64,000 bases of DNA, from contig NZ_FOMS01000014.1 in assembly GCF_900112685.1 (NCBI RefSeq), positions 1-64,000 on the forward strand. Direction: 5' to 3'. The DNA comes from Roseivivax sediminis. Lineage in GTDB: Bacteria > Pseudomonadota > Alphaproteobacteria > Rhodobacterales > Rhodobacteraceae. The notes beneath the pieces are model-generated. The model saw only the letters and a program-made list of their open reading frames with translations, did no database searches and was not told the origin of the DNA. Positions 1 through 64,000 of this stretch are shown here, piece after piece; the first letter of the stretch is position 1, and each line of letters starts with the position of its first letter. Both the position numbers and the translations under genes were made by a program.

Positions 1-140
1 AGGCCGGTGAAGTTCCAGGACTGCTCGATCGCGGTCTCGGGGATGACGAGCGAGGGCTCCATCTCGGCAGGGCCGTCGGCCATCGCCGCGGTGCCGACCG
101 CAGCGAGCAGCGCGGCTGTGAGGGTGAGGAAACGAGGCAT
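1..140 (-). CDS. Exported protein of unknown function (N-terminal part only)
   Basis: Only the first ~46 codons lie in the window; the gene runs off the left edge. Reading leftward from the ATG at 138-140, the product starts MPRFLTLTAALLAAVGTAAM followed by ADGPAEME. This is a short positive N-terminus, a hydrophobic stretch and a plausible signal peptidase site after residue 20 or 21. The visible mature part (ending IEQSWNFTG) matches no family I can name. It is divergent from the RTX gene. Confidence 0.6.
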   Translation of the reverse strand, partial: MPRFLTLTAALLAAVGTAAMADGPAEMEPSLVIPETAIEQSWNFTG

Positions 141-604
141 GCGCTCTCCGGAATCTGTGATCTTCGACATATCCGGGCCGGAGTGGTTCTCTCCGGACCC
201 GAATGCGCTCAATCCTGTATTGGCCGAACGGGCCCTTGCTGGCACATCGCGGGGACCGGCGGAAGTCCGCGCGGCCCGGGTGACACGCCCCCCGGCCCCG
301 TTGCATGCGATATGTGGAAACGGCGCCACACTCGGTGACCGGCCTCAGCGGTTCGCCATTTTTTCAGGCAAGTTTTGCCCGCATATTTCCGGCACTTTTC
401 TCCTGTCGGTCGCGGAAACAAGAAAGCCGGGTCTTTACACTGGCACGAAGCCGGCCCCGCAGCTCCGACCGGTTTTTGCGCGATCGCCCGCACCGGCGCG
501 ACTGGGCCGCGCGCACAGACCCCAGTATATTGCGGTTCCGCCCGCCCCCATGATCTGGTGCAGCGGCGCATGCGCGATTCGAAGTCGAACGCAAGGAAGT
601 GTCG
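141..604. other. Intergenic region between divergent genes, no gene seen
   Basis: These 464 bases separate the exported protein (minus) from the RTX gene (plus). Open frames here are short, lack ribosome binding sites and have no recognisable family. Promoters for both flanking genes must lie here, but I see no clear consensus boxes. Confidence 0.5.
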
Positions 605-2128
605 ATGGCGGTCCTCAGATATCACGTCCCCCTCTCTCTCGATGAGATGTTTCTCCTCGAGGGCGAGTTGCAGGAGGTGGGAAATTCCAGGATCGCCGTA
701 AAAGACGGAGATCGCAGAGCGATCTACGAAGGCGATTTCGACATCGACTCCGACGGGTTCGTCTTCGGCGATCTGGAGACTTTTACCCTCGAATTCGGCG
801 ATACCGTCGTCCTCGAATCCACCGGACTCGAAGCGGATGCGCGGCGCTTCGTCTGGAGCCTCGAGGCGGAAAATTCGGCGCGCGCCTACCGGCTCATCGC
901 CGACGGATCTGACGAGATCTTCGGGTCCCCCGGTGCCGACACCCTGGACGGCTATCTCGGCGACGACGTCATCCGTGGCGGCACCGGCGACGACAGCCTC
1001 TTGGGCGACCGTGGCAACGATACCCTCGTCGGCGGTCCCGGCGACGACACGCTCAATGGTGAGGCGGGCACCGACACGGCGGTCTTCGAGACGCCGCGCC
1101 AGCTAGTCACGATCTACCGGGACGGCTCCGACATTCTGGTGCGATCTGCCGACGATTGGGACAGGCTCTCCAATATCGAGACCTTCGTGTTTGCCGATGT
1201 CAGCCTGGGTGAGAACGAGCTGGAGTCGCTTTCCATCGACGAGTCGACACGGCTCGTCGGCGCGGAGTTCGCCGACCGCTTCGCCGGCGGGTCCTGGCAC
1301 GACACGATCGGCGGTCACGGCGGCGACGACACGCTGCTCGGCCGCGCAGGCGACGATCTGCTGCGCGGGGGCGCCGGGGACGACGTGATTTCGGCCTCCG
1401 ACGGGAACGACACCATCTACGGCGACGAGGGCGACGATTTCATCGGCGGCGGCATCGGCCACGACCGGATCGAAGGCGGCGCCGACAACGATACCGTCGG
1501 CGGCGGCTTCGGCGACGATACGGTCCTGGCGGGAACGGGCGACGATGTCGTGGCCGGCGGGCCAGGCGACGATCGGCTCTTCGGGGGGGGCGGGGCCGAC
1601 ACGATGGGCGGCAGCTACCAGGACGACAGGCTCGAGGGCGGGTCCGGCGACGACAGCCTCGGCGGCGGCACCGGCCGCGATACGCTGCTCGGCGGCACGG
1701 GCGACGACGCCATCGGCGGCGGCGAGGGCGACGACGTCGTGGAGGGCGGTGCCGGCGACGATTTCCTGGCCGGCGGCGGGCGCAACGACCGGCTCGAGGG
1801 GGACGAGGGCCGCGACACTCTGAACGGCGGGGAAGGCGATGACACCCTGGACGGGGGAGCCGGGGCCGACCTCTTCGTCTTCAACGACCTCGTGGCGGGA
1901 GAGACGGACGTCGTTCTGGGCTTCGAGGACGGGATCGACCGGATCCGCCTCAGCGGCGTGCAAAGTTCCCCACAAAGCGGTCTGGCGGGATATCTCGACG
2001 CGCTGAACCTCACGGATGTCACGGTCGAGGGCGCTCCCGGCGTGTCCCTGCAGGCGGGCGGACACACGATCCTCGTGCAAGGCGTGACGGCGGCCGAGTT
2101 CGGGCTCGACGACATCACCTTTCTCTGA
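605..2128 (+). CDS. RTX (hemolysin-type) calcium-binding repeat protein
   Basis: A 507-residue acidic protein. Residues ~100-420 are built from GGxGxDxLx nonapeptides (for example GGTGDDSLLGDRGND, GGAGDDVI) in two blocks. They are split by a ~90-residue segment around the first third. Such repeats fold into calcium-bound parallel beta-rolls in type I secreted proteins, and the C-terminus (AEFGLDDITFL) has the hydrophobic/acidic look of an uncleaved T1SS signal. No catalytic domain is visible, so a surface or matrix role is more likely than a protease or lipase. The ATG at 605 is preferred: AAGGAA at 593-598 sits 6 bases upstream, whereas an in-frame GTG at 599 would abut it. No T1SS genes are nearby. 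Confidence 0.85.
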   Translation: MAVLRYHVPLSLDEMFLLEGELQEVGNSRIAVKDGDRRAIYEGDFDIDSDGFVFGDLETFTLEFGDTVVLESTGLEADARRFVWSLEAENSARAYRLIADGSDEIFGSPGADTLDGYLGDDVIRGGTGDDSLLGDRGNDTLVGGPGDDTLNGEAGTDTAVFETPRQLVTIYRDGSDILVRSADDWDRLSNIETFVFADVSLGENELESLSIDESTRLVGAEFADRFAGGSWHDTIGGHGGDDTLLGRAGDDLLRGGAGDDVISASDGNDTIYGDEGDDFIGGGIGHDRIEGGADNDTVGGGFGDDTVLAGTGDDVVAGGPGDDRLFGGGGADTMGGSYQDDRLEGGSGDDSLGGGTGRDTLLGGTGDDAIGGGEGDDVVEGGAGDDFLAGGGRNDRLEGDEGRDTLNGGEGDDTLDGGAGADLFVFNDLVAGETDVVLGFEDGIDRIRLSGVQSSPQSGLAGYLDALNLTDVTVEGAPGVSLQAGGHTILVQGVTAAEFGLDDITFL

Positions 2129-2142
2129 GCCGGCTTCCGGCT
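2128..2142 (+). terminator. Small hairpin just after the RTX stop codon
   Basis: AGCCGG-ctt-CCGGCT forms a 6-bp stem overlapping the last base of the stop codon. No T-run follows, so termination is only a possibility. Confidence 0.3.
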
Positions 2143-2425
2143 GGATTCGCGTTGCCGCCCCCACATGCCGACGCATCTCGATTGGCGGCACTCCGATTCC
2201 TCAGAAAATCATGCACGTGGCCGAACAAAGAGCGTGGGGACACCGAACATCCCATCGCCCCCCGCGATATTGTCGTCCGCTTCGAAAATCGCAAAGGAAT
2301 CTGCCTTTTAGGTAAATCGCGACCAATACACGCCGCGACGCAGAAAAATCTTGCGGAGCCGTTGTGAAAATTTGGCGACTTGGCTACCCAATCGAAATTG
2401 AACGCACTCATTGGCAGAATGATAT

Positions 2426-3868
2426 ATGTCGCAAACCACCTTGACCCCTGTTCTTCTGTGCGGTGGATCCGGCACGCGGCTCTGGCCTTTGTCCCGCAAG
2501 AGCTATCCTAAGCAGTTTGCGCCTCTGATGGGCGAGGAAACGCTCTTTCAGGCCTCCGCCAAGCGCCTTTCGGGTGAAACCGACGAGATCGCCTTCACCC
2601 CGCCCACGGTGCTGACCAACTCCGACTTTCGGTTCATCGTGACCGAGCAGCTGGCCAATGCTGGAATCGATCCCGGCCCGGTGCTGATCGAACCCGAAGG
2701 CCGCAACACAGCCCCGGCTGTGCTCGCCGCAACGCTGCACGCCGCCAGGACCGATCCCGAGGCGATCCTTCTGGTCGCGCCGTCCGACCACGTGGTGCCG
2801 GATACAGAGGCCTTCCGCGCCGCGGTGGTGCGCGGACTCGAGGCGGTGCGGGCCGGCGATCTCGTCACCTTCGGCATCGCTCCGACCCATCCCGAAACCG
2901 CCTACGGGTATCTCGAGTTGTCCGGCCAGCCGGACAGCGCCGGGATGCCGGTGAAGCTCTCGCGCTTTGTCGAGAAGCCGGACGAGGCCCGTGCCGCAGA
3001 GATGCTGGAGGCCGGCACCTTCCAATGGAACGCGGGCATCTTCCTCTTCCGCGCCGCCGACATGATCGCGGCCTTCGAAAGCCATGCGCCCACCCTGATG
3101 GGTCCGGTGCGCGCGGCGCTCGACGAGGCAGAGGTCGACCTGGGGTTCCTGCGCCTCGCCCCGGGCCCCTGGGCCGGGTGCGAGGACATCTCCGTCGACT
3201 ACGCGGTGATGGAGAAGGCGCAGAATCTCTCCGTCGTGCCCTTCGATGCGGCCTGGTCCGATCTCGGCGGCTGGGACGCTGTCTGGCGCGAGAGCGGACC
3301 GGACGCGGATGGCGTCGTGACCTCGCAGCATGCCACCGCGATCGACTGCCGCAACACGCTCCTGAGGTCCGAGAACGAGCGGCTCGAGGTCGTCGGGATC
3401 GGCCTCGAGAACCTCATCGCCGTGGCCATGAACGATGCGGTGCTGGTGGCCGACATGTCCCGCGCGCAGGATGTCAAGGAGGCGGTCGCGGCGCTGAAGC
3501 AGAAGGGCGCCGACCAGGCTGTCGCCTTCCCCAAGGATCACCGCCCCTGGGGCTGGTTCGAGAGCCTCGTCGTCGGCGGGCGCTTCCAGGTCAAGCGCAT
3601 CCTCGTCCACCCCGGCGCGTCGCTGTCGCTGCAGAGCCACTTCCACCGCTCGGAACACTGGATCGTGGTCGAGGGCACCGCCCGCGTGGCGATCGACGAC
3701 GAGGTGAAACTCGTGACCGAGAACGAGAGCGTCTACATCCCGCTCGGCGCGGTGCACCGGATGGAGAACCCCGGCCGCGTGCCGATGGTCCTCATCGAGG
3801 TGCAGACAGGCACCTATGTCGGCGAGGACGACATCGTCCGCTACGAGGATATCTACGTGCGGGGATAA
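2426..3868 (+). CDS. manC: Mannose-1-phosphate guanylyltransferase / mannose-6-phosphate isomerase
   Basis: A 480-residue bifunctional type II PMI-GMP enzyme that makes GDP-mannose for surface polysaccharide. The N-terminal nucleotidyltransferase domain opens with the signature GGSGTRLWPLSRKSYPKQF (residues ~12-30), and FVEKPD near residue 180 belongs to the sugar-binding site. The C-terminal cupin isomerase domain (~350-480) carries RPWGWFESL, HPGASLSLQSHFHRSEHW and IPLGAVHRMEN, with the metal-binding histidines in place. Length matches the ManC/AlgA/XanB family. The ATG at 2426 follows an AT-rich leader. The sugar-nucleotide gene that followed it is now a pseudogene, so this may have been part of an exopolysaccharide locus. 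Confidence 0.95.
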   Translation: MSQTTLTPVLLCGGSGTRLWPLSRKSYPKQFAPLMGEETLFQASAKRLSGETDEIAFTPPTVLTNSDFRFIVTEQLANAGIDPGPVLIEPEGRNTAPAVLAATLHAARTDPEAILLVAPSDHVVPDTEAFRAAVVRGLEAVRAGDLVTFGIAPTHPETAYGYLELSGQPDSAGMPVKLSRFVEKPDEARAAEMLEAGTFQWNAGIFLFRAADMIAAFESHAPTLMGPVRAALDEAEVDLGFLRLAPGPWAGCEDISVDYAVMEKAQNLSVVPFDAAWSDLGGWDAVWRESGPDADGVVTSQHATAIDCRNTLLRSENERLEVVGIGLENLIAVAMNDAVLVADMSRAQDVKEAVAALKQKGADQAVAFPKDHRPWGWFESLVVGGRFQVKRILVHPGASLSLQSHFHRSEHWIVVEGTARVAIDDEVKLVTENESVYIPLGAVHRMENPGRVPMVLIEVQTGTYVGEDDIVRYEDIYVRG

Positions 3869-4345
3869 TACGGCCAGCTGACCTTCACCCACCACCTGCC
3901 GACCGCCATCGCAGCCTTCATCGCCGTCGGCACGCCCGACACCAAGACGCTTGCGTGGATCGGCCAAGACCCTGCCAGGGCGGGCAGGTCATCCAGATTA
4001 AGGAGGAGGTCAAATGCTGCATGGTCGACCTCTGGATGGGGTTTCAATGGCAAGAGCGTCGCAATCCTTGGCGTGACCTTCAAGTTGAACACCGACGACA
4101 TGCGCAAGGCGCCTTCGCTGACGATTGTGACGGCGATGGTCAGGTCGGCTGCGCTGACACCCACCAGAAAGGGCAGGGGCGTTTCGCACGCGAAACATCT
4201 GCCGGCCCTAGTGAAGAACCTGCTCGCCCGACGTTATGCAAGCTGGGAGCTACGTTGCCGCGCGCCCGGAGCGTTTCGACCTGACTCTGAGCCATCTTCA
4301 CAAACTGCGGTCATCCCGGCAGTGCCAGCGCTATACAGGAGATAA
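3869..4345 (+). pseudogene. Collapsed UDP-glucose 6-dehydrogenase (ugd) remnant
   Basis: Immediately after manC the sequence still encodes two recognisable pieces of UDP-glucose 6-dehydrogenase. One is GQLTFTHHLPTAIA..FIAVGTP (~3872-3930), from the N-terminal NAD domain. The other is GKSVAILGVTFKLNTDDMRK (~4045-4105), matching the family's C-terminal GxTFKPNTDDMRxAPS motif. Nearly all the sequence that should lie between them (over 200 residues, including the catalytic-cysteine region) is missing, and no start codon is present. The surviving pieces share one reading frame. The sequence after ~4140 is unrelated, so this is probably where the mobile element begins. Confidence 0.75.
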
Positions 4346-4403
4346 GTCGCACGATGGACGTGATCCCGTGCGGCGCCACGGTAATTTCATACGAGACAGA
4401 AAG

Positions 4404-6179
4404 ATGAACTCACCCGCTTGGGAGCCCGTTGCCGCATCGCGGAACGTCGTCCCGTTTGTGAACCCGGCTGCCGAAGCCGATCCGGTCCCGACAGACCGGT
4501 CCGACGGTCTGCCAAAAGGCTACCATCTGCGCGACGATGGGATCTGGATGGACCAGGTCGATGACGACGGTCACTTCGAGACGATCCGCCTCTGTGCCCC
4601 GTTCCGTGTGAGCGCGACGTGCTGCCGCTCCGATGGGGGGGGCTGGGCGCGTGTGGTCGAGTTTGAAGACAGCGCCGGACACGAGCACAAGGTTTTTATC
4701 GAGGAAGCATCGTTCGCGGTTGCCCCGCAGAAAATCCTCGCCACGCTGGTCGACCAGGGCCTTGTGACGGAGCCTGACGAGCAGGCGGACAAGGCGCTCA
4801 AGGCGCTGCTGCGTGCCTGGCGCCCCGATCGCCGCCTTCTTCTGGTCGACGCCCACGGGTGGGTCGATGAGCGCTACGAGACGTTTGTGCTGCCGGACGG
4901 CCGGGTTCTCGGAAACACGCCCGTCGTCACCCGGCTTGCGCAGGCCTCCGGCTCCGGCCCTGAAAAGGGCTCTCCGGAGACATGGAAGGCCGAGGTGGCC
5001 TCGCGCTGTCTCGGGAATCCTGTACCCGTTCTCGCTGTCTGCCAGGCGCTTACGGGGCCTCTTCTGCAGCCGCTCGGTCTCGGGGGCGGAGGCTTTCATC
5101 TCTGGGGCGCATCGACCTGTGGAAAGTCGACGTTGATGGACGTGGCCCTGTCTGTGTGGGGCTCGCCAACCGGGTTCCTGAGCTGGCGCGCGACCGATAA
5201 TGGCCTCGAAGCCAGCGCGGCCTCACGCAGCGGGATGCTGCTCGCGCTCGACGAGATCGGCGAAGCGCTTAGTCCTCGGGTTGCCGGCGAAGCTGTCTAT
5301 GTTCTCGCGAACGGCCGTCCCAAGCAGCGCATGGGGCGTGACGGCACCGCCCGGAACGCCGCCCGCTGGCACGTGGCGCTTCTCTCGAACGGAGAGATTT
5401 CATTTCAAGAATATATGGCTATAGGCAGGCGCACGACGTATGCGGGCCAGGAAGTGCGGTTGCTCGATCTCAACGTGGAGGGCCGGGCTTATGGCGCCTT
5501 CGATACCCTGCATGGTGAGGCTGGCGCCAGGGAGTTCGCCGAGGCACTGTCGCGTTTCGCAGCGGAAGCCTATGGCCACGCCGGGGCAGCGTTCGTTGCA
5601 TCTCTGATACCGACGCTTAAAAAGCGCGAGGTCTTGCGCCGTTACATGCAGTCATTCTGCACGGCAGCCATCAAACGGTTCGGGTTGTCCAGCGACGGGC
5701 AGACTATGCGGATGCTCACACGTTTCGGCGTATGTGCCTTGGCTGGAGAACTGGCCTCGCGTGCCGGGGTGACGGGGTGGCCGAGTGGTACCGCATACAA
5801 CGCCATGCTCGAGCTCGTCGGTCTTTGGGTGCGTGGGGCCGATCGCGCCACCAAGAGCGAGGTCGATACGGTTCTCGATCGGACGCGGGCATATCTGCGT
5901 GCCTCTGCGACCAGCCGGTTGCTGCCTGTCGGGGTGAGCGGTCAGCCATTGCTCGACGGCTGGCGTGACGCGGAGATCTACTATCTTCTGCCCGAGACAT
6001 GGCGGCAGATTCACGCTGGGGGAAATCCGGTCGAAGCGGCACGCCTGCTGCGCGCGGCCGGCCTCCTGCAGTGCAACGATACCAGGACCTGTCAGTATCG
6101 GATGGGGCGTAACGTGCCGGGCCGCCCGCGCACCTATGCCGTGCGCTCGCGGATCCTCGACGAGGATGCCGGATCATGA
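4404..6179 (+). CDS. DUF927-domain protein, P-loop helicase/primase-associated type
   Basis: A 591-residue protein. After a variable N-terminus (GYHLRDDGIWM and a FRVSATCCRSDGGGWARVVEF strand) comes the DUF927 core. It has a Walker A-like loop in HLWGASTCGKSTLMDVA (~residues 230-246), a Walker B-like LALDEIGEA (~290) and an arginine-rich NGRPKQRMGRDG segment. DUF927 proteins are found on phages, plasmids and integrative elements and are thought to act as replicative helicase-like ATPases. The ATG at 4404 is chosen because upstream in-frame sequence has no family similarity. It lies upstream of a serine recombinase, consistent with a mobile element's replication gene. Confidence 0.75.
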   Translation: MNSPAWEPVAASRNVVPFVNPAAEADPVPTDRSDGLPKGYHLRDDGIWMDQVDDDGHFETIRLCAPFRVSATCCRSDGGGWARVVEFEDSAGHEHKVFIEEASFAVAPQKILATLVDQGLVTEPDEQADKALKALLRAWRPDRRLLLVDAHGWVDERYETFVLPDGRVLGNTPVVTRLAQASGSGPEKGSPETWKAEVASRCLGNPVPVLAVCQALTGPLLQPLGLGGGGFHLWGASTCGKSTLMDVALSVWGSPTGFLSWRATDNGLEASAASRSGMLLALDEIGEALSPRVAGEAVYVLANGRPKQRMGRDGTARNAARWHVALLSNGEISFQEYMAIGRRTTYAGQEVRLLDLNVEGRAYGAFDTLHGEAGAREFAEALSRFAAEAYGHAGAAFVASLIPTLKKREVLRRYMQSFCTAAIKRFGLSSDGQTMRMLTRFGVCALAGELASRAGVTGWPSGTAYNAMLELVGLWVRGADRATKSEVDTVLDRTRAYLRASATSRLLPVGVSGQPLLDGWRDAEIYYLLPETWRQIHAGGNPVEAARLLRAAGLLQCNDTRTCQYRMGRNVPGRPRTYAVRSRILDEDAGS

Positions 6180-6382
6180 CGGGCCCGGTTCGGTAACTTC
6201 AAGGGCGCCGTTGTGCGGCCTGCCTCGAAGGCCGGGACCGCGTGGACCAGTAAAGATCAGCGATATCAAGCTGGTCCAACCGGTCCAAGCGGTCCGGCAT
6301 GGTCGGTCAGGAGAGACCTGCAAGCGCGGCTCACAAGACCGAGCTACAACACTCGCAGCCACCCCCCGACAACCTCACGCTT

Positions 6383-6395
6383 TATACAGCGTATA
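6383..6395. repeat. Perfect inverted repeat upstream of the recombinase gene
   Basis: TATAC-AGC-GTATA is a 13-bp perfect dyad ending 14 bases before the recombinase GTG. It could be an operator for the recombinase gene or part of a recombination site; the sequence alone does not decide. Confidence 0.45.
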
Positions 6396-6409
6396 CAGGA
6401 CGTTAAGCA

Positions 6410-7186
6410 GTGTTTAACCACACTTCCGAACCTACGGAAATTCTCCTCCCGAAACGCCGCCGTGTCATCCTATACGCACGCGTCTCATCGACGAAGCAGT
6501 CCATCGACTCGTCGAGCCTCGAGGAACAGCTCGTGGCGATGCAGATCTATGCCAGGAGCAACCGGATGGAGGTTATCGATGTCACCATCGACAAGATGTC
6601 CGCATACGGCCCGGGCTCCGAGAACCGCCCCGGTTTGCAGAAGGCGATCCGGGTCGCGCAGACACAGAACGCGGCCATCCTCGTGCTCCGCGTCGACAGG
6701 CTCTCGAGGTGGCTTCCGACGGTTGCCTATCTTCATGACCGGGGTATCCGCGTTTACGCAGTCGATCTCGGTTACGTAGGCAGGACGCGCCTTCGGGAAG
6801 AAGTGCTCAAAGCGCAGGCCGAAAGCGACGCGAAATCGAAGGCCCAGGTTGCCTCACAGGCTCTGGTGCGGCTACGGGAGGCAAAGAAGCGCCGTGGCCG
6901 CTTGAGCCGGGAACAGCAGCGCAGGGGAGTGACGAGCAACCTTGTCAGGCGCGACCGGAACATCCGTCTTGCGGCCGAGCATTTCAATCGCCTGCCAGAC
7001 GCCCGGTCCATGACGCACAAGGAACGGGCTGCCAGTCTCAACATGGCAGGCATCCTTCTGCTCACGAGCATCCGGACCGGAATGTCGGTAACATGGGATC
7101 GTAACAGTATGCGCAAGCGGTGGCCGCAGATCCAGGACGAGATCGCGCGGTTGTCCGGAGATGATCCATACACCCCCGGACCGTGA
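6410..7186 (+). CDS. Serine recombinase, resolvase/invertase family
   Basis: A 258-residue protein. The N-terminal resolvase domain has the nucleophile motif YARVSSTKQ (~residues 22-30, Ser at ~26), the SLEEQ helix, and LRVDRLSRWL (~100) with the family's D-R-L-S-R motif. After residue ~140 comes a basic, helix-rich region (KKRRGRLSREQQRRG) and a C-terminal segment with the RTGMSVTWDRNSMRKRW helix. It is far shorter than large serine integrases. It starts at GTG 6410 with AGGA about 10 bases upstream. With the DUF927 gene it marks this as a mobile element, and it may act as the element's integrase or dimer resolvase. Confidence 0.85.
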   Translation: MFNHTSEPTEILLPKRRRVILYARVSSTKQSIDSSSLEEQLVAMQIYARSNRMEVIDVTIDKMSAYGPGSENRPGLQKAIRVAQTQNAAILVLRVDRLSRWLPTVAYLHDRGIRVYAVDLGYVGRTRLREEVLKAQAESDAKSKAQVASQALVRLREAKKRRGRLSREQQRRGVTSNLVRRDRNIRLAAEHFNRLPDARSMTHKERAASLNMAGILLLTSIRTGMSVTWDRNSMRKRWPQIQDEIARLSGDDPYTPGP

Positions 7187-7308
7187 TCTGCGCTCGGCGC
7201 CACCCTCTGCCGTCCGTGCGGCCTTTCCGGGCCGAACCTGCGGGGCAACCCATCCCTTGAGACCAGACAATCGTATCTGATCGACGCACGGCTTTCTGTG
7301 GGGTCGCC

Positions 7309-7698
7309 TCAATTCCAGATGCGGGAGATGCGCAACTCGTCGAACACGGCGTCGGAGGACACGAGCGGCAGCTTCTCCTGCATCGAGACGGTGGCGATCA
7401 TCCGATCGAAAGGATCGCGATGATCCCACTCCATCACCGACGCTGCCAGCGCGGCCGCCGGACTCAAAGGAAGTACCTCGAAGCCGTCGGTGCGCGCGCG
7501 TTCTGCAAGGCCGGCAACATGCGGGGCCATCTCCGGCCACTTCCCGAGCCGGACCTTCTGACCGATCTCGTAGAAGCTGATGGCGGATAGAACAGCGCGC
7601 ACCGTCGCCGATATCCGGTCCCGTGCCGTTGCGGCCAGGCGCGGATCGTCTGTCAGGGCCATGGCAAAGGCGTTGGTATCCAACAGAAGGCCGCTCAC
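7309..7698 (-). CDS. vapC: VapC-type PIN-domain RNase toxin
   Basis: A 129-residue toxin. PIN acidic residues are visible in LLLDTNAFAMAL (Asp near residue 6), SFYEIGQKV (Glu ~44) and WDHRDPFDRMIA (Asp ~94-98), followed by LVSSDAVFDEL. VapC proteins are Mg-dependent endoribonucleases cutting tRNA or rRNA. The GTG at 7696-7698 overlaps the antitoxin stop by four bases (GTGA), so translation is coupled. A TTG further upstream is possible but less likely. The toxin looks intact. Confidence 0.9.
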   Translation of the reverse strand: MSGLLLDTNAFAMALTDDPRLAATARDRISATVRAVLSAISFYEIGQKVRLGKWPEMAPHVAGLAERARTDGFEVLPLSPAAALAASVMEWDHRDPFDRMIATVSMQEKLPLVSSDAVFDELRISRIWN

Positions 7699-7925
7699 AC
7701 CGTCTCCCAATCTGCCAGCTCATCCTCGCTCATGGGCGCCAGGAACGTATCGGGCGGCGGGCCTACGACATCTCCGAGGCTGCCGATCCTCACGCGGCGA
7801 GGTTGGGCCGGAATGAGCTCTGCCGCAGGCACGCCGTTCCGGGTGATGATCACGCGCTCGCCTCGCTCCACCGCTTCGAGCAGGCGCGAGAGGTTCGTCT
7901 TGGCTTCATGCACGGATGCCTGCAT
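7695..7925 (-). CDS. Phd/YefM-type antitoxin, partner of the VapC toxin
   Basis: A 76-residue antitoxin beginning MQASVHEAKTNLSRLLEAV, with the classic Phd N-terminal fold and the strand RGERVIITRNGVPAAELIP. The C-terminus (SEDELADWETV) is the disordered acidic tail that blocks the toxin. It lies first in a two-gene operon with the PIN toxin. Antitoxins of this family bind the operon promoter and repress it; the promoter should lie between 7926 and ~7990. Confidence 0.9.
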   Translation of the reverse strand: MQASVHEAKTNLSRLLEAVERGERVIITRNGVPAAELIPAQPRRVRIGSLGDVVGPPPDTFLAPMSEDELADWETV

Positions 7926-8251
7926 CGGCTTACCCTATCTTGCCTAGCCAACACTTAGCTAATCCGCATGAGGGCATCGGTCAACGAGACAGGAGCGTCC
8001 CTTCTGCTGACCGACTTGCAGGTCGACAATCCGCACGCCCGTCGACAAGGCCCGGGCAGGTAGCCTCCCGAGAGTTAGTGTGGAACCGGTCTCCGCCTGC
8101 CTGTTCGCGACCGGGTCTGGTCCTCGTGCCGAGCCTGAAGCCGAGGATCTGCAAGGCAGGATGGCTCCCGCCAGAACCCAACGCGTTCCCGTTATCGCCG
8201 TCGCTACACGTGATGCAGCAGCAAGACGCTGCGTCTATTGGAGACCACCAA

Positions 8252-8656
8252 GTGGCACGCAAATACCCCAACGAAAATTCCCGGCTCGCCCGGTTTCTGG
8301 ACCGGCGCCTCGCCGAACTCTCGCCCGTGAAGTCGCAGCGCCAGGTCGCGATCGAAGCCGGCTACGTGAATCCCAACATCCTCTCGCAGCTTAAGGCGGG
8401 AAACGGGAAACTCGCGCTTGATCGCGTTCCGGGCCTGGCCAGGGCGCTCGATGTCGACCCCCGCTATCTCTTTAGGTTGGCGATCGAGCAGCACGGTTAC
8501 GAAACGCTGCAGTCGGCGATCGACGAGATTTTCGGCGCGGTCGTCACGGAGAACGAGATCGGCTGGCTCTTGGCGATTCGTGAGGCATCCGACAATTCCG
8601 ATCCGAGGCTGACACGCCGGGCTCGCGCGGCAATCAATGCGATCTTTGGCCGGTGA
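8252..8656 (+). CDS. XRE-like helix-turn-helix DNA-binding protein
   Basis: A 134-residue protein. Residues ~15-70 form a lambda-repressor-like HTH: VKSQRQVAIEAGYVNPNILS with LKAGNGKLALDRVPGLARAL following. The family's typical continuation LDVDPRYLFRLAIEQ is present. The C-terminal helix (TENEIGWLLAIREASDN) is common in small mobile-element regulators. GTG at 8252 with GGAG at ~8240 is chosen; the in-frame sequence upstream has no family similarity. It heads a run of overlapping small genes, so it probably regulates them or the element. Confidence 0.75.
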   Translation: MARKYPNENSRLARFLDRRLAELSPVKSQRQVAIEAGYVNPNILSQLKAGNGKLALDRVPGLARALDVDPRYLFRLAIEQHGYETLQSAIDEIFGAVVTENEIGWLLAIREASDNSDPRLTRRARAAINAIFGR

Positions 8657-8865
8657 CAAGGATGGAAAACGAGAACATGAACACTTTCCAGCAACCAGAT
8701 CATCGCCTCGAACTGACACCGGCCGAACACGCGTGGGTCGGCTTCTTGCGCGACATCTGTGATGGAGACGTGCCCCGCCCCACCTTGCGCGCCGTTCAGG
8801 CTCTCCGGCTGGCGCTCTGGTCATCCGGCCACGGTAACCGCACCAGGAAGGAGCAAACGGAATGA
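8653..8865 (+). CDS. Small hypothetical protein in the mobile element
   Basis: A 70-residue protein overlapping the HTH gene by four bases (GTGA) and the next gene by four (ATGA), which supports translation. The visible part (LTPAEHAWVGFLRDICDG followed by RPTLRAVQALRLALW) is helical and soluble, with no known motif. An ATG at 8662 is an alternative start. Confidence 0.5.
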   Translation: MTRMENENMNTFQQPDHRLELTPAEHAWVGFLRDICDGDVPRPTLRAVQALRLALWSSGHGNRTRKEQTE

Positions 8866-9212
8866 CCCCGGAAGTCCAGGTCGCCTTCGCCGGCATCGCT
8901 CTCGCGCTCGCGAGCGTCGCGATGGTCAAGACCATGATCTGGTTTGATAAGCGCGAAGCGCGCCTGCGGAAACTCGAGGCGGATCTGCACGCGCTGCAGG
9001 CGGCCAGGCCGGTCGATAACACGGCGGCCGCCTCCACGCTCGTCGCCGCCTTCGGGATGGGGGTAGCACTTGCCTTGCAGATGAGGGGCGGCGCTGCACC
9101 GAAGGCCTCGGGAGATCGGGGCGGCGCAACCAACCGGCCCGAGGCGCGCAAGGGTACTTCCATCGACGAACATTCCGTGACCGTCACGACTGCCGCGACC
9201 AGCGGCCTGTAG
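8862..9212 (+). CDS. Small single-pass membrane protein (MxPEVQV family)
   Basis: A 116-residue protein beginning MTPEVQVAFAGIALALASVA with one N-terminal transmembrane helix, then a basic amphipathic segment (KREARLRKLEADLHALQA), then a second weakly hydrophobic stretch (~50-70). It is clearly related to the 35-residue product at 12647-12754 (MSPEVQVGLVGIAIPVATLI), which ends shortly after the helix. Function is unknown. ATGA coupling to the preceding gene supports the start. Confidence 0.6.
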   Translation: MTPEVQVAFAGIALALASVAMVKTMIWFDKREARLRKLEADLHALQAARPVDNTAAASTLVAAFGMGVALALQMRGGAAPKASGDRGGATNRPEARKGTSIDEHSVTVTTAATSGL

Positions 9213-9575
9213 CTCGGGATCGGATTATCCATGGCAACCGCGACGGTCATGTCCGACCCTTGCGGTTGCCAGCCCGGACAGCATTCGCGTCCTTTCCCGC
9301 GAGACGTTCGGCCATATTTGTGGCCTGTTAGCGTCGTGCCCCATCCTGCTGTGACGTTGGCTTCACGGATGGTGATTATCCCGCTGACACATCAGCTACC
9401 AGATCTTGTGGTGGCCTGACGGCCGCCTGATCCGGTGCAGAGGATCTCTGGAACTTGTCCGCCGCGTCGAGAGGTGTCTCTGCCGTCAGCACGCTGAGGG
9501 CATCGCCCCGCCTTGCTCCAGCCCGTGGATCGGCCTACCTGTGATCTGGCCAGCTAGCTGGCCAGGAGCCGTGCC
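9213..9575. other. Intergenic stretch, no gene recognised
   Basis: 363 bases with only short unsupported open frames. Just before the antitoxin gene, CCAGCTAGCTGG is a perfect 12-bp palindrome at 9551-9562, inside a probable promoter region. It could be the antitoxin's operator. Confidence 0.45.
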
Positions 9576-9947
9576 ATGATCAATCTTGAGGATGCCAAAA
9601 ACCGCTTCAGCGCGCTTGTCGATGCCGCTCTCGCCGGACGACCTCAGGAGGTGTCGCGGCGGGGTAAGCTGGCCGTGGTGATCCTCGCCGCCGATGAGTA
9701 TCACCGGCTTGTGGCGGGTGCGCGGGCCGAGCGGCCAAGCTTTGCCGAGCATCTGATGAGCTTTCCGGCCGATGAGGGCAGGGGAGAGACACCCCCCGCG
9801 CAGGGGCCGCGCCGCGCGACGTGGCCTTCTGAGGGACGACGCTTTCCCGGGGTCGCGACCCGGCAAGGGTCTGACCGCCAGTGTGTCCGGGATCAGCGCG
9901 CCCGGATCAACAGCTTTCGCCGACCCGCCTTGCGACTAAATACGTGA
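9576..9947 (+). CDS. Phd/YefM-type antitoxin with a frameshifted C-terminus and no toxin
   Basis: The first ~65 residues are a normal Phd/YefM antitoxin: MINLEDAKNRFSALVDAALA, RPQEVSRRGKLAVVILAADE, then FAEHLMSFP. Family members end in PRDVAF or similar. That ending is present in the +1 frame (CGC GAC GTG GCC TTC TGA, stop at 9830-9832), so a frameshift between ~9760 and 9815 has replaced the native tail with unrelated sequence to 9947. No PIN toxin can be recognised downstream. It is probably an inactive or solitary antitoxin left after toxin loss. Confidence 0.65.
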   Translation: MINLEDAKNRFSALVDAALAGRPQEVSRRGKLAVVILAADEYHRLVAGARAERPSFAEHLMSFPADEGRGETPPAQGPRRATWPSEGRRFPGVATRQGSDRQCVRDQRARINSFRRPALRLNT

Positions 9948-9969
9948 TTCCAACAGATCACGGGTTACC

Positions 9970-10139
9970 AACCTGCCAAAACCTGCGCGAACCGGTCGCC
10001 CTGTCAGGTTTGACGCTCCCCAAACCGGTCCGCTGTCAGGTTTCGGTCGTCAGTAAACCGGTCGCCCGATCCTGCGCAGCCCCGGATCTGTCAGGTTTAT
10101 ATGACTCCAAACCTGACAAGAGGACCGGAAAACCTGTCA
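9970..10139. repeat. Cluster of iteron-like repeats
   Basis: CTGTCAGGTTT occurs at 10001-10011, 10033-10043 and 10088-10098. Its reverse complement AAACCTGACA is at 10109-10118, and variants AAAACCTGTCA and AAAACCTGC are at 10129-10139 and ~9978. A second element, AACCGGTC, precedes copies at 9990 and 10023 and recurs at ~10056. The pair AACCGGTC + CTGTCAGGTTT forms a composite unit with a 32-base period. This resembles the initiator-binding iterons of plasmid-type origins or a multi-site operator. Confidence 0.7.
10089..10118. promoter_or_regulatory. 30-bp dyad within the iteron cluster
   Basis: TGTCAGGTTT and AAACCTGACA are exact inverted copies separated by the ten bases atatgactcc. The centre-to-centre distance is about two helical turns, as for a dimeric repressor or initiator site. 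No T-run follows, so a terminator is unlikely. Confidence 0.55.
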
Positions 10140-10369
10140 CCAAAAATTCGGGTATATCCGTGAAGCGAAATCATCACTAGACCCCCGAAAAATCGCGCTA
10201 CAGCACGTCTGAACACCCAGACGCACACCGACACCGAGAGCGCAGAACTCACGGACAGCATCAGGTGACGCTCTACGACGCTCCCAGACATGACCGTAGC
10301 TATGCAGCTAGATAGCCCGACAGCTAGACGCGCAAGAGGGCATGATCGGCAGAGACCAGACGCAGACGA

Positions 10370-10526
10370 GCACCGGAGCGTGAGAGAGCGTGCAGAGGGG
10401 CACCGGAGCGCGTAGAGGGCAGTGCGTGAGAGGATGCTTGCCGGAGAGTGCGCGTGTAGACGAGGGGCACCCGGAGTGCGTGCTTGGTGTAGGGCGTCAG
10501 GTGCGCCCCGGAGTGCGTGCTTGGTG
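10370..10526. repeat. Direct repeats in a gene-free GC-rich stretch
   Basis: CCCGGAGTGCGTGCTTGGTG occurs exactly at 10470-10489 and 10507-10526. The related shorter unit CACCGGAGCG occurs at 10371-10380 and 10401-10410. No coding sequence is convincing here. Confidence 0.6.
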
Positions 10527-10607
10527 CGAGCGTGTCTGGCAGGTGGAGTTGTGCGGCGCCACCTCCACGGATCACCAGACGCCACCGCGGACACCTTGCC
10601 CACTCCG

Positions 10608-10642
10608 CGCGCATCCATGGACACTCACGCGCATCCATGGAC
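10608..10642. repeat. Tandem copies of a CCATGG-containing 15-mer
   Basis: CGCGCATCCATGGAC occurs at 10608-10622 and 10628-10642, a 20-base period. Further CCATGG cores occur around 11154 (in the 12-bp palindrome CACCCATGGGTG, 11151-11162) and twice around 11195-11210. Confidence 0.55.
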
Positions 10643-10982
10643 GCCCCGGAGCCCCGGACACCGTCACAAGCCTCCCGACGCCGCTCGCACCCCTGAAAAG
10701 CCAGTGCTATCGTAAGACATCAGTTCGACGCACGGTCCAGCGTCGTAGCGGCCAGCACGCTCCCGGTGAGCCGAGGCCGCATCTCTCGATTGCTGCGGTG
10801 ATGGGCCTAAGTCCGCTACCTGCCGGAGAGACAGCCAGTCCAGCACCCCGGGCGCGGCGTCTCTCCGGACCCTTTTCCCTCTCAGCAGCAGCAGCACGCG
10901 GCCACGTCGGACCGGAAGAGGTCTTGCCGGAGGTGAGGATGATGGTCCCGGACGAGATCCGAAGTCCGTTCATCGTAAAGAA

Positions 10983-11010
10983 GTAAGAAGTAGTAGGTAA
11001 GAAGTAGTAA
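10983..11010. repeat. Two-copy tandem repeat GTAAGAAGTAGTA
   Basis: The 13-mer occurs exactly at 10983-10995 and 10997-11009, giving a 14-base tandem array in an AT-richer spot flanked by GC-rich sequence. A unit of this length could be a protein-binding array. Confidence 0.6.
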
Positions 11011-11065
11011 GTATTTACGATAGACGGCTCGGTTTATACCTTAGGTTGTATTCTCCGGAACCATA

Positions 11066-11130
11066 CACCTCCGGGGCGACACAGCCTATATTTTCACGTT
11101 TCGTTCTCATTTCCGCCACCTCCGGGGCGA
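11066..11130. repeat. Spaced direct repeat CACCTCCGGGGCGA
   Basis: The 14-mer is present at 11066-11079 and 11117-11130, 51 bases apart, inside the gene-free part of the element (9948-11405). Apart from the repeats listed here I see nothing coding in that 1.4-kb stretch. Confidence 0.5.
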
Positions 11131-11405
11131 GGAATGGACGCTGCCGCCTACACCCATGGGTGCCCAGACACGTCCGCGGATGCGCACGGACACCCATGGT
11201 CGTCCATGGGAAGAGCCCCTGCCGGGTAGGCACGGCGCGGGGCAGGGGCCCACCGCGTGCCCTGTCCGCACCCTGTCCGACGCCGCTCCAGCGCCACCCC
11301 TCGAAAAACGCCCCGTGGAGCGCGCTGACACCTCTCCGGCTATCCCTCCGCCCCGGAGCCCCCAAACGCGCTCCAGCATGCCCCCCCAGAGTCGCTGACA
11401 AGCCA

Positions 11406-11552
11406 TTGCTTGCCTGGCACCCCGTCCGGCTCGACAACGGCGACTGGGTGTGGTTCGAGAAGGTCGAGCGGCGCAGGATCGAAGGCAGTCCGGCCGCGAT
11501 CGGCTGCTCGCCTTATACCTGGCGGCACCGCGGCGTGGGAGAACGGGAATGA
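11406..11552 (+). CDS. Short phage-type hypothetical protein (partial or TTG start)
   Basis: The C-terminal ~45 codons (LAWHPVRLDNGDWVWFEKVE then RRRIEGSPAAIG) look like a small phage/element protein with a conserved aromatic WxPVRLxxGxWVW pattern. No ATG or GTG lies nearby in frame; a TTG at 11406 is the only close start, so the gene may be 5'-truncated. Its stop overlaps the next ATG (ATGA), as in a working operon. Confidence 0.4.
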   Translation: MLAWHPVRLDNGDWVWFEKVERRRIEGSPAAIGCSPYTWRHRGVGERE

Positions 11553-11755
11553 AGCCAGCCGATCCCGCGACGATCTACAACGAGCGGATCAAGTCGAGCG
11601 TGATCCTCTGCAATGCGGTCGCGGTTGGCGTCTCCCTCGTCGCCTTTCGCGAAGCCTTGCAGGGTCTCTACGTGTTCCTGGTCTTCGTTCCGCCCATGCT
11701 TGCCCTGCACGGCCTTGGGCACTATCTTTTAGGCAGATTGAGGAAGGAACCATGA
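11549..11755 (+). CDS. Small two-helix membrane protein (module copy 1)
   Basis: A 68-residue protein with a polar start (NERIKSSVILCNAVAVGVS) and two hydrophobic segments, ending LALHGLGHYLLGRLRKEP. It resembles the product at 12450-12650 (DERIKLFATLNNNVAIGFIG ... GAHGVALYILRYL), so the two are paralogues. It overlaps both neighbours by four bases (ATGA). Function unknown. Confidence 0.6.
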   Translation: MKPADPATIYNERIKSSVILCNAVAVGVSLVAFREALQGLYVFLVFVPPMLALHGLGHYLLGRLRKEP

Positions 11756-11880
11756 GCGACACCTTCATCACGCTGACGATCCTGACCGTGTTCGGCTTCA
11801 CCTATGCCGGCGCGGCTATCGCTTGGGCGCACTGGGAAGGCCGGCGCCTCGACAAGCTGGATCAGTCGAAGAACCGGTGA
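11752..11880 (+). CDS. 42-residue single-pass membrane protein
   Basis: MSDTFITLTILTVFGFTYAG is followed by AAIAWAHWEGRRLDKLDQSK, one transmembrane helix with a short basic cytoplasmic tail. Start and stop overlap their neighbours (ATGA and GTGA), supporting expression. It sits where the MxPEVQV helix protein sits in the second module, and may do the same job. Confidence 0.55.
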   Translation: MSDTFITLTILTVFGFTYAGAAIAWAHWEGRRLDKLDQSKNR

Positions 11881-12076
11881 GCTCCGGCTACCGCGCTCTC
11901 TGGGTCCTCTGCGCCTGCGGCCACCACGATACCGTGCGCTGGCCGATGAACCGCACCACGCGGCACAAGGACATACTGCACGATGCGCCAGGTGCGGTCA
12001 GAAAACCGCCGTCGACATGCGCGTGATCTGGGTGCCGGATGCCGACGCGCTGGAAGGCGCCCGGGTTCCGGACTAG
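11877..12076 (+). pseudogene. Frameshifted zinc-ribbon micro-gene
   Basis: From GTG 11877 one frame gives SSGYRALWVLCACGHHDTVR and later HKDILHDA. A second frame continues from ~11980 with RCARCGQKTAVDMRVIWVPD and then DADALEG to a stop at 12074-12076. Joined, these give two CxC/CxxC knuckles (CACGH ... CARCG), a typical small zinc ribbon, so an indel near 11980 has broken the gene. Its stop (TAG) overlaps the stop of a convergent gene at CTAG. Confidence 0.6.
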
Positions 12077-12144
12077 GGCCGCCCGCGCTTGTCATACCAT
12101 TTGCGGCAGAAACCGAGGAAGGCCATCTCCGGGCTGCGCGGCAC
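12071..12144. repeat. Diverged direct repeat, copy 1 (partner at 12749-12822)
   Basis: About 74 bases, starting GACTAGGGCCGCCCGCGCTT, are closely matched at 12749-12822 (GACTAGGGCCGGCCGCGCTT). The match includes the convergent CTAG stop overlap and the GGGCTGCGCGGC end. Confidence 0.65.
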
Positions 12145-12252
12145 CTCCGTCACCCAGCTCCGCCACTCGGCCTCGATCATCCGAACGTCCCAGCCCGGCG
12201 CGGCCTGCCGCGCCATGGCGTAGACGTCAGAGTCGAGCGGCGGGATGATCAC
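12073..12252 (-). CDS. Short protein resembling the C-terminus of a replication-initiator-like protein
   Basis: 59 codons from GTG 12250-12252. It reads SDVYAMARQAAPGWDVRMIE then AEWRSWVTEVPRSPEMAFLG and FCRKWYDKRGRP. The pattern APGWDV..EAEWRSW...P..AFLGFC is one I associate with the C-terminal part of plasmid/element replication proteins in Rhodobacterales; that is from memory, not a search. Upstream sequence does not continue convincingly in frame, so this is likely a 3' remnant. It ends convergently on the zinc-ribbon gene at CTAG. Confidence 0.4.
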   Translation of the reverse strand: MIIPPLDSDVYAMARQAAPGWDVRMIEAEWRSWVTEVPRSPEMAFLGFCRKWYDKRGRP

Positions 12253-12449
12253 CCGCCCACTCTCGACTGCGGCACCGAGCCGCGCGACTGGAACACCACC
12301 TGCTTGCCATCCTCGGTGGAGCGCCCCCCTGTGCGTGGACAGGATCAGGCGGCATTTTTGACACCTCTGGGAGAACGGGAAGCTGGCGTAGGCTCGACGG
12401 CATCGGTGACAATCCGTTCATCTGGCTCTACCACAACTGAGGACGTGTT

Positions 12450-12650
12450 ATGCGCCCCAAGGTTCGCGACGAGCGCATCAAGCTCTTTGCCACGCTCAAC
12501 AACAACGTCGCCATCGGTTTCATCGGCTTCGCGCTGATCCGGCCGGTGGTATCGGCCGAGCCCGTGCTGTGGGCCTATGTCGCGATCGGGGTTGGCGCGC
12601 ACGGCGTAGCGCTCTACATTCTGAGGTACCTGTCGGAGGACAAAGCATGA
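12450..12650 (+). CDS. Small two-helix membrane protein (module copy 2)
   Basis: A 66-residue paralogue of the 11549 gene: DERIKLFATLNNNVAIGFIG, FALIRPVVSAEP, then WAYVAIGVGAHGVALYILRY. GAGGA sits about 8 bases before the ATG. Just upstream (12370-12441) the frame RLDGIGDNPFIWLYHN ends in a stop and looks like the tail of another lost phage-type gene. Function unknown. Confidence 0.6.
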   Translation: MRPKVRDERIKLFATLNNNVAIGFIGFALIRPVVSAEPVLWAYVAIGVGAHGVALYILRYLSEDKA

Positions 12651-12754
12651 GCCCTGAAGTCCAGGTCGGCCTTGTCGGCATCGCCATCCCGGTCGCCACC
12701 CTGATCGCGGTAAAGCTCATGGTATGGCACGACGAGCGGAGCAAGCGCGACTAG
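12647..12754 (+). CDS. 35-residue single-pass membrane protein (MxPEVQV family)
   Basis: MSPEVQVGLVGIAIPVATLI continues AVKLMVWHDERSKRD: one helix and a short charged tail. It is a short relative of the 8862 gene. ATGA overlap with the preceding gene supports translation, and its TAG overlaps the convergent remnant's stop. Confidence 0.55.
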   Translation: MSPEVQVGLVGIAIPVATLIAVKLMVWHDERSKRD

Positions 12755-12822
12755 GGCCGGCCGCGCTTCTCGAACCACTTCCGGCAGAAGCCCAGGAAGG
12801 TCATTTCCGGGCTGCGCGGCGC
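12749..12822. repeat. Diverged direct repeat, copy 2 (partner at 12071-12144)
   Basis: Second copy of the ~74-base repeat that carries the end of the convergent replication-protein-like gene. Confidence 0.65.
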
Positions 12823-12881
12823 CCCGTCACCGGGGGGCGCCATTCGGTCTCGGACATGTTCAAATCCCGGCCCGGAGTCAT
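12751..12881 (-). pseudogene. Second remnant of the replication-protein-like C-terminus
   Basis: Reading leftward, the end APRSPEMTFLGFCRKWFEKR is nearly the same as that of the 12073 gene. The preceding part only matches if a frameshift near 12825 is allowed (SETEWRPPVTG against EAEWRSWVTE). It is a degraded paralogue. The remaining bases to 13054 hold a short frame (EKGAVKVTGKIDVGGWALIA) that I cannot assign. Confidence 0.5.
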
Positions 12882-13054
12882 CTTGCGCGCAGTGTCGTTT
12901 GGCGCGCCCCCAGAAAATCGAAAAAGGTGCGGTGAAGGTCACGGGGAAGATCGACGTCGGTGGCTGGGCGCTCATCGCCTTGATGAACACCAACGCCTCC
13001 GTCGAAGACTTGGCCTCGTCTCAGGCAAGGACACTATGCGGCCATTAAGAGGTC

Positions 13055-13384
13055 TCATGTAATGGCGGCCGCCGAGGACTGAAGCGCTGGCAGGCAAACG
13101 CGGCGTCCATCGGCCGTGCGCTCGACTGTCAGCGGGACGCCGTAGATCTCGGAAAGGCGCGCGGGCGTCAGGACCTCCACCGCCGGGCCCTCGGCCAACA
13201 TCCGTCCCGCCGACATCGCAAGCACGCGCGCCTGAAGCGCCAGCGCCTGATCTGGGTCATGCGTGGACAGGATCACGCCGCGACCGCTCCCGGTCAGGGA
13301 CGCGATCCGGTCGAGCACCGCGACGGTCCGCGCGGTTGCCGGCGCGGCAAGCAGCGCGAAGGCGACGAGCGTTCGGAAGATCAT
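13055..13384 (-). pseudogene. Chimera: signal peptide fused to the tail of a FecE/BtuD-type ABC ATPase
   Basis: The 109-codon frame starts with a perfect signal peptide (MIFRTLVAFALLAAPATA). It passes directly into the C-terminal third of an iron/cobalamin ABC ATPase: LDRIASLTGSGRGVILSTHD (H-loop region), LAMSAGRMLAEGPAVEVLTP, LSEIYGVPLTVERTADGRRV. Walker A, signature and Walker B are absent. An internal deletion in an operon probably joined the start of one gene (possibly a DUF4198-type periplasmic protein, inferred only from position) to the end of the ATPase, removing the permease between. The ATG follows the ModA-like gene by four bases. Confidence 0.75.
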
Positions 13385-13388
13385 GCCG

Positions 13389-14198
13389 TCATTCCTTCGG
13401 CAGGCTTGGCGCATCGAATCCGTAATCCGCGAGCACGGCCTGTCCGGCAGGCGAGAGGATGTGGAACGCCAGCCGCCAAGCGGCGTCCGGCGCGCCATCG
13501 AGCACCATCAGCCCGTAATCGGCACCCACGGAGAGCGCCCCGGGCACCTGCACGATCTGCAGGTCCGGCACTTCGCGCTGCGCCAGCACGGCGTTGGTGC
13601 AATAGGTCAGGAGCAGGTCCGCGCGGTCGTTCTCCATCACCCAGGCATAGGTGTTGTGGTCCTCCGGCGCAGGCTCGCTGTCCGGCCCGCCGGTCAGCTG
13701 CAACGCCTTCCCTTCAAGCGCCTCCTGCGCGCCTGGGCTCAGGCCTTCGGCCTTTCCGAAGAGCTCCCACGCGTAATCCCCCGACGGATCGGCACCGGGC
13801 GTCGAGGTGCCGAGGCGCGTGTTCTCGGAGAGCATGACGTCCAGAAGGGTCTCGGAGGTGACATCGAGATCCGGCTGCGCGATCCCGCAAAGACGGTTCC
13901 GGGCGAAGAGCGCCACCGGGCCGCCGCGACCTTCCTCTTCCAGGCTGCGCGGATGGGCCATGTTCGCGGACGCAAAGACATGCGCCGCCGCACCGCCTTC
14001 GATCTCCTGCCGCATGAGCCCGGAGGGTCCGAACCTCGTTTCGACGGTCGTGCCTGTGGAGGCCCCGTAGTCGGATGCGACCTGCCCGAGCGCCGTGCGC
14101 AGGCTGCCGGCCGCGATCAGAGACACGGTCTCCTGACCGATCGCAGGACCAGCACTCAGGAGCGCTGCCCCGATGATGGGTATTGTCGATAGTCGCAT
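13389..14198 (-). CDS. ModA-like substrate-binding protein of a metal/oxyanion ABC importer
   Basis: A 269-residue periplasmic protein. It has a signal peptide (MRLSTIPIIGAALLSAGPAIG), then VSLIAAGSLRTALGQVASDY, the ModA-type opening, and FGPSGLMRQEIEGGAAAHVF, matching the family's GxSGxLxxQIxxGAPxDVF. The C-terminal part (VMENDRADLLLTYCTNAVLA) fits the second ligand loop. Substrate could be molybdate or an iron complex: the decayed ATPase next to it is of the iron/cobalamin branch. With permease and ATPase lost, the protein is probably an orphan here. Confidence 0.75.
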   Translation of the reverse strand: MRLSTIPIIGAALLSAGPAIGQETVSLIAAGSLRTALGQVASDYGASTGTTVETRFGPSGLMRQEIEGGAAAHVFASANMAHPRSLEEEGRGGPVALFARNRLCGIAQPDLDVTSETLLDVMLSENTRLGTSTPGADPSGDYAWELFGKAEGLSPGAQEALEGKALQLTGGPDSEPAPEDHNTYAWVMENDRADLLLTYCTNAVLAQREVPDLQIVQVPGALSVGADYGLMVLDGAPDAAWRLAFHILSPAGQAVLADYGFDAPSLPKE

Positions 14199-14470
14199 GT
14201 TGCTCCTCCCCGCATGAACGCTCGCTTCGGTTGGTCGTTGTGTGCCGACATAGTGGCACGGGAATTTTTGCAGTCAAATGCAAGGCTTAATGGGCTGCAA
14301 GCAATTGCGCAGGTGCCGAAAGTCTCACAAAGTTCGATTTATATGTTGAATTATTGGCCTGAGCGCTCAGTGTGTCGAAGATAGGGCAACCCGGCGGTCA
14401 GAAAAATTTGCAGCAAAACGCAGAAGCTTTGAGCTATTTCGACACGAAGTCGGCGATCGCAAGCCGCCTT

Positions 14471-15163
14471 ATGCCCTTCGTGGCAGAGAGGCTGACCCTG
14501 CGGTTCGGCGACCATGCCGTGCTCGACGGCCTCGATCTTCGGCTCGATGGGCCGGGCTGCACCATGCTTTTAGGGCCCAATGGCGCGGGAAAGAGCCTCC
14601 TGCTGAAGACCATGCACGGCCTGATCGAACCAAATGCAGGACATGCGGCCTGGGCCGGTAATGCCGCGGCGGAGGTCACACGTTTTCAATCCCTCGTCTT
14701 CCAGGCTCCGACGCTCCTGCGCCGCTCGGTCGCGGCGAACATCGACTTCGTCCTGAAGGCCCGGGGCTTGAAACGCGCACGCGGGCCGCGCCTGCTCGAC
14801 CATGTCGGCCTCGCGCACAAGGCGGAGCAGCCGGCGCGGCTTCTCTCGGGCGGCGAGGCGCAGAGGCTCGCGCTCGCCCGTGCGCTCGCGATCGATCCCG
14901 AGATCCTGCTGCTCGACGAGCCGACGGCGAGCCTCGATCCTGCGTCCGTCCTTGCCATCGAGCGCATCGTTGGGGACGCGCGGGACCGCGGCGTGCGCAT
15001 CGTCTTCGTCACCCACGATGTCGGGCAGGCCCGCCGCATGGCCGACGATGTCGTGTTCCTGTTTCGCGGTCGGGTGGAGGAGCACCGACCGGCGCAGGAC
15101 TTCTTCCGGGCACCCGCTTCGCAGGCGGCCCGGGACTACCTCGGCGGCAACATCGTTGTCTGA
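14471..15163 (+). CDS. tupC: ABC transporter ATPase, tungstate TupC-like
   Basis: A 230-residue ATPase: Walker A GPNGAGKSLL (~residues 37-46), Q-loop SLVFQAPTLLRRSV, signature LLSGGEAQRLALARAL, Walker B ILLLDEPTASLDPAS and H-loop IVFVTHDVGQARR. The small size and the TupA gene just downstream (25-base gap) point to the tungstate importer. ATG 14471 gives a typical TupC start; an in-frame GTG at 14372 would add 33 residues of non-family sequence. The TupB permease that normally accompanies these genes is missing in this window. Confidence 0.8.
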   Translation: MPFVAERLTLRFGDHAVLDGLDLRLDGPGCTMLLGPNGAGKSLLLKTMHGLIEPNAGHAAWAGNAAAEVTRFQSLVFQAPTLLRRSVAANIDFVLKARGLKRARGPRLLDHVGLAHKAEQPARLLSGGEAQRLALARALAIDPEILLLDEPTASLDPASVLAIERIVGDARDRGVRIVFVTHDVGQARRMADDVVFLFRGRVEEHRPAQDFFRAPASQAARDYLGGNIVV

Positions 15164-15188
15164 ACGTCAAAAACCAGGGGAGAACCAC

Positions 15189-16007
15189 ATGCTCAAACGC
15201 ACCTTCTGCACCTCCATCGCCGCGCTTCTGCTGACGGGGGCCGCATACGCCCAGGACCAGTCGATCATCGTGCAATCCACGACGTCGACCGCCAACTCGG
15301 GCCTCTATGATTATCTCCTGCCGATGTTCGAGCAGGAGAGCGGTATCCAGGTCAACGTCGTCGCGGTTGGCACCGGCCAGTCGATCAACAACGCCGAGAA
15401 CTGCGACGGGGATCTCCTGCTCGTGCATGCCAGGCCCGCCGAGGAGGCCTTCGTCGAAGCGGGTTACGGCACCGAACGGACGGACCTGATGTACAACGAC
15501 TTCGTCATCGTCGGTCCCTCTGAGGACCCGGCGGGTGTAAGCGGCATGAGCGATGCGCAGGACGCCCTGAGCCAGATCGCCGGAAGCGGCGCGACTTTCG
15601 CCTCGCGCGGCGACGACAGCGGCACGCACAAGAAAGAGATGTCGCTCTGGGCCGGCGCCGATGCCGATCCGACCTCGGGCTCCGGAAACTGGTATCGCGA
15701 AACGGGCTCGGGCATGGGTGCGACGCTGAACGCCGGTATCGGCATGGGCGCCTACGTCATGACCGACCGCGCCACCTGGATCAGCTTCGGGAACAAGCAG
15801 GATTACGAGATCCTGGTCGAGGGCGACGAGGATCTCTTCAACCAGTATGGCGTGATCCCGGTCAGCCCCGAGCATTGTCCGAGCGTGAACATCGATGGGG
15901 CGCAGGCGTTCGCCGACTGGTTACTCTCGGCCGAAGGCCAGGAGGCGATAGGCGCCTACGAGGTCGAAGGCCAGCAGCTCTTCTTCCCGAACGCGCCGAA
16001 GAGCTGA
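15189..16007 (+). CDS. tupA: Tungstate ABC transporter substrate-binding protein
   Basis: A 272-residue periplasmic protein. After the signal peptide (MLKRTFCTSIAALLLTGAAYA) comes the TupA oxyanion motif QSTTSTANSGLYDYLLPMFE, then VVAVGTGQSINNAENCDGDL, LLVHARPAEEAFVEAGYG and ASRGDDSGTHKKEMSLW. All are hallmarks of tungstate-specific TupA rather than ModA. GGGGAGA lies 8 bases before the ATG. Without TupB nearby, uptake would need a permease encoded elsewhere. Confidence 0.9.
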   Translation: MLKRTFCTSIAALLLTGAAYAQDQSIIVQSTTSTANSGLYDYLLPMFEQESGIQVNVVAVGTGQSINNAENCDGDLLLVHARPAEEAFVEAGYGTERTDLMYNDFVIVGPSEDPAGVSGMSDAQDALSQIAGSGATFASRGDDSGTHKKEMSLWAGADADPTSGSGNWYRETGSGMGATLNAGIGMGAYVMTDRATWISFGNKQDYEILVEGDEDLFNQYGVIPVSPEHCPSVNIDGAQAFADWLLSAEGQEAIGAYEVEGQQLFFPNAPKS

Positions 16008-16015
16008 CTTCTGCT

Positions 16016-16044
16016 CCGGGTGGCCTGACTGGGCCACCCGGTTT
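16016..16044 (+). terminator. Rho-independent terminator after tupA
   Basis: CCGGGTGGCC-tgactg-GGCCACCCGG is a perfect 10-bp GC-rich stem with a six-base loop followed by TTT, starting 8 bases after the tupA stop. Confidence 0.8.
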
Positions 16045-16249
16045 CCGGTAGCATCAATGCCTTGTTGTGCAAAATGAGTGTTTCCACGCCACCGCACAGG
16101 CAATGACCGCGTCGAGACCACGGCACGGGCTGCAAGCAGGCTCGACCAAGACCGGCAATTCAAGGGCCGGGTCACACTTTGCCAAGAGCGAGCGTTGTGT
16201 TGGCTCTGTGTCGGGCGTTCAATGGCCTCGCGACGTTTCGGCCCGCCAA

Positions 16250-16452
16250 GCGCCCAGGGATCGAGAACATCCGCGCCGAGGGCCACGAAGGGCGTCCGGT
16301 CGCGCGTGGCGACCATCGCCCCCCGGCCGGGAGAGCGCAGTCGCCGCAATCTGTCCGTCCGCCATCGTGATCGCGTGGCCGCGCTTGAGGGCATTTGCCG
16401 CCGCCGGTTTCGGCCTCTGTGTCGGGGGCCCGAGGAAAGGCGCTATGCGCAC
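16250..16452 (-). pseudogene. VapC-type PIN toxin remnant (C-terminal half, frameshifted)
   Basis: Reading leftward, KRGHAITMADGQIAATALSR is the conserved third acidic motif region of a VapC toxin. After a frame change in the G-run at ~16319-16324 it continues GAMVATRDRTPFVALGADVL and DPW, the standard VapC ending (ATRDxxxFxxxGxxVxxPW). The N-terminal half and the antitoxin are absent. The flanking 16045-16250 and 16453-16651 hold nothing I can assign. Confidence 0.65.
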
Positions 16453-16651
16453 GGATCCGCGGGTGGATCCCGCGATGTCCTAGAACTTCCGTGGATGCAT
16501 ATGGGGATGGATCGGGGTGCCGGCGAACTCCGGCGATCAATTCTGCCGCTGTGCCCACGAGCCCAAGGTGCGGCTTACGAAAGGTGGCCTCCGAGGCCAT
16601 GGAGACTGGGACGGCCTCGGAGAAACATCTGATAGAGACGCTGACAAGCTG

Positions 16652-17776
16652 CTACCGAGCGATGGTCACCCGCTCGGTGGCACGGGTGAGGGCCGTGTAG
16701 AGCCACTTTGCCGCATGGTCCTGGAAGCATGCGCTCTCGTCGATCACGAGCACGTTCGGCCACTGCGAGCCCTGGGCCTTGTGTGCCGTGATCGCATAGC
16801 CGTAATCGAAGCGCGGCTTCGGGTTACGCTCCCAGACCTGGGAGGCACGGGGATCCATGAAGCCCGACGCGGAGATCGTCACCTCGATCGGATCCTCCCC
16901 GGGCGCGCTGACCGACCTGATCAAGAACGTGAGATCGTCCCCTTTTGCGGTGGGCATGCTGACGACGTCGAACGTCTCCCCATTGCACAAGCCGAGCCTG
17001 TTGTGGTTCGCGGTGCAGACCAGCCGGTCCCCGAGAACCGGGAGCTCGCCGCCGTGGCCCTTCAACGCGCGGACGATGCAATTGTAAGTATCGCGCGTAT
17101 CGTTGCGCCCGACGATGATCTGGTCGGCCGCCAGGAGATCGGCCTCGCAGAGGTCCTCCTCCCGCATCACGCGGCTCGTGCCGTAGATGCCCGGCTCGAG
17201 GCGACGTCCTGCCCGGACATCGATCGACATCCTGAGAACCGGGTTGCCCTGGGCCTGCCGGTGCACCTCGCTCAGAAGGATGTCCGCTGCACCGCCGGCG
17301 AAGACCCCGGCGCCATTGACGGGCGGCAGCTGCGCAGGGTCTCCCAGCAGGAGGACCGGGATGCCAAAACTCAGAAGATCGGCGGCCAGATCATCATCGA
17401 TCATCGAGGCTTCGTCGGCGATGATCAGGCGGGCCGAGAAGACGGCCCCGTCGACCCTGCGGTGATACCGGATCGAGCCGTCGGCCGTCTTCCGCGGTTC
17501 GTAGATCAGGCTGTGGATCGTCGTGGCATCCTCGCAGCCGCTCTGGCGCAAGACGCTGGCGGCCTTGCCCGTTACGGCGCAGAAGGCGACTTCGTCATCG
17601 ACGAGCGCCGCGATGTGGCGGGCAATCGTGGTCTTGCCGCTGCCGGCATATCCGAAGAGGCGGAGCACGGGCTTGGCGGCGGTTTCGGTTTCAAGCCAGG
17701 CCTTGGCACGATCGAGTGCCGCAAGCTGGTGCGGCGAAAGGGCGAAGTCGATTGCAGACATGTCTGCGGTTTCCAT
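16652..17776 (-). CDS. RecD/Dda-like superfamily 1B DNA helicase
   Basis: A 374-residue compact helicase. Motif I is LFGYAGSGKTTIARHIAALV (~residues 38-57), motif Ia TGKAASVLRQSG with TTIHSL, motif II LIIADEASMIDDDLAADLL, motif III LLLGDPAQLPPV, and motif VI-like AITAHKAQGSQWPNVLVIDE with YTALTRATERV at the C-terminus. SF1B helicases of this kind move 5' to 3' on DNA and serve recombination or phage/plasmid replication. It is much shorter than RecD2 and lacks the N-terminal extension, resembling phage Dda. It stands alone, probably cargo of mobile DNA. Confidence 0.85.
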   Translation of the reverse strand: METADMSAIDFALSPHQLAALDRAKAWLETETAAKPVLRLFGYAGSGKTTIARHIAALVDDEVAFCAVTGKAASVLRQSGCEDATTIHSLIYEPRKTADGSIRYHRRVDGAVFSARLIIADEASMIDDDLAADLLSFGIPVLLLGDPAQLPPVNGAGVFAGGAADILLSEVHRQAQGNPVLRMSIDVRAGRRLEPGIYGTSRVMREEDLCEADLLAADQIIVGRNDTRDTYNCIVRALKGHGGELPVLGDRLVCTANHNRLGLCNGETFDVVSMPTAKGDDLTFLIRSVSAPGEDPIEVTISASGFMDPRASQVWERNPKPRFDYGYAITAHKAQGSQWPNVLVIDESACFQDHAAKWLYTALTRATERVTIAR

Positions 17777-18524
17777 TTCATGAAGTTGGGCCCTGTGGCC
17801 ATCGGCATCGACAGGGCACGAGATGATGTGACCCGCGCCGGTCGTCCGGCGCAGGAGGGGGCAGGCGTTGGATTTTCAGAACGTTGGCGCCAACGCGGCG
17901 CGCTGCATAAGGAAGCGGTCGGAACGAGGGTCTCTTGCCCGGCGCTGAAAGCGCCCGGGCCGCGTGTCGCTGGTGATCTCCGAAAGTTCTCTATGCCATT
18001 GTATATAGCGCCCGAGGCCGGGGGATGCGCTCAGTTTCTGGATAACCGGTTATTGAAACAAAGCATGAACACAACATGGCTTGTTGTCATGAGCATGATC
18101 CGGTTCATTCAAAGGTTCTCGACGGATGCGGCGTGCTGCGCCTTCATGGAAGTGAACCGCTTCGGCTTCGCTGGAGGTGAGTATGGACGGAGCCTATGGA
18201 ACGAGACAACAGAGCGAACCGCTATACGCCTGAGACCCGCGAGCGCGCGGTTCACAACGATGAAGACGCTCGCAGCCGCAGAACAAGGTTTCGCGGCGCG
18301 GATCGCTGAGGCGGTTTTTTAAGGCTTCGCCAGCTCGAAGCATCTAACCCACCATTCGCTGCGTCTCGTCTCAGCGCCGCCGATGCGGGACGAAGTGGCT
18401 TTCGCTGCTCGGTGCACGGAGGTCCGCTTCGATTTTGATCGCAGTGTCACCTCCCTGTCTCGATACTGACACGTACGTCTTCTTGCTTGTGCGTGATCCG
18501 TACCGTGGCAGGAGGAGACGAACG
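17777..18524. other. Gene-poor stretch with an IS remnant
   Basis: 748 bases between the helicase and phoD. Only the IS3 OrfA fragment at 18196-18309 is recognisable. The part around 17980-18130 is richer in A and T (for example ATTGTATATAGCG) and may contain the helicase or a lost gene's promoter. Confidence 0.5.
18196..18309 (+). pseudogene. IS3-family transposase OrfA fragment
   Basis: The frame from ATG 18196 reads MERDNRANRYTPETRERAVH, the canonical start of IS3-group OrfA proteins (RYTPExRERAV). After ~20 codons it diverges into unrelated sequence and stops at 18307-18309. No OrfB or inverted repeats were seen. Confidence 0.65.
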
Positions 18525-20060
18525 ATGGCCAGAATGATCCTTTCGCGTCGGCAGGCACTCGCCGCCGGTGCCGCAGCGAGTGCCATGCTCGCGGCTCCGA
18601 GTCTTTCGCGAGCGCAATCCCGACCTGTTATGGCGCACGGGATCATGTCGGGGGATGTCGCCCATGACAGTGCCATGATTTGGGCCCACGCTGACCGGGA
18701 AGCCCGCATGCTCGTCGAATGGGCGACGACTGAGAGCATGACGGATGCAACGCGGATGCCGGCTCTCAATGTTGGCCCGGCCACCGGCCAAACAGGCAAG
18801 TTCCTGATGAATGGGCTGCCTTCGGACCAAGAGATTTTCTACCGCGTGCGCATGGAGGATCTTTCCGACCCAACCGCTATTTCCGAACCTCTCACCGGAC
18901 ATTTCCGCACCGCGCCAACCGGATTGCGTGACATCCGCTTCGTCTGGTCGGGCGACACGGCCGGACAGGGTTGGGGCATCGACCGGGACCGGGGCGGGAT
19001 GCGCACCTATGCCACGATGTTGCAGCATCAGCCGGACTTCATGATCCATTCGGGCGACACCGTTTATGCCGACGGCCCGATGGAGGAGGAAGTCCTGCTG
19101 GAGGACGGCTCGACCTGGCGCAACCTGGTCACCCCGTCCAAGCGCAAGGTCGCCGAGACACTCGACGAGTTTCGCGGCCAGCATCTCTACAACTACCTCG
19201 ACGCCAATGTGCGAGCCTTCAACGCCGAAGTGCCGATCCTGGCGCAGTGGGACGACCACGAGGTGACGAACAACTGGTACCCGGCCGAGATCCTCGAGGA
19301 CGACCGGTACACCGAGAAGAACGTGGCCCTGCTGGCGGCGCGAGGCGCCCGAGCGTTCCACGAGATGCTGCCGACCCGGCAGCATCTCGTGGAGCCGGCA
19401 CGCGTATACCGCAAGGTCGCCTACGGGCCGCTGCTCGACATCTTCTTCCTCGACATGCGTAGCTATCGCGGAGACAATTCGCCCAACCGGCAGGAGGGAG
19501 GTGCTCCCTTCCTCGGCGCCGAACAGCTCGCCTGGCTCAAGCGCGAATTGGCCGGATCGCGGGCAACGTGGAAGGTGCTCGCCTCGGACATGCCGATCGG
19601 CATGATGGTGCGCGACGGCGAGAACAATTTCGAGAACATGGCCAACGGCGACGGACCACCGCTCGGGCGCGAGCAGGACATCGCCGAGATCCTCTCCTTC
19701 ATCCGCGCCGCGGACATCGGCAATACGGTGTGGCTGACGGCCGACGTGCATTATACCGCAGCGCACCATTACAGTCCCGAGCGCGCCGTGTTCCAGGATT
19801 TCCAGCCGTTCTGGGAATTCGTCTCGGGACCGCTGCATTCCGGCACGTTCGGTCCCTCCGAGTACGACAACACGTTTGGTCCAGAGGTACGGTTCGCCAA
19901 GCATCCCCAGGAGGGCCAGGCGAACCTTCCGCCCTCCGAGGGGCTTCAGTTTTTCGGCCTAGTCGATATCAATGCCGCAACGCGCGAGATGACGGTGCGT
20001 CTGATGGATGCCGGCGACACCGAGCTTTGGTCAACGACGCTCGCGCCTCGTTCGGTCTGA
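18525..20060 (+). CDS. phoD: PhoD-family alkaline phosphatase/phosphodiesterase, Tat-exported
   Basis: A 511-residue enzyme. The N-terminus has a twin-arginine-type signal (SRRQALAAGAAASAMLAAPS). The catalytic PhoD domain shows FVWSGDTAGQGWG, DFMIHSGDTVYADGPM, LAQWDDHEVTNNWYPAE, IFFLDMRSYRG and VWLTADVHYTAAHHY, which supply the Ca/Fe-binding Asp, Asn and His residues. PhoD enzymes release phosphate from mono- and diesters in the periplasm. GGAGGAG at 18511-18517 sets the ATG at 18525. No clear Pho box was found upstream. It is one of two alkaline phosphatases in the window. Confidence 0.92.
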   Translation: MARMILSRRQALAAGAAASAMLAAPSLSRAQSRPVMAHGIMSGDVAHDSAMIWAHADREARMLVEWATTESMTDATRMPALNVGPATGQTGKFLMNGLPSDQEIFYRVRMEDLSDPTAISEPLTGHFRTAPTGLRDIRFVWSGDTAGQGWGIDRDRGGMRTYATMLQHQPDFMIHSGDTVYADGPMEEEVLLEDGSTWRNLVTPSKRKVAETLDEFRGQHLYNYLDANVRAFNAEVPILAQWDDHEVTNNWYPAEILEDDRYTEKNVALLAARGARAFHEMLPTRQHLVEPARVYRKVAYGPLLDIFFLDMRSYRGDNSPNRQEGGAPFLGAEQLAWLKRELAGSRATWKVLASDMPIGMMVRDGENNFENMANGDGPPLGREQDIAEILSFIRAADIGNTVWLTADVHYTAAHHYSPERAVFQDFQPFWEFVSGPLHSGTFGPSEYDNTFGPEVRFAKHPQEGQANLPPSEGLQFFGLVDINAATREMTVRLMDAGDTELWSTTLAPRSV

Positions 20061-20149
20061 TCCATGGCAATCGAGGCCTTCCGGACATACAGATCCGTGA
20101 GGCGGCGCGCGACCTCCGGAGGAGCTTGATGCGAGCTCACCCGGTTGAT

Positions 20150-20483
20150 GCCGCAACCTGGCGAGCCGCGCATACTGCCGCGTGGAGATGTGCGGTCTTC
20201 CATGAAACCGGCTCGAGAACAGGAATGCGCAGCCGATCATTTCGGGCCGCGCCACCCACGCCGAGGTCGAAGCACAGGTGTTTTCCGTGACGTCGAACTG
20301 AACAGGACGCGGCCTCTTGCTCTGAACCATTGACCCGCGTTCGCGTACCCGATCGCCGACAACGAGGTCGGCGACCCTGAGACGGACGAGGTCACAGCCG
20401 CGAAGCTTGCTGTCGATGGCCAGGTTGAACAGCGCGAGATCGCGCAGATTGCCCGCGAGTCTGAGACGCGTGCGGATCGCCGA
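20150..20483 (-). pseudogene. Tyrosine recombinase (phage integrase family) fragment
   Basis: Reading leftward: AIRTRLRLAGNLRDLALFNL, AIDSKLRGCDLVRLRVADLV, RPVQFDVTENT, then FSSRFHGRPHISTRQYARLA. This is a well-conserved segment of a common proteobacterial integrase (DLALFNLxIDSKLRGCDLV). The N-terminal start and the C-terminal part with the catalytic H-R-Y residues are missing. Its 5' end joins a CorC fragment of the opposite strand. Confidence 0.8.
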
Positions 20484-20661
20484 CGAGTTTGCCGATCGTC
20501 TCAATGTTGCGCTTCCGAGCGGCGACTTCACCACAATGGCCGGTCTGGTCATTCAGCTTTCCGGTGAACTGCCCCGGCTCGGGCAAAGTGTAAGCGTCGG
20601 GGGCCTGCGGCTTGAAGTCGTCGACATGGACGGGCGGCGTATCGACAAGCTGTTCGTGTAG
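20467..20661 (+). pseudogene. C-terminal fragment of a CorC/HlyC (CNNM) family transporter
   Basis: The last ~64 codons read RVRIADEFADRLNVALPSGD, FTTMAGLVIQLSGELPRLGQ, VGGLRLEVVDMDGRRIDKLF. This is the transporter-associated CorC_HlyC domain that ends hemolysin-like Mg/Co efflux proteins. The membrane and CBS domains are gone, cut at the junction with the integrase fragment (~20470-20483). Confidence 0.75.
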
Positions 20662-20696
20662 AAGATAACCTCGCAGCTCACCTGGCGTGGCTCTGA

Positions 20697-21680
20697 TCAC
20701 GGCCAGATCGCATAGACATAGATCAGGTATCCGCCAAGGAGCACGGCGCCCTCCCACCGCGCGACCCTGAGACCCGTCCATGCGAAACCAACTAACGCCA
20801 GCGAAACGCCGATCATGACGAGGTTGTCGAAGCTTACGATTTCCGTCGGAACGGCGCCGGGCGCAATTAACGCCGTAAAGCCGCCGATGCCGAGGATATT
20901 GTAGATGTTGGAACCGACGATGTTGCCGAAGGCCACGTCGCCCTGTTTTCGCAGCCCTGCGACAACGGAGGTGACGAGTTCCGGCATGGACGTGCCCACC
21001 GCGACAATGGTGAGCCCGATGACCGTCTCCGAGATCCCGAAGCCCCGTGCCAGCGACACTGCGCCGTCCACGAGAAACCGCCCGCCGATAACTACCAGAG
21101 CCAGCCCGGCAAGCGCGATGAGCGCGGATACCAGGAATGATGTCCGCGGCGTGGCAGGAGGTGCAAGCGCCGCATCCGTCTCCTGCAGAGCGAGGCTCTT
21201 GTCATAGACCGCGCCGTGGTCCGATTTCGAGGACGACATCTCCTGGCGGAACGCCAGGTAGACGTAGGTTGCAAGGGCTGAGATGAATATCACGCCGACC
21301 ATGCGCCCAAGCGGCATTGTGAATGCCGCGAGCCCAAAAACAACGGCCACAACAAGCATCACCGCGCCGTCGCGCTTAAGCGCCGCGGATGCAACCACCA
21401 TCGGGCTAATCATCGCCGCAATGCCCGCGATTAGGAGGATGTTGGCGATGTTGGAGCCGACGATGTTGCCGTACGCGATGCCGGGCGCGTCTGACATGGC
21501 CGCCTGAACCGAGGTGACGAGTTCCGGCGTCGAGGTTCCAAAACCAACGAGGGTGAGCCCGATGACGAGGGGTGAAACACCGAGACCTGTTGCAACCTGA
21601 ACCGCGCCGCGAACGAGGAATTCCCCTCCGGCGATCAGGAGAACAAGCCCTCCGATAATCGGCAGCCAAATGTCTAGCAT
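20697..21680 (-). CDS. Calcium/sodium antiporter, YrbG/CaCA family
   Basis: A 327-residue inner-membrane protein with ~10 hydrophobic helices in two homologous halves. The alpha-repeat motifs are GFGTSTPELVTSVQAAM (first half) and AVGTSMPELVTSVVAGL (second half), each followed by GNIVGSNIANIL or GNIVGSNIYNIL, the family's ion-binding signature. It exchanges Ca2+ for Na+ (or H+). It is the last gene of a minus-strand ion-transport set with kup, exoD and terC, although a ~54-base gap to kup leaves room for its own promoter. Confidence 0.9.
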   Translation of the reverse strand: MLDIWLPIIGGLVLLIAGGEFLVRGAVQVATGLGVSPLVIGLTLVGFGTSTPELVTSVQAAMSDAPGIAYGNIVGSNIANILLIAGIAAMISPMVVASAALKRDGAVMLVVAVVFGLAAFTMPLGRMVGVIFISALATYVYLAFRQEMSSSKSDHGAVYDKSLALQETDAALAPPATPRTSFLVSALIALAGLALVVIGGRFLVDGAVSLARGFGISETVIGLTIVAVGTSMPELVTSVVAGLRKQGDVAFGNIVGSNIYNILGIGGFTALIAPGAVPTEIVSFDNLVMIGVSLALVGFAWTGLRVARWEGAVLLGGYLIYVYAIWP

Positions 21681-21734
21681 GTAAAAACTCCTTCTATGCT
21701 CAACGCTTGGAGGCGCGAGTGACCCAATGAAGTG

Positions 21735-23645
21735 TTAGACTGCGACTTGCGAGCCCATCTCCACGACCCGATCCCGGGGGAGGTGATAATAGTCGCTCGG
21801 GTCCGCTGCGAGACGCGACATCAAGATGTAGAGACGATCTTGCCAGACCGGCATACCGACCGTTGGACTCGCCACGAGCTTGCGACGTCCCAAGAAGAAC
21901 GAAAGCTTCCTGCCCTCGAAATCTAGGCGCTCCTTCCGCAGCTCGCCCAGGGCGCGGTTCACGTTCGGGGGTTCCATGAACCCGAACCGAACCGAGACCC
22001 GCGTGAAGCGGTCGTCGATCGGTTCGATCCTTGCGCGCTCGGATGCAGGGACACGGGGCTCCTCCCCCGTTTCTACCGTTAGAACGATGATCTGATCGTG
22101 CAGGACGTGATTGTGCTTGAGGTTGTGTAGCAACGCGGGCGGCGTCGCGGCCGGATCGCTGGTCAGGTAGACAGCAGTTCCGGGAGCTTGCAGGGCACTA
22201 CCGCCGTCGATCTGCAGTATGAAACGGTCGAGCGGGATGGCCTGCGCGCGGCTTTTCTGGAAGAGTTGCAGCGTCCCGCGCGACCATGTCCACATGGCGA
22301 TGCCGATGCACGCGCCCAAGAGCAGGGGCACATACCCGCCTTGCGGCACCTTGAGCAGGTTTGCCGAGAAGAATGCGCATTCGATGACGGCAATTGGGGC
22401 GATGACCAGAGCAACGGCCACCCACGACCATTGTCGAACATTGCGCAGCATCAGGGCTGCAAGCCCCGTCGTGACCAGCATCGTACCGCTCACCGCGATT
22501 CCATAGGCCGCGGCCATGCTGCTCGAAGTTTGAAACGTCAGGACGAGGGCCAGGACCCCGACAACAAGCACCATGTTGATCGCGGGAAGATAGATCTGGC
22601 CACTTTCACGGTCCGACGTGTGGCGGATAGCAAAGCGCGGCAGAAGGCCGAGCTGCGCTGCCTGGCGGGTCATCGAGAAGGCACCAGTAATAACCGCTTG
22701 GCTGGCGATGATGGTCGCGAGCGTGGCGAGGATCACCAATGGCAGCAGCGCCCAGTCCGGCGCCAGCAGGAAGAACGGATTGTCCAGTGACGCCGGGTCC
22801 GACAGCACCAATGCGCCTTGGCCGAGGTAATTGAGGGCCAGTCCAGGAAAGACCAGCACAAACCATGCATACTGGATCGGGCGCCGCCCGAAATGGCCGA
22901 GGTCGGCATAGAGCGCTTCAGCCCCCGTCACGGCAAGAAAGACCGCGCCCAGAACGAAGAGGGCGACAAGCCCGTGTTCGAGCAGGAAGCCGACGGCGAA
23001 GGCGGGGTTGAAGGCCGCGAGAATACCCGGCGTCTCGATCACCTGTACCAGGCCGAGGGCCCCCATCGCGGCAAACCAGATCGCGGTGATCGGGCCGAAC
23101 CAGCGCGCGAGCAGTCCGGTCCCGCGGCTCTGGATCAGAAAGAGTGCGACAAGTATCGTGGTGGCGATCGGCAAGACATACGGTTCGAAGACCGGCGTCA
23201 CCAGCTTCAGGCCCTCGACAGCGGAAAGGACCGAGATCGCCGGCGTGATGATCGCGTCGCCGAAGAACAGCGCAGCGCCGGCAATGGCCAAAAGGAACAT
23301 CGCCAACCCGCCGCGCCGGTTGGCAGACTGGACGAGAGCATAGAGCGCCAGCACGCCACCCTCGCCGCGATTGTCGGCCCGCAGCAGGAACAGGACATAC
23401 TTCGCCGTCACGACGAGGATCAGGGCCCAAACTAGGAGCGACACCACACCGATAACTTCGCCTGGCGCCAAGCCATCCTGGGCCGCGGGGCGCAGTGCCT
23501 CGCGCAGCGCGTAGAGTGGGCTTGTCCCGATGTCGCCATAGACGACGCCGACCGCGCCGATCATCAGGGCTAGGGCGCGCCCATTCTCGCTTTGAGACGC
23601 ATCTTTCATGGTATTCAAGCTAGTAAACGCCGCCGCCTTGCCCAT
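21735..23645 (-). CDS. kup: KUP-family low-affinity potassium transporter
   Basis: A 636-residue protein with ~12 transmembrane helices and a C-terminal cytoplasmic domain. Family signatures: GAVGVVYGDIGTSPLYALRE near the N-terminus, VLFLLRADNRGEGGVLALYA, FFGDAIITPAISVLSAVEGL, and FQTSSSMAAAYGIAVSGTML later. KUP proteins take up K+ with H+. The ATG at 23645 overlaps the exoD stop (TGATG), suggesting coupling. An in-frame ATG at 23609 (MKDASQSENG) gives 624 residues and aligns equally well with KUP N-termini; neither has a strong ribosome binding site. Confidence 0.92.
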   Translation of the reverse strand: MGKAAAFTSLNTMKDASQSENGRALALMIGAVGVVYGDIGTSPLYALREALRPAAQDGLAPGEVIGVVSLLVWALILVVTAKYVLFLLRADNRGEGGVLALYALVQSANRRGGLAMFLLAIAGAALFFGDAIITPAISVLSAVEGLKLVTPVFEPYVLPIATTILVALFLIQSRGTGLLARWFGPITAIWFAAMGALGLVQVIETPGILAAFNPAFAVGFLLEHGLVALFVLGAVFLAVTGAEALYADLGHFGRRPIQYAWFVLVFPGLALNYLGQGALVLSDPASLDNPFFLLAPDWALLPLVILATLATIIASQAVITGAFSMTRQAAQLGLLPRFAIRHTSDRESGQIYLPAINMVLVVGVLALVLTFQTSSSMAAAYGIAVSGTMLVTTGLAALMLRNVRQWSWVAVALVIAPIAVIECAFFSANLLKVPQGGYVPLLLGACIGIAMWTWSRGTLQLFQKSRAQAIPLDRFILQIDGGSALQAPGTAVYLTSDPAATPPALLHNLKHNHVLHDQIIVLTVETGEEPRVPASERARIEPIDDRFTRVSVRFGFMEPPNVNRALGELRKERLDFEGRKLSFFLGRRKLVASPTVGMPVWQDRLYILMSRLAADPSDYYHLPRDRVVEMGSQVAV

Positions 23646-24259
23646 CAGAAGATCCGAGTGAGAGCGAGCGCGCCGCCACCAATGATTGCGGCGCCGAATA
23701 CCACGGCGAAGGTCGCGGTCAGGATCCCCAGAATGAGCCAGAGCCCATCCCGTTCGCTGAGCGCGAGGCTCAGGGCGATAATCGCCAGCGCGGGCGCGGC
23801 ATTGCCAAACGGGATCGGCAGGAACAGCAGCAGCGCCATCACGAAACAAACAAGTCCGATGAGAGGGTCGATGAAGGAGGTGCCCCCGGGCCAAAGCCGC
23901 GGTCGCGCCAGGCCTTCTATGCGTTCGACCCAGGGCAGCGAGTGGCGGACGATCCGTGCGAAGCCGTCGCGCTCCACGGACCGGTCACTCAAAGCGCGCG
24001 GCAGCCAGACGGACCGCCGTCCGACGACGAGCTGCAGCGCGAGGAGCATCAGCGGCACGCCTGTGAGGGCCGAAGTCCCGGGGATGTAGAGGAAAGCGTT
24101 GGGTACCGCGAAGAGCACCAAAAGCGGGGCGAAGCCGCGGTCACTCAATCCAGAGACGAGGTCGCCAAGTGCAACGCGGGGGCCGAGCCCTGTCTCGAGC
24201 TTGCGCAGTACGTCCGAAAGGCGGAGTGGTGCGGCGCCGATAGCCGGATCCATGGTCAT
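23645..24259 (-). CDS. exoD: ExoD-family exopolysaccharide synthesis membrane protein
   Basis: A 204-residue protein. It starts LRLSDVLRKLETGLGPRVAL with GDLVSGLSDRGFAPLLVLFA next, then VPNAFLYIPGTSALTGVPLM and three or four C-terminal helices (FVMALLLFLPIPFGNAAPAL, WLILGILTATFAVVFGAAII). This matches ExoD, first described in Sinorhizobium for exopolysaccharide and alkali tolerance; the biochemical role is unknown. It overlaps terC by four bases (ATGA) and kup by one, so the three are co-translated. Confidence 0.88.
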   Translation of the reverse strand: MTMDPAIGAAPLRLSDVLRKLETGLGPRVALGDLVSGLSDRGFAPLLVLFAVPNAFLYIPGTSALTGVPLMLLALQLVVGRRSVWLPRALSDRSVERDGFARIVRHSLPWVERIEGLARPRLWPGGTSFIDPLIGLVCFVMALLLFLPIPFGNAAPALAIIALSLALSERDGLWLILGILTATFAVVFGAAIIGGGALALTRIF

Positions 24260-25287
24260 TTCTGGATCGGCTCCACGGCAGCAACGGGCTGCGGGCTGGC
24301 CGAGACCTTGCCCGTCTTCCAGAGCGAGAGCGTCACTCCCGCGCCGAGGATCGCGAAGGTGATACCCAGCGACCAAGCAGGGGGAAACTTCTCCCAGCCC
24401 ATGAGGTCAGCGACGAATATCTTCGAGCCGATAAAGACCAGCAGGACCGACAGAGCATACTTCAGATAAGCGAAGCGATGGAGGATGGCCGCCAACGCGA
24501 AGTAAAGCGCGCGCAGGCCGAGGATGGCGAAGATGTTCGATGTGTAGACGATGTAGGGATCGGTTGTGATCGTGAAGACGGCCGGGACGGAGTCGACCGC
24601 GAAGACGAGGTCCGCGATCTCGATCATGATAAGCGCGAGAAACAGGGGCGTTGCGTAGCGGACGAGGCGCCCGGTTTGGGGATTGGATTTGCGCACGAAG
24701 AACGCATGGCCGCGGACCTCGTCGGTCACGTGCATCCGGCGCTTCAGGAACCGGATCAGCCCATTTTCCTCGATCTTGTGTTCCTTGTCCGCGATGAAGA
24801 GCATCTTGATCCCGGTGAAGATCAGGAAGGCCGCGAAGAGGTAGAGCACCCAGTGATACTGATCGACGATTGTGGCCCCGAGGCCGATCATGATGCCGCG
24901 CAGTAGGATCACGCCGAGAATGCCCCAGAACAGCACGCGGTGCTGGTACTCTCGCGGGATGGCGAAGAAGCCGAAGATGAGCGCGATGACGAAGATGTTG
25001 TCCATCGCGAGCGTCTTTTCGACGACGAACGCCGTCAGATACTGCGCGGTCGCCTCGGCATCCATCTGCCACCAGATGAAACCCGAGAAGGATAGACCCA
25101 GAGCGATGTACATGGCCGAGAGCTTGAGGCTTTCGGCGACCCCGATCTCGTGGTCGTCTTTATGCAGCACACCGAGGTCGAAAGCAAGAAGCGCGACGAC
25201 GAGCGTAAAGAACAGCAGCCACATCCAGAGCGGCTTGCCGAGAACCAGCAGGAGCAAGAATTCCAAATACGAGACCTTTCGGCACAT
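24256..25287 (-). CDS. TerC-family integral membrane protein
   Basis: A 343-residue protein with seven to nine helices. TerC landmarks are FDLGVLHKDDHEIGVAESLK, TAFVVEKTLAMDNIFVIALI (the acidic E...D..N helix), FWGILGVILLRGIMIGLGAT and IEIADLVFAVDSVPAVFTIT. TerC/Alx proteins are linked to tellurite resistance and, in better-studied cases, manganese export. The ATG at 25287 is used; the reading frame is open further upstream but non-homologous. First gene of the terC-exoD-kup unit. Confidence 0.9.
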   Translation of the reverse strand: MCRKVSYLEFLLLLVLGKPLWMWLLFFTLVVALLAFDLGVLHKDDHEIGVAESLKLSAMYIALGLSFSGFIWWQMDAEATAQYLTAFVVEKTLAMDNIFVIALIFGFFAIPREYQHRVLFWGILGVILLRGIMIGLGATIVDQYHWVLYLFAAFLIFTGIKMLFIADKEHKIEENGLIRFLKRRMHVTDEVRGHAFFVRKSNPQTGRLVRYATPLFLALIMIEIADLVFAVDSVPAVFTITTDPYIVYTSNIFAILGLRALYFALAAILHRFAYLKYALSVLLVFIGSKIFVADLMGWEKFPPAWSLGITFAILGAGVTLSLWKTGKVSASPQPVAAVEPIQK

Positions 25288-25597
25288 CACGCCTGGGAGG
25301 TCACGGGCACACCAATGCGCCAAGGACACCGGGCGGAGAGGTGCGGTCCGACATCACGAAGGTCATCCGTCGTCAGAGGGGCCCGGGCCGCGTGCGAGAG
25401 GTGGAGATTGCCCGGCGCCTTTCAATGGACCGGCACGCGAATCTTTTTTTCACGCTGACACTTGTGGGCGCCTCTCCGGCATCTGATCTCCTATCGGCCA
25501 GTTGCAGAGCAGGTCCGGTGGGCCACGCCCAACGACCCCGCTTCGCTTCGATGATCGGCGAAGCGCACCCGGCGCTTCCGGGTTGGAGACCTCGGTC
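25288..25597. other. Divergent promoter region terC / secDF
   Basis: 310 bases with no supported gene. GGAG about 10 bases before the SecDF TTG is the only clear signal. Confidence 0.4.
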
Positions 25598-28093
25598 TTG
25601 AAGCTGCCCATTTGGCGTTTCGCCCTCTACGCGCTGGTCATCCTGACCGGCATTGCGATAGCTCTACCGACTTTCCTGCCGCGACACCTCGCTCAATCCT
25701 GGCCGACTGCGCCGGTAGCGCTCGGCCTCGATCTCCGGGGCGGCGCCTCCCTGACGCTGCGTGCCGACGAAGCCGCAATCCGTGCGGGACTGGTCTCCAA
25801 TTTTGTCGTGGCATTGACCGAAGCAGAGCCCGATCTGATCGCCGGAGCAACAAAGGACGGGGACCGACTGCTCATCGCGATCCCGGAAGGAATGACCCGG
25901 GATGTAGCGATGAGCATTGCCAGCGGGGTCATCCCCGACGTGGGCGGCGGCCCCATGCAGAGCGCTCAGCCGGCCTTCACATTGGCCGGGGACGAAGATG
26001 TGGTCACTGCCACTCTACGACCTGCAGCGGTTGCACTCGCTCAGGCAGATGCCGTCGCGCGCAGCATCGAGGTCATCCGGAACCGGATCGACGAGGCCGG
26101 CGTGGCCGAACCGTCGATCCAGTCGCTGGGTCGGGATCGGATCCTTGTTCAGATGCCGGGCGTCTCCGATCCCCAGGGCTTGCGGTCCCTCCTTGGGGCC
26201 ACGGCGGAACTCACTTTTCATGAGGTTCTCCCTGCGGACACCGAAGGCGCGATGCGCCTTCCGGAGGTTGGGGGCACGGAGATATGGGTTTCCGGCCGCC
26301 CTGCGCTAGATGGCGAGCGGTTGGTCGACGCCAGCGCCGCGTTCGATCCGGAAACCGGCGCTCCCGTCGTCCAGTTTCGCTTCGATACCGAAGGGGCGCG
26401 CCTTTTTGGCGAGCTCACCCAGGAGTTCCTCGGGCAGAGGTTCGCCATCGTTCTCGACGGACAGGTCATTTCCGCGCCTGTGATCCAGGCGCCGATCCTT
26501 GGGGGATCAGGCGTCATCAGCGGCGCTTTCACTGTGGATGAGACATCGACGCTGGCGGCTCTGCTGCGCGCGGGAGCCCTCCCTGTGCCCCTCGAGATCA
26601 TCGAGGAACGCACCGTCGGTGCCGACCTTGGCGCCGATGCCATTGCGATGGGGCTATGGACCGGGCTTGCGGGGTTCGCGCTGATAGCGGCGATGATGAT
26701 CGCGCTCTACGGCACCTGGGGCGCGGTGGCGACCGGGGCGCTCTTGATAAATGTCGCTCTTACCATATCCGCACTCGTTCTGCTGGGCGCGACCCTGACG
26801 CTTCCTGGCATCGCCGGCCTGATCCTTGGCATGGGGCTGGCTGTCGATGCCAACGTGCTCATAAACGAACGCATCCGCGAGGAGACACGGGCCGGAAAGC
26901 GAGCGGCTTCGGCGGTGCAGTCGGGCTTTGACAGGGCCTACCGCGCGATCCTCGATTCCAACCTGACGACGCTCATTGCGACCGCGCTGCTCTTCTGGCT
27001 GGGATCGGGCCCGGTGCGGGGTTTCGCCCTTACAATGGGTCTCGGCATCGCGATTTCGCTCTTCACCGCCGTCGCCGTGGTGCGGGCCGCAATGGATATT
27101 CACCTGCGCAAGCGCGGGCCAAAGACGTTCAAGATCAAGCCGCTGTTCAGTTTTCTGGCCCCCGCGCGCGTACCCTCCTATCGCTTCATGCGAGCACGGT
27201 TCGTCGGTCTTGCTGTGTCGCTGCTACTGTCCTTGGCCTCTATCGGTCTCTTCGTTTCGCCGGGCCTGAACTACGGAGTGGATTTCCGCGGCGGCGTGCT
27301 GATCGAGGCGAGCAGCGACACCCCGGCCGATCTCGGCGCGATGCGCACCGGCATGGAAGTGCTGAGCCTTGGCGAAGTCTCGCTCCAGGAAAGTGAGGGC
27401 GGGCGCTCGGTCCTGATCCGCGTCGAGGAGCAGCCCGGTGGCGAAGCTGCACAGACGGCCGCGGCCGAAGCCGTGCGAGGTGTTGTGGCGGAGGTGTCTC
27501 CGGGTACCGATATCGACCGGGTCGAGATCGTCGGCCCCCGCGTCAGCGCGGAACTGGCTATCGCGGGCCTCATCGCTGTCGCCGCGGCGAGCCTAGCCAT
27601 GCTCGGCTACATCTGGGCGCGCTTCGACTGGCCCTATGCCGTGGGCGCCATCGTGACGCTGGTGCTCGACATCACCAAGACCGTGGGGTTTCTCGCGCTC
27701 ACGGGGCTCGATTTCGGGCTGACTGCCATCGCGGCACTGTTGACGCTGATTGGCTATTCGGTCAACGACAAGGTCGTGGTTTACGATCGGATGCGCGAGA
27801 ATGCGGGTCGGTACCCGGAAATGTCATTGCGCGAGCTGATCGAACTATCGATCAACCAGACACTCGCGCGGTCGCTCTACACCTCCGGCACAGCTCTGCT
27901 GGCGATGCTGCCGATGGCAATCTGGGGCGGCGCCGCCGTCCAGAGCTTCGCCATTCCGATGGCCTTCGGCATCGTGGTTGCGGCCTTGTCGTCAATCTTC
28001 ATCGCGGCGCCTATCCTTCTTTTCCTTGGGGACTGGTGCCGTCGGCATCGGCTCGTAGAGCCGATGCCCTCAAAGCCGCTTATTAAGCCATGA
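25598..28093 (+). CDS. secDF: Protein translocase SecD-SecF fusion
   Basis: An 831-residue fused SecDF. The SecD half has an N-terminal helix, LGLDLRGGASLTL (the D1 motif), the P1 periplasmic domain with RNRIDEAGVAEPSIQSLGRD and VQMPGVSDPQGLRSLLGATA, then five helices including GLILGMGLAVDANVLINERI. The SecF half restarts near residue 530 with LNYGVDFRGGVLIEAS and ends with ALLTLIGYSVNDKVVVYDRM. SecDF uses proton flow to help pull proteins across the inner membrane. The TTG at 25598 (KLPIWRFALY follows) fits the usual short SecD N-terminus. Alphaproteobacteria usually have separate secD and secF with yajC; this unaccompanied fusion may be a second copy. Confidence 0.9.
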   Translation: MKLPIWRFALYALVILTGIAIALPTFLPRHLAQSWPTAPVALGLDLRGGASLTLRADEAAIRAGLVSNFVVALTEAEPDLIAGATKDGDRLLIAIPEGMTRDVAMSIASGVIPDVGGGPMQSAQPAFTLAGDEDVVTATLRPAAVALAQADAVARSIEVIRNRIDEAGVAEPSIQSLGRDRILVQMPGVSDPQGLRSLLGATAELTFHEVLPADTEGAMRLPEVGGTEIWVSGRPALDGERLVDASAAFDPETGAPVVQFRFDTEGARLFGELTQEFLGQRFAIVLDGQVISAPVIQAPILGGSGVISGAFTVDETSTLAALLRAGALPVPLEIIEERTVGADLGADAIAMGLWTGLAGFALIAAMMIALYGTWGAVATGALLINVALTISALVLLGATLTLPGIAGLILGMGLAVDANVLINERIREETRAGKRAASAVQSGFDRAYRAILDSNLTTLIATALLFWLGSGPVRGFALTMGLGIAISLFTAVAVVRAAMDIHLRKRGPKTFKIKPLFSFLAPARVPSYRFMRARFVGLAVSLLLSLASIGLFVSPGLNYGVDFRGGVLIEASSDTPADLGAMRTGMEVLSLGEVSLQESEGGRSVLIRVEEQPGGEAAQTAAAEAVRGVVAEVSPGTDIDRVEIVGPRVSAELAIAGLIAVAAASLAMLGYIWARFDWPYAVGAIVTLVLDITKTVGFLALTGLDFGLTAIAALLTLIGYSVNDKVVVYDRMRENAGRYPEMSLRELIELSINQTLARSLYTSGTALLAMLPMAIWGGAAVQSFAIPMAFGIVVAALSSIFIAAPILLFLGDWCRRHRLVEPMPSKPLIKP

Positions 28094-28470
28094 TAGAGGA
28101 TTTCTGGCAAATTGCAGCGGTCGGGTTCGCTGCGCAGATGTTCGACGGCGCGCTCGGTATGGCCTACGGGCTCACCTCCACGTCGCTCCTGCTCACTCTC
28201 GGGTACTCGCCAGCCGCAGCGAGCGCAGCGGTCCACTTGGCGGAAACCGCGACCACCGCCGTCAGCGCTGGCTCACATCACCTTGCCCGGAACGTCGACT
28301 GGAAGCTGGTTCGCCCACTATGTAACCACCGGCCCAATTCTGAGTTCCATGCGATGCCGCGGTGCGGCGTCCCGATACGGCCGTTCGGATCGTCGTACAG
28401 CGCCGGTTGCATCATGGACATCGGCGACGCGGGGCAAAGCGGACTTCAGATGCTGCCCCGATGCAGCTGA
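28090..28470 (+). pseudogene. TauE/SafE-family exporter, truncated
   Basis: Overlapping the secDF stop (ATGA), the frame begins MIEDFWQIAAVGFAAQMFDG, ALGMAYGLTSTSLLLTLGYS, PAAASAAVHLAETATTAVSA and GSHHLARNVDWKLV, a standard TauE/SafE N-terminal pair of helices. After ~28316 the sequence is unrelated (CNHRPNSEFHAMPRCG) and the other six helices are missing. The break is probably an insertion or deletion scar. No IS is recognisable in 28317-28533. Confidence 0.75.
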
Positions 28471-28533
28471 AGAGTCTCCGCCGGCTGGCCACGGCCGCAG
28501 CACTGTTTTTGCCGATGCCAAAGGCCGTTCGGG

Positions 28534-29094
28534 TTAATGCGCGTGGCCGGCGTGGCTGTGGCCGGTCGCATCGGCGGCGCCGACCTCCACGTCCATCGGG
28601 ATCGGGCCGCGGTCGGTGGCGAGGGTCACCTCAATATACCCGCCTTCACCCAGTTCGGCACGCAGGCCTGTTAGGCGGATCGCAAGCTCCTGCGGGGCAA
28701 AGCGCAGGGAACCGCCGGGCGGGAGAGGCATCTCGGCAAGCGGCGCGTAGCTCCCTGTGCCATCGCCGAGGCTGAAGCCGACGATCTCGGCGTCGTCGGC
28801 GAGGTCGCTCGAGGCGCCGGTGAGCACGACGCGGTCCTCGGACGGATTCTCGACCGCCAGAAACACGAGCGCGGCGTCGCCGGTCGTCGCACGGGTCCAG
28901 GCATGGACGGCGCGCAGACCGTGCGCCTCGGTCACGTGCGAGACCGATCCGCCCTCGGCGTGGTCATCGTGATCTTCTTCGTGCGCGTGGTCGTCGTGGA
29001 CATGATCCTCGCCGGTCTCGGCGTGGCCGTGACCGTCATCGGCGAGGGCCGGCGTAGCGGCGAGCAGGAGGGCGAGAAGTGCGGCGCGAGACAT
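28534..29094 (-). CDS. His-rich periplasmic PCuAC-like metal-binding protein
   Basis: A 186-residue exported protein. After the signal peptide (MSRAALLALLLAATPALA) is a histidine/acid-rich stretch (~20-45: GHGHAETGEDHVHDDHAHEE) suited to Zn or Cu binding. The rest follows the PCuAC (DUF461) fold: HAWTRATTGDAALVFLAVEN, SEDRVVLTGASSDLADDAEI, EMPLPPGGSLRFAP and a final strand, with a His-rich tail (GHSHAGHAH). The canonical H-x-M pair is not intact: the position reads ELAIRLTGL. Binding may therefore have shifted to the His clusters. Last gene of a four-gene ABC cluster; a periplasmic metal chaperone role is inferred. Confidence 0.75.
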   Translation of the reverse strand: MSRAALLALLLAATPALADDGHGHAETGEDHVHDDHAHEEDHDDHAEGGSVSHVTEAHGLRAVHAWTRATTGDAALVFLAVENPSEDRVVLTGASSDLADDAEIVGFSLGDGTGSYAPLAEMPLPPGGSLRFAPQELAIRLTGLRAELGEGGYIEVTLATDRGPIPMDVEVGAADATGHSHAGHAH

Positions 29095-29114
29095 GGCGCA
29101 TCTCTTTTCAGATG

Positions 29115-30428
29115 TCAGGCGCGCAGGCCGCCGACGACGGACTGGCGACGTTGGGCAAGGACCGGCAGCAGCGACAGGATCGTGGTGACGCTGAGAAAGC
29201 CGGCGACGAGGTGGAACTCGCTCCAGCCGAGCGAGGCGCTGACGACGATGTCGGTGCGCTCGGTCACGATGCGCGAGAGGATCGCTGTGGCCGCATAACC
29301 GACGCCGAGGCCGAGCGTCGCGCCCGTCGCCAGAAGTGCAGTGCCATAGGACCACATCACTGCGAGCACGAAGCGCGAGGACGCGCCGAGCGCGCGCAGT
29401 AGCGCGATCTGCCGGCGAAAGAGCCGCGAGAGGATGAAGAGCCCGAGAAGGACGCTCGCCGCGACGAGGCCTTGCGTGACGAGAGCCATGATCGACATCG
29501 CCTGGCGCACGTCGCCCATGACGATGTAGAGGTTCGACAAGACGGTGCCGGGGAAGAAGGCCATCGTTTCGCCGTCGCGGGTGAATTCCGAGCGCAGCGC
29601 GTAGTTGGCCCAGAGCTCGTCCGCGCGCACCACGATGGCGGGTGTGCCGGGAAAGTGGTCCGGGTCAAAGGGCGGACCGATACGGCCGGCGTCCGAGGGT
29701 GCGTGGCCGTTGGCAAGGCCGTGGGTTTCCCACACGGTCTCGACCGGCACGAGGATCGAGCGGTCCCACGGCGTGCCGGTCGGGGCCATGCGGCCGACGA
29801 CCTCGATCTCGGTGCCGGCATGGGCGCCCTCTTCGAGGGCGCTGCCGTGGCCGTGGGCAGGTGTAAAAACCGCGCCAATCTCGAGTTCCGAGAGCGCGCC
29901 GGCGATGGCCTCGCCGCTCGATCGCCACATCCGACCCTCGATCCGGTTGTCGCTGAGGTGGCGCGCGAAGCTCTCGATCGTGCCGACGACGGGGGCCGAG
30001 CGGTAGCTGTCGCCGAAGGCAAGAGGGGCGGCGATCTCGACGTTCTCGTGCGAGGCCACGCGCTCGAAGGCGGCGCCGCCGAGAAGGGGGACGTCCTGCG
30101 GCTGCAGGAAGACGGTGGCGAAGAGCATGGTCAGCTCGCTGCCCGGCGCGGTGACGACGAGGTCGAACTTGTCGGCCGCCTGCGCGGTGCCGGCGCGCAG
30201 GCCGCGCTCCTGCGCGACGAGGCCGATACCCATGCCGACCGAGATCGCGATGAGCGCAACGAACATCGTGTTGGCCCAGCGGAAACGCCAGAGGATCGCC
30301 GAGACGAGCGGAAACGGGGCCACCCCGCGCAGGAGCGCCACGCCGATCGCAAGGGCCGGGACGAGAAAGAGCGCGAGGATCAGAGCGTCCTGTGCGCCGG
30401 AGGGAAGCGAGAGCCAAATGTCTCTCAT
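29115..30428 (-). CDS. ABC transporter permease, MacB/FtsX-like
   Basis: A 437-residue protein with an N-terminal helix pair (ALILALFLVPALAIGVALLR and WRFRWANTMFVALIAISVGM). It has a large periplasmic domain (~75-310, containing TAPGSELTMLFATVFLQPQD) and three C-terminal helices ending in an FtsX-like block (SRLFRRQIALLRALGASSRF). This topology fits mechanotransmission or lipoprotein-type ABC exporters. It overlaps the ATPase gene by four bases. Paired with His-rich and DUF3299-like proteins, it resembles the permease of zinc-regulated zrg-type clusters. Confidence 0.8.
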   Translation of the reverse strand: MRDIWLSLPSGAQDALILALFLVPALAIGVALLRGVAPFPLVSAILWRFRWANTMFVALIAISVGMGIGLVAQERGLRAGTAQAADKFDLVVTAPGSELTMLFATVFLQPQDVPLLGGAAFERVASHENVEIAAPLAFGDSYRSAPVVGTIESFARHLSDNRIEGRMWRSSGEAIAGALSELEIGAVFTPAHGHGSALEEGAHAGTEIEVVGRMAPTGTPWDRSILVPVETVWETHGLANGHAPSDAGRIGPPFDPDHFPGTPAIVVRADELWANYALRSEFTRDGETMAFFPGTVLSNLYIVMGDVRQAMSIMALVTQGLVAASVLLGLFILSRLFRRQIALLRALGASSRFVLAVMWSYGTALLATGATLGLGVGYAATAILSRIVTERTDIVVSASLGWSEFHLVAGFLSVTTILSLLPVLAQRRQSVVGGLRA

Positions 30429-31111
30429 GCCGCCTCTGCCCGCGCATCGGAGACGAGGCGGCCGTCCTCGACGGTCAGCACGCGGTCCATCCGCGCCAGC
30501 AGCGCACCGTCGTGGCTGACTGCGACCATGGTCTTGCCGCCCTCGCGGGCGAGCGCCACCAGATCCTCGATCAGCTGGTCGGCGGCCTCGCGGTGCAGGC
30601 TCGCTGTCGGCTCATCCGCGAGCAGGATGCCAGCGTCGTTCGCCAGCGCCCGGGCTATGGCAACGCGCTGGCGCTCCCCGCCCGAGAAGGTCGCAACCGT
30701 ACGGCGATCCACGGGCACGCCGAGGCGCGACAGGTGGCTTGCGGCACGCGCGACGATGTCCGTGCGGTCCTTGCGCGGGCGGAACTGAGCGGCGAGGGAC
30801 GCGTTTCCGAGGGCGCCGAGCTCGTCGAAAAGCAGGAAATCCTGGAAGATCAGACCGATGCGGCGCGCGCGGAACACCGCGCGGGCGCCCGGCGTGAGCG
30901 CGGCGAGGTCGGTGTCGCCCCAGTGGACGGAACCGGTTAAGCCCTCGAGAAGCCCCGCGAGCGCGTAGAGCAGCGTCGATTTGCCGGCACCCGAGGGGCC
31001 GCGCACGCCGATCAGGCTGCCCGCAGGCACCTCGAGGCGGTCCACGTCAAGGAGCCGGCGTCCACGGTCGCTCGTCACGGCGAGCGCTTTCAGGGTGAGA
31101 TCGAGGGTCAT
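30425..31111 (-). CDS. ABC transporter ATPase, LolD/MacB-like
   Basis: A 228-residue ATPase with Walker A GPSGAGKSTLLYALAGLL (~35-52), Q-loop IGLIFQDFLLFDELGALGNA, signature TFSGGERQRVAIARALANDA, Walker B ILLADEPTASLHREA and H-loop MVAVSHDGALLARMD. The tight four-base overlap with the permease makes them one transporter. It belongs to the MacB/LolD branch rather than the nutrient importers. Confidence 0.88.
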   Translation of the reverse strand: MTLDLTLKALAVTSDRGRRLLDVDRLEVPAGSLIGVRGPSGAGKSTLLYALAGLLEGLTGSVHWGDTDLAALTPGARAVFRARRIGLIFQDFLLFDELGALGNASLAAQFRPRKDRTDIVARAASHLSRLGVPVDRRTVATFSGGERQRVAIARALANDAGILLADEPTASLHREAADQLIEDLVALAREGGKTMVAVSHDGALLARMDRVLTVEDGRLVSDARAEAA

Positions 31112-31117
31112 GACACC

Positions 31118-31549
31118 TTACGAATAGGTCGCGTCTTCGAGCCGGGCCTGGCTCAGGAACCCGGTCTCGGGGTCGCGGTATTCGTCCAGCACGAGAATCC
31201 CTTCGGCCACGAGCTCGACCGTGTAATAGACCGGATCGACGGTTCGCTTGGTGTAGACGGCGAGAATGTCGTCGGGCCAGTCGGCCGATGTCTCGCAGAA
31301 CGGGCAGACCGCCATCGGGCGCTGGGTGAGCACGAAGAACTGCGCCTCAGCCTTGAGAGGAGGGGCCATGTAGCCCTCGAGCCGGACACGTTGTCCGGCC
31401 ATGGATCGCGCGATGTCCGAAAAGCTGCCGTCGCGGTCGTAGAGCTCGCGCGGCATGATCGGCTGCTCCTGCGCTGCGGCGAGCGTGCGGGTAAGCGGGA
31501 TCAGGGCGAGGCCGGCGGTCGTGCGGCCGAGAAAGCATCTGCGGTGCAT
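31118..31549 (-). CDS. Tat-exported DUF3299-like protein with CPFC motif
   Basis: A 143-residue protein. RRCFLGRTTAGLALIPL is a twin-arginine-type signal; the mature part contains GQRVRLEGYMAPPLKAEAQF, FVLTQRPMAVCPFCETSADW and a C-terminal strand region. The layout (G-xx-VRLxGYM..P then a Cys motif) resembles DUF3299 proteins that accompany metal-linked ABC genes. The CPFC pair could bind a metal or be redox active. It is the first gene of the cluster, 6 bases before the ATPase. Family assignment is moderate. Confidence 0.55.
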   Translation of the reverse strand: MHRRCFLGRTTAGLALIPLTRTLAAAQEQPIMPRELYDRDGSFSDIARSMAGQRVRLEGYMAPPLKAEAQFFVLTQRPMAVCPFCETSADWPDDILAVYTKRTVDPVYYTVELVAEGILVLDEYRDPETGFLSQARLEDATYS

Positions 31550-31692
31550 GTCGCCCTCCTGTCAGATCATTGGCTGGTGCGACTGTAATCCCGCGCCGGC
31601 CTGCCAGGGAGCCCCGCGGCATGAAGTTTGGGTGAAGATGACAGGGGCCGCGCGGTGGCGCCCCCCGGAACAATGCGGATTGCCGCGTACGA

Positions 31693-33183
31693 TCACTCGG
31701 CGGTCATCGCATGGTGCATCACGTGGAAGATCACGTTCTGCTCGATTGTGCCGTCATAGAGATGCGCGAACGGGCCCTTGGCGTAGACCGCGACGTCCTC
31801 GCCCGAGTGGCTCTCGGAACTCTTGGGGATCAGCGCTTGTTGGAGGTAGTCGATGTCGGTCGCCTCTTCGTTGGTCACGTCGGCGCGGGTGCCGGTGAAC
31901 TCGCCCTCATCGTTCGGTACGAGGATCGAACCGGGGCCGTTGAGGTAACCGATCACGGTGTAGGGCTTCTCGTCGGCGCCAAGCTCGGGCTCGCCTGAAT
32001 GCTCGACCTGGTCGTCCGAGGCCGTCATGCAGAGCCCGAGGATGTCCGAGCCGCGGCCGCAATAGCCGTTGAACGCCAGCGAGTGCTCGTGGTCGGCGGT
32101 GACGACGATCAACGTATCCGCGTCGTCGGTCATCTCGTCGGCGAGCGCCACGGCCTCGGCGAACGCCATGCCGTCACGCACCATGCGCGCGGCGTTGCCG
32201 GCATGGTTGGCGTGGTCGACGCGGCCGGCCTCGACCTGCAGGAAGAAGCCGTTCTCGCCGCCCTTGGCCTGAAGCGCGGTGATCGCGGCCTCGGTCATCT
32301 CGGCCAGCGAGGGCTCGTCGTTGCGGTCGGCCTCGTACATCATATGGCTCATCTCGAAGAGACCGAGGATCGGGGCGTCTGCCTCGGGGTCGATCTCGCC
32401 GAAGGTGACCATGTCGGAGGCGAACTGCGCGCCGAGCTCGTTCTGCGCGACCTCGACGAGGTTCTGGCCGTCTGCGCGGCGGCCGCCTTCTTCGCTCTCG
32501 GGCAGGAAGTGACGCATGCCGCCGCCCATGGCGACATCGATCACGCCGGCTTCCATCGCCGCCAACAGCTGCTGGGCGATGTCGCTCTGGCTTTCGCAGC
32601 CTTCGGGGACCGCGTCCTCGAAGTTGCGGTCGACCGACTTGGCGTAGGCCGAGGCCGGGGTGGCGTGCGTGATGCGCGCGGTCGAGACGATGCCGGTGGC
32701 CTTGCCCATCCCGTCCGCAATCTCGTTGAACGAGGCGACGGTGTTGCCCTCGAGGGTTGAGCAGTCGCCGCGGACGACCTCCGAGGTCACGCCGACGACG
32801 CCGATGTTGGTCTTCACGCCCGACATCATCGCGGTGCCGGTACCGGCCGAATCCGGCGTCTGCGAGTTGACGTTGTAGGTCTTCACCAGCGCGAGGTTCG
32901 GGAAGGTCTCGAACGGCAGCACGTGCTCGTCGCCGAAATTGCCGGCCTGCTGACCCGCGAAGAGGCGCGTTGCATAGTTCGAGCCGACGCCGTTGCCGTC
33001 CGAGACCATCAGAATTATGTTAAGGGCGCGGTCGGTGTTCTGCTGACGCTCAAGCGCGGCTGCGACGGTGTCTTGTGCGGCGATGAACCACTCGTTGCCG
33101 GTCTGCGGCAGATCCTGCGCAAAGGCGGGCATAGCCGTGGCGGCGGCCAGCGCGAAGGTGGAGGCCGTGAGAGTTCTGGTCAT
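31693..33183 (-). CDS. phoA: Alkaline phosphatase, PhoA family
   Basis: A 496-residue periplasmic metalloenzyme. It has a signal peptide (MTRTLTASTFALAAATAMPAFA) and ALNIILMVSDGNGV (metal Asp). The catalytic serine is in TPDSAGTGTAMMSGVKTN, with GGGMRHFLPESEEGG, VEAGRVDHANHAGNA, VVTADHEHSLAFNGYCGRGS and SSESHSGEDVAVYAKGP supplying metal ligands. It removes phosphate from monoesters, using Zn and Mg. ATG 33183 is preferred to 33192 because AGGGA is 8 bases upstream. A possible Pho box lies at 33259-33276. Confidence 0.93.
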   Translation of the reverse strand: MTRTLTASTFALAAATAMPAFAQDLPQTGNEWFIAAQDTVAAALERQQNTDRALNIILMVSDGNGVGSNYATRLFAGQQAGNFGDEHVLPFETFPNLALVKTYNVNSQTPDSAGTGTAMMSGVKTNIGVVGVTSEVVRGDCSTLEGNTVASFNEIADGMGKATGIVSTARITHATPASAYAKSVDRNFEDAVPEGCESQSDIAQQLLAAMEAGVIDVAMGGGMRHFLPESEEGGRRADGQNLVEVAQNELGAQFASDMVTFGEIDPEADAPILGLFEMSHMMYEADRNDEPSLAEMTEAAITALQAKGGENGFFLQVEAGRVDHANHAGNAARMVRDGMAFAEAVALADEMTDDADTLIVVTADHEHSLAFNGYCGRGSDILGLCMTASDDQVEHSGEPELGADEKPYTVIGYLNGPGSILVPNDEGEFTGTRADVTNEEATDIDYLQQALIPKSSESHSGEDVAVYAKGPFAHLYDGTIEQNVIFHVMHHAMTAE

Positions 33184-33258
33184 GGAGTCCATCCCTGTCT
33201 TCGTTCCAAATCGGCGGCACCGGGCGGCGCCACACGGGGCGACGCGTAGACCCCGCAG

Positions 33259-33276
33259 ATGACAGTTCCTTGAAGA
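33259..33276 (-). promoter_or_regulatory. Candidate Pho box upstream of phoA
   Basis: On the minus strand, TCTTCAAggaaCTGTCAT places a perfect PhoB half-site (CTGTCAT) 11 bases after a weaker one, the spacing PhoB needs. It lies ~75 bases before the phoA start. One half-site is poor, so this is tentative. Confidence 0.35.
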
Positions 33277-33831
33277 CGGGCGGCACTCAATTTCGGCAGT
33301 TCAGCGACGAAGCCGTGAGGGCGCTACGACAAATCACGCCAAGTCCTTAATCTGTCAATGAATACTCGCGATCGAGCCGTGCCTTCTGGAGTCGAGACGG
33401 TTGGGCCTTGGGCGAAGATGACGCGGGCACGGCACGTGGCCCAAGGCGCCGGAAGAAACGGGTCTCAGGTCAATATCCCGAAAGTAATGAATCTTTTTAA
33501 GTTATGCGAAATTTGAACTGTAGGTGATTGCGTTCGTTTGAGTCGATATTGGTTGATTTGGCTGAGGGTTCGAACATAAACTTTATGATATAAATATCAA
33601 AGCCAGACCGGTAAGTATAATTAGCGCTGGCCAGAACGGATCGCATCGCATGTTTGCAGTGATCCTGGTAAATATTGATGATCGAATTAATCTGATGTAT
33701 CTCCTGGATGTGTCGGAGATTGATTTTTTGCGCACCTTCAGGATATCCTGATTTATTCCGTATGTTTTATGCAGTCTTCTCTAGGGCGCTATGCCAAGAT
33801 CAGGCGATACTACCCTCTTATATTTGTGAAG
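33277..33831. other. AT-rich intergenic island
   Basis: ~555 bases between phoA and the anti-sigma gene. From ~33480 to 33840 the base composition turns markedly AT-rich (for example ATGATATAAATATCAAA), unlike the rest of the window. I see no ORF with a ribosome binding site or known domain. Confidence 0.5.
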
Positions 33832-34752
33832 TTAGTTTTGCATTATGCCTGACCCTTTCGAGAGGCCAGGATTTTTTCCATAATTTTGGCCTGATGTTCC
33901 ATCGAGTGTGTCGGCCATGATGCCCTTAGTTTGTGTTCCTAGGGATTTGAAATCAGGTTCCAACGTCGCAGGCGGAGATGTTTCATTTCGCATCTCGCTT
34001 CTCACTGTCTCTGCGAGATGACGAGCCTCAGCCTTCGGAAGACGAGTCGCGATGGAGGATGCTAGGGGACCGTCATGCCAGTATGAAAGCGCTACTCCGT
34101 AACGTTCGTCTTCGACAATTGTTCCGGGCCGGTCCTCCCAGCGGGGAGCAAGAAACAGTGTGAATGAGCGGCCGTCTTGAGCCACGTAGTCCAGTGCGAC
34201 GATGCGGGCGTCTTTGTCGTGAACCGCACGTTTATCGATCAACTGGAAGCCCTCGGATGACAAGTCGGGTGCGGATAGCCGGATGGCGACATCTTCCTGC
34301 AACCATCCAATCGCATGTTGTGCGCCGGAAGAGGTCGGCGTGAGCGGAGAGTTCGCATGTTCCGGGGGGTGTGCGGTAAACTGTCGGTAGCTTTCATCCA
34401 ACAGGGCCTGGCCTGAAGAATCCACTTCTCGTTGGCTACCTGCCCACCATCCGCCCAAAGCTGCCGTGGAAATCAGCACGCTCGCCACGGCTCTACGGAA
34501 CCACGGACGAGACCGCTCGTCATTTTCCTCGATTAGCCTGGAGAAGCGCTCGGGAACGGCTTCAGCGATGATGCCGGAATGGGCGGCACGAAGGGCAGCC
34601 GTTTGCGCGCGATAGTCTTTCAAACGAAGCGATGCTTGATTGTCACTTTCTACGAGTGCCTCCACCTCGGCCTTCCTGGCCGGGTCATGGTCCAGAAACC
34701 CGTCGGCAAGCGCCAGGAGGTCCAATTCCTCAATGTTGTCATGGTTTGTCAT
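33832..34752 (-). CDS. Membrane anti-sigma factor for the adjacent ECF sigma factor
   Basis: A 306-residue protein. The N-terminal ~80 residues (LDLLALADGFLDHDPARKAE, VPERFSRLIEEND) look like a cytoplasmic anti-sigma domain of the RskA/FecR type. One transmembrane helix follows (FRRAVASVLISTAALGGWWA, ~93-112). The rest is periplasmic, with WLQEDVAIRLSAPDLSSEGF and SFTLFLAPRWEDRPGT. It begins one base after the sigma factor stop, the normal sigma/anti-sigma arrangement. Such proteins hold the sigma factor until proteolysis or a signal releases it. Confidence 0.75.
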   Translation of the reverse strand: MTNHDNIEELDLLALADGFLDHDPARKAEVEALVESDNQASLRLKDYRAQTAALRAAHSGIIAEAVPERFSRLIEENDERSRPWFRRAVASVLISTAALGGWWAGSQREVDSSGQALLDESYRQFTAHPPEHANSPLTPTSSGAQHAIGWLQEDVAIRLSAPDLSSEGFQLIDKRAVHDKDARIVALDYVAQDGRSFTLFLAPRWEDRPGTIVEDERYGVALSYWHDGPLASSIATRLPKAEARHLAETVRSEMRNETSPPATLEPDFKSLGTQTKGIMADTLDGTSGQNYGKNPGLSKGSGIMQN

Positions 34753-34753
34753 G

Positions 34754-35257
34754 TCATTTGACCTGCCGAAGATGGGGTTCGCTGGTATCAAAGGTCTCGC
34801 GCAGGCGCTCCCGGCCGCGTGAAAGTCGTGAGCGCAGAGTACCTATGGGGATAGAAAGGACCGCGGCAGCCTCGTCGTAGCTCAACCCTTCGATCGCGGT
34901 GAGGGCGATGGCAGCACGCTGCTCGACGGGGAGATCCTGCATCGCATTCACGATGTCCCGCTGAGCCAGCTGGGTCTCGGGTGTCCCTGTGTCGGCAAGT
35001 TCCGGGGCATCATTCAGGTCTACTTCGTGTGCCCGTCGCCAGCGTTGTGTACGTTGGTTCAGAAAAACGCGGTAAAGTATCTTGTAGAGCCACCCACGCA
35101 AGCTGCCTTTGCGGCGCCACAGATGGCGCTTGCGGATCGCCCGCTCAAGCGTGTCCTGAACCAAGTCGTCCGCCAGGACCGGGTCCCGGGTCAGTGCCAG
35201 CGCATAGCGGCGTAAACGCGGGATTTCACGCGCGATGAGCCATTTGGTTTCCTGCAT
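34754..35257 (-). CDS. ECF-type RNA polymerase sigma factor
   Basis: A 167-residue sigma-70 family protein. Region 2 spans ~8-70 (LRRYALALTRDPVLADDLVQ, DTLERAIRKRHLWRRKGSLR, GWLYKILYRVFLNQRTQRWR). Region 4 spans ~105-155 (LPVEQRAAIALTAIEGLSYD, EAAAVLSIPIGTLRSRLSRG). ATG 35257 has AAGGGGCGAG directly upstream; a GTG at 35281 is less likely. The gene shares a bidirectional promoter region with the DUF4168 gene, and both starts carry the same GGAACTTT-N15-GTC element, so it is very probably autoregulated. Confidence 0.9.
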   Translation of the reverse strand: MQETKWLIAREIPRLRRYALALTRDPVLADDLVQDTLERAIRKRHLWRRKGSLRGWLYKILYRVFLNQRTQRWRRAHEVDLNDAPELADTGTPETQLAQRDIVNAMQDLPVEQRAAIALTAIEGLSYDEAAAVLSIPIGTLRSRLSRGRERLRETFDTSEPHLRQVK

Positions 35258-35290
35258 CTCGCCCCTTGGACTGTCGGTCACAGCTTACGT

Positions 35291-35316
35291 GACAGGGCCG
35301 CAGAGTAAAAAGTTCC
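35291..35316 (-). promoter_or_regulatory. Predicted ECF promoter of the sigma factor operon
   Basis: On the minus strand, -35 GGAACTTT (35316-35309), 15 bases, then GTC (35293-35291) in the context CCTGTC. The same layout faces the other way at 35353-35378. The expected transcription start is ~25 bases before the sigma ATG. Confidence 0.7.
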
Positions 35317-35352
35317 CAAGAAAAGCCATGGACTGAAAAATTTTTCAGAGCC

Positions 35353-35378
35353 GGAACTTTGGTCTCCGCATGCCTGTC
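35353..35378 (+). promoter_or_regulatory. Predicted ECF promoter of the DUF4168 gene
   Basis: -35 GGAACTTT (35353-35360), 15 bases, GTC (35376-35378) in CCTGTC. It is identical in both boxes and spacing to the sigma operon promoter, so the sigma factor likely drives both directions. Confidence 0.7.
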
Positions 35379-35441
35379 GGTTCAGTAGGTCGGGTGGAGA
35401 TTGCACCACGCGATCCATGATACGAGAATAGGAGAATTCGC

Positions 35442-35846
35442 ATGTTTTTCGCACGGAAAGCAAAAGTAACTCTTACCGCATACGGCTTGATCGTGGCGGG
35501 CGCGATGACACCGGTTGCAGTGGCGGCCAACGAAGCTGGCTCCGGTAATCCGCCGCTGATCCCGGTTCAAGCAACCACCTTCGACCAGGAGACAATCGAT
35601 GCGTTTGCGGCCGCGCGCACACGGGTCGATGAAATCCGCTCCACATATCTGCCTCAGTTTCAGCAAGCTCAAACTGAAGCAGAGCAGCAGAAGATCAATC
35701 AACAAGCCACCCAGGAGATGGCGGAAGCAGTCGAGGCCACGCCGAACATCACCATTGAAGAATATGATGCCGTCGTCAGAGCGGTGCGCGAGGACCCAAA
35801 CCTCTCGGATCGTATCGATGAAGCGATGGCAGAACCGGACATCTGA
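35442..35846 (+). CDS. Exported DUF4168-domain protein, predicted target of the ECF sigma factor
   Basis: A 134-residue periplasmic protein with a signal peptide (residues ~1-28, AYGLIVAGAMTPVAVAANEA). A helical DUF4168 domain follows: FDQETIDAFAAARTRVDEIR, QAQTEAEQQKINQQATQEMA and the conserved ending ITIEEYDAVVRAVREDPNLS. Function is unknown; the family is often stress-linked. GGAGAA precedes the ATG. Divergent from the ECF operon and sharing its promoter pattern, so probably an envelope-stress output gene. Confidence 0.8.
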   Translation: MFFARKAKVTLTAYGLIVAGAMTPVAVAANEAGSGNPPLIPVQATTFDQETIDAFAAARTRVDEIRSTYLPQFQQAQTEAEQQKINQQATQEMAEAVEATPNITIEEYDAVVRAVREDPNLSDRIDEAMAEPDI

Positions 35847-35904
35847 CGCGGTTTGTCGTCATCAGTTCTCGTAGAGATTAGTTTTCCGTTTCGCTCATCT
35901 TCCA

Positions 35905-35935
35905 GGCTGGACTGCGCTATCGCAGTCCAGCCTTT
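35905..35935 (+). terminator. Rho-independent terminator after the DUF4168 gene
   Basis: GGCTGGACTGCG-ctat-CGCAGTCCAGCC is a perfect 12-bp stem with a four-base loop, followed by TTT. It may work in both directions. Confidence 0.8.
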
Positions 35936-35982
35936 GGAGAATGGAAATTGCGAACACATAGCAAAATCCCATTTCCGTATTT

Positions 35983-36321
35983 TCAGATCAACCTCGTGAA
36001 CGCATCAATCGCAATCATCTGGTTTCGGAATGTCTCGGCAGGCATTTTGCCGCCGAGGCTCTTGTGGGGCGTTGCCTTGAGACGCGAATAAACCGACTTC
36101 AGTAATCGATTTGTGAGTGGCGTCGGATGCGTCTCGCGCGGCAGGAAGGCGCATAGCCCGGTTGCTGCTGTTCTCCACGGTGTCTTTCTACCAAGATGGT
36201 TAAGGATCGCAAAACCAAGTCTGCAATCCGAGCCTGGCCTGCAGATGCTCCCATGCCGAGCGCTCGGCGCCGCGGTCGAACGTGATCGAGCGACGGGCCG
36301 GCAGCCTTTACTCTGTCGCAA
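35983..36321 (-). pseudogene. IS30-family transposase remnant
   Basis: Reading leftward across shifting frames: TFDRGAERSAWEHLQARLGL with QTWFCDP (the IS30 DDE core), then a deleted stretch, FLPRETHPTPLTNRLLK, and finally RLKATPHKSLGGKMPAETF, the family's N-x-x-PRKxLGxKTPAExF ending. At least two frameshifts and internal losses make it non-functional. Inverted repeats were not found. Confidence 0.75.
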
Positions 36322-36363
36322 AGAACGGTCGAATGAAGCTCTGTCGGACTCGCCGTCCGTGCC

Positions 36364-37953
36364 TTACTGCGCCGGTCGTATTTCGGTTTGGCTCATCTTT
36401 GGTTCGCGGGGTAGCGCACGGCGGCGTAGGTAGACCTTCCACAGCTCGGTGTCTGTCTCGAGCCGGAAATTCTCCTCGAGATGCGCGCCGTAGATTTCAA
36501 GCATCAGTTTGGTGGTCCCCCCGGCGACCGGGCGCTTGGGGACCATCACGACGTTGACGCCGCCCATGACCTCTTCGGCGGGAAAATGGTTCTCCGCGTC
36601 GAAGTTGCGCCCGTTATGCATCCACGCCGGGCCGCCGTCGGGCGGTGCGATCCCGAGGAGCGACGAAAAGGGGCTGACGAAGTCGAAAACCAGCACCCGG
36701 CTCGGCGCGACCTCGAGCGTCCGGAGAAGCCGCGCGCCGGCGTCGAGGGACTCGACGTAGCGCGCGTAGAAGGCGAATTGCCCTGCATTGGTGGTGTTCA
36801 TCACGCGCAGGCCTTGGCCGTTCGGTGTCTCAAGCGCAATGCCGGAGCGGGTCGCCGCCGCGGCGGCGTGCAGGCCGAGTGCCCCGGCCGAGGACACCCC
36901 GATGGGCAGAAGCAAGAGGATCGCGGCGAGCGGCGCGCCGCGCGTGACCGCGTCCGCGAACAAGCCCATCCGGGGCCGCGCGCTCCGCGCGAGGGTCTCG
37001 GCCGCGACGGCGGCGCCGACGAGGAGGCTGACGATCCCTTCGGTCTGGAAGTTCTGGCTGAGAAGCATCAGTCCCGCCGCGATGCAGAAGCCGTAGAACA
37101 GAGCGTCCGTGACACTCGGGCGGATCCACAAAGCGACCGCCGCGAACGCGAGGAAGAGGACATACTCGCCGGAGGTCTCGAGCGCCGAGCGCACGTAGGA
37201 CATGGCCGATCGGCCGCCGCTCGTCTGCGTCGCGACGATCAGGTCCCCGATATGGATTCGGGTGCCGCCCCAGGCCAGCTCGGCAAGGCCGACGCCAACG
37301 AGCCCGCCAAGGATCGCCAGCATCGCAAAGCGTCGCCCCCCCGGCTGCAGCAGGAGCATCAGCAGAAACCCGGCCGCCACCACGCCGTAGGTCGCCTTGG
37401 TATAGCCGGCTAGAAGCGCGAGCATAGTCGCCGCGGCCGCGTCCAGTGCCGTCTGGCGACGGGTCGGGCGCTCCGGCCGGAGAAAGAGGATCAGCAGCAA
37501 TGCCAGCAACGCCCAGCCGATCCGGTTGTAGTACATCGCGAAGGACACGCGGCTGAACGCCTCCCCGGTGTTCATGGGCGTCGCGAGGAGCAGCATGACG
37601 AAGATCGCAACCGGCACGCCGATCAGGGGCCGCATCCGCGACCCGATCACGTGGATGGCGATCGGCGCGATGACCAGAATGAGAAGCGACATGCCGACCG
37701 GCATGGCGAGGCCGAGCGAGCCCGACAGCCAGTATCCGGCGCCGGGAATGTAGAACGAGAGCGGCCCGAGCGCCGTGCTGAAATCGATGTTCGGAACCTG
37801 TCCGTGGACCACCCGGTAGCCGCCGTCGAGAAAGATCAGCAGGTCGTTGAAGTACATCGACGACACCGTGACCCCGGGCAGGATCAGCAACGCACAGCAA
37901 AGCGCCGTGGTCAGAAGCACCGCCAGCGGAACCGGCCGGGTGACGGCGCTCAT
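36364..37953 (-). CDS. Polytopic GT-C-like membrane protein, candidate arabinosyltransferase
   Basis: A 529-residue inner-membrane protein with ~11 predicted helices (for example VLLTTALCCALLILPGVTV, MSLLILVIAPIAIHVIG) and a C-terminal soluble domain of ~150 residues. The first periplasmic loop contains NDLLIFLDGGYRVVHGQVPN with acidic residues where GT-C enzymes keep their catalytic Asp. I cannot match it to a named family. It is the last gene of the HAD-UbiA/GtrA/DprE1/DprE2 operon, in the slot taken by aftA (Rv3792) in mycobacteria. A role in transferring arabinose from polyprenyl phosphate is therefore a reasonable inference, not shown by motifs. Confidence 0.6.
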   Translation of the reverse strand: MSAVTRPVPLAVLLTTALCCALLILPGVTVSSMYFNDLLIFLDGGYRVVHGQVPNIDFSTALGPLSFYIPGAGYWLSGSLGLAMPVGMSLLILVIAPIAIHVIGSRMRPLIGVPVAIFVMLLLATPMNTGEAFSRVSFAMYYNRIGWALLALLLILFLRPERPTRRQTALDAAAATMLALLAGYTKATYGVVAAGFLLMLLLQPGGRRFAMLAILGGLVGVGLAELAWGGTRIHIGDLIVATQTSGGRSAMSYVRSALETSGEYVLFLAFAAVALWIRPSVTDALFYGFCIAAGLMLLSQNFQTEGIVSLLVGAAVAAETLARSARPRMGLFADAVTRGAPLAAILLLLPIGVSSAGALGLHAAAAATRSGIALETPNGQGLRVMNTTNAGQFAFYARYVESLDAGARLLRTLEVAPSRVLVFDFVSPFSSLLGIAPPDGGPAWMHNGRNFDAENHFPAEEVMGGVNVVMVPKRPVAGGTTKLMLEIYGAHLEENFRLETDTELWKVYLRRRALPREPKMSQTEIRPAQ

Positions 37954-37963
37954 GCCACGATCC

Positions 37964-38713
37964 TCACAGCTTGAGCTTCTTGAAGATCGCCTCGGGAATG
38001 GCGCGGATGATCAGCATCACCAGCCGCCATCGGCGCAGGACATAGACGACGTCGCGCGGGCGATCCTCGAGCGCGACGATGCGCTCGGCCACCGTGGCGG
38101 GCGCGGCGGTCAACGGGCCGGGCAGGTCCATGCCCTCGGTCATGCGTGTGCGCACAAAGCCGGGCTTGACGGTCGCGACGTGCACGCCGCTCTTGGCGAG
38201 ACGGTTGCGCAGACCCGACAGGTAGGCGGTGAACCCGGCCTTGCCCGCGCCATAGACGTAGTTGGTGGCGCGCCCGCGGTCACCTGCGACGGAACTGATG
38301 CCGACGATGAGCCCGCGTCCTCGCGCCGCAAAACGGCCCGCCACGGCTTCGAGCAGGAGCGCGGGGCCCTCGAAATTCGTGCGCAGCACCTCGGCGGCGT
38401 GGGCCGGGTCGCGCTCGGCGCGGGCCTGCTCTCCCATCGCGCCGACGACACAGACGACGGTGTCGGGCAGGGTGGGCAGGGCATCGAGGAAGCCGGGAAA
38501 CGCGTCGGTTTCGAGGATGTCGAGCGTGCGGGTCTCGACCCGCGCGCCCTCGTGACGCGCGTTCAGATCGGCGGCCTCGCGGTCGGCCGCCTCCGGATTA
38601 CGAGCGGCGAGCGTGACGTGCCAGCCCCGGGCGGCGTAGGCCGAGGCCACGGCCCGTCCGATATCCGAGGTGCCGCCCACGAGGAGGACCGATTTCGCCG
38701 GTGCGTCGCTCAT
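37964..38713 (-). CDS. DprE2-like SDR, decaprenylphosphoryl-2-keto-ribose reductase type
   Basis: A 249-residue short-chain dehydrogenase. The nucleotide-binding motif is LVGGTSDIGRAVASAYAARG (~10-29), the catalytic Ser is in GISSVAGD and the Tyr/Lys in YVYGAGKAGFTAYLSGLRNR. The C-terminal RPRDVVYVLRRWRLVMLIIR and AIPEAIFKKLKL match the membrane-facing tail of DprE2-type reductases. In the DprE1/DprE2 pair it reduces the 2-keto intermediate to polyprenyl-phosphoryl-arabinose with NADH. It overlaps the DprE1-like gene by four bases (ATGA) and is 10 bases before the GT-C-like gene. Confidence 0.85.
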   Translation of the reverse strand: MSDAPAKSVLLVGGTSDIGRAVASAYAARGWHVTLAARNPEAADREAADLNARHEGARVETRTLDILETDAFPGFLDALPTLPDTVVCVVGAMGEQARAERDPAHAAEVLRTNFEGPALLLEAVAGRFAARGRGLIVGISSVAGDRGRATNYVYGAGKAGFTAYLSGLRNRLAKSGVHVATVKPGFVRTRMTEGMDLPGPLTAAPATVAERIVALEDRPRDVVYVLRRWRLVMLIIRAIPEAIFKKLKL

Positions 38714-40035
38714 AACCCGAGCCTTTCCGATTGCTTGGAGGACATGTGCCCGAGGGCGCCCGCGTCGCGGCGCACCTCGTGAAACGCGGCGATGTTGGGA
38801 TACCCGGCCTCGAAGGTCTCACGCGACTGGCAGGCGTCCTTGGCCAGATAGAGACGCCCTCCCGCCTCGGAGACGAGACCGTCGATCTCGGCCAGAAGCG
38901 CGAGCCCCCGTTCGCTGACGGGGATGTCGAGCGCGAGCGTCAGCCCGTCCATCGGGAAGGACATGAGGCCCGTTCCGGCGCGCAGCCGCTTCAGCACCGC
39001 GAGGAACGACCCCGTGCCGGTCTGCGACAGCCGTTCGAGAATGATGGACAGCACCGCTTCGGCCCGCTCTTCGGGGATCACGCATTGATGCTGAACGAAA
39101 CCGCGCGGCCCGTAGATGCGGTTCCACCGGGCGATGCCATCGAGCGGAAAGAAATAGCTGTCCCACGGCACGAGCGACGTCTGTCCGGCTCGCAGCGCGC
39201 CCTTGCGGTAGTAGAGCGCATTGAACGCCGACACGGTCTTGGCGTTCAAAAGCCCGCTGGGCATGTCGAAGGGAACGCTCACGCGGCCGGCTCGCGCGGG
39301 CGGGAAGGGCGCTTGCCGTGGTCCGAGCTCGTCGCGCGCCGCGTGCCCACCTTCGAGGATGAGCGACCGGCCGAGCGCGGCCCCGCGCGCCAGCACATCG
39401 ATCCACGCAACGGTGTAGGTGGCGCCCGACGTCCGGCTGAGAAGTCCGATGGCGTCCGACAGGTTGTTGGCAACGCTGGTGGTCTGGCGGATCCAGCCGG
39501 TGTCGACCCGGCGCAGGCGAAAGGACGCGTCGAGGATCGTGCCGGTCAGGCCCATCCCACCGATGGTGGCGTGAAAGAGGTCCGTGTTCTGGTCCCTGGC
39601 ACAGCGGACTGTACGCCCGTCGGGCAGCGCCAGGGTGAACGCCTCCACATGTTCGCCGAAGGTGCCATCGTTATGTTGGTTCTTGCCGTGCACGTCCGAC
39701 GCGATCATGCCGCCGACGGTCACGAAGCGCGTGCCAGGGACGACCGGGGGAAAGAACCCGCGCGGCACGAACGTGGTCAGGATATCGTCGAGGCTGACAG
39801 CTGCCTCGGCCCGCAGGAGGCCGGTGTCGGGATCGAACCCCTGCAGCCGGTCGAGACCGGCGGGGGCGAGCGTGCGGTCGCGCCCGATGGCCGCGTCGCC
39901 GTAAGCCCGGCCCAAACCGCGTGCCACGACCCCCGGTGCGGCCGCGGTCAGCCGCGCCGCCGACGCAGCTGTCAAGGCGGTCGTCAAAGGCCCGAACAGC
40001 CGGGGATAACGGCCCCACCCGCTGAGGTCCTTCAT
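38710..40035 (-). CDS. DprE1-like FAD-dependent decaprenylphosphoryl-ribose 2'-oxidase
   Basis: A 441-residue VAO-type flavoenzyme. It starts LSGWGRYPRLFGPL, then RGLGRAYGDAAIGRDRTL (FAD pyrophosphate loop), PGTRFVTVGGMIASDVHGKN followed by QHNDGTFGEHVEAFTLALPD (the DprE1-type GGxIAxDVHGKNHH region), and the substrate domain with FFPLDGIARWNRIYGPRGFV and a lysine-containing YLAKDA near the end. DprE1 oxidises polyprenyl-phosphoryl-ribose at C2', the first half of epimerisation to arabinose. Adjacent to a DprE2-like gene and a GtrA gene in Rv3789-3791 order, so the assignment is well supported. Confidence 0.87.
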   Translation of the reverse strand: MKDLSGWGRYPRLFGPLTTALTAASAARLTAAAPGVVARGLGRAYGDAAIGRDRTLAPAGLDRLQGFDPDTGLLRAEAAVSLDDILTTFVPRGFFPPVVPGTRFVTVGGMIASDVHGKNQHNDGTFGEHVEAFTLALPDGRTVRCARDQNTDLFHATIGGMGLTGTILDASFRLRRVDTGWIRQTTSVANNLSDAIGLLSRTSGATYTVAWIDVLARGAALGRSLILEGGHAARDELGPRQAPFPPARAGRVSVPFDMPSGLLNAKTVSAFNALYYRKGALRAGQTSLVPWDSYFFPLDGIARWNRIYGPRGFVQHQCVIPEERAEAVLSIILERLSQTGTGSFLAVLKRLRAGTGLMSFPMDGLTLALDIPVSERGLALLAEIDGLVSEAGGRLYLAKDACQSRETFEAGYPNIAAFHEVRRDAGALGHMSSKQSERLGL

Positions 40036-40469
40036 ACCGTCGCCTCGCAAAACACCATGCGGCGATCGAGCATGTACTTGACCACGTAGCCGATGCCGAG
40101 GCCCAGGACAGCGCCCGCATACTTGGCAAAATCCGTACCCCAGATCGCGTAGAAGCCGAGTTCGAAGCCCCAGAAGATCACCGTGGTCAGAACGCTGAAA
40201 AGGCCCGACAGCGTGATCCGCCACGCCTCGGCGGCCGGCGTGATGTAGGGCTCGCGGAAGGTCCAGGTCTTGTCGATGACGTGCTTCACGAGAAAGCCCA
40301 CGCCGGTGCCAATAATGATCGACACCATCAGTGGCGCGCTCGGCGCTGCCCGCACCACCGCCTCCTGTGCCGCGAGGTTGGTCGCGACGCAGATGACGGC
40401 CGCTGCAGCGTAGCGCACGAACGGTTGCGCATCACGCAGCCTGCGTTGTGGGAACGACGACCGCGTCAT
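40032..40469 (-). CDS. GtrA-family small membrane protein
   Basis: A 145-residue protein with four helices: FVRYAAAAVICVATNLAAQE, SIIIGTGVGFLVKHVIDKTW, a third segment, and YAGAVLGLGIGYVVKYMLDR. It matches GtrA/DPMS-type proteins, proposed flippases or scaffolds for polyprenyl-phosphate sugars. The mycobacterial homologue Rv3789 is next to dprE1 and was linked to polyprenyl-phosphoryl-arabinose handling or AftA recruitment. Four-base overlap with the DprE1-like gene, one-base gap after the UbiA gene. Confidence 0.85.
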   Translation of the reverse strand: MTRSSFPQRRLRDAQPFVRYAAAAVICVATNLAAQEAVVRAAPSAPLMVSIIIGTGVGFLVKHVIDKTWTFREPYITPAAEAWRITLSGLFSVLTTVIFWGFELGFYAIWGTDFAKYAGAVLGLGIGYVVKYMLDRRMVFCEATV

Positions 40470-40470
40470 G

Positions 40471-42018
40471 TCAGATCGCGGCGATGAAGACGCCGAGCAT
40501 TGCGATCCCCGTGATCCGGCTCTGCGGATCCTTGATCGCGAAGAGCACCGGGTCGTCGGCCATTTGCCGCCTCTGTGCGAGGATCAGCGCCCGGCCAATC
40601 CAGTAGGTCAGGATCGGGCACACGAGCAGCAGAAGCTCCGGCCGGCTGTAGAGCGTGCTGACCGAACTGCCCGAAACGTAGAGCGCGAGCACCGTGACCG
40701 CGTTGAACCCCGCCGCTGCCGAGAGCGCTGCGAGCATGCCGAGATCGAGCGTTTCGTAGTCGCGATTGGTGGGAGAGGGCTTATTGGCGTCCACGAGGGC
40801 GGCGAGCTCGGTAAAGCGCTTCATCAGCGCCAGCGAGACGAAGATCGACAGCGAGAAGACAATGAGCCACGAGGACATCGCGATGCCTACGGCCACCGCG
40901 CCGCCGAGCATCCGGATCGTGTAAAGTCCGGCGAGTGTCAGGACGTCGATCAGCAGGATGCGTTTCAGCACGAAGCTGTAGGCCGTCGTGGTCGCGAAGT
41001 AGATCGCGAGCACCAGTGCGAAGGTCGGCGAAATGGCGAGGGAGATCGTCGCCGCCGTCAGCAGGAGTACGGGGATCGCTGCGACCGCGTGCGCGACCGA
41101 CAGATCGCCCCGTGCGAGCGGACGGTTGCACTTGGAGTGATGCGCCCGGTCCTCCTGCAGGTCCACGAGGTCGTTCAGGATGTAGCAGGCCGATGCTGCC
41201 ATGCAGAACGCAAGCGCGGCGAGGCTCGCGAGGGCGACATTCTCGAAGGTGAGCGCGTGCCCGGCGATCATCGGCACGAACACGAGCACGTTCTTGGCGT
41301 ATTGATGGACCCGGAACTGACGGGCCCAGATCGAAACGCCGGGAGTCGGTTGATCGATCAGCGTGGCATCTCCCGAAACCTCGCCCATTCGCGCGGTGAC
41401 CCGGCGGGAAGTCCGTACGGCGAAGGCGCGCCGCGCCGCCTGCCAGACCGGCAGGTCCGCGGCCTCGTTGCCGATGTAGTCGAACCGGCCCACACCGAAA
41501 CGCTCCCGCAGCCGCGCCGCCTTGGCCGGACCCGTCAGGTTGGTGTCGCCCTCCGTGGCGAACCAGCCGTCGAAGACATCGAGGTGTTCGGCGATGGCGG
41601 AGACGAAGTCCGCGTGCGATCCGGACGCAAGGTAAACGGGCCGCCTGGCAAGCCGCGCCCGGCGCGCAAGCGCGAGCACGTCGTGGTCGTAGGGCAGGGT
41701 GGCTGGGTCGACACGCACCACGCCCGCTAGGTGCGCTTTCAGCGCGGCCTTGCCATGCCGCGCCGCGCGCAGCAGTGCCAGAGCCTGCAGCGGCGCGCTC
41801 CCGGCGTGCCGCAACGACGTTTCGACCAAGAGATCCGAGCGTAGCAGCGTGCCATCGAGGTCGATAACGAGCGGCACGTTGGGTGCGGACGCAAGATCAA
41901 TAGCCTCGGATGGGAGGCAAACGACATCGGCCGGCGCTCCCGCGGACTTGTCGAAAGGATTTTGCGGTGGCTCGGCCGGGGCGGGCACGGCACGTGTCAC
42001 GTTCGGATCCGACGTCAT
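40471..42018 (-). CDS. HAD phosphatase fused to UbiA prenyltransferase, DPPR-synthase type
   Basis: A 515-residue fusion. The N-terminal HAD domain (~45-230) has VIDLDGTLLRSDLLVETSL (nucleophile DxD), YLASGSHADFVSAIA and FGVGRFDYIGNEAADLPVW. The C-terminal UbiA domain (~240-515) has nine helices, LNDLVDLQEDRAHHSKCNRP (the NDxxDxxxD Mg/pyrophosphate motif, in the form seen in decaprenyl-phosphate 5-phosphoribosyltransferase Rv3806c) and TNRDYETLD. UbiA of this type adds phosphoribose from PRPP to polyprenyl phosphate. The fused HAD could remove the 5-phosphate, which needs a separate enzyme in mycobacteria; that is inference. First gene of the operon; ATG 42018. Confidence 0.85.
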   Translation of the reverse strand: MTSDPNVTRAVPAPAEPPQNPFDKSAGAPADVVCLPSEAIDLASAPNVPLVIDLDGTLLRSDLLVETSLRHAGSAPLQALALLRAARHGKAALKAHLAGVVRVDPATLPYDHDVLALARRARLARRPVYLASGSHADFVSAIAEHLDVFDGWFATEGDTNLTGPAKAARLRERFGVGRFDYIGNEAADLPVWQAARRAFAVRTSRRVTARMGEVSGDATLIDQPTPGVSIWARQFRVHQYAKNVLVFVPMIAGHALTFENVALASLAALAFCMAASACYILNDLVDLQEDRAHHSKCNRPLARGDLSVAHAVAAIPVLLLTAATISLAISPTFALVLAIYFATTTAYSFVLKRILLIDVLTLAGLYTIRMLGGAVAVGIAMSSWLIVFSLSIFVSLALMKRFTELAALVDANKPSPTNRDYETLDLGMLAALSAAAGFNAVTVLALYVSGSSVSTLYSRPELLLLVCPILTYWIGRALILAQRRQMADDPVLFAIKDPQSRITGIAMLGVFIAAI

Positions 42019-42505
42019 TCTCGTTGTGCTCCTATCGGGACGCCGTGCAGGTGTACCGCCTCGGCACCGCCGACGGACGCCGTACGACGCGGGCGGTGCG
42101 TTCGAGAGCGGCACTGATTCAGAGTGGCTCGGCGCCAAAACATGTCCTGAAAACTAGCAATAGGACGCCGGGTTCCTGGAGGCCTCTGCCGTGCGGCAAG
42201 AACGCGCCAGTCTCGCCGCCGATCGGCAAAAATCCGATTATATTGGGATATACTGCGTCCTTGACGGCAGAATTCCGCGCTCGCGCCTCTGGATTATCGG
42301 CAGGTGGCACCATCTCATTCAATGTCATAATCGGATCCTGCGAGCCGAATCCTTCTTTGGCGACACCACGGGATTCTGGTTGCATGCGATCGTCCGGTCG
42401 CGGGGATACACCCGTGATGCGGCACGGCGAGCGCGAAACGGTTGGAAGGCATGCAGACACCGTGTGATGACAAACCCATGTGATGACAAACATGCTGTTC
42501 ATCGG
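42019..42505. other. Divergent promoter region of the two glycan operons
   Basis: ~490 bases between the UbiA-led operon and the AsmA-like gene. It contains an imperfect dyad (GATTATATTGGGATATACTG, ~42236-42255) and a direct repeat of GTGATGACAAAC at ~42464 and ~42479 just before the AsmA start. No gene is supported; an in-frame upstream extension of the AsmA gene is non-homologous. Confidence 0.45.
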
Positions 42506-44320
42506 ATGCGTCGACTGGTGATTGCCGGTCTCGTCGTGGTGTCGATCGTTGCGGCAGCCGCTGTCGCGGTCTATTTCACACTGCCTTCCGCGGTCCCCGA
42601 GCGCGTCGTGCGCGCGCAGCTCGAGGCGCATTTCGAGGAGCTGAGCGACGGCGCAGTCACGATTGGACGGCACGAGGGCGTGTCGCTGCATCCTGGCGGG
42701 CGCGTGCAGATTGCAGGCCCGGAATTCGTGCCGACCGTGGTCGCCCCCGCACGGTGGAGCGGGCGGGCCGAGGCCATCGAAGCAACGCTGCGGCTCGCGC
42801 CGCTCTTTGCCGGCCGGGTCGAGATCGTCCGGCCGCGCATCGTTCGCCCGGAAATCACGCTGACCGGCCGCACTCGCCTGCAACCCTCGCAGGTCAAGGC
42901 CGCGGCGGCGTTTGGGCTCGGCGACCCGAACAAGGCACTCGAGGTGACAGAAGGGACGATCCACTATGACGACGGCAGCGCGCGGCAGGTGATCCTGACC
43001 GGGCTCGACCTGCGCGTAGCGGGGACCGAGCCACCGGGTGGCGTTGCCGTCACTTCCAGCTTCGATGCCGGGGCGGTGCACGTCGACGCCGACCTCGCGC
43101 TCGAAGATCTGCGGCTGCTCGGGACGTCCGGCGGCAGCCCCGGCCGCATATCCCTCGACGTCGCAGCGGCGGGCCGGGCCGGCGAGTTGCCGGCGGAACT
43201 ACGCGATCTCGCCGCGAGCGGCGATATCGCTACGCTGTTCCGCAAGCTGGGCGCCGGAATCGGTCTGCCATCGCTCACCCGCATGGACGCTGAAGGCCGG
43301 ATCTCGATGACGCCGTCGGCCGTCGCCCTCGAGGACGCGACCTTCTCGGTCGGCGGCATATCGCTCGACGGTCGGGCCAGGGCCGCCGTTGCGCCGGACC
43401 AATCGCTCCTGCCGCGGTTGCGCGCACTGCAGGACGATGCCGAGCGGGCCATCGCCAGGGGTCGTGCCACGATGGAAAACGACGACTGGGTCTCCGTGTC
43501 GATCGGCACCGACTGGCTGTCGCAGGTGGTGTTCGATTTCGAGCTGTCAGGGCAGGACCTGTCCGCCTCCGGCCTCACCTTCGAGCAGGCCGCGCTGGAA
43601 CTGTCGGTCGGGGAGGGCGCCGCGAGGCTTCTTTTCGACGGCGCGAGTGAAGCGTTCGGCACGTTCCGTACTCTCGCGACCCTGAGCGCGGCGGACGCGG
43701 CGGCTCACCTCGATCTGTCGAGCCAGATCGCGGGTCTGTCGCTTGATAAGACCGTGGAACTCGTCACCCGATTCGCTACGGATCCGCTCGTCGGGACGCC
43801 TCAACGGCCCGGAGGGCGGCTGGACGCCGTGGTGCGGGCGGAGGCCACGGGCCGCACCTTGGGCGATCTTGTCGCTTCTCTGACCGGCAGCGCCTCGGCC
43901 CATGTCGCGGACGGCAGCCTGTCGGGCGGCAACGTCATCGCGACTCTCGACTCACTGGCGGAGGGGCGCGAATTCATGACCGAGGACAAGGGGCCGTTGA
44001 TCCCCTCTGCCGGGCGCACGCCGTTTGACACGATCGACATGCAGCTCGACTTCGCAGCGGGCGCCGCCGATCTTTCGCGCCTGACCATCGCTGGCGATCG
44101 ATACCGCATCGACATGGATGGCGCGATCGGGCTTCGGAGCGGCACTGCAGAGGTCGAGGGCAACGCCATCCTCTTCAGCGAGGCGGAACCGGAGCCGGCT
44201 GAGCAGGTGGTCGACCTGCCCTTCGGCGTCGGTGGCACGCTTCTGGCCCCGGTGATCGCGGCCGGGGTGCCGACCGTGGCGGCCAACCTCACCCGGACGA
44301 ATGCCGGGGAGGAGGAGTGA
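42506..44320 (+). CDS. AsmA-family protein (bridge-like lipid transfer type)
   Basis: A 604-residue protein with an N-terminal anchor (MRRLVIAGLVVVSIVAAAAV, then AVYFTLPSAVPERVV) followed by beta-rich periplasmic repeats. AsmA features are LRLAPLFAGRVEIVRPRIVR, PEITL, and the C-terminal block ATGRTLGDLVASLTGSASAH, VADGSLSGGNVIATLDSLAE, TPFDTIDMQLDFAAGAADLS. AsmA proteins form grooves that move lipids toward the outer membrane. An ATG at 42467 in the same frame would add 13 residues. First gene of the plus-strand glycan operon, 7 bases before the GT-C gene. Confidence 0.82.
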   Translation: MRRLVIAGLVVVSIVAAAAVAVYFTLPSAVPERVVRAQLEAHFEELSDGAVTIGRHEGVSLHPGGRVQIAGPEFVPTVVAPARWSGRAEAIEATLRLAPLFAGRVEIVRPRIVRPEITLTGRTRLQPSQVKAAAAFGLGDPNKALEVTEGTIHYDDGSARQVILTGLDLRVAGTEPPGGVAVTSSFDAGAVHVDADLALEDLRLLGTSGGSPGRISLDVAAAGRAGELPAELRDLAASGDIATLFRKLGAGIGLPSLTRMDAEGRISMTPSAVALEDATFSVGGISLDGRARAAVAPDQSLLPRLRALQDDAERAIARGRATMENDDWVSVSIGTDWLSQVVFDFELSGQDLSASGLTFEQAALELSVGEGAARLLFDGASEAFGTFRTLATLSAADAAAHLDLSSQIAGLSLDKTVELVTRFATDPLVGTPQRPGGRLDAVVRAEATGRTLGDLVASLTGSASAHVADGSLSGGNVIATLDSLAEGREFMTEDKGPLIPSAGRTPFDTIDMQLDFAAGAADLSRLTIAGDRYRIDMDGAIGLRSGTAEVEGNAILFSEAEPEPAEQVVDLPFGVGGTLLAPVIAAGVPTVAANLTRTNAGEEE

Positions 44321-44327
44321 TGTGGCA

Positions 44328-45860
44328 ATGTACGTAGAGGGCGTGGCATCCCTGTCGCGCGCGGGCGCATCGAGCGACGTGCGCAACCGCCGTCTGATCG
44401 CGTTCGGGATACTCGCGTTCTGGTTGGTCTACTACGGCGGCTGTCAGTTTCCGGGGTTGGGCGGAGAGCTGAATGCCGGGGACTCAGCCAAATTCCAGAC
44501 GCTCGGGCACACCTCGATCCTCGTTCATGGGCCGGGCTATCCGCTCGTCCTGCTGCTCGGGACGCTCGTGCGCGCGCTGTCGCTCCCGGTCGAACCCTGG
44601 TGGGCGATGACCTTCGCCATGGCGTCCTTGCCGGGCGCAATCGCCAACACGATGGCGTTCCTCATCGTGGCGCGGCTGACCCGCAGCCGGCTGTTCGCTC
44701 TCGCCGCGGCGATGCTGCTGGGAAGCGCCGGCCTGATGGCGGTGCAGGCGACCGAGGCCGAGGTCTATCCGCTGGCGCTCTGCTTCATCCTCTCGGTGAC
44801 CTACCTGCTGCTAAGCTTCGTCGACACCAAGAACCCGCGCTGGTTCATCGCCGCGGTCGCGGTCTATGCGCTGTCCTTCGGCAATCACCTGATGATGATA
44901 ATGCTGGCGCCCGTGGGCCTCTGGGTAATGATCGCGCACCATCGCCTGCTTGTGCGGCTTCGCGTCATCGCGGCGATGGTGGGCCTTCTGATGCTCGGGG
45001 CGTGCCAGTATCTCTATCTCTACTGGGTCACGCACCAGCCGAGCACCGCCTATTCCGAGTACATGCCCCTGCCGCCCACGGTCGGGGAGCTGATCGACTA
45101 TATCCGGGGCACCTATTTCGGGGATCTTTACGGCTCGGGCCTCTCTTCGCCGCAAACGCGAGAGGTTCTGCTCGACACGTTGTCGTATGCGCATCCCAAC
45201 GTCTCTGGGCCGCTGATGCTCTCCGGCCTCGCGATCCTCGTGCTGGGGTGGCGCCGCCGCGACGCCGGCTGGACCGGGCTCGCGCTTGTTTTCGGCGTGG
45301 CCTTCGCCTTCGTCCCGTTCATGCTGTGGTACGGCGCCTACGACATCCGCGCCTTTCACCTGCCGGTGCTCGGCCCGCTCCTTGTCGCGTCGGTCGCCGC
45401 GATCGGCTGGCGGCTTGCGTCTATGCCGCGGGTGCACGCCGTCGTCGGGCTGATCCTCCTGGCGTTCGCCGTGGTGCGCACGGGGGGGGTCGCGACGGAG
45501 CTGCGCGCCCGGGAGGCGCCGTTCGACGGCATGATGTCCGCCTTGGACGCGGCGGTGGCGCAGGCGCCGGTCGAGAACCCGCTGGTGTCGATGACCTACT
45601 ACGAGCGCATGGTGACGCTCTATCACGAGCTCCTCGGGCAGGCGCCTGCGCCGGCCGAGTACCGCGTGACCTGGCGCACACAGGATGAGGTCGAACGCCG
45701 CGACGTCGTGGGGGGCATTGTGTTTCCCACCGACGGGGGACAGTTTCTTCGCTGGGTCGAGCACCGCCGGCCCGACCTGAGCTGCACCGCGATCCCGCTC
45801 GATCAGCCCTCGGCACCGAATTGGCCGGCCGAAGGATTTCTGTGCTGTCCGAACGAGTGA
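44328..45860 (+). CDS. DUF2723 GT-C-like membrane protein, candidate glycosyltransferase
   Basis: A 510-residue protein with ~11 helices. The first loop carries LNAGDSAKFQTLGHTSILVH then GPGYPLVLLLG, matching the DUF2723 motif DSGE/KF...HPPGYPL. QATEAEVYPLALCFILSVTY (QSxxAEVYxL) follows, then GNHLMMIMLAPVGLWVM (xxHLxxxLxxPA). DUF2723 proteins are related to protein O-mannosyltransferases and use polyprenyl-phosphate sugars. GGAGGAG is at 44311-44317; a GTG at 44322 is a possible earlier start. Its position opposite a polyprenyl-phosphoryl-arabinose pathway makes an arabinosyltransferase role attractive but unproven. Confidence 0.75.
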   Translation: MYVEGVASLSRAGASSDVRNRRLIAFGILAFWLVYYGGCQFPGLGGELNAGDSAKFQTLGHTSILVHGPGYPLVLLLGTLVRALSLPVEPWWAMTFAMASLPGAIANTMAFLIVARLTRSRLFALAAAMLLGSAGLMAVQATEAEVYPLALCFILSVTYLLLSFVDTKNPRWFIAAVAVYALSFGNHLMMIMLAPVGLWVMIAHHRLLVRLRVIAAMVGLLMLGACQYLYLYWVTHQPSTAYSEYMPLPPTVGELIDYIRGTYFGDLYGSGLSSPQTREVLLDTLSYAHPNVSGPLMLSGLAILVLGWRRRDAGWTGLALVFGVAFAFVPFMLWYGAYDIRAFHLPVLGPLLVASVAAIGWRLASMPRVHAVVGLILLAFAVVRTGGVATELRAREAPFDGMMSALDAAVAQAPVENPLVSMTYYERMVTLYHELLGQAPAPAEYRVTWRTQDEVERRDVVGGIVFPTDGGQFLRWVEHRRPDLSCTAIPLDQPSAPNWPAEGFLCCPNE

Positions 45861-46091
45861 CCGGCAGCATCCCGGGCATCGGCGCTCCAAACACCCGCGT
45901 GCCGGACAATAGGCGGCAGAGATCTGCCGAACGTGGGTGATCCGCGACATTCCGACACATTCCGGTCGCTCCACTTGATCGAAATCTCGGCCCGGTGCAT
46001 GCCTGACGAGGCTGTTTTTCCTGACAGTTCCGGCCGGGATGGGCGCTTCGCATTTCGGCATGAATTCGCTTTCCTGTCAGAGGATGTCTTC

Positions 46092-47282
46092 GTGCGCGTC
46101 GCGTTGTCTCTTGCCGTAACCTTTCTGAGCATCGCTAGCCTTGCCCACGCCGCGCCGCCGGTCTTCGACGTCACCGTGCCGGATCTTGCACGGGCCGAAA
46201 CCGCAATGAGCGCGGACGTCCCGCGGGACGAGCTCGATGCACCCCATCCCGACACGAGCCTTGCCGGCGCGCTCGTGGTGGGCGCGACCGAACTCGTGCG
46301 CCAGCTGACCGGCGCCGCCTCACACAACGACACCGCCGCGCGCTGGAACGTGCACGGCACGGACCTTGGCCACATGTTCCGCCACGACGGCGCGCTCTAC
46401 ATGGTGTTCGGTGACACCTACGGCGCAGACGGAGGCGACTGGCGCAGCAACACGATGGCCCGGATCGACGATCCCGATCCCGCCGGCGGGCTGCCCTTCG
46501 CGGCGATGATCGCGGAGACCACGGGTGCGGCGAAGGAACTGGTGCGCTCCGCCAAGATCCCCGGCCACGAATGGACGGTGATCCCGACGAACGGCATCTC
46601 TGTCGCGGGGCAGATGGTTCTGCACTACATGTCGGTGCGGTTCTGGGGCGCGGACGACCAGTGGTTCGTGCGCCGCTCCGGCCTCGCGTTTTCGGACGAT
46701 CACGGTCAGTCCTGGACGAAATCCGACCGGGCGATCTGGGCCTCGGGGCTTGGCTTCGAGCAGGTGGCCTATGCCGAGCACGACGGCATGATCTACGTTT
46801 TCGGTATCCCGCAGGGGCGCTACGGCGCGGTGCGGCTCGGTCGCGTGGCGCCCGAAAGCCTGCTGGATCCGGCCGCCTACAGCTATTGGGACGGTGCCGC
46901 GTGGAGCCACGAGATCACGCGCTCGGCCCCTGTCGTGCCCGCCCCGGCCGGGGAACTCTCGGTCGCCTGGAGCGAAACCCATGGGCGCTGGCTGATGCTC
47001 TACTTCGAACCGGCCCGGGCCGAGATCGTGCTCCGCACCGCCCCCGCGCCGACCGGGCCGTGGAGCGCGGCACAGCGCGTCGTCTCCTCTGCCGACTACC
47101 CGGGGCTTTATGCGCCCTACATCGTGCCCATCGACGATATCGGAGACTCGCTCTATTTCACGATGTCCATGTGGAAGCCGGTCTACAACGTCTTCCTGAT
47201 GAAGACGACGCTCGAGGGCGGGGCCGGCGTGATGGCCACCAACGACGTGCCGACCGAGGCCCTGCTGCCCGCCACGGAGTGA
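46092..47282 (+). CDS. DUF4185 protein, GH183 endo-D-arabinanase type
   Basis: A 396-residue exported protein. GTG 46092 with AGAGGA 8 bases upstream gives a clean signal peptide (MRVALSLAVTFLSIASLAHA). The DUF4185 five-bladed propeller features are RWNVHGTDLGHMFRHDGALY, MVFGDTYGADGGDWRSNTMA, GLAFSDDHGQSWTKSDRAIW, MIYVFGIPQGRYGAVRLGRV, and PYIVPIDDIGDSLYFTMSMW at the end. Members of this family were shown to be endo-D-arabinanases and grouped as GH183. Located beside a D-arabinose-lipid pathway, it could trim the same glycan during assembly or release. Confidence 0.82.
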   Translation: MRVALSLAVTFLSIASLAHAAPPVFDVTVPDLARAETAMSADVPRDELDAPHPDTSLAGALVVGATELVRQLTGAASHNDTAARWNVHGTDLGHMFRHDGALYMVFGDTYGADGGDWRSNTMARIDDPDPAGGLPFAAMIAETTGAAKELVRSAKIPGHEWTVIPTNGISVAGQMVLHYMSVRFWGADDQWFVRRSGLAFSDDHGQSWTKSDRAIWASGLGFEQVAYAEHDGMIYVFGIPQGRYGAVRLGRVAPESLLDPAAYSYWDGAAWSHEITRSAPVVPAPAGELSVAWSETHGRWLMLYFEPARAEIVLRTAPAPTGPWSAAQRVVSSADYPGLYAPYIVPIDDIGDSLYFTMSMWKPVYNVFLMKTTLEGGAGVMATNDVPTEALLPATE

Positions 47283-47424
47283 GGCCGCCAGCCACCAAAT
47301 GAGTGGAAATCTGCCGGCCGGCTCCCGTTTCTGGCACGATGACGCTTGTCAGCGCGGGGGCGCGGGAACCGCGACGCCACCTCTGGCGTAACGTGCATGA
47401 CCCAGGGTCATTTATGAGGTTGCC

Positions 47425-47688
47425 GTGCGTCCCCATGTGTCAAAACCTCTCCGGTTCGTCGCCCTGCCGATCGCGGTCGGCGCAGCCTGTCTTCCCGTCT
47501 CCGCCCAAGCCTATGTCGGCCCGGGCGCGAGCCTGACCGCGATCGGCATGCTGATCGCGCTCGTCGCGGCCATCCTGCTCGCGCTTGTCGGGTTCGTCTG
47601 GTACCCGATGAAGCGCGTGATGAGGAACCGCGCGGACCGGCAGGACGCCCGGACCATGGGCGCTAGCGACGAGCGACGCCGCGAGTGA
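47425..47688 (+). CDS. Small exported/inner-membrane protein of the glycan operon
   Basis: An 87-residue protein from GTG 47425. It has a signal-like N-terminus ending SAQA, then YVGPGASLTAIGMLIALVAA and ILLALVGFVWYPMKRVMRNR: one helix with a short YVGPGA periplasmic lead and a basic cytoplasmic tail. I recall the YVGPGAGL-helix-WYPxKR layout from other glycan and sulfotransferase loci, but no function is known. It overlaps the sulfotransferase gene by four bases (GTGA). Confidence 0.65.
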   Translation: MRPHVSKPLRFVALPIAVGAACLPVSAQAYVGPGASLTAIGMLIALVAAILLALVGFVWYPMKRVMRNRADRQDARTMGASDERRRE

Positions 47689-49181
47689 TCATCGCGGCCC
47701 TTTTGCTGGGGCTGATCGCGTTCGTCGGCGTCCTGCGGAGCCTGCGCGCCGAAGTTGTCGCGCGCCGGGTCGTGGCAACCGCGCAGGAGGCGTTGCAGGT
47801 CATCAGCAACCCCGACCTCTCCGACATCGAAAAGGAGAGGAAGGTGCGGCACGCTTCCATCTCTCTCTTCGGACAGTTCCTGGCGATCGCCGGCATCGGC
47901 TTGGCCTCGTTCAGCGCCGCGGCGGCCCTCGTCTGGGGGGGTGCGAAGGCCGGTCTCTACGGTCTCGGCACAGCGATGTCGGTGGCGATGGACTGGCCCT
48001 TCCTGCTCGGCTCGACACTCGCCGCCATCGCGCTCTGGCTGGCGCTCGACCGGATTGGAGGACGGCGCGAGGCCGCGCCCACGGAAACAGGCGAGGTGCC
48101 GTACGGACCGATGGAGCAGGCCCTCCACAATTTCGCTTTCGCCTCGCCCGTCCGGCAGCGCAGGCTCGGCGCGCTCGAGACCTATCTCTATCGCAGCCGC
48201 ATCGACCACAGCCGCGCCACGCGGCCCGTGTTCGTCACCTCGCTGCCCCGCGCAGGGACAACGATCATGTTGAACTTGCTCGCGGAGACCCCCGAGTTCG
48301 CCTCGGCGACCTACCGGCACATGCCGTTCACGCTCGCGCCGCTTCTCTGGGGGCGCATCGTGCCAATGATCCAGAAAACCGCCGCGCGCACGGAACGCGC
48401 GCATGGCGACGGGATCGAGGTTTCGGGCGACAGTCCTGAGGCGTTCGAGGAAATGCTCTGGATGGCGTTCTGGCCGGATCACTACCGCCCCGACCGGATC
48501 GAGACCTGGAGCGCTCGGGAGAACGACGCGGCCTTCGCGCAATCCTTCCGTACCCATATGGCCAAGATCGTCGCATCGAAACCCGGTGCCAGCCGCTACG
48601 TGTCGAAGAACAACGCAAACATCGCGCGCCTGCCGCTGCTCGACACGATCTGCCCTGACGCCGCGATCGTGATTCCGGTTCGGGATCCGCGGGCGCAGGT
48701 CGTGTCGCTTATGCGCCAGCACGAGCGCTTTCTCAACCTGCATGCGCGCGAGCCGTTCGGGCGCCGTTACATGGAGGGTGTCGGGCATTTCGAGTTTGGG
48801 CAGGCGCTGCGTCCCATCGCGTTCGGCGGAACGACCCCGGATATCGAGACGGCGACCGGCCCGGATTTCTGGCTGCGCTACTGGATCAGCGCCTACGAGC
48901 ACGTGCTGGCGACGGCCGGACGGAACGCCGTCTTTGTCGACCACGACGCGCTTTGCGCCGCGCCGCACGAGACCCTGCCGGTTCTGGCAGAGGCCATCGG
49001 CGCCGATTCGAAGGCAGACATCGTTGGCCGCGCCTCGATCTTCCGTGCACCCGGGCCGCCGCTCGAGCTCGACGGCGCCAGCCCGCCGCTGCTGGCGTGC
49101 GCACGGGCGGTGCATGCCGCGCTTCTGGACCGCGCGCTCGCACCGTCGGCGTCGCGCTATCGCAAGGAGGTCACGGTATGA
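47685..49181 (+). CDS. Membrane-anchored PAPS-dependent sulfotransferase family protein
   Basis: A 498-residue protein. The first ~125 residues hold three hydrophobic segments (IIAALLLGLIAFVGVL, ISLFGQFLAIAGIGLASFSA, DWPFLLGSTLAAIALWLALD). The sulfotransferase domain begins with the 5'-phosphate loop VFVTSLPRAGTTIMLNLLAE (~185-204). The 3'-phosphate part is SKNNANIARLPLLDTICPDA followed by IVIPVRDPRAQVVSLMRQHE (R-D-P as in the family). It would move sulfate from PAPS to a sugar hydroxyl. Overlaps its neighbours at both ends (GTGA, ATGA), so it works with the glycan genes. Confidence 0.85.
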   Translation: MIIAALLLGLIAFVGVLRSLRAEVVARRVVATAQEALQVISNPDLSDIEKERKVRHASISLFGQFLAIAGIGLASFSAAAALVWGGAKAGLYGLGTAMSVAMDWPFLLGSTLAAIALWLALDRIGGRREAAPTETGEVPYGPMEQALHNFAFASPVRQRRLGALETYLYRSRIDHSRATRPVFVTSLPRAGTTIMLNLLAETPEFASATYRHMPFTLAPLLWGRIVPMIQKTAARTERAHGDGIEVSGDSPEAFEEMLWMAFWPDHYRPDRIETWSARENDAAFAQSFRTHMAKIVASKPGASRYVSKNNANIARLPLLDTICPDAAIVIPVRDPRAQVVSLMRQHERFLNLHAREPFGRRYMEGVGHFEFGQALRPIAFGGTTPDIETATGPDFWLRYWISAYEHVLATAGRNAVFVDHDALCAAPHETLPVLAEAIGADSKADIVGRASIFRAPGPPLELDGASPPLLACARAVHAALLDRALAPSASRYRKEVTV

Positions 49182-50491
49182 ACAAACCGTCTCTCTCTGA
49201 CCACCTGGCCCCGGTGGTCTTTGCCGTCTCCATCGGGGTCCTCGGCATCGTCTACGGCACCGTGGCCTCGTGGTGGGGCTGGTTCCCCGCGCCGCAGCTC
49301 GGCCTTGCGCACCGGACCTACGTGGACCTCAAGGAAAACTGGCGAAACGATATCGGGCTCGAGCCGACCCGCCACCTCGTGCCCCCCGGCGGCACCGATA
49401 CGCCGGACCCGGCGCGTGGCTTCACCGCGCATCAGCCGCAAAAGGCGCAGGGCGGCTTCACCCTCGTGTCCGGCCTCAACACCGACCCCGAGGGCACGTT
49501 TCACACGGTCAGGCTCTACGACTCGGACGGGAAGGAGGTACATCGCTGGCCGATCCCCTATGCCGAGCTCGATGGCGACATCCGGCCCCAGAACACGATG
49601 CTGCACGGCATGGAGGTCTTCGAGGACGGCTCCATCGCCGTCACCTTCGACACCGGGCAGGTGCTGACCCGGCTCGATTCCTGTGGCGAGCCGATGTGGA
49701 GCAACATCGACTGGTACCACCATACCCTGACCCGGGACGGGCAGGGCAACATGGTCACCTGGCGCGGCGAGACGATCGTCTGGGTCAACGAGGACACCGG
49801 CGAGGAGGTCCGCAGCCTCGATCTGCGCGGAGCCATCGCGGGCGGGAACGATCGAGCACAGCAAGGCTATCTCGACCTGCGCACCGTCGCGCTCGACAAA
49901 ACTAACGGCGAGATCCGATATGGTCACGACCCGTTCCACCCGAACGACGCCGAACCGCTGACCGAAGATCTGGCCGAGGCCTTCCCGATGTTCGAGACGG
50001 GCGACGTGATGATTAGCCTGCGTGAGATCAACCTCGTAGCCGTGGTCGACCCCGAGACAGGCCGGATGAAGTGGTGGCAGCACGGACCGTGGCTCAAGCA
50101 GCACGATCCCGACTTTCAGCCCGACGGCACCATCACCGTGTATGACAACAATCCCGGCACAAAGGTGTCGCGGATCATGCGCATAGACCCCGAAACGCGA
50201 GAGGTCGGCATCGACTTCACCGGATCCGAAGAGGTGCCGTTCTATTCATGGCGCCGCGGCAAGCACCAGGTCCTGCCGAACGGCAACCTGCTCCTGACAG
50301 AGGCCGAACGCGGCCGTCTCCTCGAAGTCGATCCCGCCGGCCAGCTCGTGTGGGAGCGCCATATGGTCTGGGACGCGGCCTCGAACGTGATCGTCACCGA
50401 GGCGCGCAACATCCCGGAGGACTTCTTCGCCGATGGCGTCCCAAGCTGCGCGACCGGGGCCTCGGATTCGGCGGAAGCGGCCTCGGGTTGA
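49178..50491 (+). CDS. Arylsulfotransferase (ASST)-like beta-propeller protein
   Basis: A 437-residue protein with an N-terminal membrane anchor (VVFAVSIGVLGIVYGTVASW). The propeller domain contains GGFTLVSGLNTDPEGTFHTV, NTMLHGMEVFEDGSIAVTFD, NIDWYHHTLTRDGQGNMVTW, ISLREINLVAVVDPETGRMK then WWQHGPWLKQHDPDFQPDGT and YDNN. These repeats, with paired His residues on the propeller face, match ASST_2-type arylsulfotransferase families. Whether it transfers sulfate or only binds glycan is unclear. AAGGAGG lies 7 bases before ATG 49178. Last gene of the operon; the tail overlaps a convergent ParE-like frame. Confidence 0.78.
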   Translation: MNKPSLSDHLAPVVFAVSIGVLGIVYGTVASWWGWFPAPQLGLAHRTYVDLKENWRNDIGLEPTRHLVPPGGTDTPDPARGFTAHQPQKAQGGFTLVSGLNTDPEGTFHTVRLYDSDGKEVHRWPIPYAELDGDIRPQNTMLHGMEVFEDGSIAVTFDTGQVLTRLDSCGEPMWSNIDWYHHTLTRDGQGNMVTWRGETIVWVNEDTGEEVRSLDLRGAIAGGNDRAQQGYLDLRTVALDKTNGEIRYGHDPFHPNDAEPLTEDLAEAFPMFETGDVMISLREINLVAVVDPETGRMKWWQHGPWLKQHDPDFQPDGTITVYDNNPGTKVSRIMRIDPETREVGIDFTGSEEVPFYSWRRGKHQVLPNGNLLLTEAERGRLLEVDPAGQLVWERHMVWDAASNVIVTEARNIPEDFFADGVPSCATGASDSAEAASG

Positions 50492-50819
50492 GATCGCGCT
50501 TGCAAAGCACGTCCAATGATAACCGAGCCTGAAGTGGGTAGATGGTATGGTTGCCGCCCTCCCCTGACGGCATCGCGATGTGCCAAGATCGTGGTGTTCG
50601 AAGCCATGCAACGGAGAGGACGGCCGCATGAAAGATACGATGATCACGAGAGATCTCAGGATGGCGGCATAGATCTTCGAGTTTTTCGTCCAAGCCGCGC
50701 AGATAGGTATCTGCCTGGTCAGACGACCACATCTCTGCAGTGTAGTCCCAAATGCCGCTTAGATCGATCCGCGTGGCCGGTGAGACGCGATATTCCTCAA
50801 TCGGGCTTTTCTTCCGCAT
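50394..50819 (-). pseudogene. ParE/RelE-type toxin with a degenerate C-terminus
   Basis: The first ~58 residues are a normal ParE: EEYRVSPATRIDLSGIWDYT, AEMWSSDQADTYLRGLDEKL, EDLCRHPEISRD. The second half, which should carry RLHPxxxHLIxYRV, is not recognisable in this frame; SFMRPSSPLHGFEHHDL in another frame is a possible remnant, so an indel near 50640 is likely. The frame then runs 98 bases into the ASST gene antisense. It overlaps parD by 23 bases. The toxin is probably inactive. Confidence 0.65.
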
Positions 50820-51051
50820 GGTCCTCCCCCTTGCCCGTCAGGAACGCCTCCATGTCGAACTTCTGCGGCGGGCCACTTGCAAGCCCTTCATCTACGAGTT
50901 TTTGCAACTCCGCTACAGCTGTCTGACGATCCTGGTCTCGGCGGATCAGGTCGCGCACGTAGTCGCTGGCGTTGCTGTAGCGCCCGCTCTTGGTCTGTCT
51001 TTCGACCCAGTTTTTCATCGGGTCAGGCAGGGATACGTTCATCGTTGCCAT
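50797..51051 (-). CDS. parD: ParD-type ribbon-helix-helix antitoxin
   Basis: An 84-residue antitoxin. MATMNVSLPDPMKNWVERQT is the RHH beta-strand and first helix; KSGRYSNASDYVRDLIRRDQ holds the conserved SASDYVRDLIR-like helix; the C-terminal LQKLVDEGLASGPPQKFDME binds the toxin. It heads the ParDE operon and should repress it. With a damaged toxin it may survive as a regulator only. Confidence 0.9.
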   Translation of the reverse strand: MATMNVSLPDPMKNWVERQTKSGRYSNASDYVRDLIRRDQDRQTAVAELQKLVDEGLASGPPQKFDMEAFLTGKGEDHAEEKPD

Positions 51052-51092
51052 AGGCGCCTCTATCCACCAAGATGGTGATATAGATTGGCAAA

Positions 51093-51521
51093 TTATGTCA
51101 AACTATCCAAGAGGTTCTGCACACGTCCCTGCGCAGTCGCGCCGGAAGCTGCCGTTGACTGAAAGTCCGCAACGTACGCATTGTGTGAGTCCGTCAGACC
51201 GTGGTGTTCGGCCAGCATCTCGGCCGCCAGCGTCGGCCCGAAATCCGCGTAGCTCTCCTTGATCACGGTGACCGCGTAGTCGCGTTTGGCCTGGTGGATG
51301 CGATTGTTCGGCGCACGTCCGCGCGCCTTGTGCCGGATCGCCGCTGCGCCGTCCGCGCGATACCGCTTCAGCAGCCGAAACACCTGGCGCCGGGACAGCA
51401 CGAGAACGTTCGCGCCGCTCTCGACGCTCAGCCGGCCGTCATTGATCTGCGCCAGCACCTCGATCCGCTGCAACTCGCGCTCGCTCATCATCACCCATCC
51501 CATGCCCGAACTCTCTGCCAA
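51093..51521 (-). pseudogene. ISNCY-family transposase, N-terminal fragment
   Basis: The first ~108 codons are clear ISNCY transposase: MMSERELQRIEVLAQINDGR, LSRRQVFRLLKRYRADGAAA, IRHKARGRAPNNRIHQAKRD, YADFGPTLAAEMLAEHHGL. After LAEHHGL the frame runs into unrelated sequence; the DDE catalytic core is entirely missing. It is a 5' remnant beside the TA locus. Confidence 0.8.
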
Positions 51522-51939
51522 GCTTCGCCACGGAGGAGAGTGACACTTGTGCTTTGCGCACGGGTGACATTATCGATTTGCGTGAAGGCTCAAGGGTCCG
51601 ATAATGTGTGTTATGTGAACTTTTATCATATTGGTTGCACGGCACTTTGGGTAACAAATGCTCAAAAGCCTGCCTACACTGACCGGACGATATTTCCCGC
51701 ACGGCGATTATAAACGCATCAAGATATTGATTTTAATGCCTTTAAAAAATCCTTGCGAAACTCCGAATCCTCTGTAACGTCAAGGCGAGCGCTCAACAGC
51801 GAGCGCAGCCAGATCCCGCCCGAGCCTGAGTGCGGGATTCCTGTCTCCCCAAAAAATCAATCTGACACGACCCAAACGCCGCGACTCCGTTCGGAATCTG
51901 GCGTGGTCCTTGCTGTCAAAGCCCGAGAGGATTCCGAGA
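51522..51939. other. Upstream region of the hyuAB operon
   Basis: 418 bases with no gene. 51560-51770 is AT-richer and likely holds the hyuA promoter (for example TTGATTTTAATGCCTTTAAA around 51730-51750). No convincing operator was seen. Confidence 0.4.
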
Positions 51940-54012
51940 ATGCCCATGGATGGAAACGTAGTGCAATCATCGGCCGAAAAGCCGAATGTGCGAATGGCGA
52001 TCGACGTGGGCGGCACGTTCACCGACATCTTCGTTCTGGGGGGCGACGGCATCCAGAAAGTTGCCAAGGTGCCCAGCACCGCCAACCCGATCGACGCGGT
52101 CATGAACGGGGCCGAGGCGGTGGGCGTGAACTGGGCCGACGTGGAGCTGTTCACCCACGGCACCACCACCGCGACGAACGCCCTCATCACCCGGAACTTC
52201 AAGCCCGCCGCGATGGTCACCACCAAGGGCTTCCGCGACGTACTCGAGATCGGCCGGGGCACCCGCGAGGATCCGTGGGACGCCTACAAGGAAGGCACTC
52301 CGCCCTATGTCCGCCGTCGGGACCGCTTCGCCGTGGCCGAGCGCATCAACTACCGAGGCGAGATCGTCGAGCCGCTGGACGAGGAAGCCGCCCGGGAGGT
52401 CGCCCGTATCCTGAAGAAGCGCAATGTCAGCGCGGTCGCGGTCTGCTTCATCAACGCCTATATCAACGGTGCGCATGAACTGCGCATGGCCGAGATCCTC
52501 GCAGAGGTGCTGGGTCCCGACGTGGCCATCACCACTTCGCACGAGACCCATCCCGAGATCTTCGAGGATGACCGCTTCTCGACCACCGTGGCCAACACCA
52601 TCCTCGCCCCGATCATCCGGCCCTATGCCCGCGACCTGGCCCAACGCACCAGCGACGCCGGTTATGCCTCCGACGTGCTGCTGTTTCATTCCGGCGGCGG
52701 GGTGATGACCCCGGCCTCGGCCGAGAATTACGCCGCGCGGCTTGCTGCGTCGGGCATCGCGGCAGGTGCCATTGCCAGCAAGTATTTCGCCGGGCTCTGC
52801 GGCTATGACAACGCTATCGGGCTCGACATGGGCGGCACCTCCGCCGATATCTCGCTGGCGGAGAACGGCGCCCTGCGCATGACCGACAAGTGGGAGGTCG
52901 ACTGGGGCCACCCGATATGCTTCCCCTCGATCGAGGTGCTGACCATCGGCGCCGGCGGCGGCTCCATCTCCTGGCTCGACAAGGCCGGATCGCTGCGCAA
53001 CGGCCCGCACTCCGCAGGCTCCGTTCCCGGCCCGGCCTGCTACAATAGCGGCGGCACCGAGGCGACGAACACCGATGCCAACATCATCCTCGGCCGGGTC
53101 GGCACCGCGCTGGTGGGTGGCAAGAAGAAGTTGGACCGCGAGGCCGCGGTGACGGCCATGGGCAAGATTGGCGATGCGCTGGGGCTGGATGTCGTGCAGG
53201 CCTCGCTGGCGACGCTGAGGGTGGCCAATGCCAACATGGCCGACGCGGTGCGCCTGATCTCGATCGCGCGGGGCCACGACCCGAGGGATTTCGTGCTGGT
53301 CGCCTTTGGCGGTGCAGGCCCCCTCCATGGCGCCGATATCGCGCGGGAGCTGAATATCCCCGCCGTGGTGGTGCCGCCAAACCCCGGCGTGACCTCCGCC
53401 GTCGGCTGCATGCTGGTCGATGTGCAGCATGACGTGACCAGGATGTTCTTCGCCGATGCCTCCGAAGTCGACCCGGCAAAGCTGGAGACCGCCTTCGGCG
53501 AGATCGAGGTCGAAGGGCGCGAGCGCCTTCTGAAGGACGGCGTGCGCGAAGAGGACATGACCTTCCAGCGGCTGGTCGACATGCGCTACCGCGGCCAGTG
53601 GCGATCGCTCGCGGTGCCGCTGCCGGGCACCGTCACCTCGATGGACGAGGCCATCGCGATCTTCCATGACGAGTACGAGAAGGCGCACAATTTCCGGCGC
53701 GAGGATTTCCCGGTCGAGGTCTACCGCCTGACCGTACGCGCCATCGGCGTCACGCCGAAACCGTCCTTCCCCAGGATCGAGATCGGAGAGGCTCCCGGGG
53801 CGAGCCCCAAGGGCACGCGGGAAGTGTGGTTCCATGGCCATGACAGCGCGCTGCCGACCAACCTCTACGACCGCGACGACCTGCCCGTCGGAGTCACCAT
53901 CGAGGGACCCGCGATCATCGACCAGCTCGATTCCACCACGGTCGTTCCGCCCAACGCTACCGCCGAAATCGACGAGTGGTTGAACATCCAGATCAAGCTT
54001 GGCGCCGAATAG
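51940..54012 (+). CDS. hyuA: Hydantoinase/oxoprolinase A subunit
   Basis: A 690-residue HyuA-type protein: N-terminal VRMAIDVGGTFTDIFVLGGD, FTHGTTTATNALITRNFKPA (the Hydant_A_N phosphate loop), and the Hydantoinase_A core DNAIGLDMGGTSADISLAEN with IEVLTIGAGGGSISWLDKAG and GPACYNSGG. The subunit uses ATP to open a cyclic imide such as N-methylhydantoin or 5-oxoproline, or to carboxylate a ketone (acetophenone carboxylase relatives). Substrate cannot be told from sequence. ATG 51940 has AGAGGA 8 bases upstream. Followed by hyuB after 36 bases. Confidence 0.9.
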   Translation: MPMDGNVVQSSAEKPNVRMAIDVGGTFTDIFVLGGDGIQKVAKVPSTANPIDAVMNGAEAVGVNWADVELFTHGTTTATNALITRNFKPAAMVTTKGFRDVLEIGRGTREDPWDAYKEGTPPYVRRRDRFAVAERINYRGEIVEPLDEEAAREVARILKKRNVSAVAVCFINAYINGAHELRMAEILAEVLGPDVAITTSHETHPEIFEDDRFSTTVANTILAPIIRPYARDLAQRTSDAGYASDVLLFHSGGGVMTPASAENYAARLAASGIAAGAIASKYFAGLCGYDNAIGLDMGGTSADISLAENGALRMTDKWEVDWGHPICFPSIEVLTIGAGGGSISWLDKAGSLRNGPHSAGSVPGPACYNSGGTEATNTDANIILGRVGTALVGGKKKLDREAAVTAMGKIGDALGLDVVQASLATLRVANANMADAVRLISIARGHDPRDFVLVAFGGAGPLHGADIARELNIPAVVVPPNPGVTSAVGCMLVDVQHDVTRMFFADASEVDPAKLETAFGEIEVEGRERLLKDGVREEDMTFQRLVDMRYRGQWRSLAVPLPGTVTSMDEAIAIFHDEYEKAHNFRREDFPVEVYRLTVRAIGVTPKPSFPRIEIGEAPGASPKGTREVWFHGHDSALPTNLYDRDDLPVGVTIEGPAIIDQLDSTTVVPPNATAEIDEWLNIQIKLGAE

Positions 54013-54048
54013 CAGCCGCTGATCCCAGACAGTGAAAAGGATACGACC

Positions 54049-56133
54049 ATGAAAGACCTGACCGCCTGTTCCGGGCTCTCCGACAAGGGCATCCAGAGCC
54101 CCCCTGCCCCCGAGGACCGCCTGACCGAGTTCAACACCAGCCTCGACCCGATCACCTTCGAGGTCCTGCGCAACGCCTTCGTCAACATCGTCGACCAGAT
54201 GGCCGAGCAGCTGCTGCGGACCTGCTATTCCTTCGTGATCTACTGCCGCGACTTCTCGTCCGGTCTGTGCGATCCGCAGGGCAACCTTGTGATGCAGGGC
54301 ACGGGCGACATCGCCGCCCACGTCGGCACGCTGCACTATACCTGCAAGGCGATCATCGAGGAGTTCGGCGATGACATCCATCCCGGCGACGTGTTCATCG
54401 TCAATGACCCGTTCCGGGGCGGCAGCCACTTCAACGACACGCGGATCGTCCGCCCGATGTTCTACAAGGGCGAGCTGATCGGCTATTCGCAGGCCAATGG
54501 CCATTGGGCCGATGTGGGCGGCGCGGCGCCCGGCTCGTTCAACATCACAGCGCTCGATCACATGGGCGAAGGGCTGCGCATCACCCCCGTGCGGGTCTGG
54601 AGCAAGGGCGTCTGGCTGGCCGATGTGGCCAAGCTGATGGCCGCGAACACCCGCAACCCGGGTGACGTGATCGGCGACATGCAGGCGCAGGCCGAGGCGA
54701 CCGCCGTGTCGGAACGCGAAATCGTCCGGCTGTGCGACAAGTACGGAGTCGAGACGATCAAGGCGGCCTTCCAGGAAGTGCAGGATTACGTCGAGGTGTT
54801 GACCCGCACCCGCCTGGCAGAGTTGCCCGACGGCACTTGGTACGCCGAAGATTACATCGACCAGGATCCCAAGCTCGGCGAGGGCATGATCCCGATCAAG
54901 ATCAAGCTGACGATCGATGGCAATCACGCCCACTACGACCTGTCGGGCTCGCACCCGCAGATCTCGACCTTTCTCAACGCGGCCTATGGCGGCTCCTTCG
55001 CGGGAGTCGTGGCGGGCACCAAGTACCAGTTCCCTGACCTGCCGCTGAACTCCGGCCTCTACCGGGCGGTGACCGTCGACGTGGGCGAGCCGGGAACGGT
55101 GGTGAACGCGCAATGGCCTAGCCCAAGCGCGGGGTTCTGTTCCGGCCCGTTCGAGAAGCTGATGAACTCGGTCTTCGGCATGTGGGCCGATATCCTGCCT
55201 GATCGGACCATGGGCTGCGCCTTCAATCTCGAATACCTGCTGGTCGGGGGCCGCGACACGCGGATCGAGGAGAAGCCCTATTTCATGTGGTATGACTGGA
55301 TGGCCGGTGGATGGGGTGGCCGCAACGGGCGCGACGGCTTCAACGCCACCGCCCCGGTCTTCGGGGCGCAATACGGCATCCAGCCGCTCGAGGGCCAGGA
55401 ACGGCTGGCGCCGGTCATCACCGAATGCCACGACTTCGTGCAGGACTCCGCCGGGCCGGGGGAATCCCGTGGCGGGCTGGGCGCGCAGAAAGGCGGCGCC
55501 GTGTTCGAGGGCGAACGGATCGTGATGTCCTATTGCTGCGACCGCGAACGCTCGGTGACATGGGGCATGTGGGGCGGACTGCCTTCCATCCCGCACGGCG
55601 TCTGGCTCAACAAGGGCACCGAGAAGGAGCGCTATCTCGGCTCGATCTTCTCGAACATGCCTCTGGAGGTGAACGACGTGTTCACCCGCCCCTCGGCCGG
55701 AGGCGGCGGCGTGGGCGATCCGCTCATGCGTGATGCGCAGGCTGTCTGCGAGGACGTGGCGGATGAATACGTCAGCGTAGAGCGTGCCCTGATCGACTAC
55801 GGCGTCGTCATCAAGGTGATCGACAGGGACCTTGCCGAATACGAAGTCGACGAAGAGGCGACCCGGGCGGCGCGAACGCGGATCGCCACGGAGCGGGCCG
55901 GATGGCTGGACGCGGATCCCGAAGCCGTGGCCGCGCGCTACCGTGCGGGCGAAATCAAGGACATGGACTGCATCCGCCAGTATGGCGTGATCCTCGACTG
56001 GGGCGACGGCACGCTTCTGGCCAACACCACCAGCCAGTTCCGCGAGATGCTCAAGCGCCGGACCCTGCCCTATTGGGGCAAGACGCTCGCCGCGCTGAGC
56101 GACGAAGCCAGGGAGCGCTACAAGGCGGCATGA
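54049..56133 (+). CDS. hyuB: Hydantoinase/oxoprolinase B subunit
   Basis: A 694-residue Hydantoinase_B protein: LDPITFEVLRNAFVNIVDQM near the start, SFVIYCRDFSSGLCDPQGNL, FIVNDPFRGGSHFNDTRIVR (the NDPYxGGTHLxD signature), VGGAAPGSFNITALDHMGEG and the late TRPSAGGGGVGDPLMRDAQA. It forms the heteromer with HyuA. Length is longer than many HyuB (~570), near acetophenone carboxylase/APC-type subunits. AAGGA precedes the ATG. Its product or substrate is probably what the downstream AmiC/AmiR system senses. Confidence 0.9.
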   Translation: MKDLTACSGLSDKGIQSPPAPEDRLTEFNTSLDPITFEVLRNAFVNIVDQMAEQLLRTCYSFVIYCRDFSSGLCDPQGNLVMQGTGDIAAHVGTLHYTCKAIIEEFGDDIHPGDVFIVNDPFRGGSHFNDTRIVRPMFYKGELIGYSQANGHWADVGGAAPGSFNITALDHMGEGLRITPVRVWSKGVWLADVAKLMAANTRNPGDVIGDMQAQAEATAVSEREIVRLCDKYGVETIKAAFQEVQDYVEVLTRTRLAELPDGTWYAEDYIDQDPKLGEGMIPIKIKLTIDGNHAHYDLSGSHPQISTFLNAAYGGSFAGVVAGTKYQFPDLPLNSGLYRAVTVDVGEPGTVVNAQWPSPSAGFCSGPFEKLMNSVFGMWADILPDRTMGCAFNLEYLLVGGRDTRIEEKPYFMWYDWMAGGWGGRNGRDGFNATAPVFGAQYGIQPLEGQERLAPVITECHDFVQDSAGPGESRGGLGAQKGGAVFEGERIVMSYCCDRERSVTWGMWGGLPSIPHGVWLNKGTEKERYLGSIFSNMPLEVNDVFTRPSAGGGGVGDPLMRDAQAVCEDVADEYVSVERALIDYGVVIKVIDRDLAEYEVDEEATRAARTRIATERAGWLDADPEAVAARYRAGEIKDMDCIRQYGVILDWGDGTLLANTTSQFREMLKRRTLPYWGKTLAALSDEARERYKAA

Positions 56134-56395
56134 TCCGAACGCGGCGGGGCGGCGCAGATCCTGTGTCGTCCCGCGGCAAATGTCCCTTCGGGATGAATTC
56201 GGCAAAGCCAATTCCACTGACGGGACTTGAATGGAACATTCGCGCTTTTCATACATCGGGATACCTGAACTCCGCTCCCGACCTGCGATCCGACCATGCC
56301 GGACAATCGGGTAGGCCAGTCACCAGGCTCGCCCTGTCCGCGGCAGCCCGCCCCCCGTACTACCGGCAGACACTCAGCATTGCAGAGGGCCAAGT

Positions 56396-57562
56396 TTGAA
56401 GAAATCCAAGTCAAAATTCCGCATTGGTGTCCTGCACTCGGTGACCGGCGTGACCGCAAGTACCGAACGGCTGATGCTCACGGCGCTGAAATTCGCGGTC
56501 TCCGAGATAAACGCCGCCGGCGGCATTGAGGGCGAAGAGCTGCAGATCGTGCATTTCGACCCCGGCTCCGACGTCGTCTATTACCGCTTTCTCGCCGACG
56601 AGCTGATCTCCAAGCACGGGGTGCGCCTGATCTTCGGCGCCTACCGCTCCAGCACCCGGATGGCGGTGAAATCCGTGGTCGAACACAAGAACGGCCTGCT
56701 GTTCTACCCTACCCAGTACGAGGGCTTCGAATATTCCCCGAACGTGATCTATGGCGGGGCCGTGGCCAACCAGAATTCCAGCCAGATGGCGGAATTCATC
56801 GCCGAGACCGCAGGCCCCCGCATCGCCATCATCGGCTCGGATTACATCTGGCCACGCGTCGCCTCCCGCACCATGGCCGAGCAGGTCTGCCCCGACGACC
56901 AGCCCCCCCTGACCGATTTCTTCGTCAAGCTGGACGCGCCCCGGGATGAATTCGACAATTACCTCCGGGAAATCCTGAAAACCTCGCCCGACGGCATCTA
57001 TTGCAACCTCGTCGGCCCCTCGATCACGCATTTCTACCAGGCCTACCGCGCCATGGGGCTGGATCCGGCAAAGCTGCCGATCTTCAGCCTCACCACCTCA
57101 GAGACGGATATCTCGATGATGGGCTTTGACGCAGGCGAAGGTCATTTCACCGCCGCCCCCTATTTCCAGTCGCTGGACAATGCCCGCAACCGGCAGGTTC
57201 TGGGCGATTTCTACGACTGGCTGGGGCAGAGAACCCCCACGAACCTGGTCTGGGAAGCGACCTATTCCCAGGTGCACCTGGCCGCAAAGGCGATGCAGGC
57301 CTGCGGCACTGATGATCCTCACCAGGTGCGCGAGGCGCTGATGGGCGCCACGTTCGATGCCCCGCAGGGCCGGATCAAGATCGATGCCGATAACGGCCAT
57401 ACCTATCTCTGGCCCCGGATCGGCAGGATCAACGCAAGCGGCCAGTTCGACGTGATCCGCGAATCCGTCAGCGCCGTGAAACCCGACCCCTATTCACCCT
57501 TCGTGCACGAAAAGACATGGGTGATGCGGGAGCCGGCCCTGCTGTCAGGGAGCAAGAATTGA
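56396..57562 (+). CDS. AmiC-like amide-binding negative regulator
   Basis: A 388-residue periplasmic-binding-fold protein without a signal peptide, as expected for AmiC. It opens FRIGVLHSVTGVTASTERLM, then LQIVHFDPGSDVVYYRFLAD, FGAYRSSTRMAVKSVVEHKN and GLLFYPTQYEGFEYSPNVIY (the YPxQYEG amide/urea site), RIAIIGSDYIWPRVASRTMA, and AGEGHFTAAPYFQSL. AmiC binds AmiR and releases it when the amide ligand binds. It starts at TTG 56396 with GAGGG upstream. Four bases separate it from the AmiR gene. Confidence 0.85.
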   Translation: MKKSKSKFRIGVLHSVTGVTASTERLMLTALKFAVSEINAAGGIEGEELQIVHFDPGSDVVYYRFLADELISKHGVRLIFGAYRSSTRMAVKSVVEHKNGLLFYPTQYEGFEYSPNVIYGGAVANQNSSQMAEFIAETAGPRIAIIGSDYIWPRVASRTMAEQVCPDDQPPLTDFFVKLDAPRDEFDNYLREILKTSPDGIYCNLVGPSITHFYQAYRAMGLDPAKLPIFSLTTSETDISMMGFDAGEGHFTAAPYFQSLDNARNRQVLGDFYDWLGQRTPTNLVWEATYSQVHLAAKAMQACGTDDPHQVREALMGATFDAPQGRIKIDADNGHTYLWPRIGRINASGQFDVIRESVSAVKPDPYSPFVHEKTWVMREPALLSGSKN

Positions 57563-57566
57563 GCCG

Positions 57567-58172
57567 ATGGCCGCGCCGGATAGACCAAGCAAGCCGATAC
57601 GGGAATTGGTCCAGAGCTTTCGGAGCTTGCGGATCCACCTTCTGGTGCCCCCCGGGGGCGAGGCCAACGAGTTGATCCAGCACCTGCGCCGCATGGGCTG
57701 TTCGGCCGTCACCTCCTGGCCGCCGCCGCCACAGGCAGAGATCGACGCCGATGTGGTCTTCATCTCCATCCGTCACCTGATCGAGGATCCGCCCCCCTTC
57801 GACTGGAATGTCGAGGACCCCTCCGCCGCGCTGATCGCCATCGCCGATTACGAGAACCCGCTGATGGTCGAGAAGACGCTGTCGATAAATGCACAATCCA
57901 TCATCACCATGCCCCTGCGGACCTTCGGGGTGCTGATGGAAGTGCTGCTGAGCGTCGCCAATTTCAAGCGCGAGCAGGAACGCCGAGCCCACATCAGGCG
58001 GCTGGAGGAGAAAGTGCGATTCAGCGACAAGATCGAGAAAGCCAAGGCGATCGTCGCCAGGCAACATGGCGTCAACCGGGACGAAGGCTACACGCTCCTG
58101 CGGCAATTCGCGATGCGAAAGCGCGTGACCATAGCCGAGATCGTCGAGGAGCTGATCGCCGGCGCGGAGTGA
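57567..58172 (+). CDS. AmiR-like ANTAR-domain antiterminator
   Basis: A 201-residue protein. Residues ~1-125 form a pseudo-receiver without the usual phosphoacceptor triad (LRIHLLVPPGGEANELIQHL, DVVFISIRHLIED). A coiled coil follows (FKREQERRAHIRRLEEKVRF), then the C-terminal ANTAR domain KIEKAKAIVARQHGVNRDEG, YTLLRQFAMRKRVTIAEIVE. ANTAR proteins bind paired RNA hairpins and stop terminators forming. The likely target is the leader at 58390-58579 before the transporter operon. Confidence 0.88.
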   Translation: MAAPDRPSKPIRELVQSFRSLRIHLLVPPGGEANELIQHLRRMGCSAVTSWPPPPQAEIDADVVFISIRHLIEDPPPFDWNVEDPSAALIAIADYENPLMVEKTLSINAQSIITMPLRTFGVLMEVLLSVANFKREQERRAHIRRLEEKVRFSDKIEKAKAIVARQHGVNRDEGYTLLRQFAMRKRVTIAEIVEELIAGAE

Positions 58173-58360
58173 GATGATGCGCATTGGCACAGAGAAGGAG
58201 GACAGGACGAAAGATGAAGCCCGGCATGCCGGGCGGCGTGCCCCTGACACGGTTCCGAAACCGAACCCGAACGAGACGCGAGAAACGATGAATAAACCGT
58301 CACTTTCGGAGATTTCTCGTCGAGAAACAGCCCCGGACCAAGATTGAGAGCACCCTTTTC

Positions 58361-58388
58361 TTGACTGGCTTCAACCAGCGAATCTAGC
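58361..58388 (+). promoter_or_regulatory. Candidate promoter of the urt-type operon leader
   Basis: TTGACT (58361-58366), a 16-base spacer, then TCTAGC (58383-58388) is a passable sigma-70 match. It would give a ~185-base leader containing two hairpins. Confidence 0.35.
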
Positions 58389-58398
58389 TTGTCCCGAA

Positions 58399-58450
58399 TG
58401 CGGCAACAGCGCCGCACCTGCGCCTTCTGGGAGACAACCCGAAAAGGCGC
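58399..58450 (+). promoter_or_regulatory. Two tandem hexaloop hairpins, candidate ANTAR target
   Basis: Hairpin 1 is TGCGGC-AACAGC-GCCGCA (58399-58416), a perfect 6-bp stem. Hairpin 2 is GCGCCTT...AAGGCGC (58420-58450) with an inner GGG-AGACAA-CCC. Both loops have six bases and start with A, as ANTAR targets do, but the usual G at loop position 4 is not present. They lie between the AmiR gene and its predicted target operon. Confidence 0.45.
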
Positions 58451-58579
58451 CTATCCGGAAAACGAACGCATATGCGCGCTATCGCTCGCCGCGTCCAGCA
58501 ACCGGAAAATCCACAAAAGCAAAACATGATTGGCTCAATTCGGCTCCCGCCATTTGAGTCCACAGGAGAGGACTGTCCA

Positions 58580-59779
58580 ATGAAATTCAGCAGAAGAAAC
58601 TTCATGAAAGCTGCCAGTGGTGCCCTGGCCTATGCCAGCGCCCCCAGCATTCTCGCCACCGCCGGTATCGCACAGGAAAAGCCGATCGTGATCGGCAACA
58701 TTCTCGATCAGACCGGGGGCCTGAACATCTACAGCCTGCAGCAGATCAAGACGACGGCCATGGCCGTGGACGAGATCAACGCCGCCGGCGGCGTGGTCGG
58801 ACGGCCCCTGGAACTGGTGTTCTACGATTCCCAGTCGAACAACCAACTCAACGCGCAATACATGACCGAGGCGCTGGTCCGGGACGAGGCCGTCGTCGTG
58901 CATGGCGGCGTCACGTCCTCGGCGCGCGAGGTGATGCGTCCCATCGTCAGCAAGTTCGGCGGGCTCTATTTCTACAACTCGATGTACGAGGGCGGGGTCT
59001 GCGATCCCCGCCATGTCTGCCCGGCGATGGTGCCTTCGCAGCAACTCAAGCCACTGGTGCCGCACGTGGTGCAGAACATGGGCAAGCGTGCCTATGTGCT
59101 GGGCGCCGACTACCTCTACCCCCACACGATGGGCGAATGGATCAAGAGATACACGGAGGAAGCCGGCGGCGAGGTGATCCAGACCGAGTTCTTCCCGCTC
59201 GACGTGTCAAACTTTGCCTCCGCCATCACCCGCATCCAGGCCGAAAAGCCCGACGTGGTGTGGTCCGTCCTGGTCGGCAACGCCCATAACGCCTTCTACC
59301 GCCAGTACGAGGCGACCGTGGGCAAGGACACGATTCCGCTTGCGTCCTGCATGTTCGGAATCGGGCGCGAACAGACCTATCTCAGCGCCGACGAATCCGC
59401 CGGCATCGTCAACGCCACCTCCTTCCATGATGGGCTGGAAACCGAGGCGGCGCGGGTCTTCCTCAAGAATTTCAGGGCCTATACCGGCGACGAGTCCTAC
59501 GTGGGCGATTATGGCGAGTTGGGCTACCGGGGCGTGAAACTCTGGGCCCTGGCGGCGGAAAAGGCCGGCGATCCATCCGCCGATGCGGTGATCGAAGCCC
59601 TGCCGGGCACCAGCTTCGACGCGCCGGGCGGCAAGGTCACGATCGACGGTCAGACCAATCATGCCGTGATGGATATCCACCTGATCCGCGCGAACCGCGA
59701 ACAGGGCTGGGATCACCTCGGCACAACCGAGCAGCTGGAACCGGTCGATACGCAGGCGGTCTGCAGCCTCGGCAGCTAA
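58580..59779 (+). CDS. Urea/short-chain amide ABC transporter substrate-binding protein (UrtA-like)
   Basis: A 399-residue Tat-type exported protein (FSRRNFMKAASGALAYASAP). The mature part opens KPIVIGNILDQTGGLNIYSL, then VDEINAAGGVVGRPLELVFY, YFYNSMYEGGVCDPRHVCPA, LGADYLYPHTMGEWIKRYTE and GDYGELGYRGVKLWALAAEK, in line with UrtA/FmdD-type binding proteins. The ligand could be urea, formamide, an amide or a hydantoin-related compound; context with hyuAB favours the latter two. AGGAGAGG is 8 bases before ATG 58580. Confidence 0.85.
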   Translation: MKFSRRNFMKAASGALAYASAPSILATAGIAQEKPIVIGNILDQTGGLNIYSLQQIKTTAMAVDEINAAGGVVGRPLELVFYDSQSNNQLNAQYMTEALVRDEAVVVHGGVTSSAREVMRPIVSKFGGLYFYNSMYEGGVCDPRHVCPAMVPSQQLKPLVPHVVQNMGKRAYVLGADYLYPHTMGEWIKRYTEEAGGEVIQTEFFPLDVSNFASAITRIQAEKPDVVWSVLVGNAHNAFYRQYEATVGKDTIPLASCMFGIGREQTYLSADESAGIVNATSFHDGLETEAARVFLKNFRAYTGDESYVGDYGELGYRGVKLWALAAEKAGDPSADAVIEALPGTSFDAPGGKVTIDGQTNHAVMDIHLIRANREQGWDHLGTTEQLEPVDTQAVCSLGS

Positions 59780-59833
59780 CTCCAACCCGTCAGGCGGCGT
59801 GTCCAAGCTCGCGCCGCCCGCGAGGAGCGCACC

Positions 59834-60694
59834 ATGTATGACGCGATAATATTCCTCTACCAGATCCTGTTCTCGATCAGCCTGTTCATCCTGATCAGTA
59901 CGGGCCTGGCGGTGATCTTCGGCATGATGAAGGTCATCAACCTCGCGCAGGGGGAGTTCATCATGCTCGGCGCGTATTTCGCGCTGTTGGGCGAAGTGAT
60001 CGGACTTCCCTTCATCCTGTCGGTCGTGCTGGCGATGGTCGGCGTGGGCCTCTTCGGCGTGCTGGTCGAACGGCTGCTGATCCGGTTTCTCTACGGACGC
60101 CTCACGGACACGCTGCTGGCGACATGGGGCCTCAGCCTGCTGATGATCGGCGCCGTGACCACGTTCCTCGGCCCACAGGTCGCGGGCGTCAGCGTCGAGA
60201 CCGGGCGCATCGCCGTCGGTGAGGTCTACTCGATTTCGGTCTATAACCTCTACATTATCCTCGTGGCCTTCGCCGCCCTTGCGAGTTGCTGGGCGCTCTG
60301 GCGATACACGACGTTCGGAATGATCGCCCGGGCGGTCATGGCCAATCCCGGCATGACCTCCGCCCTCGGTGTCGACTGCCACAGGTACTACATGCTCACA
60401 TTCGGGATCGGCTCTGCCATCTCCGGCCTCGCCGGGGCAATGCTGGCGCCCATCGTCGGCACCCAGCCGACGATGGGCGGACTCTACGTAGCGCAGGCCT
60501 TCGTATCCGTGATCACCGGCGGCGAGCTGCCCTTTCTCGGCACGCTTCTGGCCGGCGGGCTGTTCGGCACGACCAATGGCGTCCTCTCTTATGCCTATTC
60601 CCAGGTGATTGGCGAGATTGGCGTTTTCCTGATCGCAATCGTGCTCTTGCGGTTCCTCCCGCACGGGATGACATCGCAGAAAGGACGTTCCTGA
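59834..60694 (+). CDS. Branched-chain/urea-type ABC permease (UrtB-like)
   Basis: A 286-residue LivH-type permease with ~8 helices: LILISTGLAVIFGMMKVINL, AQGEFIMLGAYFALLGEVIG, the EAA-like RAVMANPGMTSALGVDC loop, and TPIVGTQPTMGGLYVAQAF-like late segment ending VLLRFLPHGMT. GAGGAG precedes the ATG. Its stop overlaps the next ATG (TGATG). Confidence 0.9.
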   Translation: MYDAIIFLYQILFSISLFILISTGLAVIFGMMKVINLAQGEFIMLGAYFALLGEVIGLPFILSVVLAMVGVGLFGVLVERLLIRFLYGRLTDTLLATWGLSLLMIGAVTTFLGPQVAGVSVETGRIAVGEVYSISVYNLYIILVAFAALASCWALWRYTTFGMIARAVMANPGMTSALGVDCHRYYMLTFGIGSAISGLAGAMLAPIVGTQPTMGGLYVAQAFVSVITGGELPFLGTLLAGGLFGTTNGVLSYAYSQVIGEIGVFLIAIVLLRFLPHGMTSQKGRS

Positions 60695-61743
60695 TGACCC
60701 CGAAACTTTCCACGACCGAGATCGCGACGCTTATCATCCTGGCACTGGCGAGCGTCGCCATCCTGGCGGTCCCGAAATTCGCCGGGCTAAGCCTGCAGCT
60801 CGACCTGTCGATCATCTTTGTCTACGCCATCCTCGCCCTCTCCATGGGGTTCATGTGGGGACAGGTCGGCATGCTGAGCTTCGGCCAGACGGTGTTCTTC
60901 GGCATCGGCGGCTACAGCTACGCGATTTTCGCGCTGAACACCGGCGACACCACCACCGCCATGTTGCTGGCGATCCTGCTGCCGATGCTCGTCGCCGCGC
61001 TGCTGGGCTATTTCATCATCTATGGCGGCATCAACGATATCTATTTCGCGGTGATCACCATGGTCGCCACCATCGCGCTGGAAAAGGCCGTACGCGCCAC
61101 CTCGGACCCGCGGATCAAGATCGGTGACGTCAGGCTGCAGGGGCAGAACGGCATCGCCGCCCTGCCCGACCTCAAAGTCCCGTGGAACCCGTCCGAGACG
61201 CTGTTCGTGACGGAGGTCTACTACCTCATCTTCATCGCCATGCTGCTGGTGACCGCGGCCTATGCCCTGCTGCTGCGCGCCAGGGTCGGGCGTGTGCTGG
61301 TGGGAATCCGCGAAAATGAGCAGCGCATCGCCCTGCTGGGCTATGACCCGCGCCGCTACAAGCTGCTGATCTTCGTCATCTCCGGCGGCGTGGCCGGGCT
61401 GGCGGGCGGGCTGTACGCCGTCTGGGGCAACTTCGTCGCACCGGAAATGATGAACCTCAACGCCTCCGCCTCGGTGGTGATCAACGTGCTCGTCGGCGGC
61501 AAGGCCAGCCTTCTCGGCCCTCTGGTCGGCACCGGCATCGTGCAGTCACTGACAAGTTGGCTGGGTTCGGCCGGGGTCGGACAGGTCAACGTCGTGCTGG
61601 GCCTCATCCTGATCGCTGCCGTGCAGGTCTTCCCGCAAGGGGTGGTTCCGATGGTCTCTGCCATCTGCAGATGGGGCCTGGGACATCTGGTAAGACTGGC
61701 GCAGCCGTCGCGGCGCGCCTCGGCCACCGGAGGAAAGCAATGA
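60694..61743 (+). CDS. Branched-chain/urea-type ABC permease (UrtC-like)
   Basis: A 349-residue LivM-type permease: FVYAILALSMGFMWGQVGML, SFGQTVFFGIGGYSYAIFAL, the cytoplasmic loop RARVGRVLVGIRENEQRIAL with LGYDPRRYKLLIFVISGGVA, and GGKASLLGPLVGTGIVQSLT near the end. Pairs with the preceding permease to form the channel. Overlaps the ATPase gene by four bases (ATGA). Confidence 0.9.
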   Translation: MTPKLSTTEIATLIILALASVAILAVPKFAGLSLQLDLSIIFVYAILALSMGFMWGQVGMLSFGQTVFFGIGGYSYAIFALNTGDTTTAMLLAILLPMLVAALLGYFIIYGGINDIYFAVITMVATIALEKAVRATSDPRIKIGDVRLQGQNGIAALPDLKVPWNPSETLFVTEVYYLIFIAMLLVTAAYALLLRARVGRVLVGIRENEQRIALLGYDPRRYKLLIFVISGGVAGLAGGLYAVWGNFVAPEMMNLNASASVVINVLVGGKASLLGPLVGTGIVQSLTSWLGSAGVGQVNVVLGLILIAAVQVFPQGVVPMVSAICRWGLGHLVRLAQPSRRASATGGKQ

Positions 61744-62456
61744 CCGCGCTTCTGGAAACACGCGATCTGACGCGGCGCTTTGGCGGGGTCACGGCGATCG
61801 ACAATGTCAACTTCGCCGTGGACCACAAGGAACTGCGCTGCCTGATCGGCTCCAACGGCGCGGGCAAGAGCACCTTCTTCAAGATGCTCACCGCGCAGAT
61901 GCCACCCAGCACCGGCCGGATCATCTTTGACAATCGCGACATCACCGACCTGGAGCCGAGCGAGATTGCCCGGCTGGGCATCGGCATCAAGAACCAGGTG
62001 CCGGACGTGCTGGACGGGATGAGCGTGGAGGAAAACATCTGGCTGGCCGCGCGGTCCCGCGTAGGCAGGGAGGGCGCACTGTCCGTCGTAGAGGACACGC
62101 TGGCGCTCTTGGATCTCAGGGTGCGGCGCAAGGATCTTGTCGGCAATCTCGCCCATGGCCAGCGGCAGTGGGTGGAGTTCGGCATGGTCATCGCGCTGGC
62201 CCCGAGACTGGCCCTCCTGGATGAGCCGACCGCCGGCATGACCGCCGCCGAAACCATCCGCACGGCAGAGCTGATCGCCGAGTTGAACAAGACCATGGCG
62301 GTGATCGTGGTCGAGCATGACATGCAGTTCATCCGGCGCCTGAACGCCTTTGTCACCGTCTTCCACCAGGGCCGCGTCCTGGCCGAGGGGCCTATGCACA
62401 GGATCATGGAGAACGAGGAGGTGAGGAATGTATATCTCGGACGCGATGCAGCTTGA
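61740..62456 (+). CDS. ABC ATPase, UrtD/LivG-like
   Basis: A 238-residue ATPase: Walker A LIGSNGAGKSTFFKMLTAQM (~38-57), LGIGIKNQVPDVLDGMSVEE, signature region NLAHGQRQWVEFGMVIALAP (AHGQRQW is the Urt/amide-type form of LSxGxxQ), Walker B LALLDEPTAGMTAAET, and H-loop IVVEHDMQFIRRLN. Overlaps urtE-like by 29 bases. Confidence 0.9.
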   Translation: MTALLETRDLTRRFGGVTAIDNVNFAVDHKELRCLIGSNGAGKSTFFKMLTAQMPPSTGRIIFDNRDITDLEPSEIARLGIGIKNQVPDVLDGMSVEENIWLAARSRVGREGALSVVEDTLALLDLRVRRKDLVGNLAHGQRQWVEFGMVIALAPRLALLDEPTAGMTAAETIRTAELIAELNKTMAVIVVEHDMQFIRRLNAFVTVFHQGRVLAEGPMHRIMENEEVRNVYLGRDAA

Positions 62457-63147
62457 GGTGGACGGGCTGACCTCCGGCTACGGCGGGATCACCGTGCTGG
62501 AGGGGCTGACGCTGGCCGTGGCCGAGGGGGAGCTCGTGGGCATTCTCGGCCATAACGGTATGGGTAAGACGACCCTGATGCGCAGCCTGATCGGCGCGGT
62601 TCCGGCACGGGCCGGGCGGCTGTCCTTCATGGGTACGGACATCACAAATCTGCCGCCACACCGACGCAACCAGCTCGGCATCGGCTACGTGCCGCAGGGA
62701 CGCGAGATCATCAAGGGCCTCTCGGTGAAAGAGAACCTGCTGCTGGGTCAGGCGGCGCACAGGGGCGCGTCGGAATATGACAGGACGCTGGCGCTCTTCC
62801 CCGAGCTGGTGGAACTTCTGGAACGTCCAGGCAGCCGCCTGTCGGGCGGACAGCAACAGCTTCTCGCGCTGGCCCGCTGTCTGATGGGCCGTCCCCGCCT
62901 GCTGCTCCTGGACGAGCCGACGGAGGGCATCCAGCCTTCGATCGTCAGCGACATCGCCCAGAAACTGAGACACCTGCGCTCCGAGCTGGGGCTGACGATC
63001 ATCGTGGTGGAACAGAACCTCGACTTCCTGTGCAGCATTGCCGATCGCAGTATCGTCCTGCGCGGAGGCCGGATCGTCGCCGACCTGCGCGGTGCGGCCG
63101 TCCCGGACCGGGACGAGATCGAGCAGCACCTGCTGATCAACGCCTGA
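62428..63147 (+). CDS. ABC ATPase, UrtE/LivF-like
   Basis: A 239-residue ATPase: Walker A ILGHNGMGKTTLMRSLIGAV, LGIGYVPQGREIIKGLSVKE (the YVPQGR Q-loop typical of LivF/UrtE), signature SRLSGGQQQLLALARCLMGR, Walker B LLLLDEPTEGIQPSIV, H-loop IIVVEQNLDFL. GAGGAGGTGAGG lies just before ATG 62428; ATG 62446 is an alternative. Last gene of the importer, completing a UrtABCDE-type set. Confidence 0.9.
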   Translation: MYISDAMQLEVDGLTSGYGGITVLEGLTLAVAEGELVGILGHNGMGKTTLMRSLIGAVPARAGRLSFMGTDITNLPPHRRNQLGIGYVPQGREIIKGLSVKENLLLGQAAHRGASEYDRTLALFPELVELLERPGSRLSGGQQQLLALARCLMGRPRLLLLDEPTEGIQPSIVSDIAQKLRHLRSELGLTIIVVEQNLDFLCSIADRSIVLRGGRIVADLRGAAVPDRDEIEQHLLINA

Positions 63148-63194
63148 GGCGCCGTCCCCTCGGAATGTCGTCCGTTTCTGCAACCGGGTAAACT

Positions 63195-63222
63195 GCCCGC
63201 CGCATCCCGCGTCGGGGCTTTT
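63195..63222 (+). terminator. Imperfect terminator after the importer operon
   Basis: GCCC...GGGC arms around a GC-rich core (63195-63218) followed by TTTT. The stem has mismatches, so this is moderate evidence. 63223-63370 holds nothing I can assign. Confidence 0.4.
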
Positions 63223-63370
63223 CATGTCCCGGCTCTCACGGAACAGAAACGATACGGCGGTCTCTGGAGCAATCCTGACGAGGTCCTTGACCTGACATCT
63301 TGGGAGTGCGTGATGTGCTTAATGCCGCGCCGGTTCGGCGAGATCGGCCAAAGCCCCCATCACCGAAGGT

Positions 63371-63580
63371 TCAATGGTGCTCACAGCGATGGATCTGAAC
63401 ACCATCGGGCAGTTCGCTAAAAGACTTGGATCGTGCTCGACCTATGCCTACGGCGTCACAGCATGCCTCGATTTGGTCGAAATACTCGTCCGCCTGCTCG
63501 ACACCCCACGTGTCGTAGGTGTAGCGTCAGATGCCTCGCAAATCGTCTTCGGCTGCGAGTGATAGGTCATACGTCGTCAT
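63371..63580 (-). pseudogene. ParE-type toxin gene with an internal stop codon
   Basis: From ATG 63580 the frame reads MTTYDLSLAAEDDLRGI, then TGA at 63529-63527, then RYTYDTWGVEQADEYFDQIE, ACCDAVGIGRARSKSFSELP and DGVQIHRCEHH. The stop sits exactly where ParE proteins have Trp (DLRGIWRYT), so a single TGG to TGA change killed the gene. The C-terminal strand pair is also missing after HRCEHH. It begins 8 bases after the antitoxin stop. Confidence 0.75.
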
Positions 63581-63588
63581 GCCGTCGA

Positions 63589-63855
63589 TTACAGTCCGGC
63601 TTGCTTGCGCGCTTCGCGGCGGATGTCACCTAGGGACTTGGTGGATAGCTCACCGTGACGCGCCTGCTCGATTCGAGGCTTCAGGAAACTCGCCACGGCG
63701 CTGAAGGCCTCGTCCTCGCTCATGCTGTCAAGGGCAGGAGCCTCGCGGAGAGTGCAGTTCAGGACATAGTCCTTTATACTCTGACCCTTAAGCGCAGCAA
63801 TGGCTTTGAGCTTCTGGTACTCTTCAGGGGTTATATCAATGGATATCCTAGGCAT
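63589..63855 (-). CDS. ParD/DUF1778-like ribbon-helix-helix antitoxin
   Basis: An 88-residue protein from ATG 63855. MPRISIDITPEEYQKLKAIA and ALKGQSIKDYVLNCTLREAP form the RHH fold, and SAVASFLKPRIEQARHGELS is the toxin-binding tail. An ATG at 63864 (MESMPRIS) is a possible earlier start. The partner toxin gene downstream is broken, so this is a surviving antitoxin. Confidence 0.82.
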   Translation of the reverse strand: MPRISIDITPEEYQKLKAIAALKGQSIKDYVLNCTLREAPALDSMSEDEAFSAVASFLKPRIEQARHGELSTKSLGDIRREARKQAGL

Positions 63856-63911
63856 AGATTCCATATAGCGCAACGCGAACAACATAACAACATTTGCGCT
63901 CGTGACCTGAG

Positions 63912-64000
63912 CCCCGATGAGTAGAAGACCACGTCGTCGCGCGGCAACTCCTTCAGTGTCGCGCCGATGGCGGCGAAGGCCTCGTCCCCCGTCGTCTCGA
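63912..64000 (-). pseudogene. Fragment of a FdhF/YdeP-type molybdopterin oxidoreductase
   Basis: Entering from the right edge, the minus strand encodes ETTGDEAFAAIGATLKELPR then DDVVFYSSG, matching the WDEAFxxIGxxLxxL..PDxxxFYxSGRxSNE segment of FdhF/YdeP oxidoreductases. After the SG the frame changes to unrelated sequence (LRSRAQM) instead of continuing RxSNE. The gene is therefore cut ~75 bases upstream of the antitoxin. The rest lies outside the window. Confidence 0.55.

Follow-up and report, generated by a model that had tools for sequence, protein, structure and literature searches.

The locus and its two divergent arms

The window, by which we mean the whole stretch of DNA analysed, comprises 64,000 nt of Roseivivax sediminis (GCF_900112685.1; NZ_FOMS01000014.1, positions 1-64,000, forward strand). 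The open reading frame calls place an operon of five genes on its minus strand (42018-36364), which begins with a HAD-UbiA fusion (40471..42018; ATG at 42018, a TTG start at 42138 being possible) predicted to be a polyprenyl-phosphate phosphoribosyltransferase with an N-terminal phosphoribose-phosphatase-like HAD domain. It is followed by genes for a GtrA family protein (40032..40469), a predicted flippase for a lipid-linked sugar; a DprE1-like FAD oxidase (38710..40035), a predicted polyprenyl-phosphoryl-ribose 2'-oxidase; a DprE2-like SDR (37964..38713), a predicted 2-keto reductase; and a polytopic GT-C-like protein of no named family, here called GTC1 (36364..37953), a predicted D-arabinofuranosyltransferase. 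One base separates the HAD-UbiA and GtrA genes, the GtrA and DprE1-like genes and the DprE1-like and DprE2-like genes each overlap by 4 bases, and 10 bases precede GTC1. These calls, together with the motifs NDLVDLQED in UbiA, DVHGKNQH in the oxidase and YGAGK in the SDR, confirm the five-gene arrangement with 4-base overlaps and 1-10 base gaps described in the first-pass annotation, to which the HAD phosphatase-like domain on UbiA and a divergent arm at 42467-50491 are additions.

The divergent arm, which is conserved, carries six genes on the plus strand and is separated from the operon by 448 bases (42019..42466) presumed from their position to be a promoter region. Its genes encode an AsmA-like protein (42467..44320; PF05170, 25.2 bits, under the cut-off of 29.8), a TMEM260/DUF2723-like GT-C protein, GTC2 (44301..45860; PF11028, 50.5 bits, above cut-off), a DUF4185/GH183 protein (46089..47282), a small membrane protein of 87 aa (47425..47688; conserved by tblastn, with no Pfam match), a sulfotransferase (47685..49181; PF13469, 56.1 bits, above cut-off) and an arylsulfotransferase-like protein (49178..50491; PF14269, 118.2 bits, above cut-off). 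The GH183 gene lies about 4 kb from the donor operon, and its reading frame is open from 45933, with a start that by eye is likely near 46089. The last 4 bases of the small membrane protein frame are shared with the beginning of the sulfotransferase gene. N-terminal hydrophobic segments were seen by eye in the sulfotransferase, and one such segment in the arylsulfotransferase-like protein; the sulfotransferase motif SLPRAGTT was invariant in 16/16 rows, and from its fold we take this enzyme to be of the PAPS type. At Rfam gathering scores the sole match in the window was a terC RNA (25339-25394), outside the locus.

Predicted synthesis of a lipid-linked D-arabinofuranose donor

The UbiA part matched PF01040 (80.7 bits) and, over residues 84-555, the generic UbiA model NF006088 (578.8 bits, above its cut-off of 351), and decaprenyl-phosphate phosphoribosyltransferase (8j8j/8j8k) was the sole PDB match of the fusion. 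In the alignment, the UbiA N-D-D-D motif and second Asp were present in 49/49 rows and the HAD Asp pair in 48/49. The GtrA protein exceeded the cut-offs of both PF04138 (50.8 bits) and NF037976 (138.1 bits; cut-off 50). The oxidase scored 390.8 bits with the DprE1 model NF053785 against 33.0 bits for the next family, and in the PDB search DprE1 (4aut, 4e-77) was well ahead of the next kind (7.5e-7). By these profile and structure-sequence searches it does not group with sugar or lactone oxidases, an outcome that had been named beforehand as a refutation, and such an identity was dropped. The top PDB match of the SDR was mycobacterial DprE2 (21gq_C, 4.8e-33; next, 3.3e-19), and an unnamed SDR model, PRK07102, fitted it better (346.2 bits, above the cut-off of 267) than did the DprE2 model.

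The profile searches that had been proposed for DprE1, DprE2 and DPPR synthase had a mixed outcome: all three families matched, but all three matches fell under the curated cut-offs, which are 500 bits for the DprE1 equivalog, 250 for DprE2 (NF053786, 196.5 bits here) and 234 for decaprenyl-phosphate phosphoribosyltransferase (NF008977, 151 bits here). The 500-bit level was reached in 0 of 244 Rhodobacterales genomes, a sample that, like the 387 Alphaproteobacteria used below, was drawn evenly from a larger group at a completeness of at least 90%. Because the curated cut-off was missed, we call the oxidase DprE1-like, a likeness that rests on its residues and on the gap to other families. With identical proteins reduced to a single row, and with partial matches and stop-containing sequences excluded, equivalents of Tyr60, His132, Lys134, Gln334, Gln336 and Lys367 (Mtb numbers, counted on the alignment) were found in 68/68 oxidase rows and that of Lys418 in 67/68, with one gap; the histidine, lysines and glutamines among these are presumably the FAD-site and catalytic residues of Mtb DprE1. 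The catalytic Tyr and Lys of the SDR were present in 65/65 rows. Position 387 of the oxidase is alanine here and in 66/68 rows overall, and since we take Cys387 of DprE1 to be the cysteine bound by benzothiazinones, sensitivity to these drugs would be a poor assay for this enzyme.

On the strength of the family matches, the best structures, the kept catalytic residues and a HAD-UbiA domain order like that of Citrobacter ORF15, and by the biochemistry of these families, the locus very likely makes a polyprenyl-phosphoryl-D-arabinofuranose donor. The GH183 neighbour adds independent support, so that the profiles, PDB matches, residues and neighbourhood together favour the donor from PRPP that had been proposed from the letters. 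HAD-UbiA would take phosphoribose from PRPP and attach it to a polyprenyl phosphate, probably the undecaprenyl form, the HAD domain would strip the 5-phosphate, the DprE1-like and DprE2-like enzymes would invert C2 to give polyprenyl-phosphoryl-D-arabinofuranose, and GtrA would flip this lipid into the periplasm. It is most improbable that UbiA, oxidase and SDR make some other lipid-linked sugar, such as plain ribofuranose or another epimer. The missed DprE1 and DprE2 cut-offs would suit such a product, as would the Citrobacter systems, in which the same first step leads to ribofuranose and xylofuranose donors (PMC11127046), but the DprE1/E2 active-site residues are kept, a GH183 gene is a neighbour, and in the accessible text of the same source DprE1/E2 homologues accompany Araf-bearing glycans.

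The UbiA, DprE1 and DprE2 families are common to this locus and the mycobacterial DPA pathway (Rv3806c, Rv3807c, DprE1, DprE2, Rv3789, AftA/Emb), and the two are also alike in that DprE1 is preceded by a small flippase-type protein with several membrane spans, DprE2 is followed by a GT-C-like protein, and the genome has a GH183 gene; in contrast, the organism is Gram-negative, HAD is fused here and the phosphatase Rv3807c is separate there, the GT-C protein is not AftA by sequence, and no Emb family was found. The order GtrA-dprE1-dprE2-aftA is, as we take it, that of Rv3789-Rv3792 in Mycobacterium. Rv3789 is a proposed flippase (PMC11127046). The idea that the operon is specially mycobacterial in style did not hold: the donor part is not rare, a DprE1-like gene being present in 91/244 Rhodobacterales genomes (with a DprE2-like gene adjoining it in 30/30 of those fetched), and there are published precedents in rhizobia. 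The rhizobial noeCHOP/noeCNHOP genes, which are also alphaproteobacterial donor genes, are homologous to the mycobacterial pathway and serve Nod-factor D-arabinosylation; there, however, the acceptor is a lipo-chitooligomer, and a GH183 arm goes unmentioned in the available excerpts of those reports (PMC5080398, PMC2443382). A phosphatase-UbiA fusion, a flippase-type protein and a GT-C-like protein all occur in this one locus, as in the three-component pentofuranose systems of Citrobacter youngae ORF12-15, where ORF15, an N-terminal phosphoribose phosphatase joined to a UbiA-type enzyme, is described as shown to make polyprenyl-P-ribofuranose (PMC11127046). The two differ in that the flippase is GtrA here and MATE there, and in that this locus has additional genes, for GH183, a sulfotransferase, an arylsulfotransferase-like protein, AsmA and a second GT-C protein. 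The GT-C transferase of the three-component systems belongs to family GT136.

Conservation of the locus and the GH183 gene

In the proposed neighbourhood comparison, 37 loci were found in named genomes through the oxidase, and the five-gene order was kept in 13 of them (class A; L005-L016 and L041), so the order is not a matter of chance; the remaining 24 had no GTC1 match within the fetched stretch. All ten larger genes of both arms occurred in 12 of the 13 class-A loci, as did the AsmA-like gene and the GH183 gene each, and the arylsulfotransferase-like gene was matched in 13/13, though truncated by the locus end in 12. The small membrane protein adjoined the sulfotransferase in 13/13 and in L098, L099, L101, L102 and L125 (tblastn), where L101 and L102 are the same records as L008 and L012, with identical DprE1, and are not independent. 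GTC1 had an OpgG gene as its neighbour in 11/13, and these genes fall into two types that share about 37% identity. There were exceptions: L015 kept the operon and the sulfo genes, with AsmA, GTC2 and GH183 absent within 21 kb, and in L098 the local GtrA-DprE1-DprE2 genes are remnants and the rest is kept, a distant DprE1/E2 pair belonging to another clade. L099 pairs the GH183 arm with an adjacent DprE1 operon that belongs to a different clade.

The idea that the divergent arm generally accompanies DprE1 operons was dropped, since AsmA, GTC2, GH183, sulfotransferase and arylsulfotransferase-like matches (at least 40 bits) were found in 0 of 20 class-B stretches of 12.5 to 19.5 kb each, a non-random set from the upper part of the 91-genome list in which some stretches ended at contig ends. 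In a midpoint-rooted tree of 65 rows, with no mycobacterial and no outgroup row, the oxidase of this locus grouped with Rhizobiales oxidases; this tree leaves out loci 47-76 except 67, 72, 75 and 76 (for most of which a longer stretch from the same genome was used instead), L003, L086-L089 and matches of <380 residues, as well as L008 and L012, which duplicate L101 and L102.

The GH183 protein is predicted from its sequence to be an exported endo-D-arabinanase: it scored 323.1 bits with PF13810 (cut-off 39.5), matched the endo-alpha-D-arabinanase 8hhv in the PDB (E 7.3e-64) and, aligned with EndoMA1, had both catalytic Asp (D144 and D161, P0007 numbering) in 16/16 rows, the residue roles being taken from PMC10509167. 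A lipobox pattern was present in 6 of 13 GH183 rows and in none of the other 7, among which the three Roseivivax rows have by eye a signal-like N-terminus. It thus resembles the described GH183 endo-D-arabinanases (PMC10115798, PMC10509167) but lies beside donor-synthesis genes in Alphaproteobacteria; the carriers named in the accessible text of these reports are Actinobacteria, Bacteroides, Myxococcus, phages and a predatory bacterium, with 2225 species counted and unnamed groups possible among them. Only 6/244 Rhodobacterales genomes had GH183 above the cut-off, and 6/6 of these carry a DprE1 homologue, as against 91/244 overall; a strong GTC1 orthologue was found in 4/244, and 4/4 of these have GH183. 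Among the 387 Alphaproteobacteria, this genome scored 324.6 bits and seven others 19 to 54 bits, three of which pass the family cut-off (47 to 54 bits). An Indioceanicola (Alphaproteobacteria) plasmid carries a match of 29.7%, and genome G211 has a GH183 gene (34% identity) that is surrounded by unrelated genes, roughly 130 kb away from its DprE1.

Could the GH183 enzyme serve scavenging, or competition with arabinan-bearing Actinobacteria, and adjoin the donor operon by chance? Microbacterium and Dysgonomonas clusters do use GH183 for degradation (PMC10509167, PMC10115798), and the top plasmid match outside Rhodobacterales is actinobacterial (Nocardia, 41.7%). We nevertheless consider this very unlikely, in view of the arm standing together with the donor operon in 12/13 named loci and, in L099, next to an operon of a second clade, of DprE1 in all six GH183-bearing Rhodobacterales genomes, and of 0 matches in this genome to the GH116-type DUF608 exo-enzyme, for which control genomes gave a signal; 0 matches to the GH172-type DUF2961 exo-enzyme is a weak point, as no control gave one. 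The conserved linkage and the second pairing in L099 also speak against GH183 as an unlinked passenger, which was retained as a rival.

Candidate transferases and the predicted glycan

GTC1 was without a Pfam or NCBIfam match, and a profile of 14 sequences had 0 matches in the PDB at E<=1, AftA and the other solved D-Araf transferases included. The suggestion that the last gene is the AftA counterpart was therefore dropped, as was an Emb orthologue, PF04602 having 0 matches in the genome at E<=0.1 with a signal in the Corynebacterium glutamicum control. An AlphaFold model of middling confidence (pLDDT 67, pTM 0.69) gave the GT-C arabinosyltransferases AftB, AftD and AftA as the top three Foldseek matches (E 5e-4 to 6e-4, TM <=0.45; AftA 0.45 by query), ArnT scoring as well as AftA. 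GTC1 is predicted to be a D-arabinofuranosyltransferase outside the named families. The GTC2 profile matched TMEM260 (9rql, E 6e-4), and its model (pLDDT 64) matched OST, DPY19, ArnT, AftA and Emb. In Pseudomonas D-Araf pilin glycosylation the transferase is presumably TfpW. That system is also Gram-negative, with a DPPRS orthologue, and its acceptor is pilin; its short D-Araf chains are cut by only some GH183 enzymes (PMC11127046, PMC10115798).

What was observed is which genes are present, their order and conservation, the families that they match and the catalytic residues that they keep. Given these, we think it probable that a D-arabinofuranose glycan is produced and processed by the locus. 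The best reading is a D-arabinofuranan whose synthesis and trimming take place in the periplasm or envelope, with GH183 and the fold class as the grounds for the D-arabinan chain; the surface glycan proposed in the first-pass annotation is putative. GTC1 would add D-Araf to a periplasmic acceptor, probably as an alpha-1,5-type chain, short or long, GTC2 perhaps adds another residue, and the exported GH183 would trim the chain. The sulfotransferase and arylsulfotransferase-like proteins may sulfate chain or acceptor, and AsmA may aid movement of the glycan towards the outer membrane; acceptor, sulfation and the AsmA role are guesswork. The D-arabinan reading draws on the closeness of GH183 to the operon, the ten-gene conservation, the co-occurrence of GH183 with DprE1 and GTC1, the L099 pairing, the first Foldseek matches of GTC1 and the conclusion from seven tested enzymes that DUF4185 proteins are endo-D-arabinofuranases (PMC10115798). 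Against it stand the missed curated cut-offs, GTC1 with no sequence match to a solved structure and a middling model, the L015, L098 and G211 exceptions, GH183 matches in other Alphaproteobacteria and the selectivity of GH183 towards pilin chains, and no Emb-type polymerase was found, so the chain may be short or long.

Alternatively, the operon adds single D-Araf residues to a glycan, protein or lipid, with GH183 editing short stretches and no arabinan polymer. The noeCHOP/noeCNHOP precedents (PMC5080398, PMC2443382) and three-component systems (PMC11127046) offer Nod factors and O-antigen side chains as models, the operon has one candidate D-Araf transferase and no Emb family, and L015 is without GH183 in 21 kb. 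We regard this as unlikely, because GH183 is endo-acting, with a linear tetrasaccharide in the EndoMA1 active site (PMC10509167), and is kept in nearly every class-A locus.

A sulfated D-arabinan built by roseobacters in the periplasm, possibly on an osmoregulated periplasmic glucan or an exported envelope lipid, and trimmed by their own GH183, is a more speculative and doubtful extension of the D-arabinan reading; the two OpgG types beside GTC1 point weakly to a periplasmic glucan. No arabinosylated glucan with OpgG was evident among the matches listed. For D-arabinan with sulfotransferase the literature match was a review. Searches whose scope was openly accessible main texts, with subscription papers and supplements outside it, found no published D-arabinan with lipopolysaccharide of Proteobacteria, no DprE1 in Roseobacter and no arabinofuranose or lipid-linked work on Roseobacter or Rhodobacterales. 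If this is true, these Gram-negative bacteria would have a previously unrecognised sulfated D-arabinan that parallels the arabinan of mycobacteria and relies on GT-C transferases of its own, as yet unnamed.

D-arabinan is usually regarded as a distinguishing feature of mycobacteria and their relatives. The conserved locus described here joins a donor pathway, candidate transferases and a predicted D-arabinan hydrolase in a Gram-negative, which suggests that these bacteria have their own D-arabinose glycan, which they assemble and trim. It would offer a safe setting in which to study D-Araf transferases and flippases, might reveal a GT-C family that is new, and could supply D-arabinan from nature. 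The pairing of a GH183 gene with a neighbouring DprE1/E2 operon is a suggested genome marker for unknown D-Araf glycans.

The divergent arm and its domains

The five genes that the first-pass annotation had assigned to a D-arabinose-lipid operon are present as open reading frames on the minus strand (42018-36364). The better evidence, which that annotation overlooked, comes from the plus strand, where a second arm (42467-50491) faces the operon across 448 bases and encodes, in order, an AsmA-like protein, GTC2 (a GT-C-type protein), a DUF4185 protein, a small membrane protein, a sulfotransferase and an arylsulfotransferase-like protein. The GH183 endo-D-arabinanases described in PMC10115798 and PMC10509167 carry the domain DUF4185. 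The window protein scored 323.1 bits and retains the two catalytic aspartates; its match to a solved endo-alpha-D-arabinanase was at 7.3e-64. A lipobox pattern was found in 6 of 13 GH183 rows, which is in line with a putative envelope location. The conserved membrane protein (87 aa, 47425-47688, plus strand) belongs to no Pfam family, and the two genes that follow it suggest that sulfation may be involved. Further along the plus strand (51910-63147), Pfam matches identified a hydantoinase A/B-like pair, two amide/urea-type periplasmic binding proteins and an AmiR/ANTAR regulator, followed by branched-chain-type ABC transporter membrane and ATPase genes recognized by eye.

Probable donor enzymes and their distribution

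Neighbouring genes of the operon overlap by 4 bases at two junctions and are separated by 1 and 10 bases at the others. The claim that the operon makes a lipid-linked D-arabinofuranose donor is supported by family matches, best solved structures and conserved catalytic positions; we regard this claim as well supported and very probably correct. For instance, NF006088 covers the N-terminal HAD region of the HAD-UbiA fusion as well as its UbiA region (578.8 bits, cut-off 351), the only solved structures matched were those of decaprenyl-phosphate phosphoribosyltransferase, and the HAD aspartate pair is conserved in 48 of 49 alignment rows; by itself, the HAD part is weak in Pfam (19.4 bits vs a cut-off of 27). 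This arrangement, a phosphatase-like domain followed by the synthase, is that of Citrobacter ORF15, described in PMC11127046 as a phosphoribose phosphatase fused ahead of this type of synthase. The oxidase scored 390.8 bits with the DprE1 model, the next family reaching 33.0 bits, and among solved structures it matched DprE1 at 4e-77 and cytokinin dehydrogenase at 7.5e-7. Seven of its positions, which serve the FAD site or catalysis, are conserved in the alignment rows, and the top solved-structure match of the SDR was DprE2. In the profile search, none of the NCBI curated cut-offs for DPPR synthase, DprE1 and DprE2 was reached by the window proteins, and the genes of one relative bear generic annotation names; for these reasons we call the oxidase and the SDR DprE1-like and DprE2-like by membership, and DPA-type, after the mycobacterial donor, by their predicted working. 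Next to the 3' end of the operon are an ECF-type sigma factor, together with a protein presumed to be its anti-sigma factor and lacking a Pfam match (33832-35281, minus strand), and a DUF4168 protein (35442-35846, plus strand). A terC RNA (RF03067, 53.2 bits; 25339-25394, minus strand) lies directly ahead of a gene at 25502 named SecDF-like by eye.

The source genome consists of 4.62 Mb in 37 contigs, and the closest DprE1-like proteins among named genomes are those of Roseivivax jejudonensis (92%) and R. halotolerans (87%), from which we judge the host to be Roseivivax-like and to belong to Rhodobacterales. More widely, a DprE1-like gene was found in 91 of 244 Rhodobacterales genomes (E<=1e-40). 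A DprE2-like gene adjoins it in all 30 fetched loci; within about 4.3 kb, HAD-UbiA was present in 27 of these loci and GtrA in 25. A tree of 65 oxidases resolved three groups within Rhodobacterales: class A, which includes the window (14 rows, support 100/99) and is joined at 100/99 with Bradyrhizobium, Methylobacterium, Pleomorphomonas and Rhodoblastus rows; the wide class B (23 rows, 100/98), two rows of which are from Rhizobium and Phenylobacterium; and the distant class C (6 rows, 100/100). The class C DprE1/DprE2 loci are L067, L072, L075, L076, L103 and L104, several with a HAD-UbiA match on the opposite strand. Judged from this frequency and these tree groups, a Gram-negative DPA-type operon is ordinary in Rhodobacterales. 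Together with the published precedent of rhizobial Nod-factor arabinosylation (PMC5080398, PMC2443382), this indicates that the mycobacterial likeness in the title of the first-pass annotation was overstated.

Linkage of the two arms

The full set of ten larger genes from the two arms occurs in the same order in 12 of the 13 named class-A loci, the arylsulfotransferase-like gene being truncated by the locus end in those 12. The exception is a Shimia MAG (L015), in which the operon is accompanied by the genes for the small protein, the sulfotransferase and the arylsulfotransferase-like protein; AsmA, GTC2 and GH183 were not found within its 21 kb. The whole cluster is also borne by the 84-kb Tateyamaria omphalii plasmid pDOK1-4-1 (NZ_CP019313.1; L125), typed non-mobilizable, beside GT61, GT2, ABC-transporter and aminotransferase genes.

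GH183 was found in 6 of the 244 Rhodobacterales genomes (five above 300 bits, one at 234 bits), each of which has a DprE1-like gene. A strong orthologue of GTC1, the last operon gene, was found in four genomes, all with GH183, and 19 further genomes gave weak GTC1 matches only (101 bits or less). In the 387-genome Alphaproteobacteria draw, the window genome scored 324.6 bits for GH183 and seven others 19 to 54 bits, three of which exceed the family cut-off of 39.5; a plasmid search added an Indioceanicola record (29.7% identity). One genome (G211) has a GH183 gene (34% identity) among unrelated genes, namely those for aldehyde dehydrogenase, DeoC-type aldolase, nucleoside deoxyribosyltransferase, DUF1523 and DUF6638. 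Second-arm genes were found in none of the 20 class-B stretches examined. At locus L099 (genome G090), the second arm adjoins a class-B operon, and no GTC1 match was found in this genome, which suggests that this arm and a donor operon came together on at least two occasions. L098 (genome G095) retains the second arm together with HAD-UbiA and GTC1, and GtrA, DprE1 and DprE2 persist as remnants between GTC1 and HAD-UbiA (2901-3317); a class-C DprE1/DprE2 pair elsewhere in this genome (L103) might serve as the donor source.

Predicted transferases, candidate acceptor and possible fate of the glycan

GTC1 matched no family and, by sequence, no solved structure. The top three Foldseek matches of its model (pLDDT 67, pTM 0.69, built from 14 sequences) were AftB, AftD and AftA, followed closely by ArnT and DPY19 (E 5e-4 to 8e-4, TM-scores 0.45 or less), which supports a predicted GT-C fold and does not indicate a family. 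Family and structure-profile matches relate GTC2 to TMEM260, and the GTC2 model (pLDDT 64) matched several GT-C enzymes, oligosaccharyltransferase first. An Emb-type protein was not found in the window's genome. In 11 of the 13 named class-A loci, GTC1 is flanked by OpgG/MdoG genes, which fall into two types that share about 37% identity and differ in orientation. Across all loci, type 1 lies beside GTC1 in L007, L009, L011-L016, L041, L102 and L125, and type 2 in L008, L010, L098 and L101 (L008/L101 and L012/L102 are the same records). They are absent beside GTC1 from the two other Roseivivax loci and from the window, and by eye no OpgH is next to them in L010 and L125. Elsewhere in the window's genome are two OpgG genes; both adjoin an OpgH-like glycosyltransferase gene, and one of them is also next to OpgC. 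Because of these OpgG/MdoG genes, there is a weak pointer to a periplasmic glucan as the possible acceptor.

An endo-D-arabinanase could also degrade the D-arabinan of others, as a scavenging or competition enzyme. However, known D-arabinan-degrading clusters have a GH116-type partner family for which the genome gave no match, while control genomes matched; the GH172-type partner family was not found either, yet no control matched, so that this proves little. We consider such a role very improbable. GH183 without the usual exo-enzymes favours, and does not prove, trimming of the cell's own glycan. Overall, we regard it as likely that a D-arabinan chain is formed and has its own trimming enzyme.
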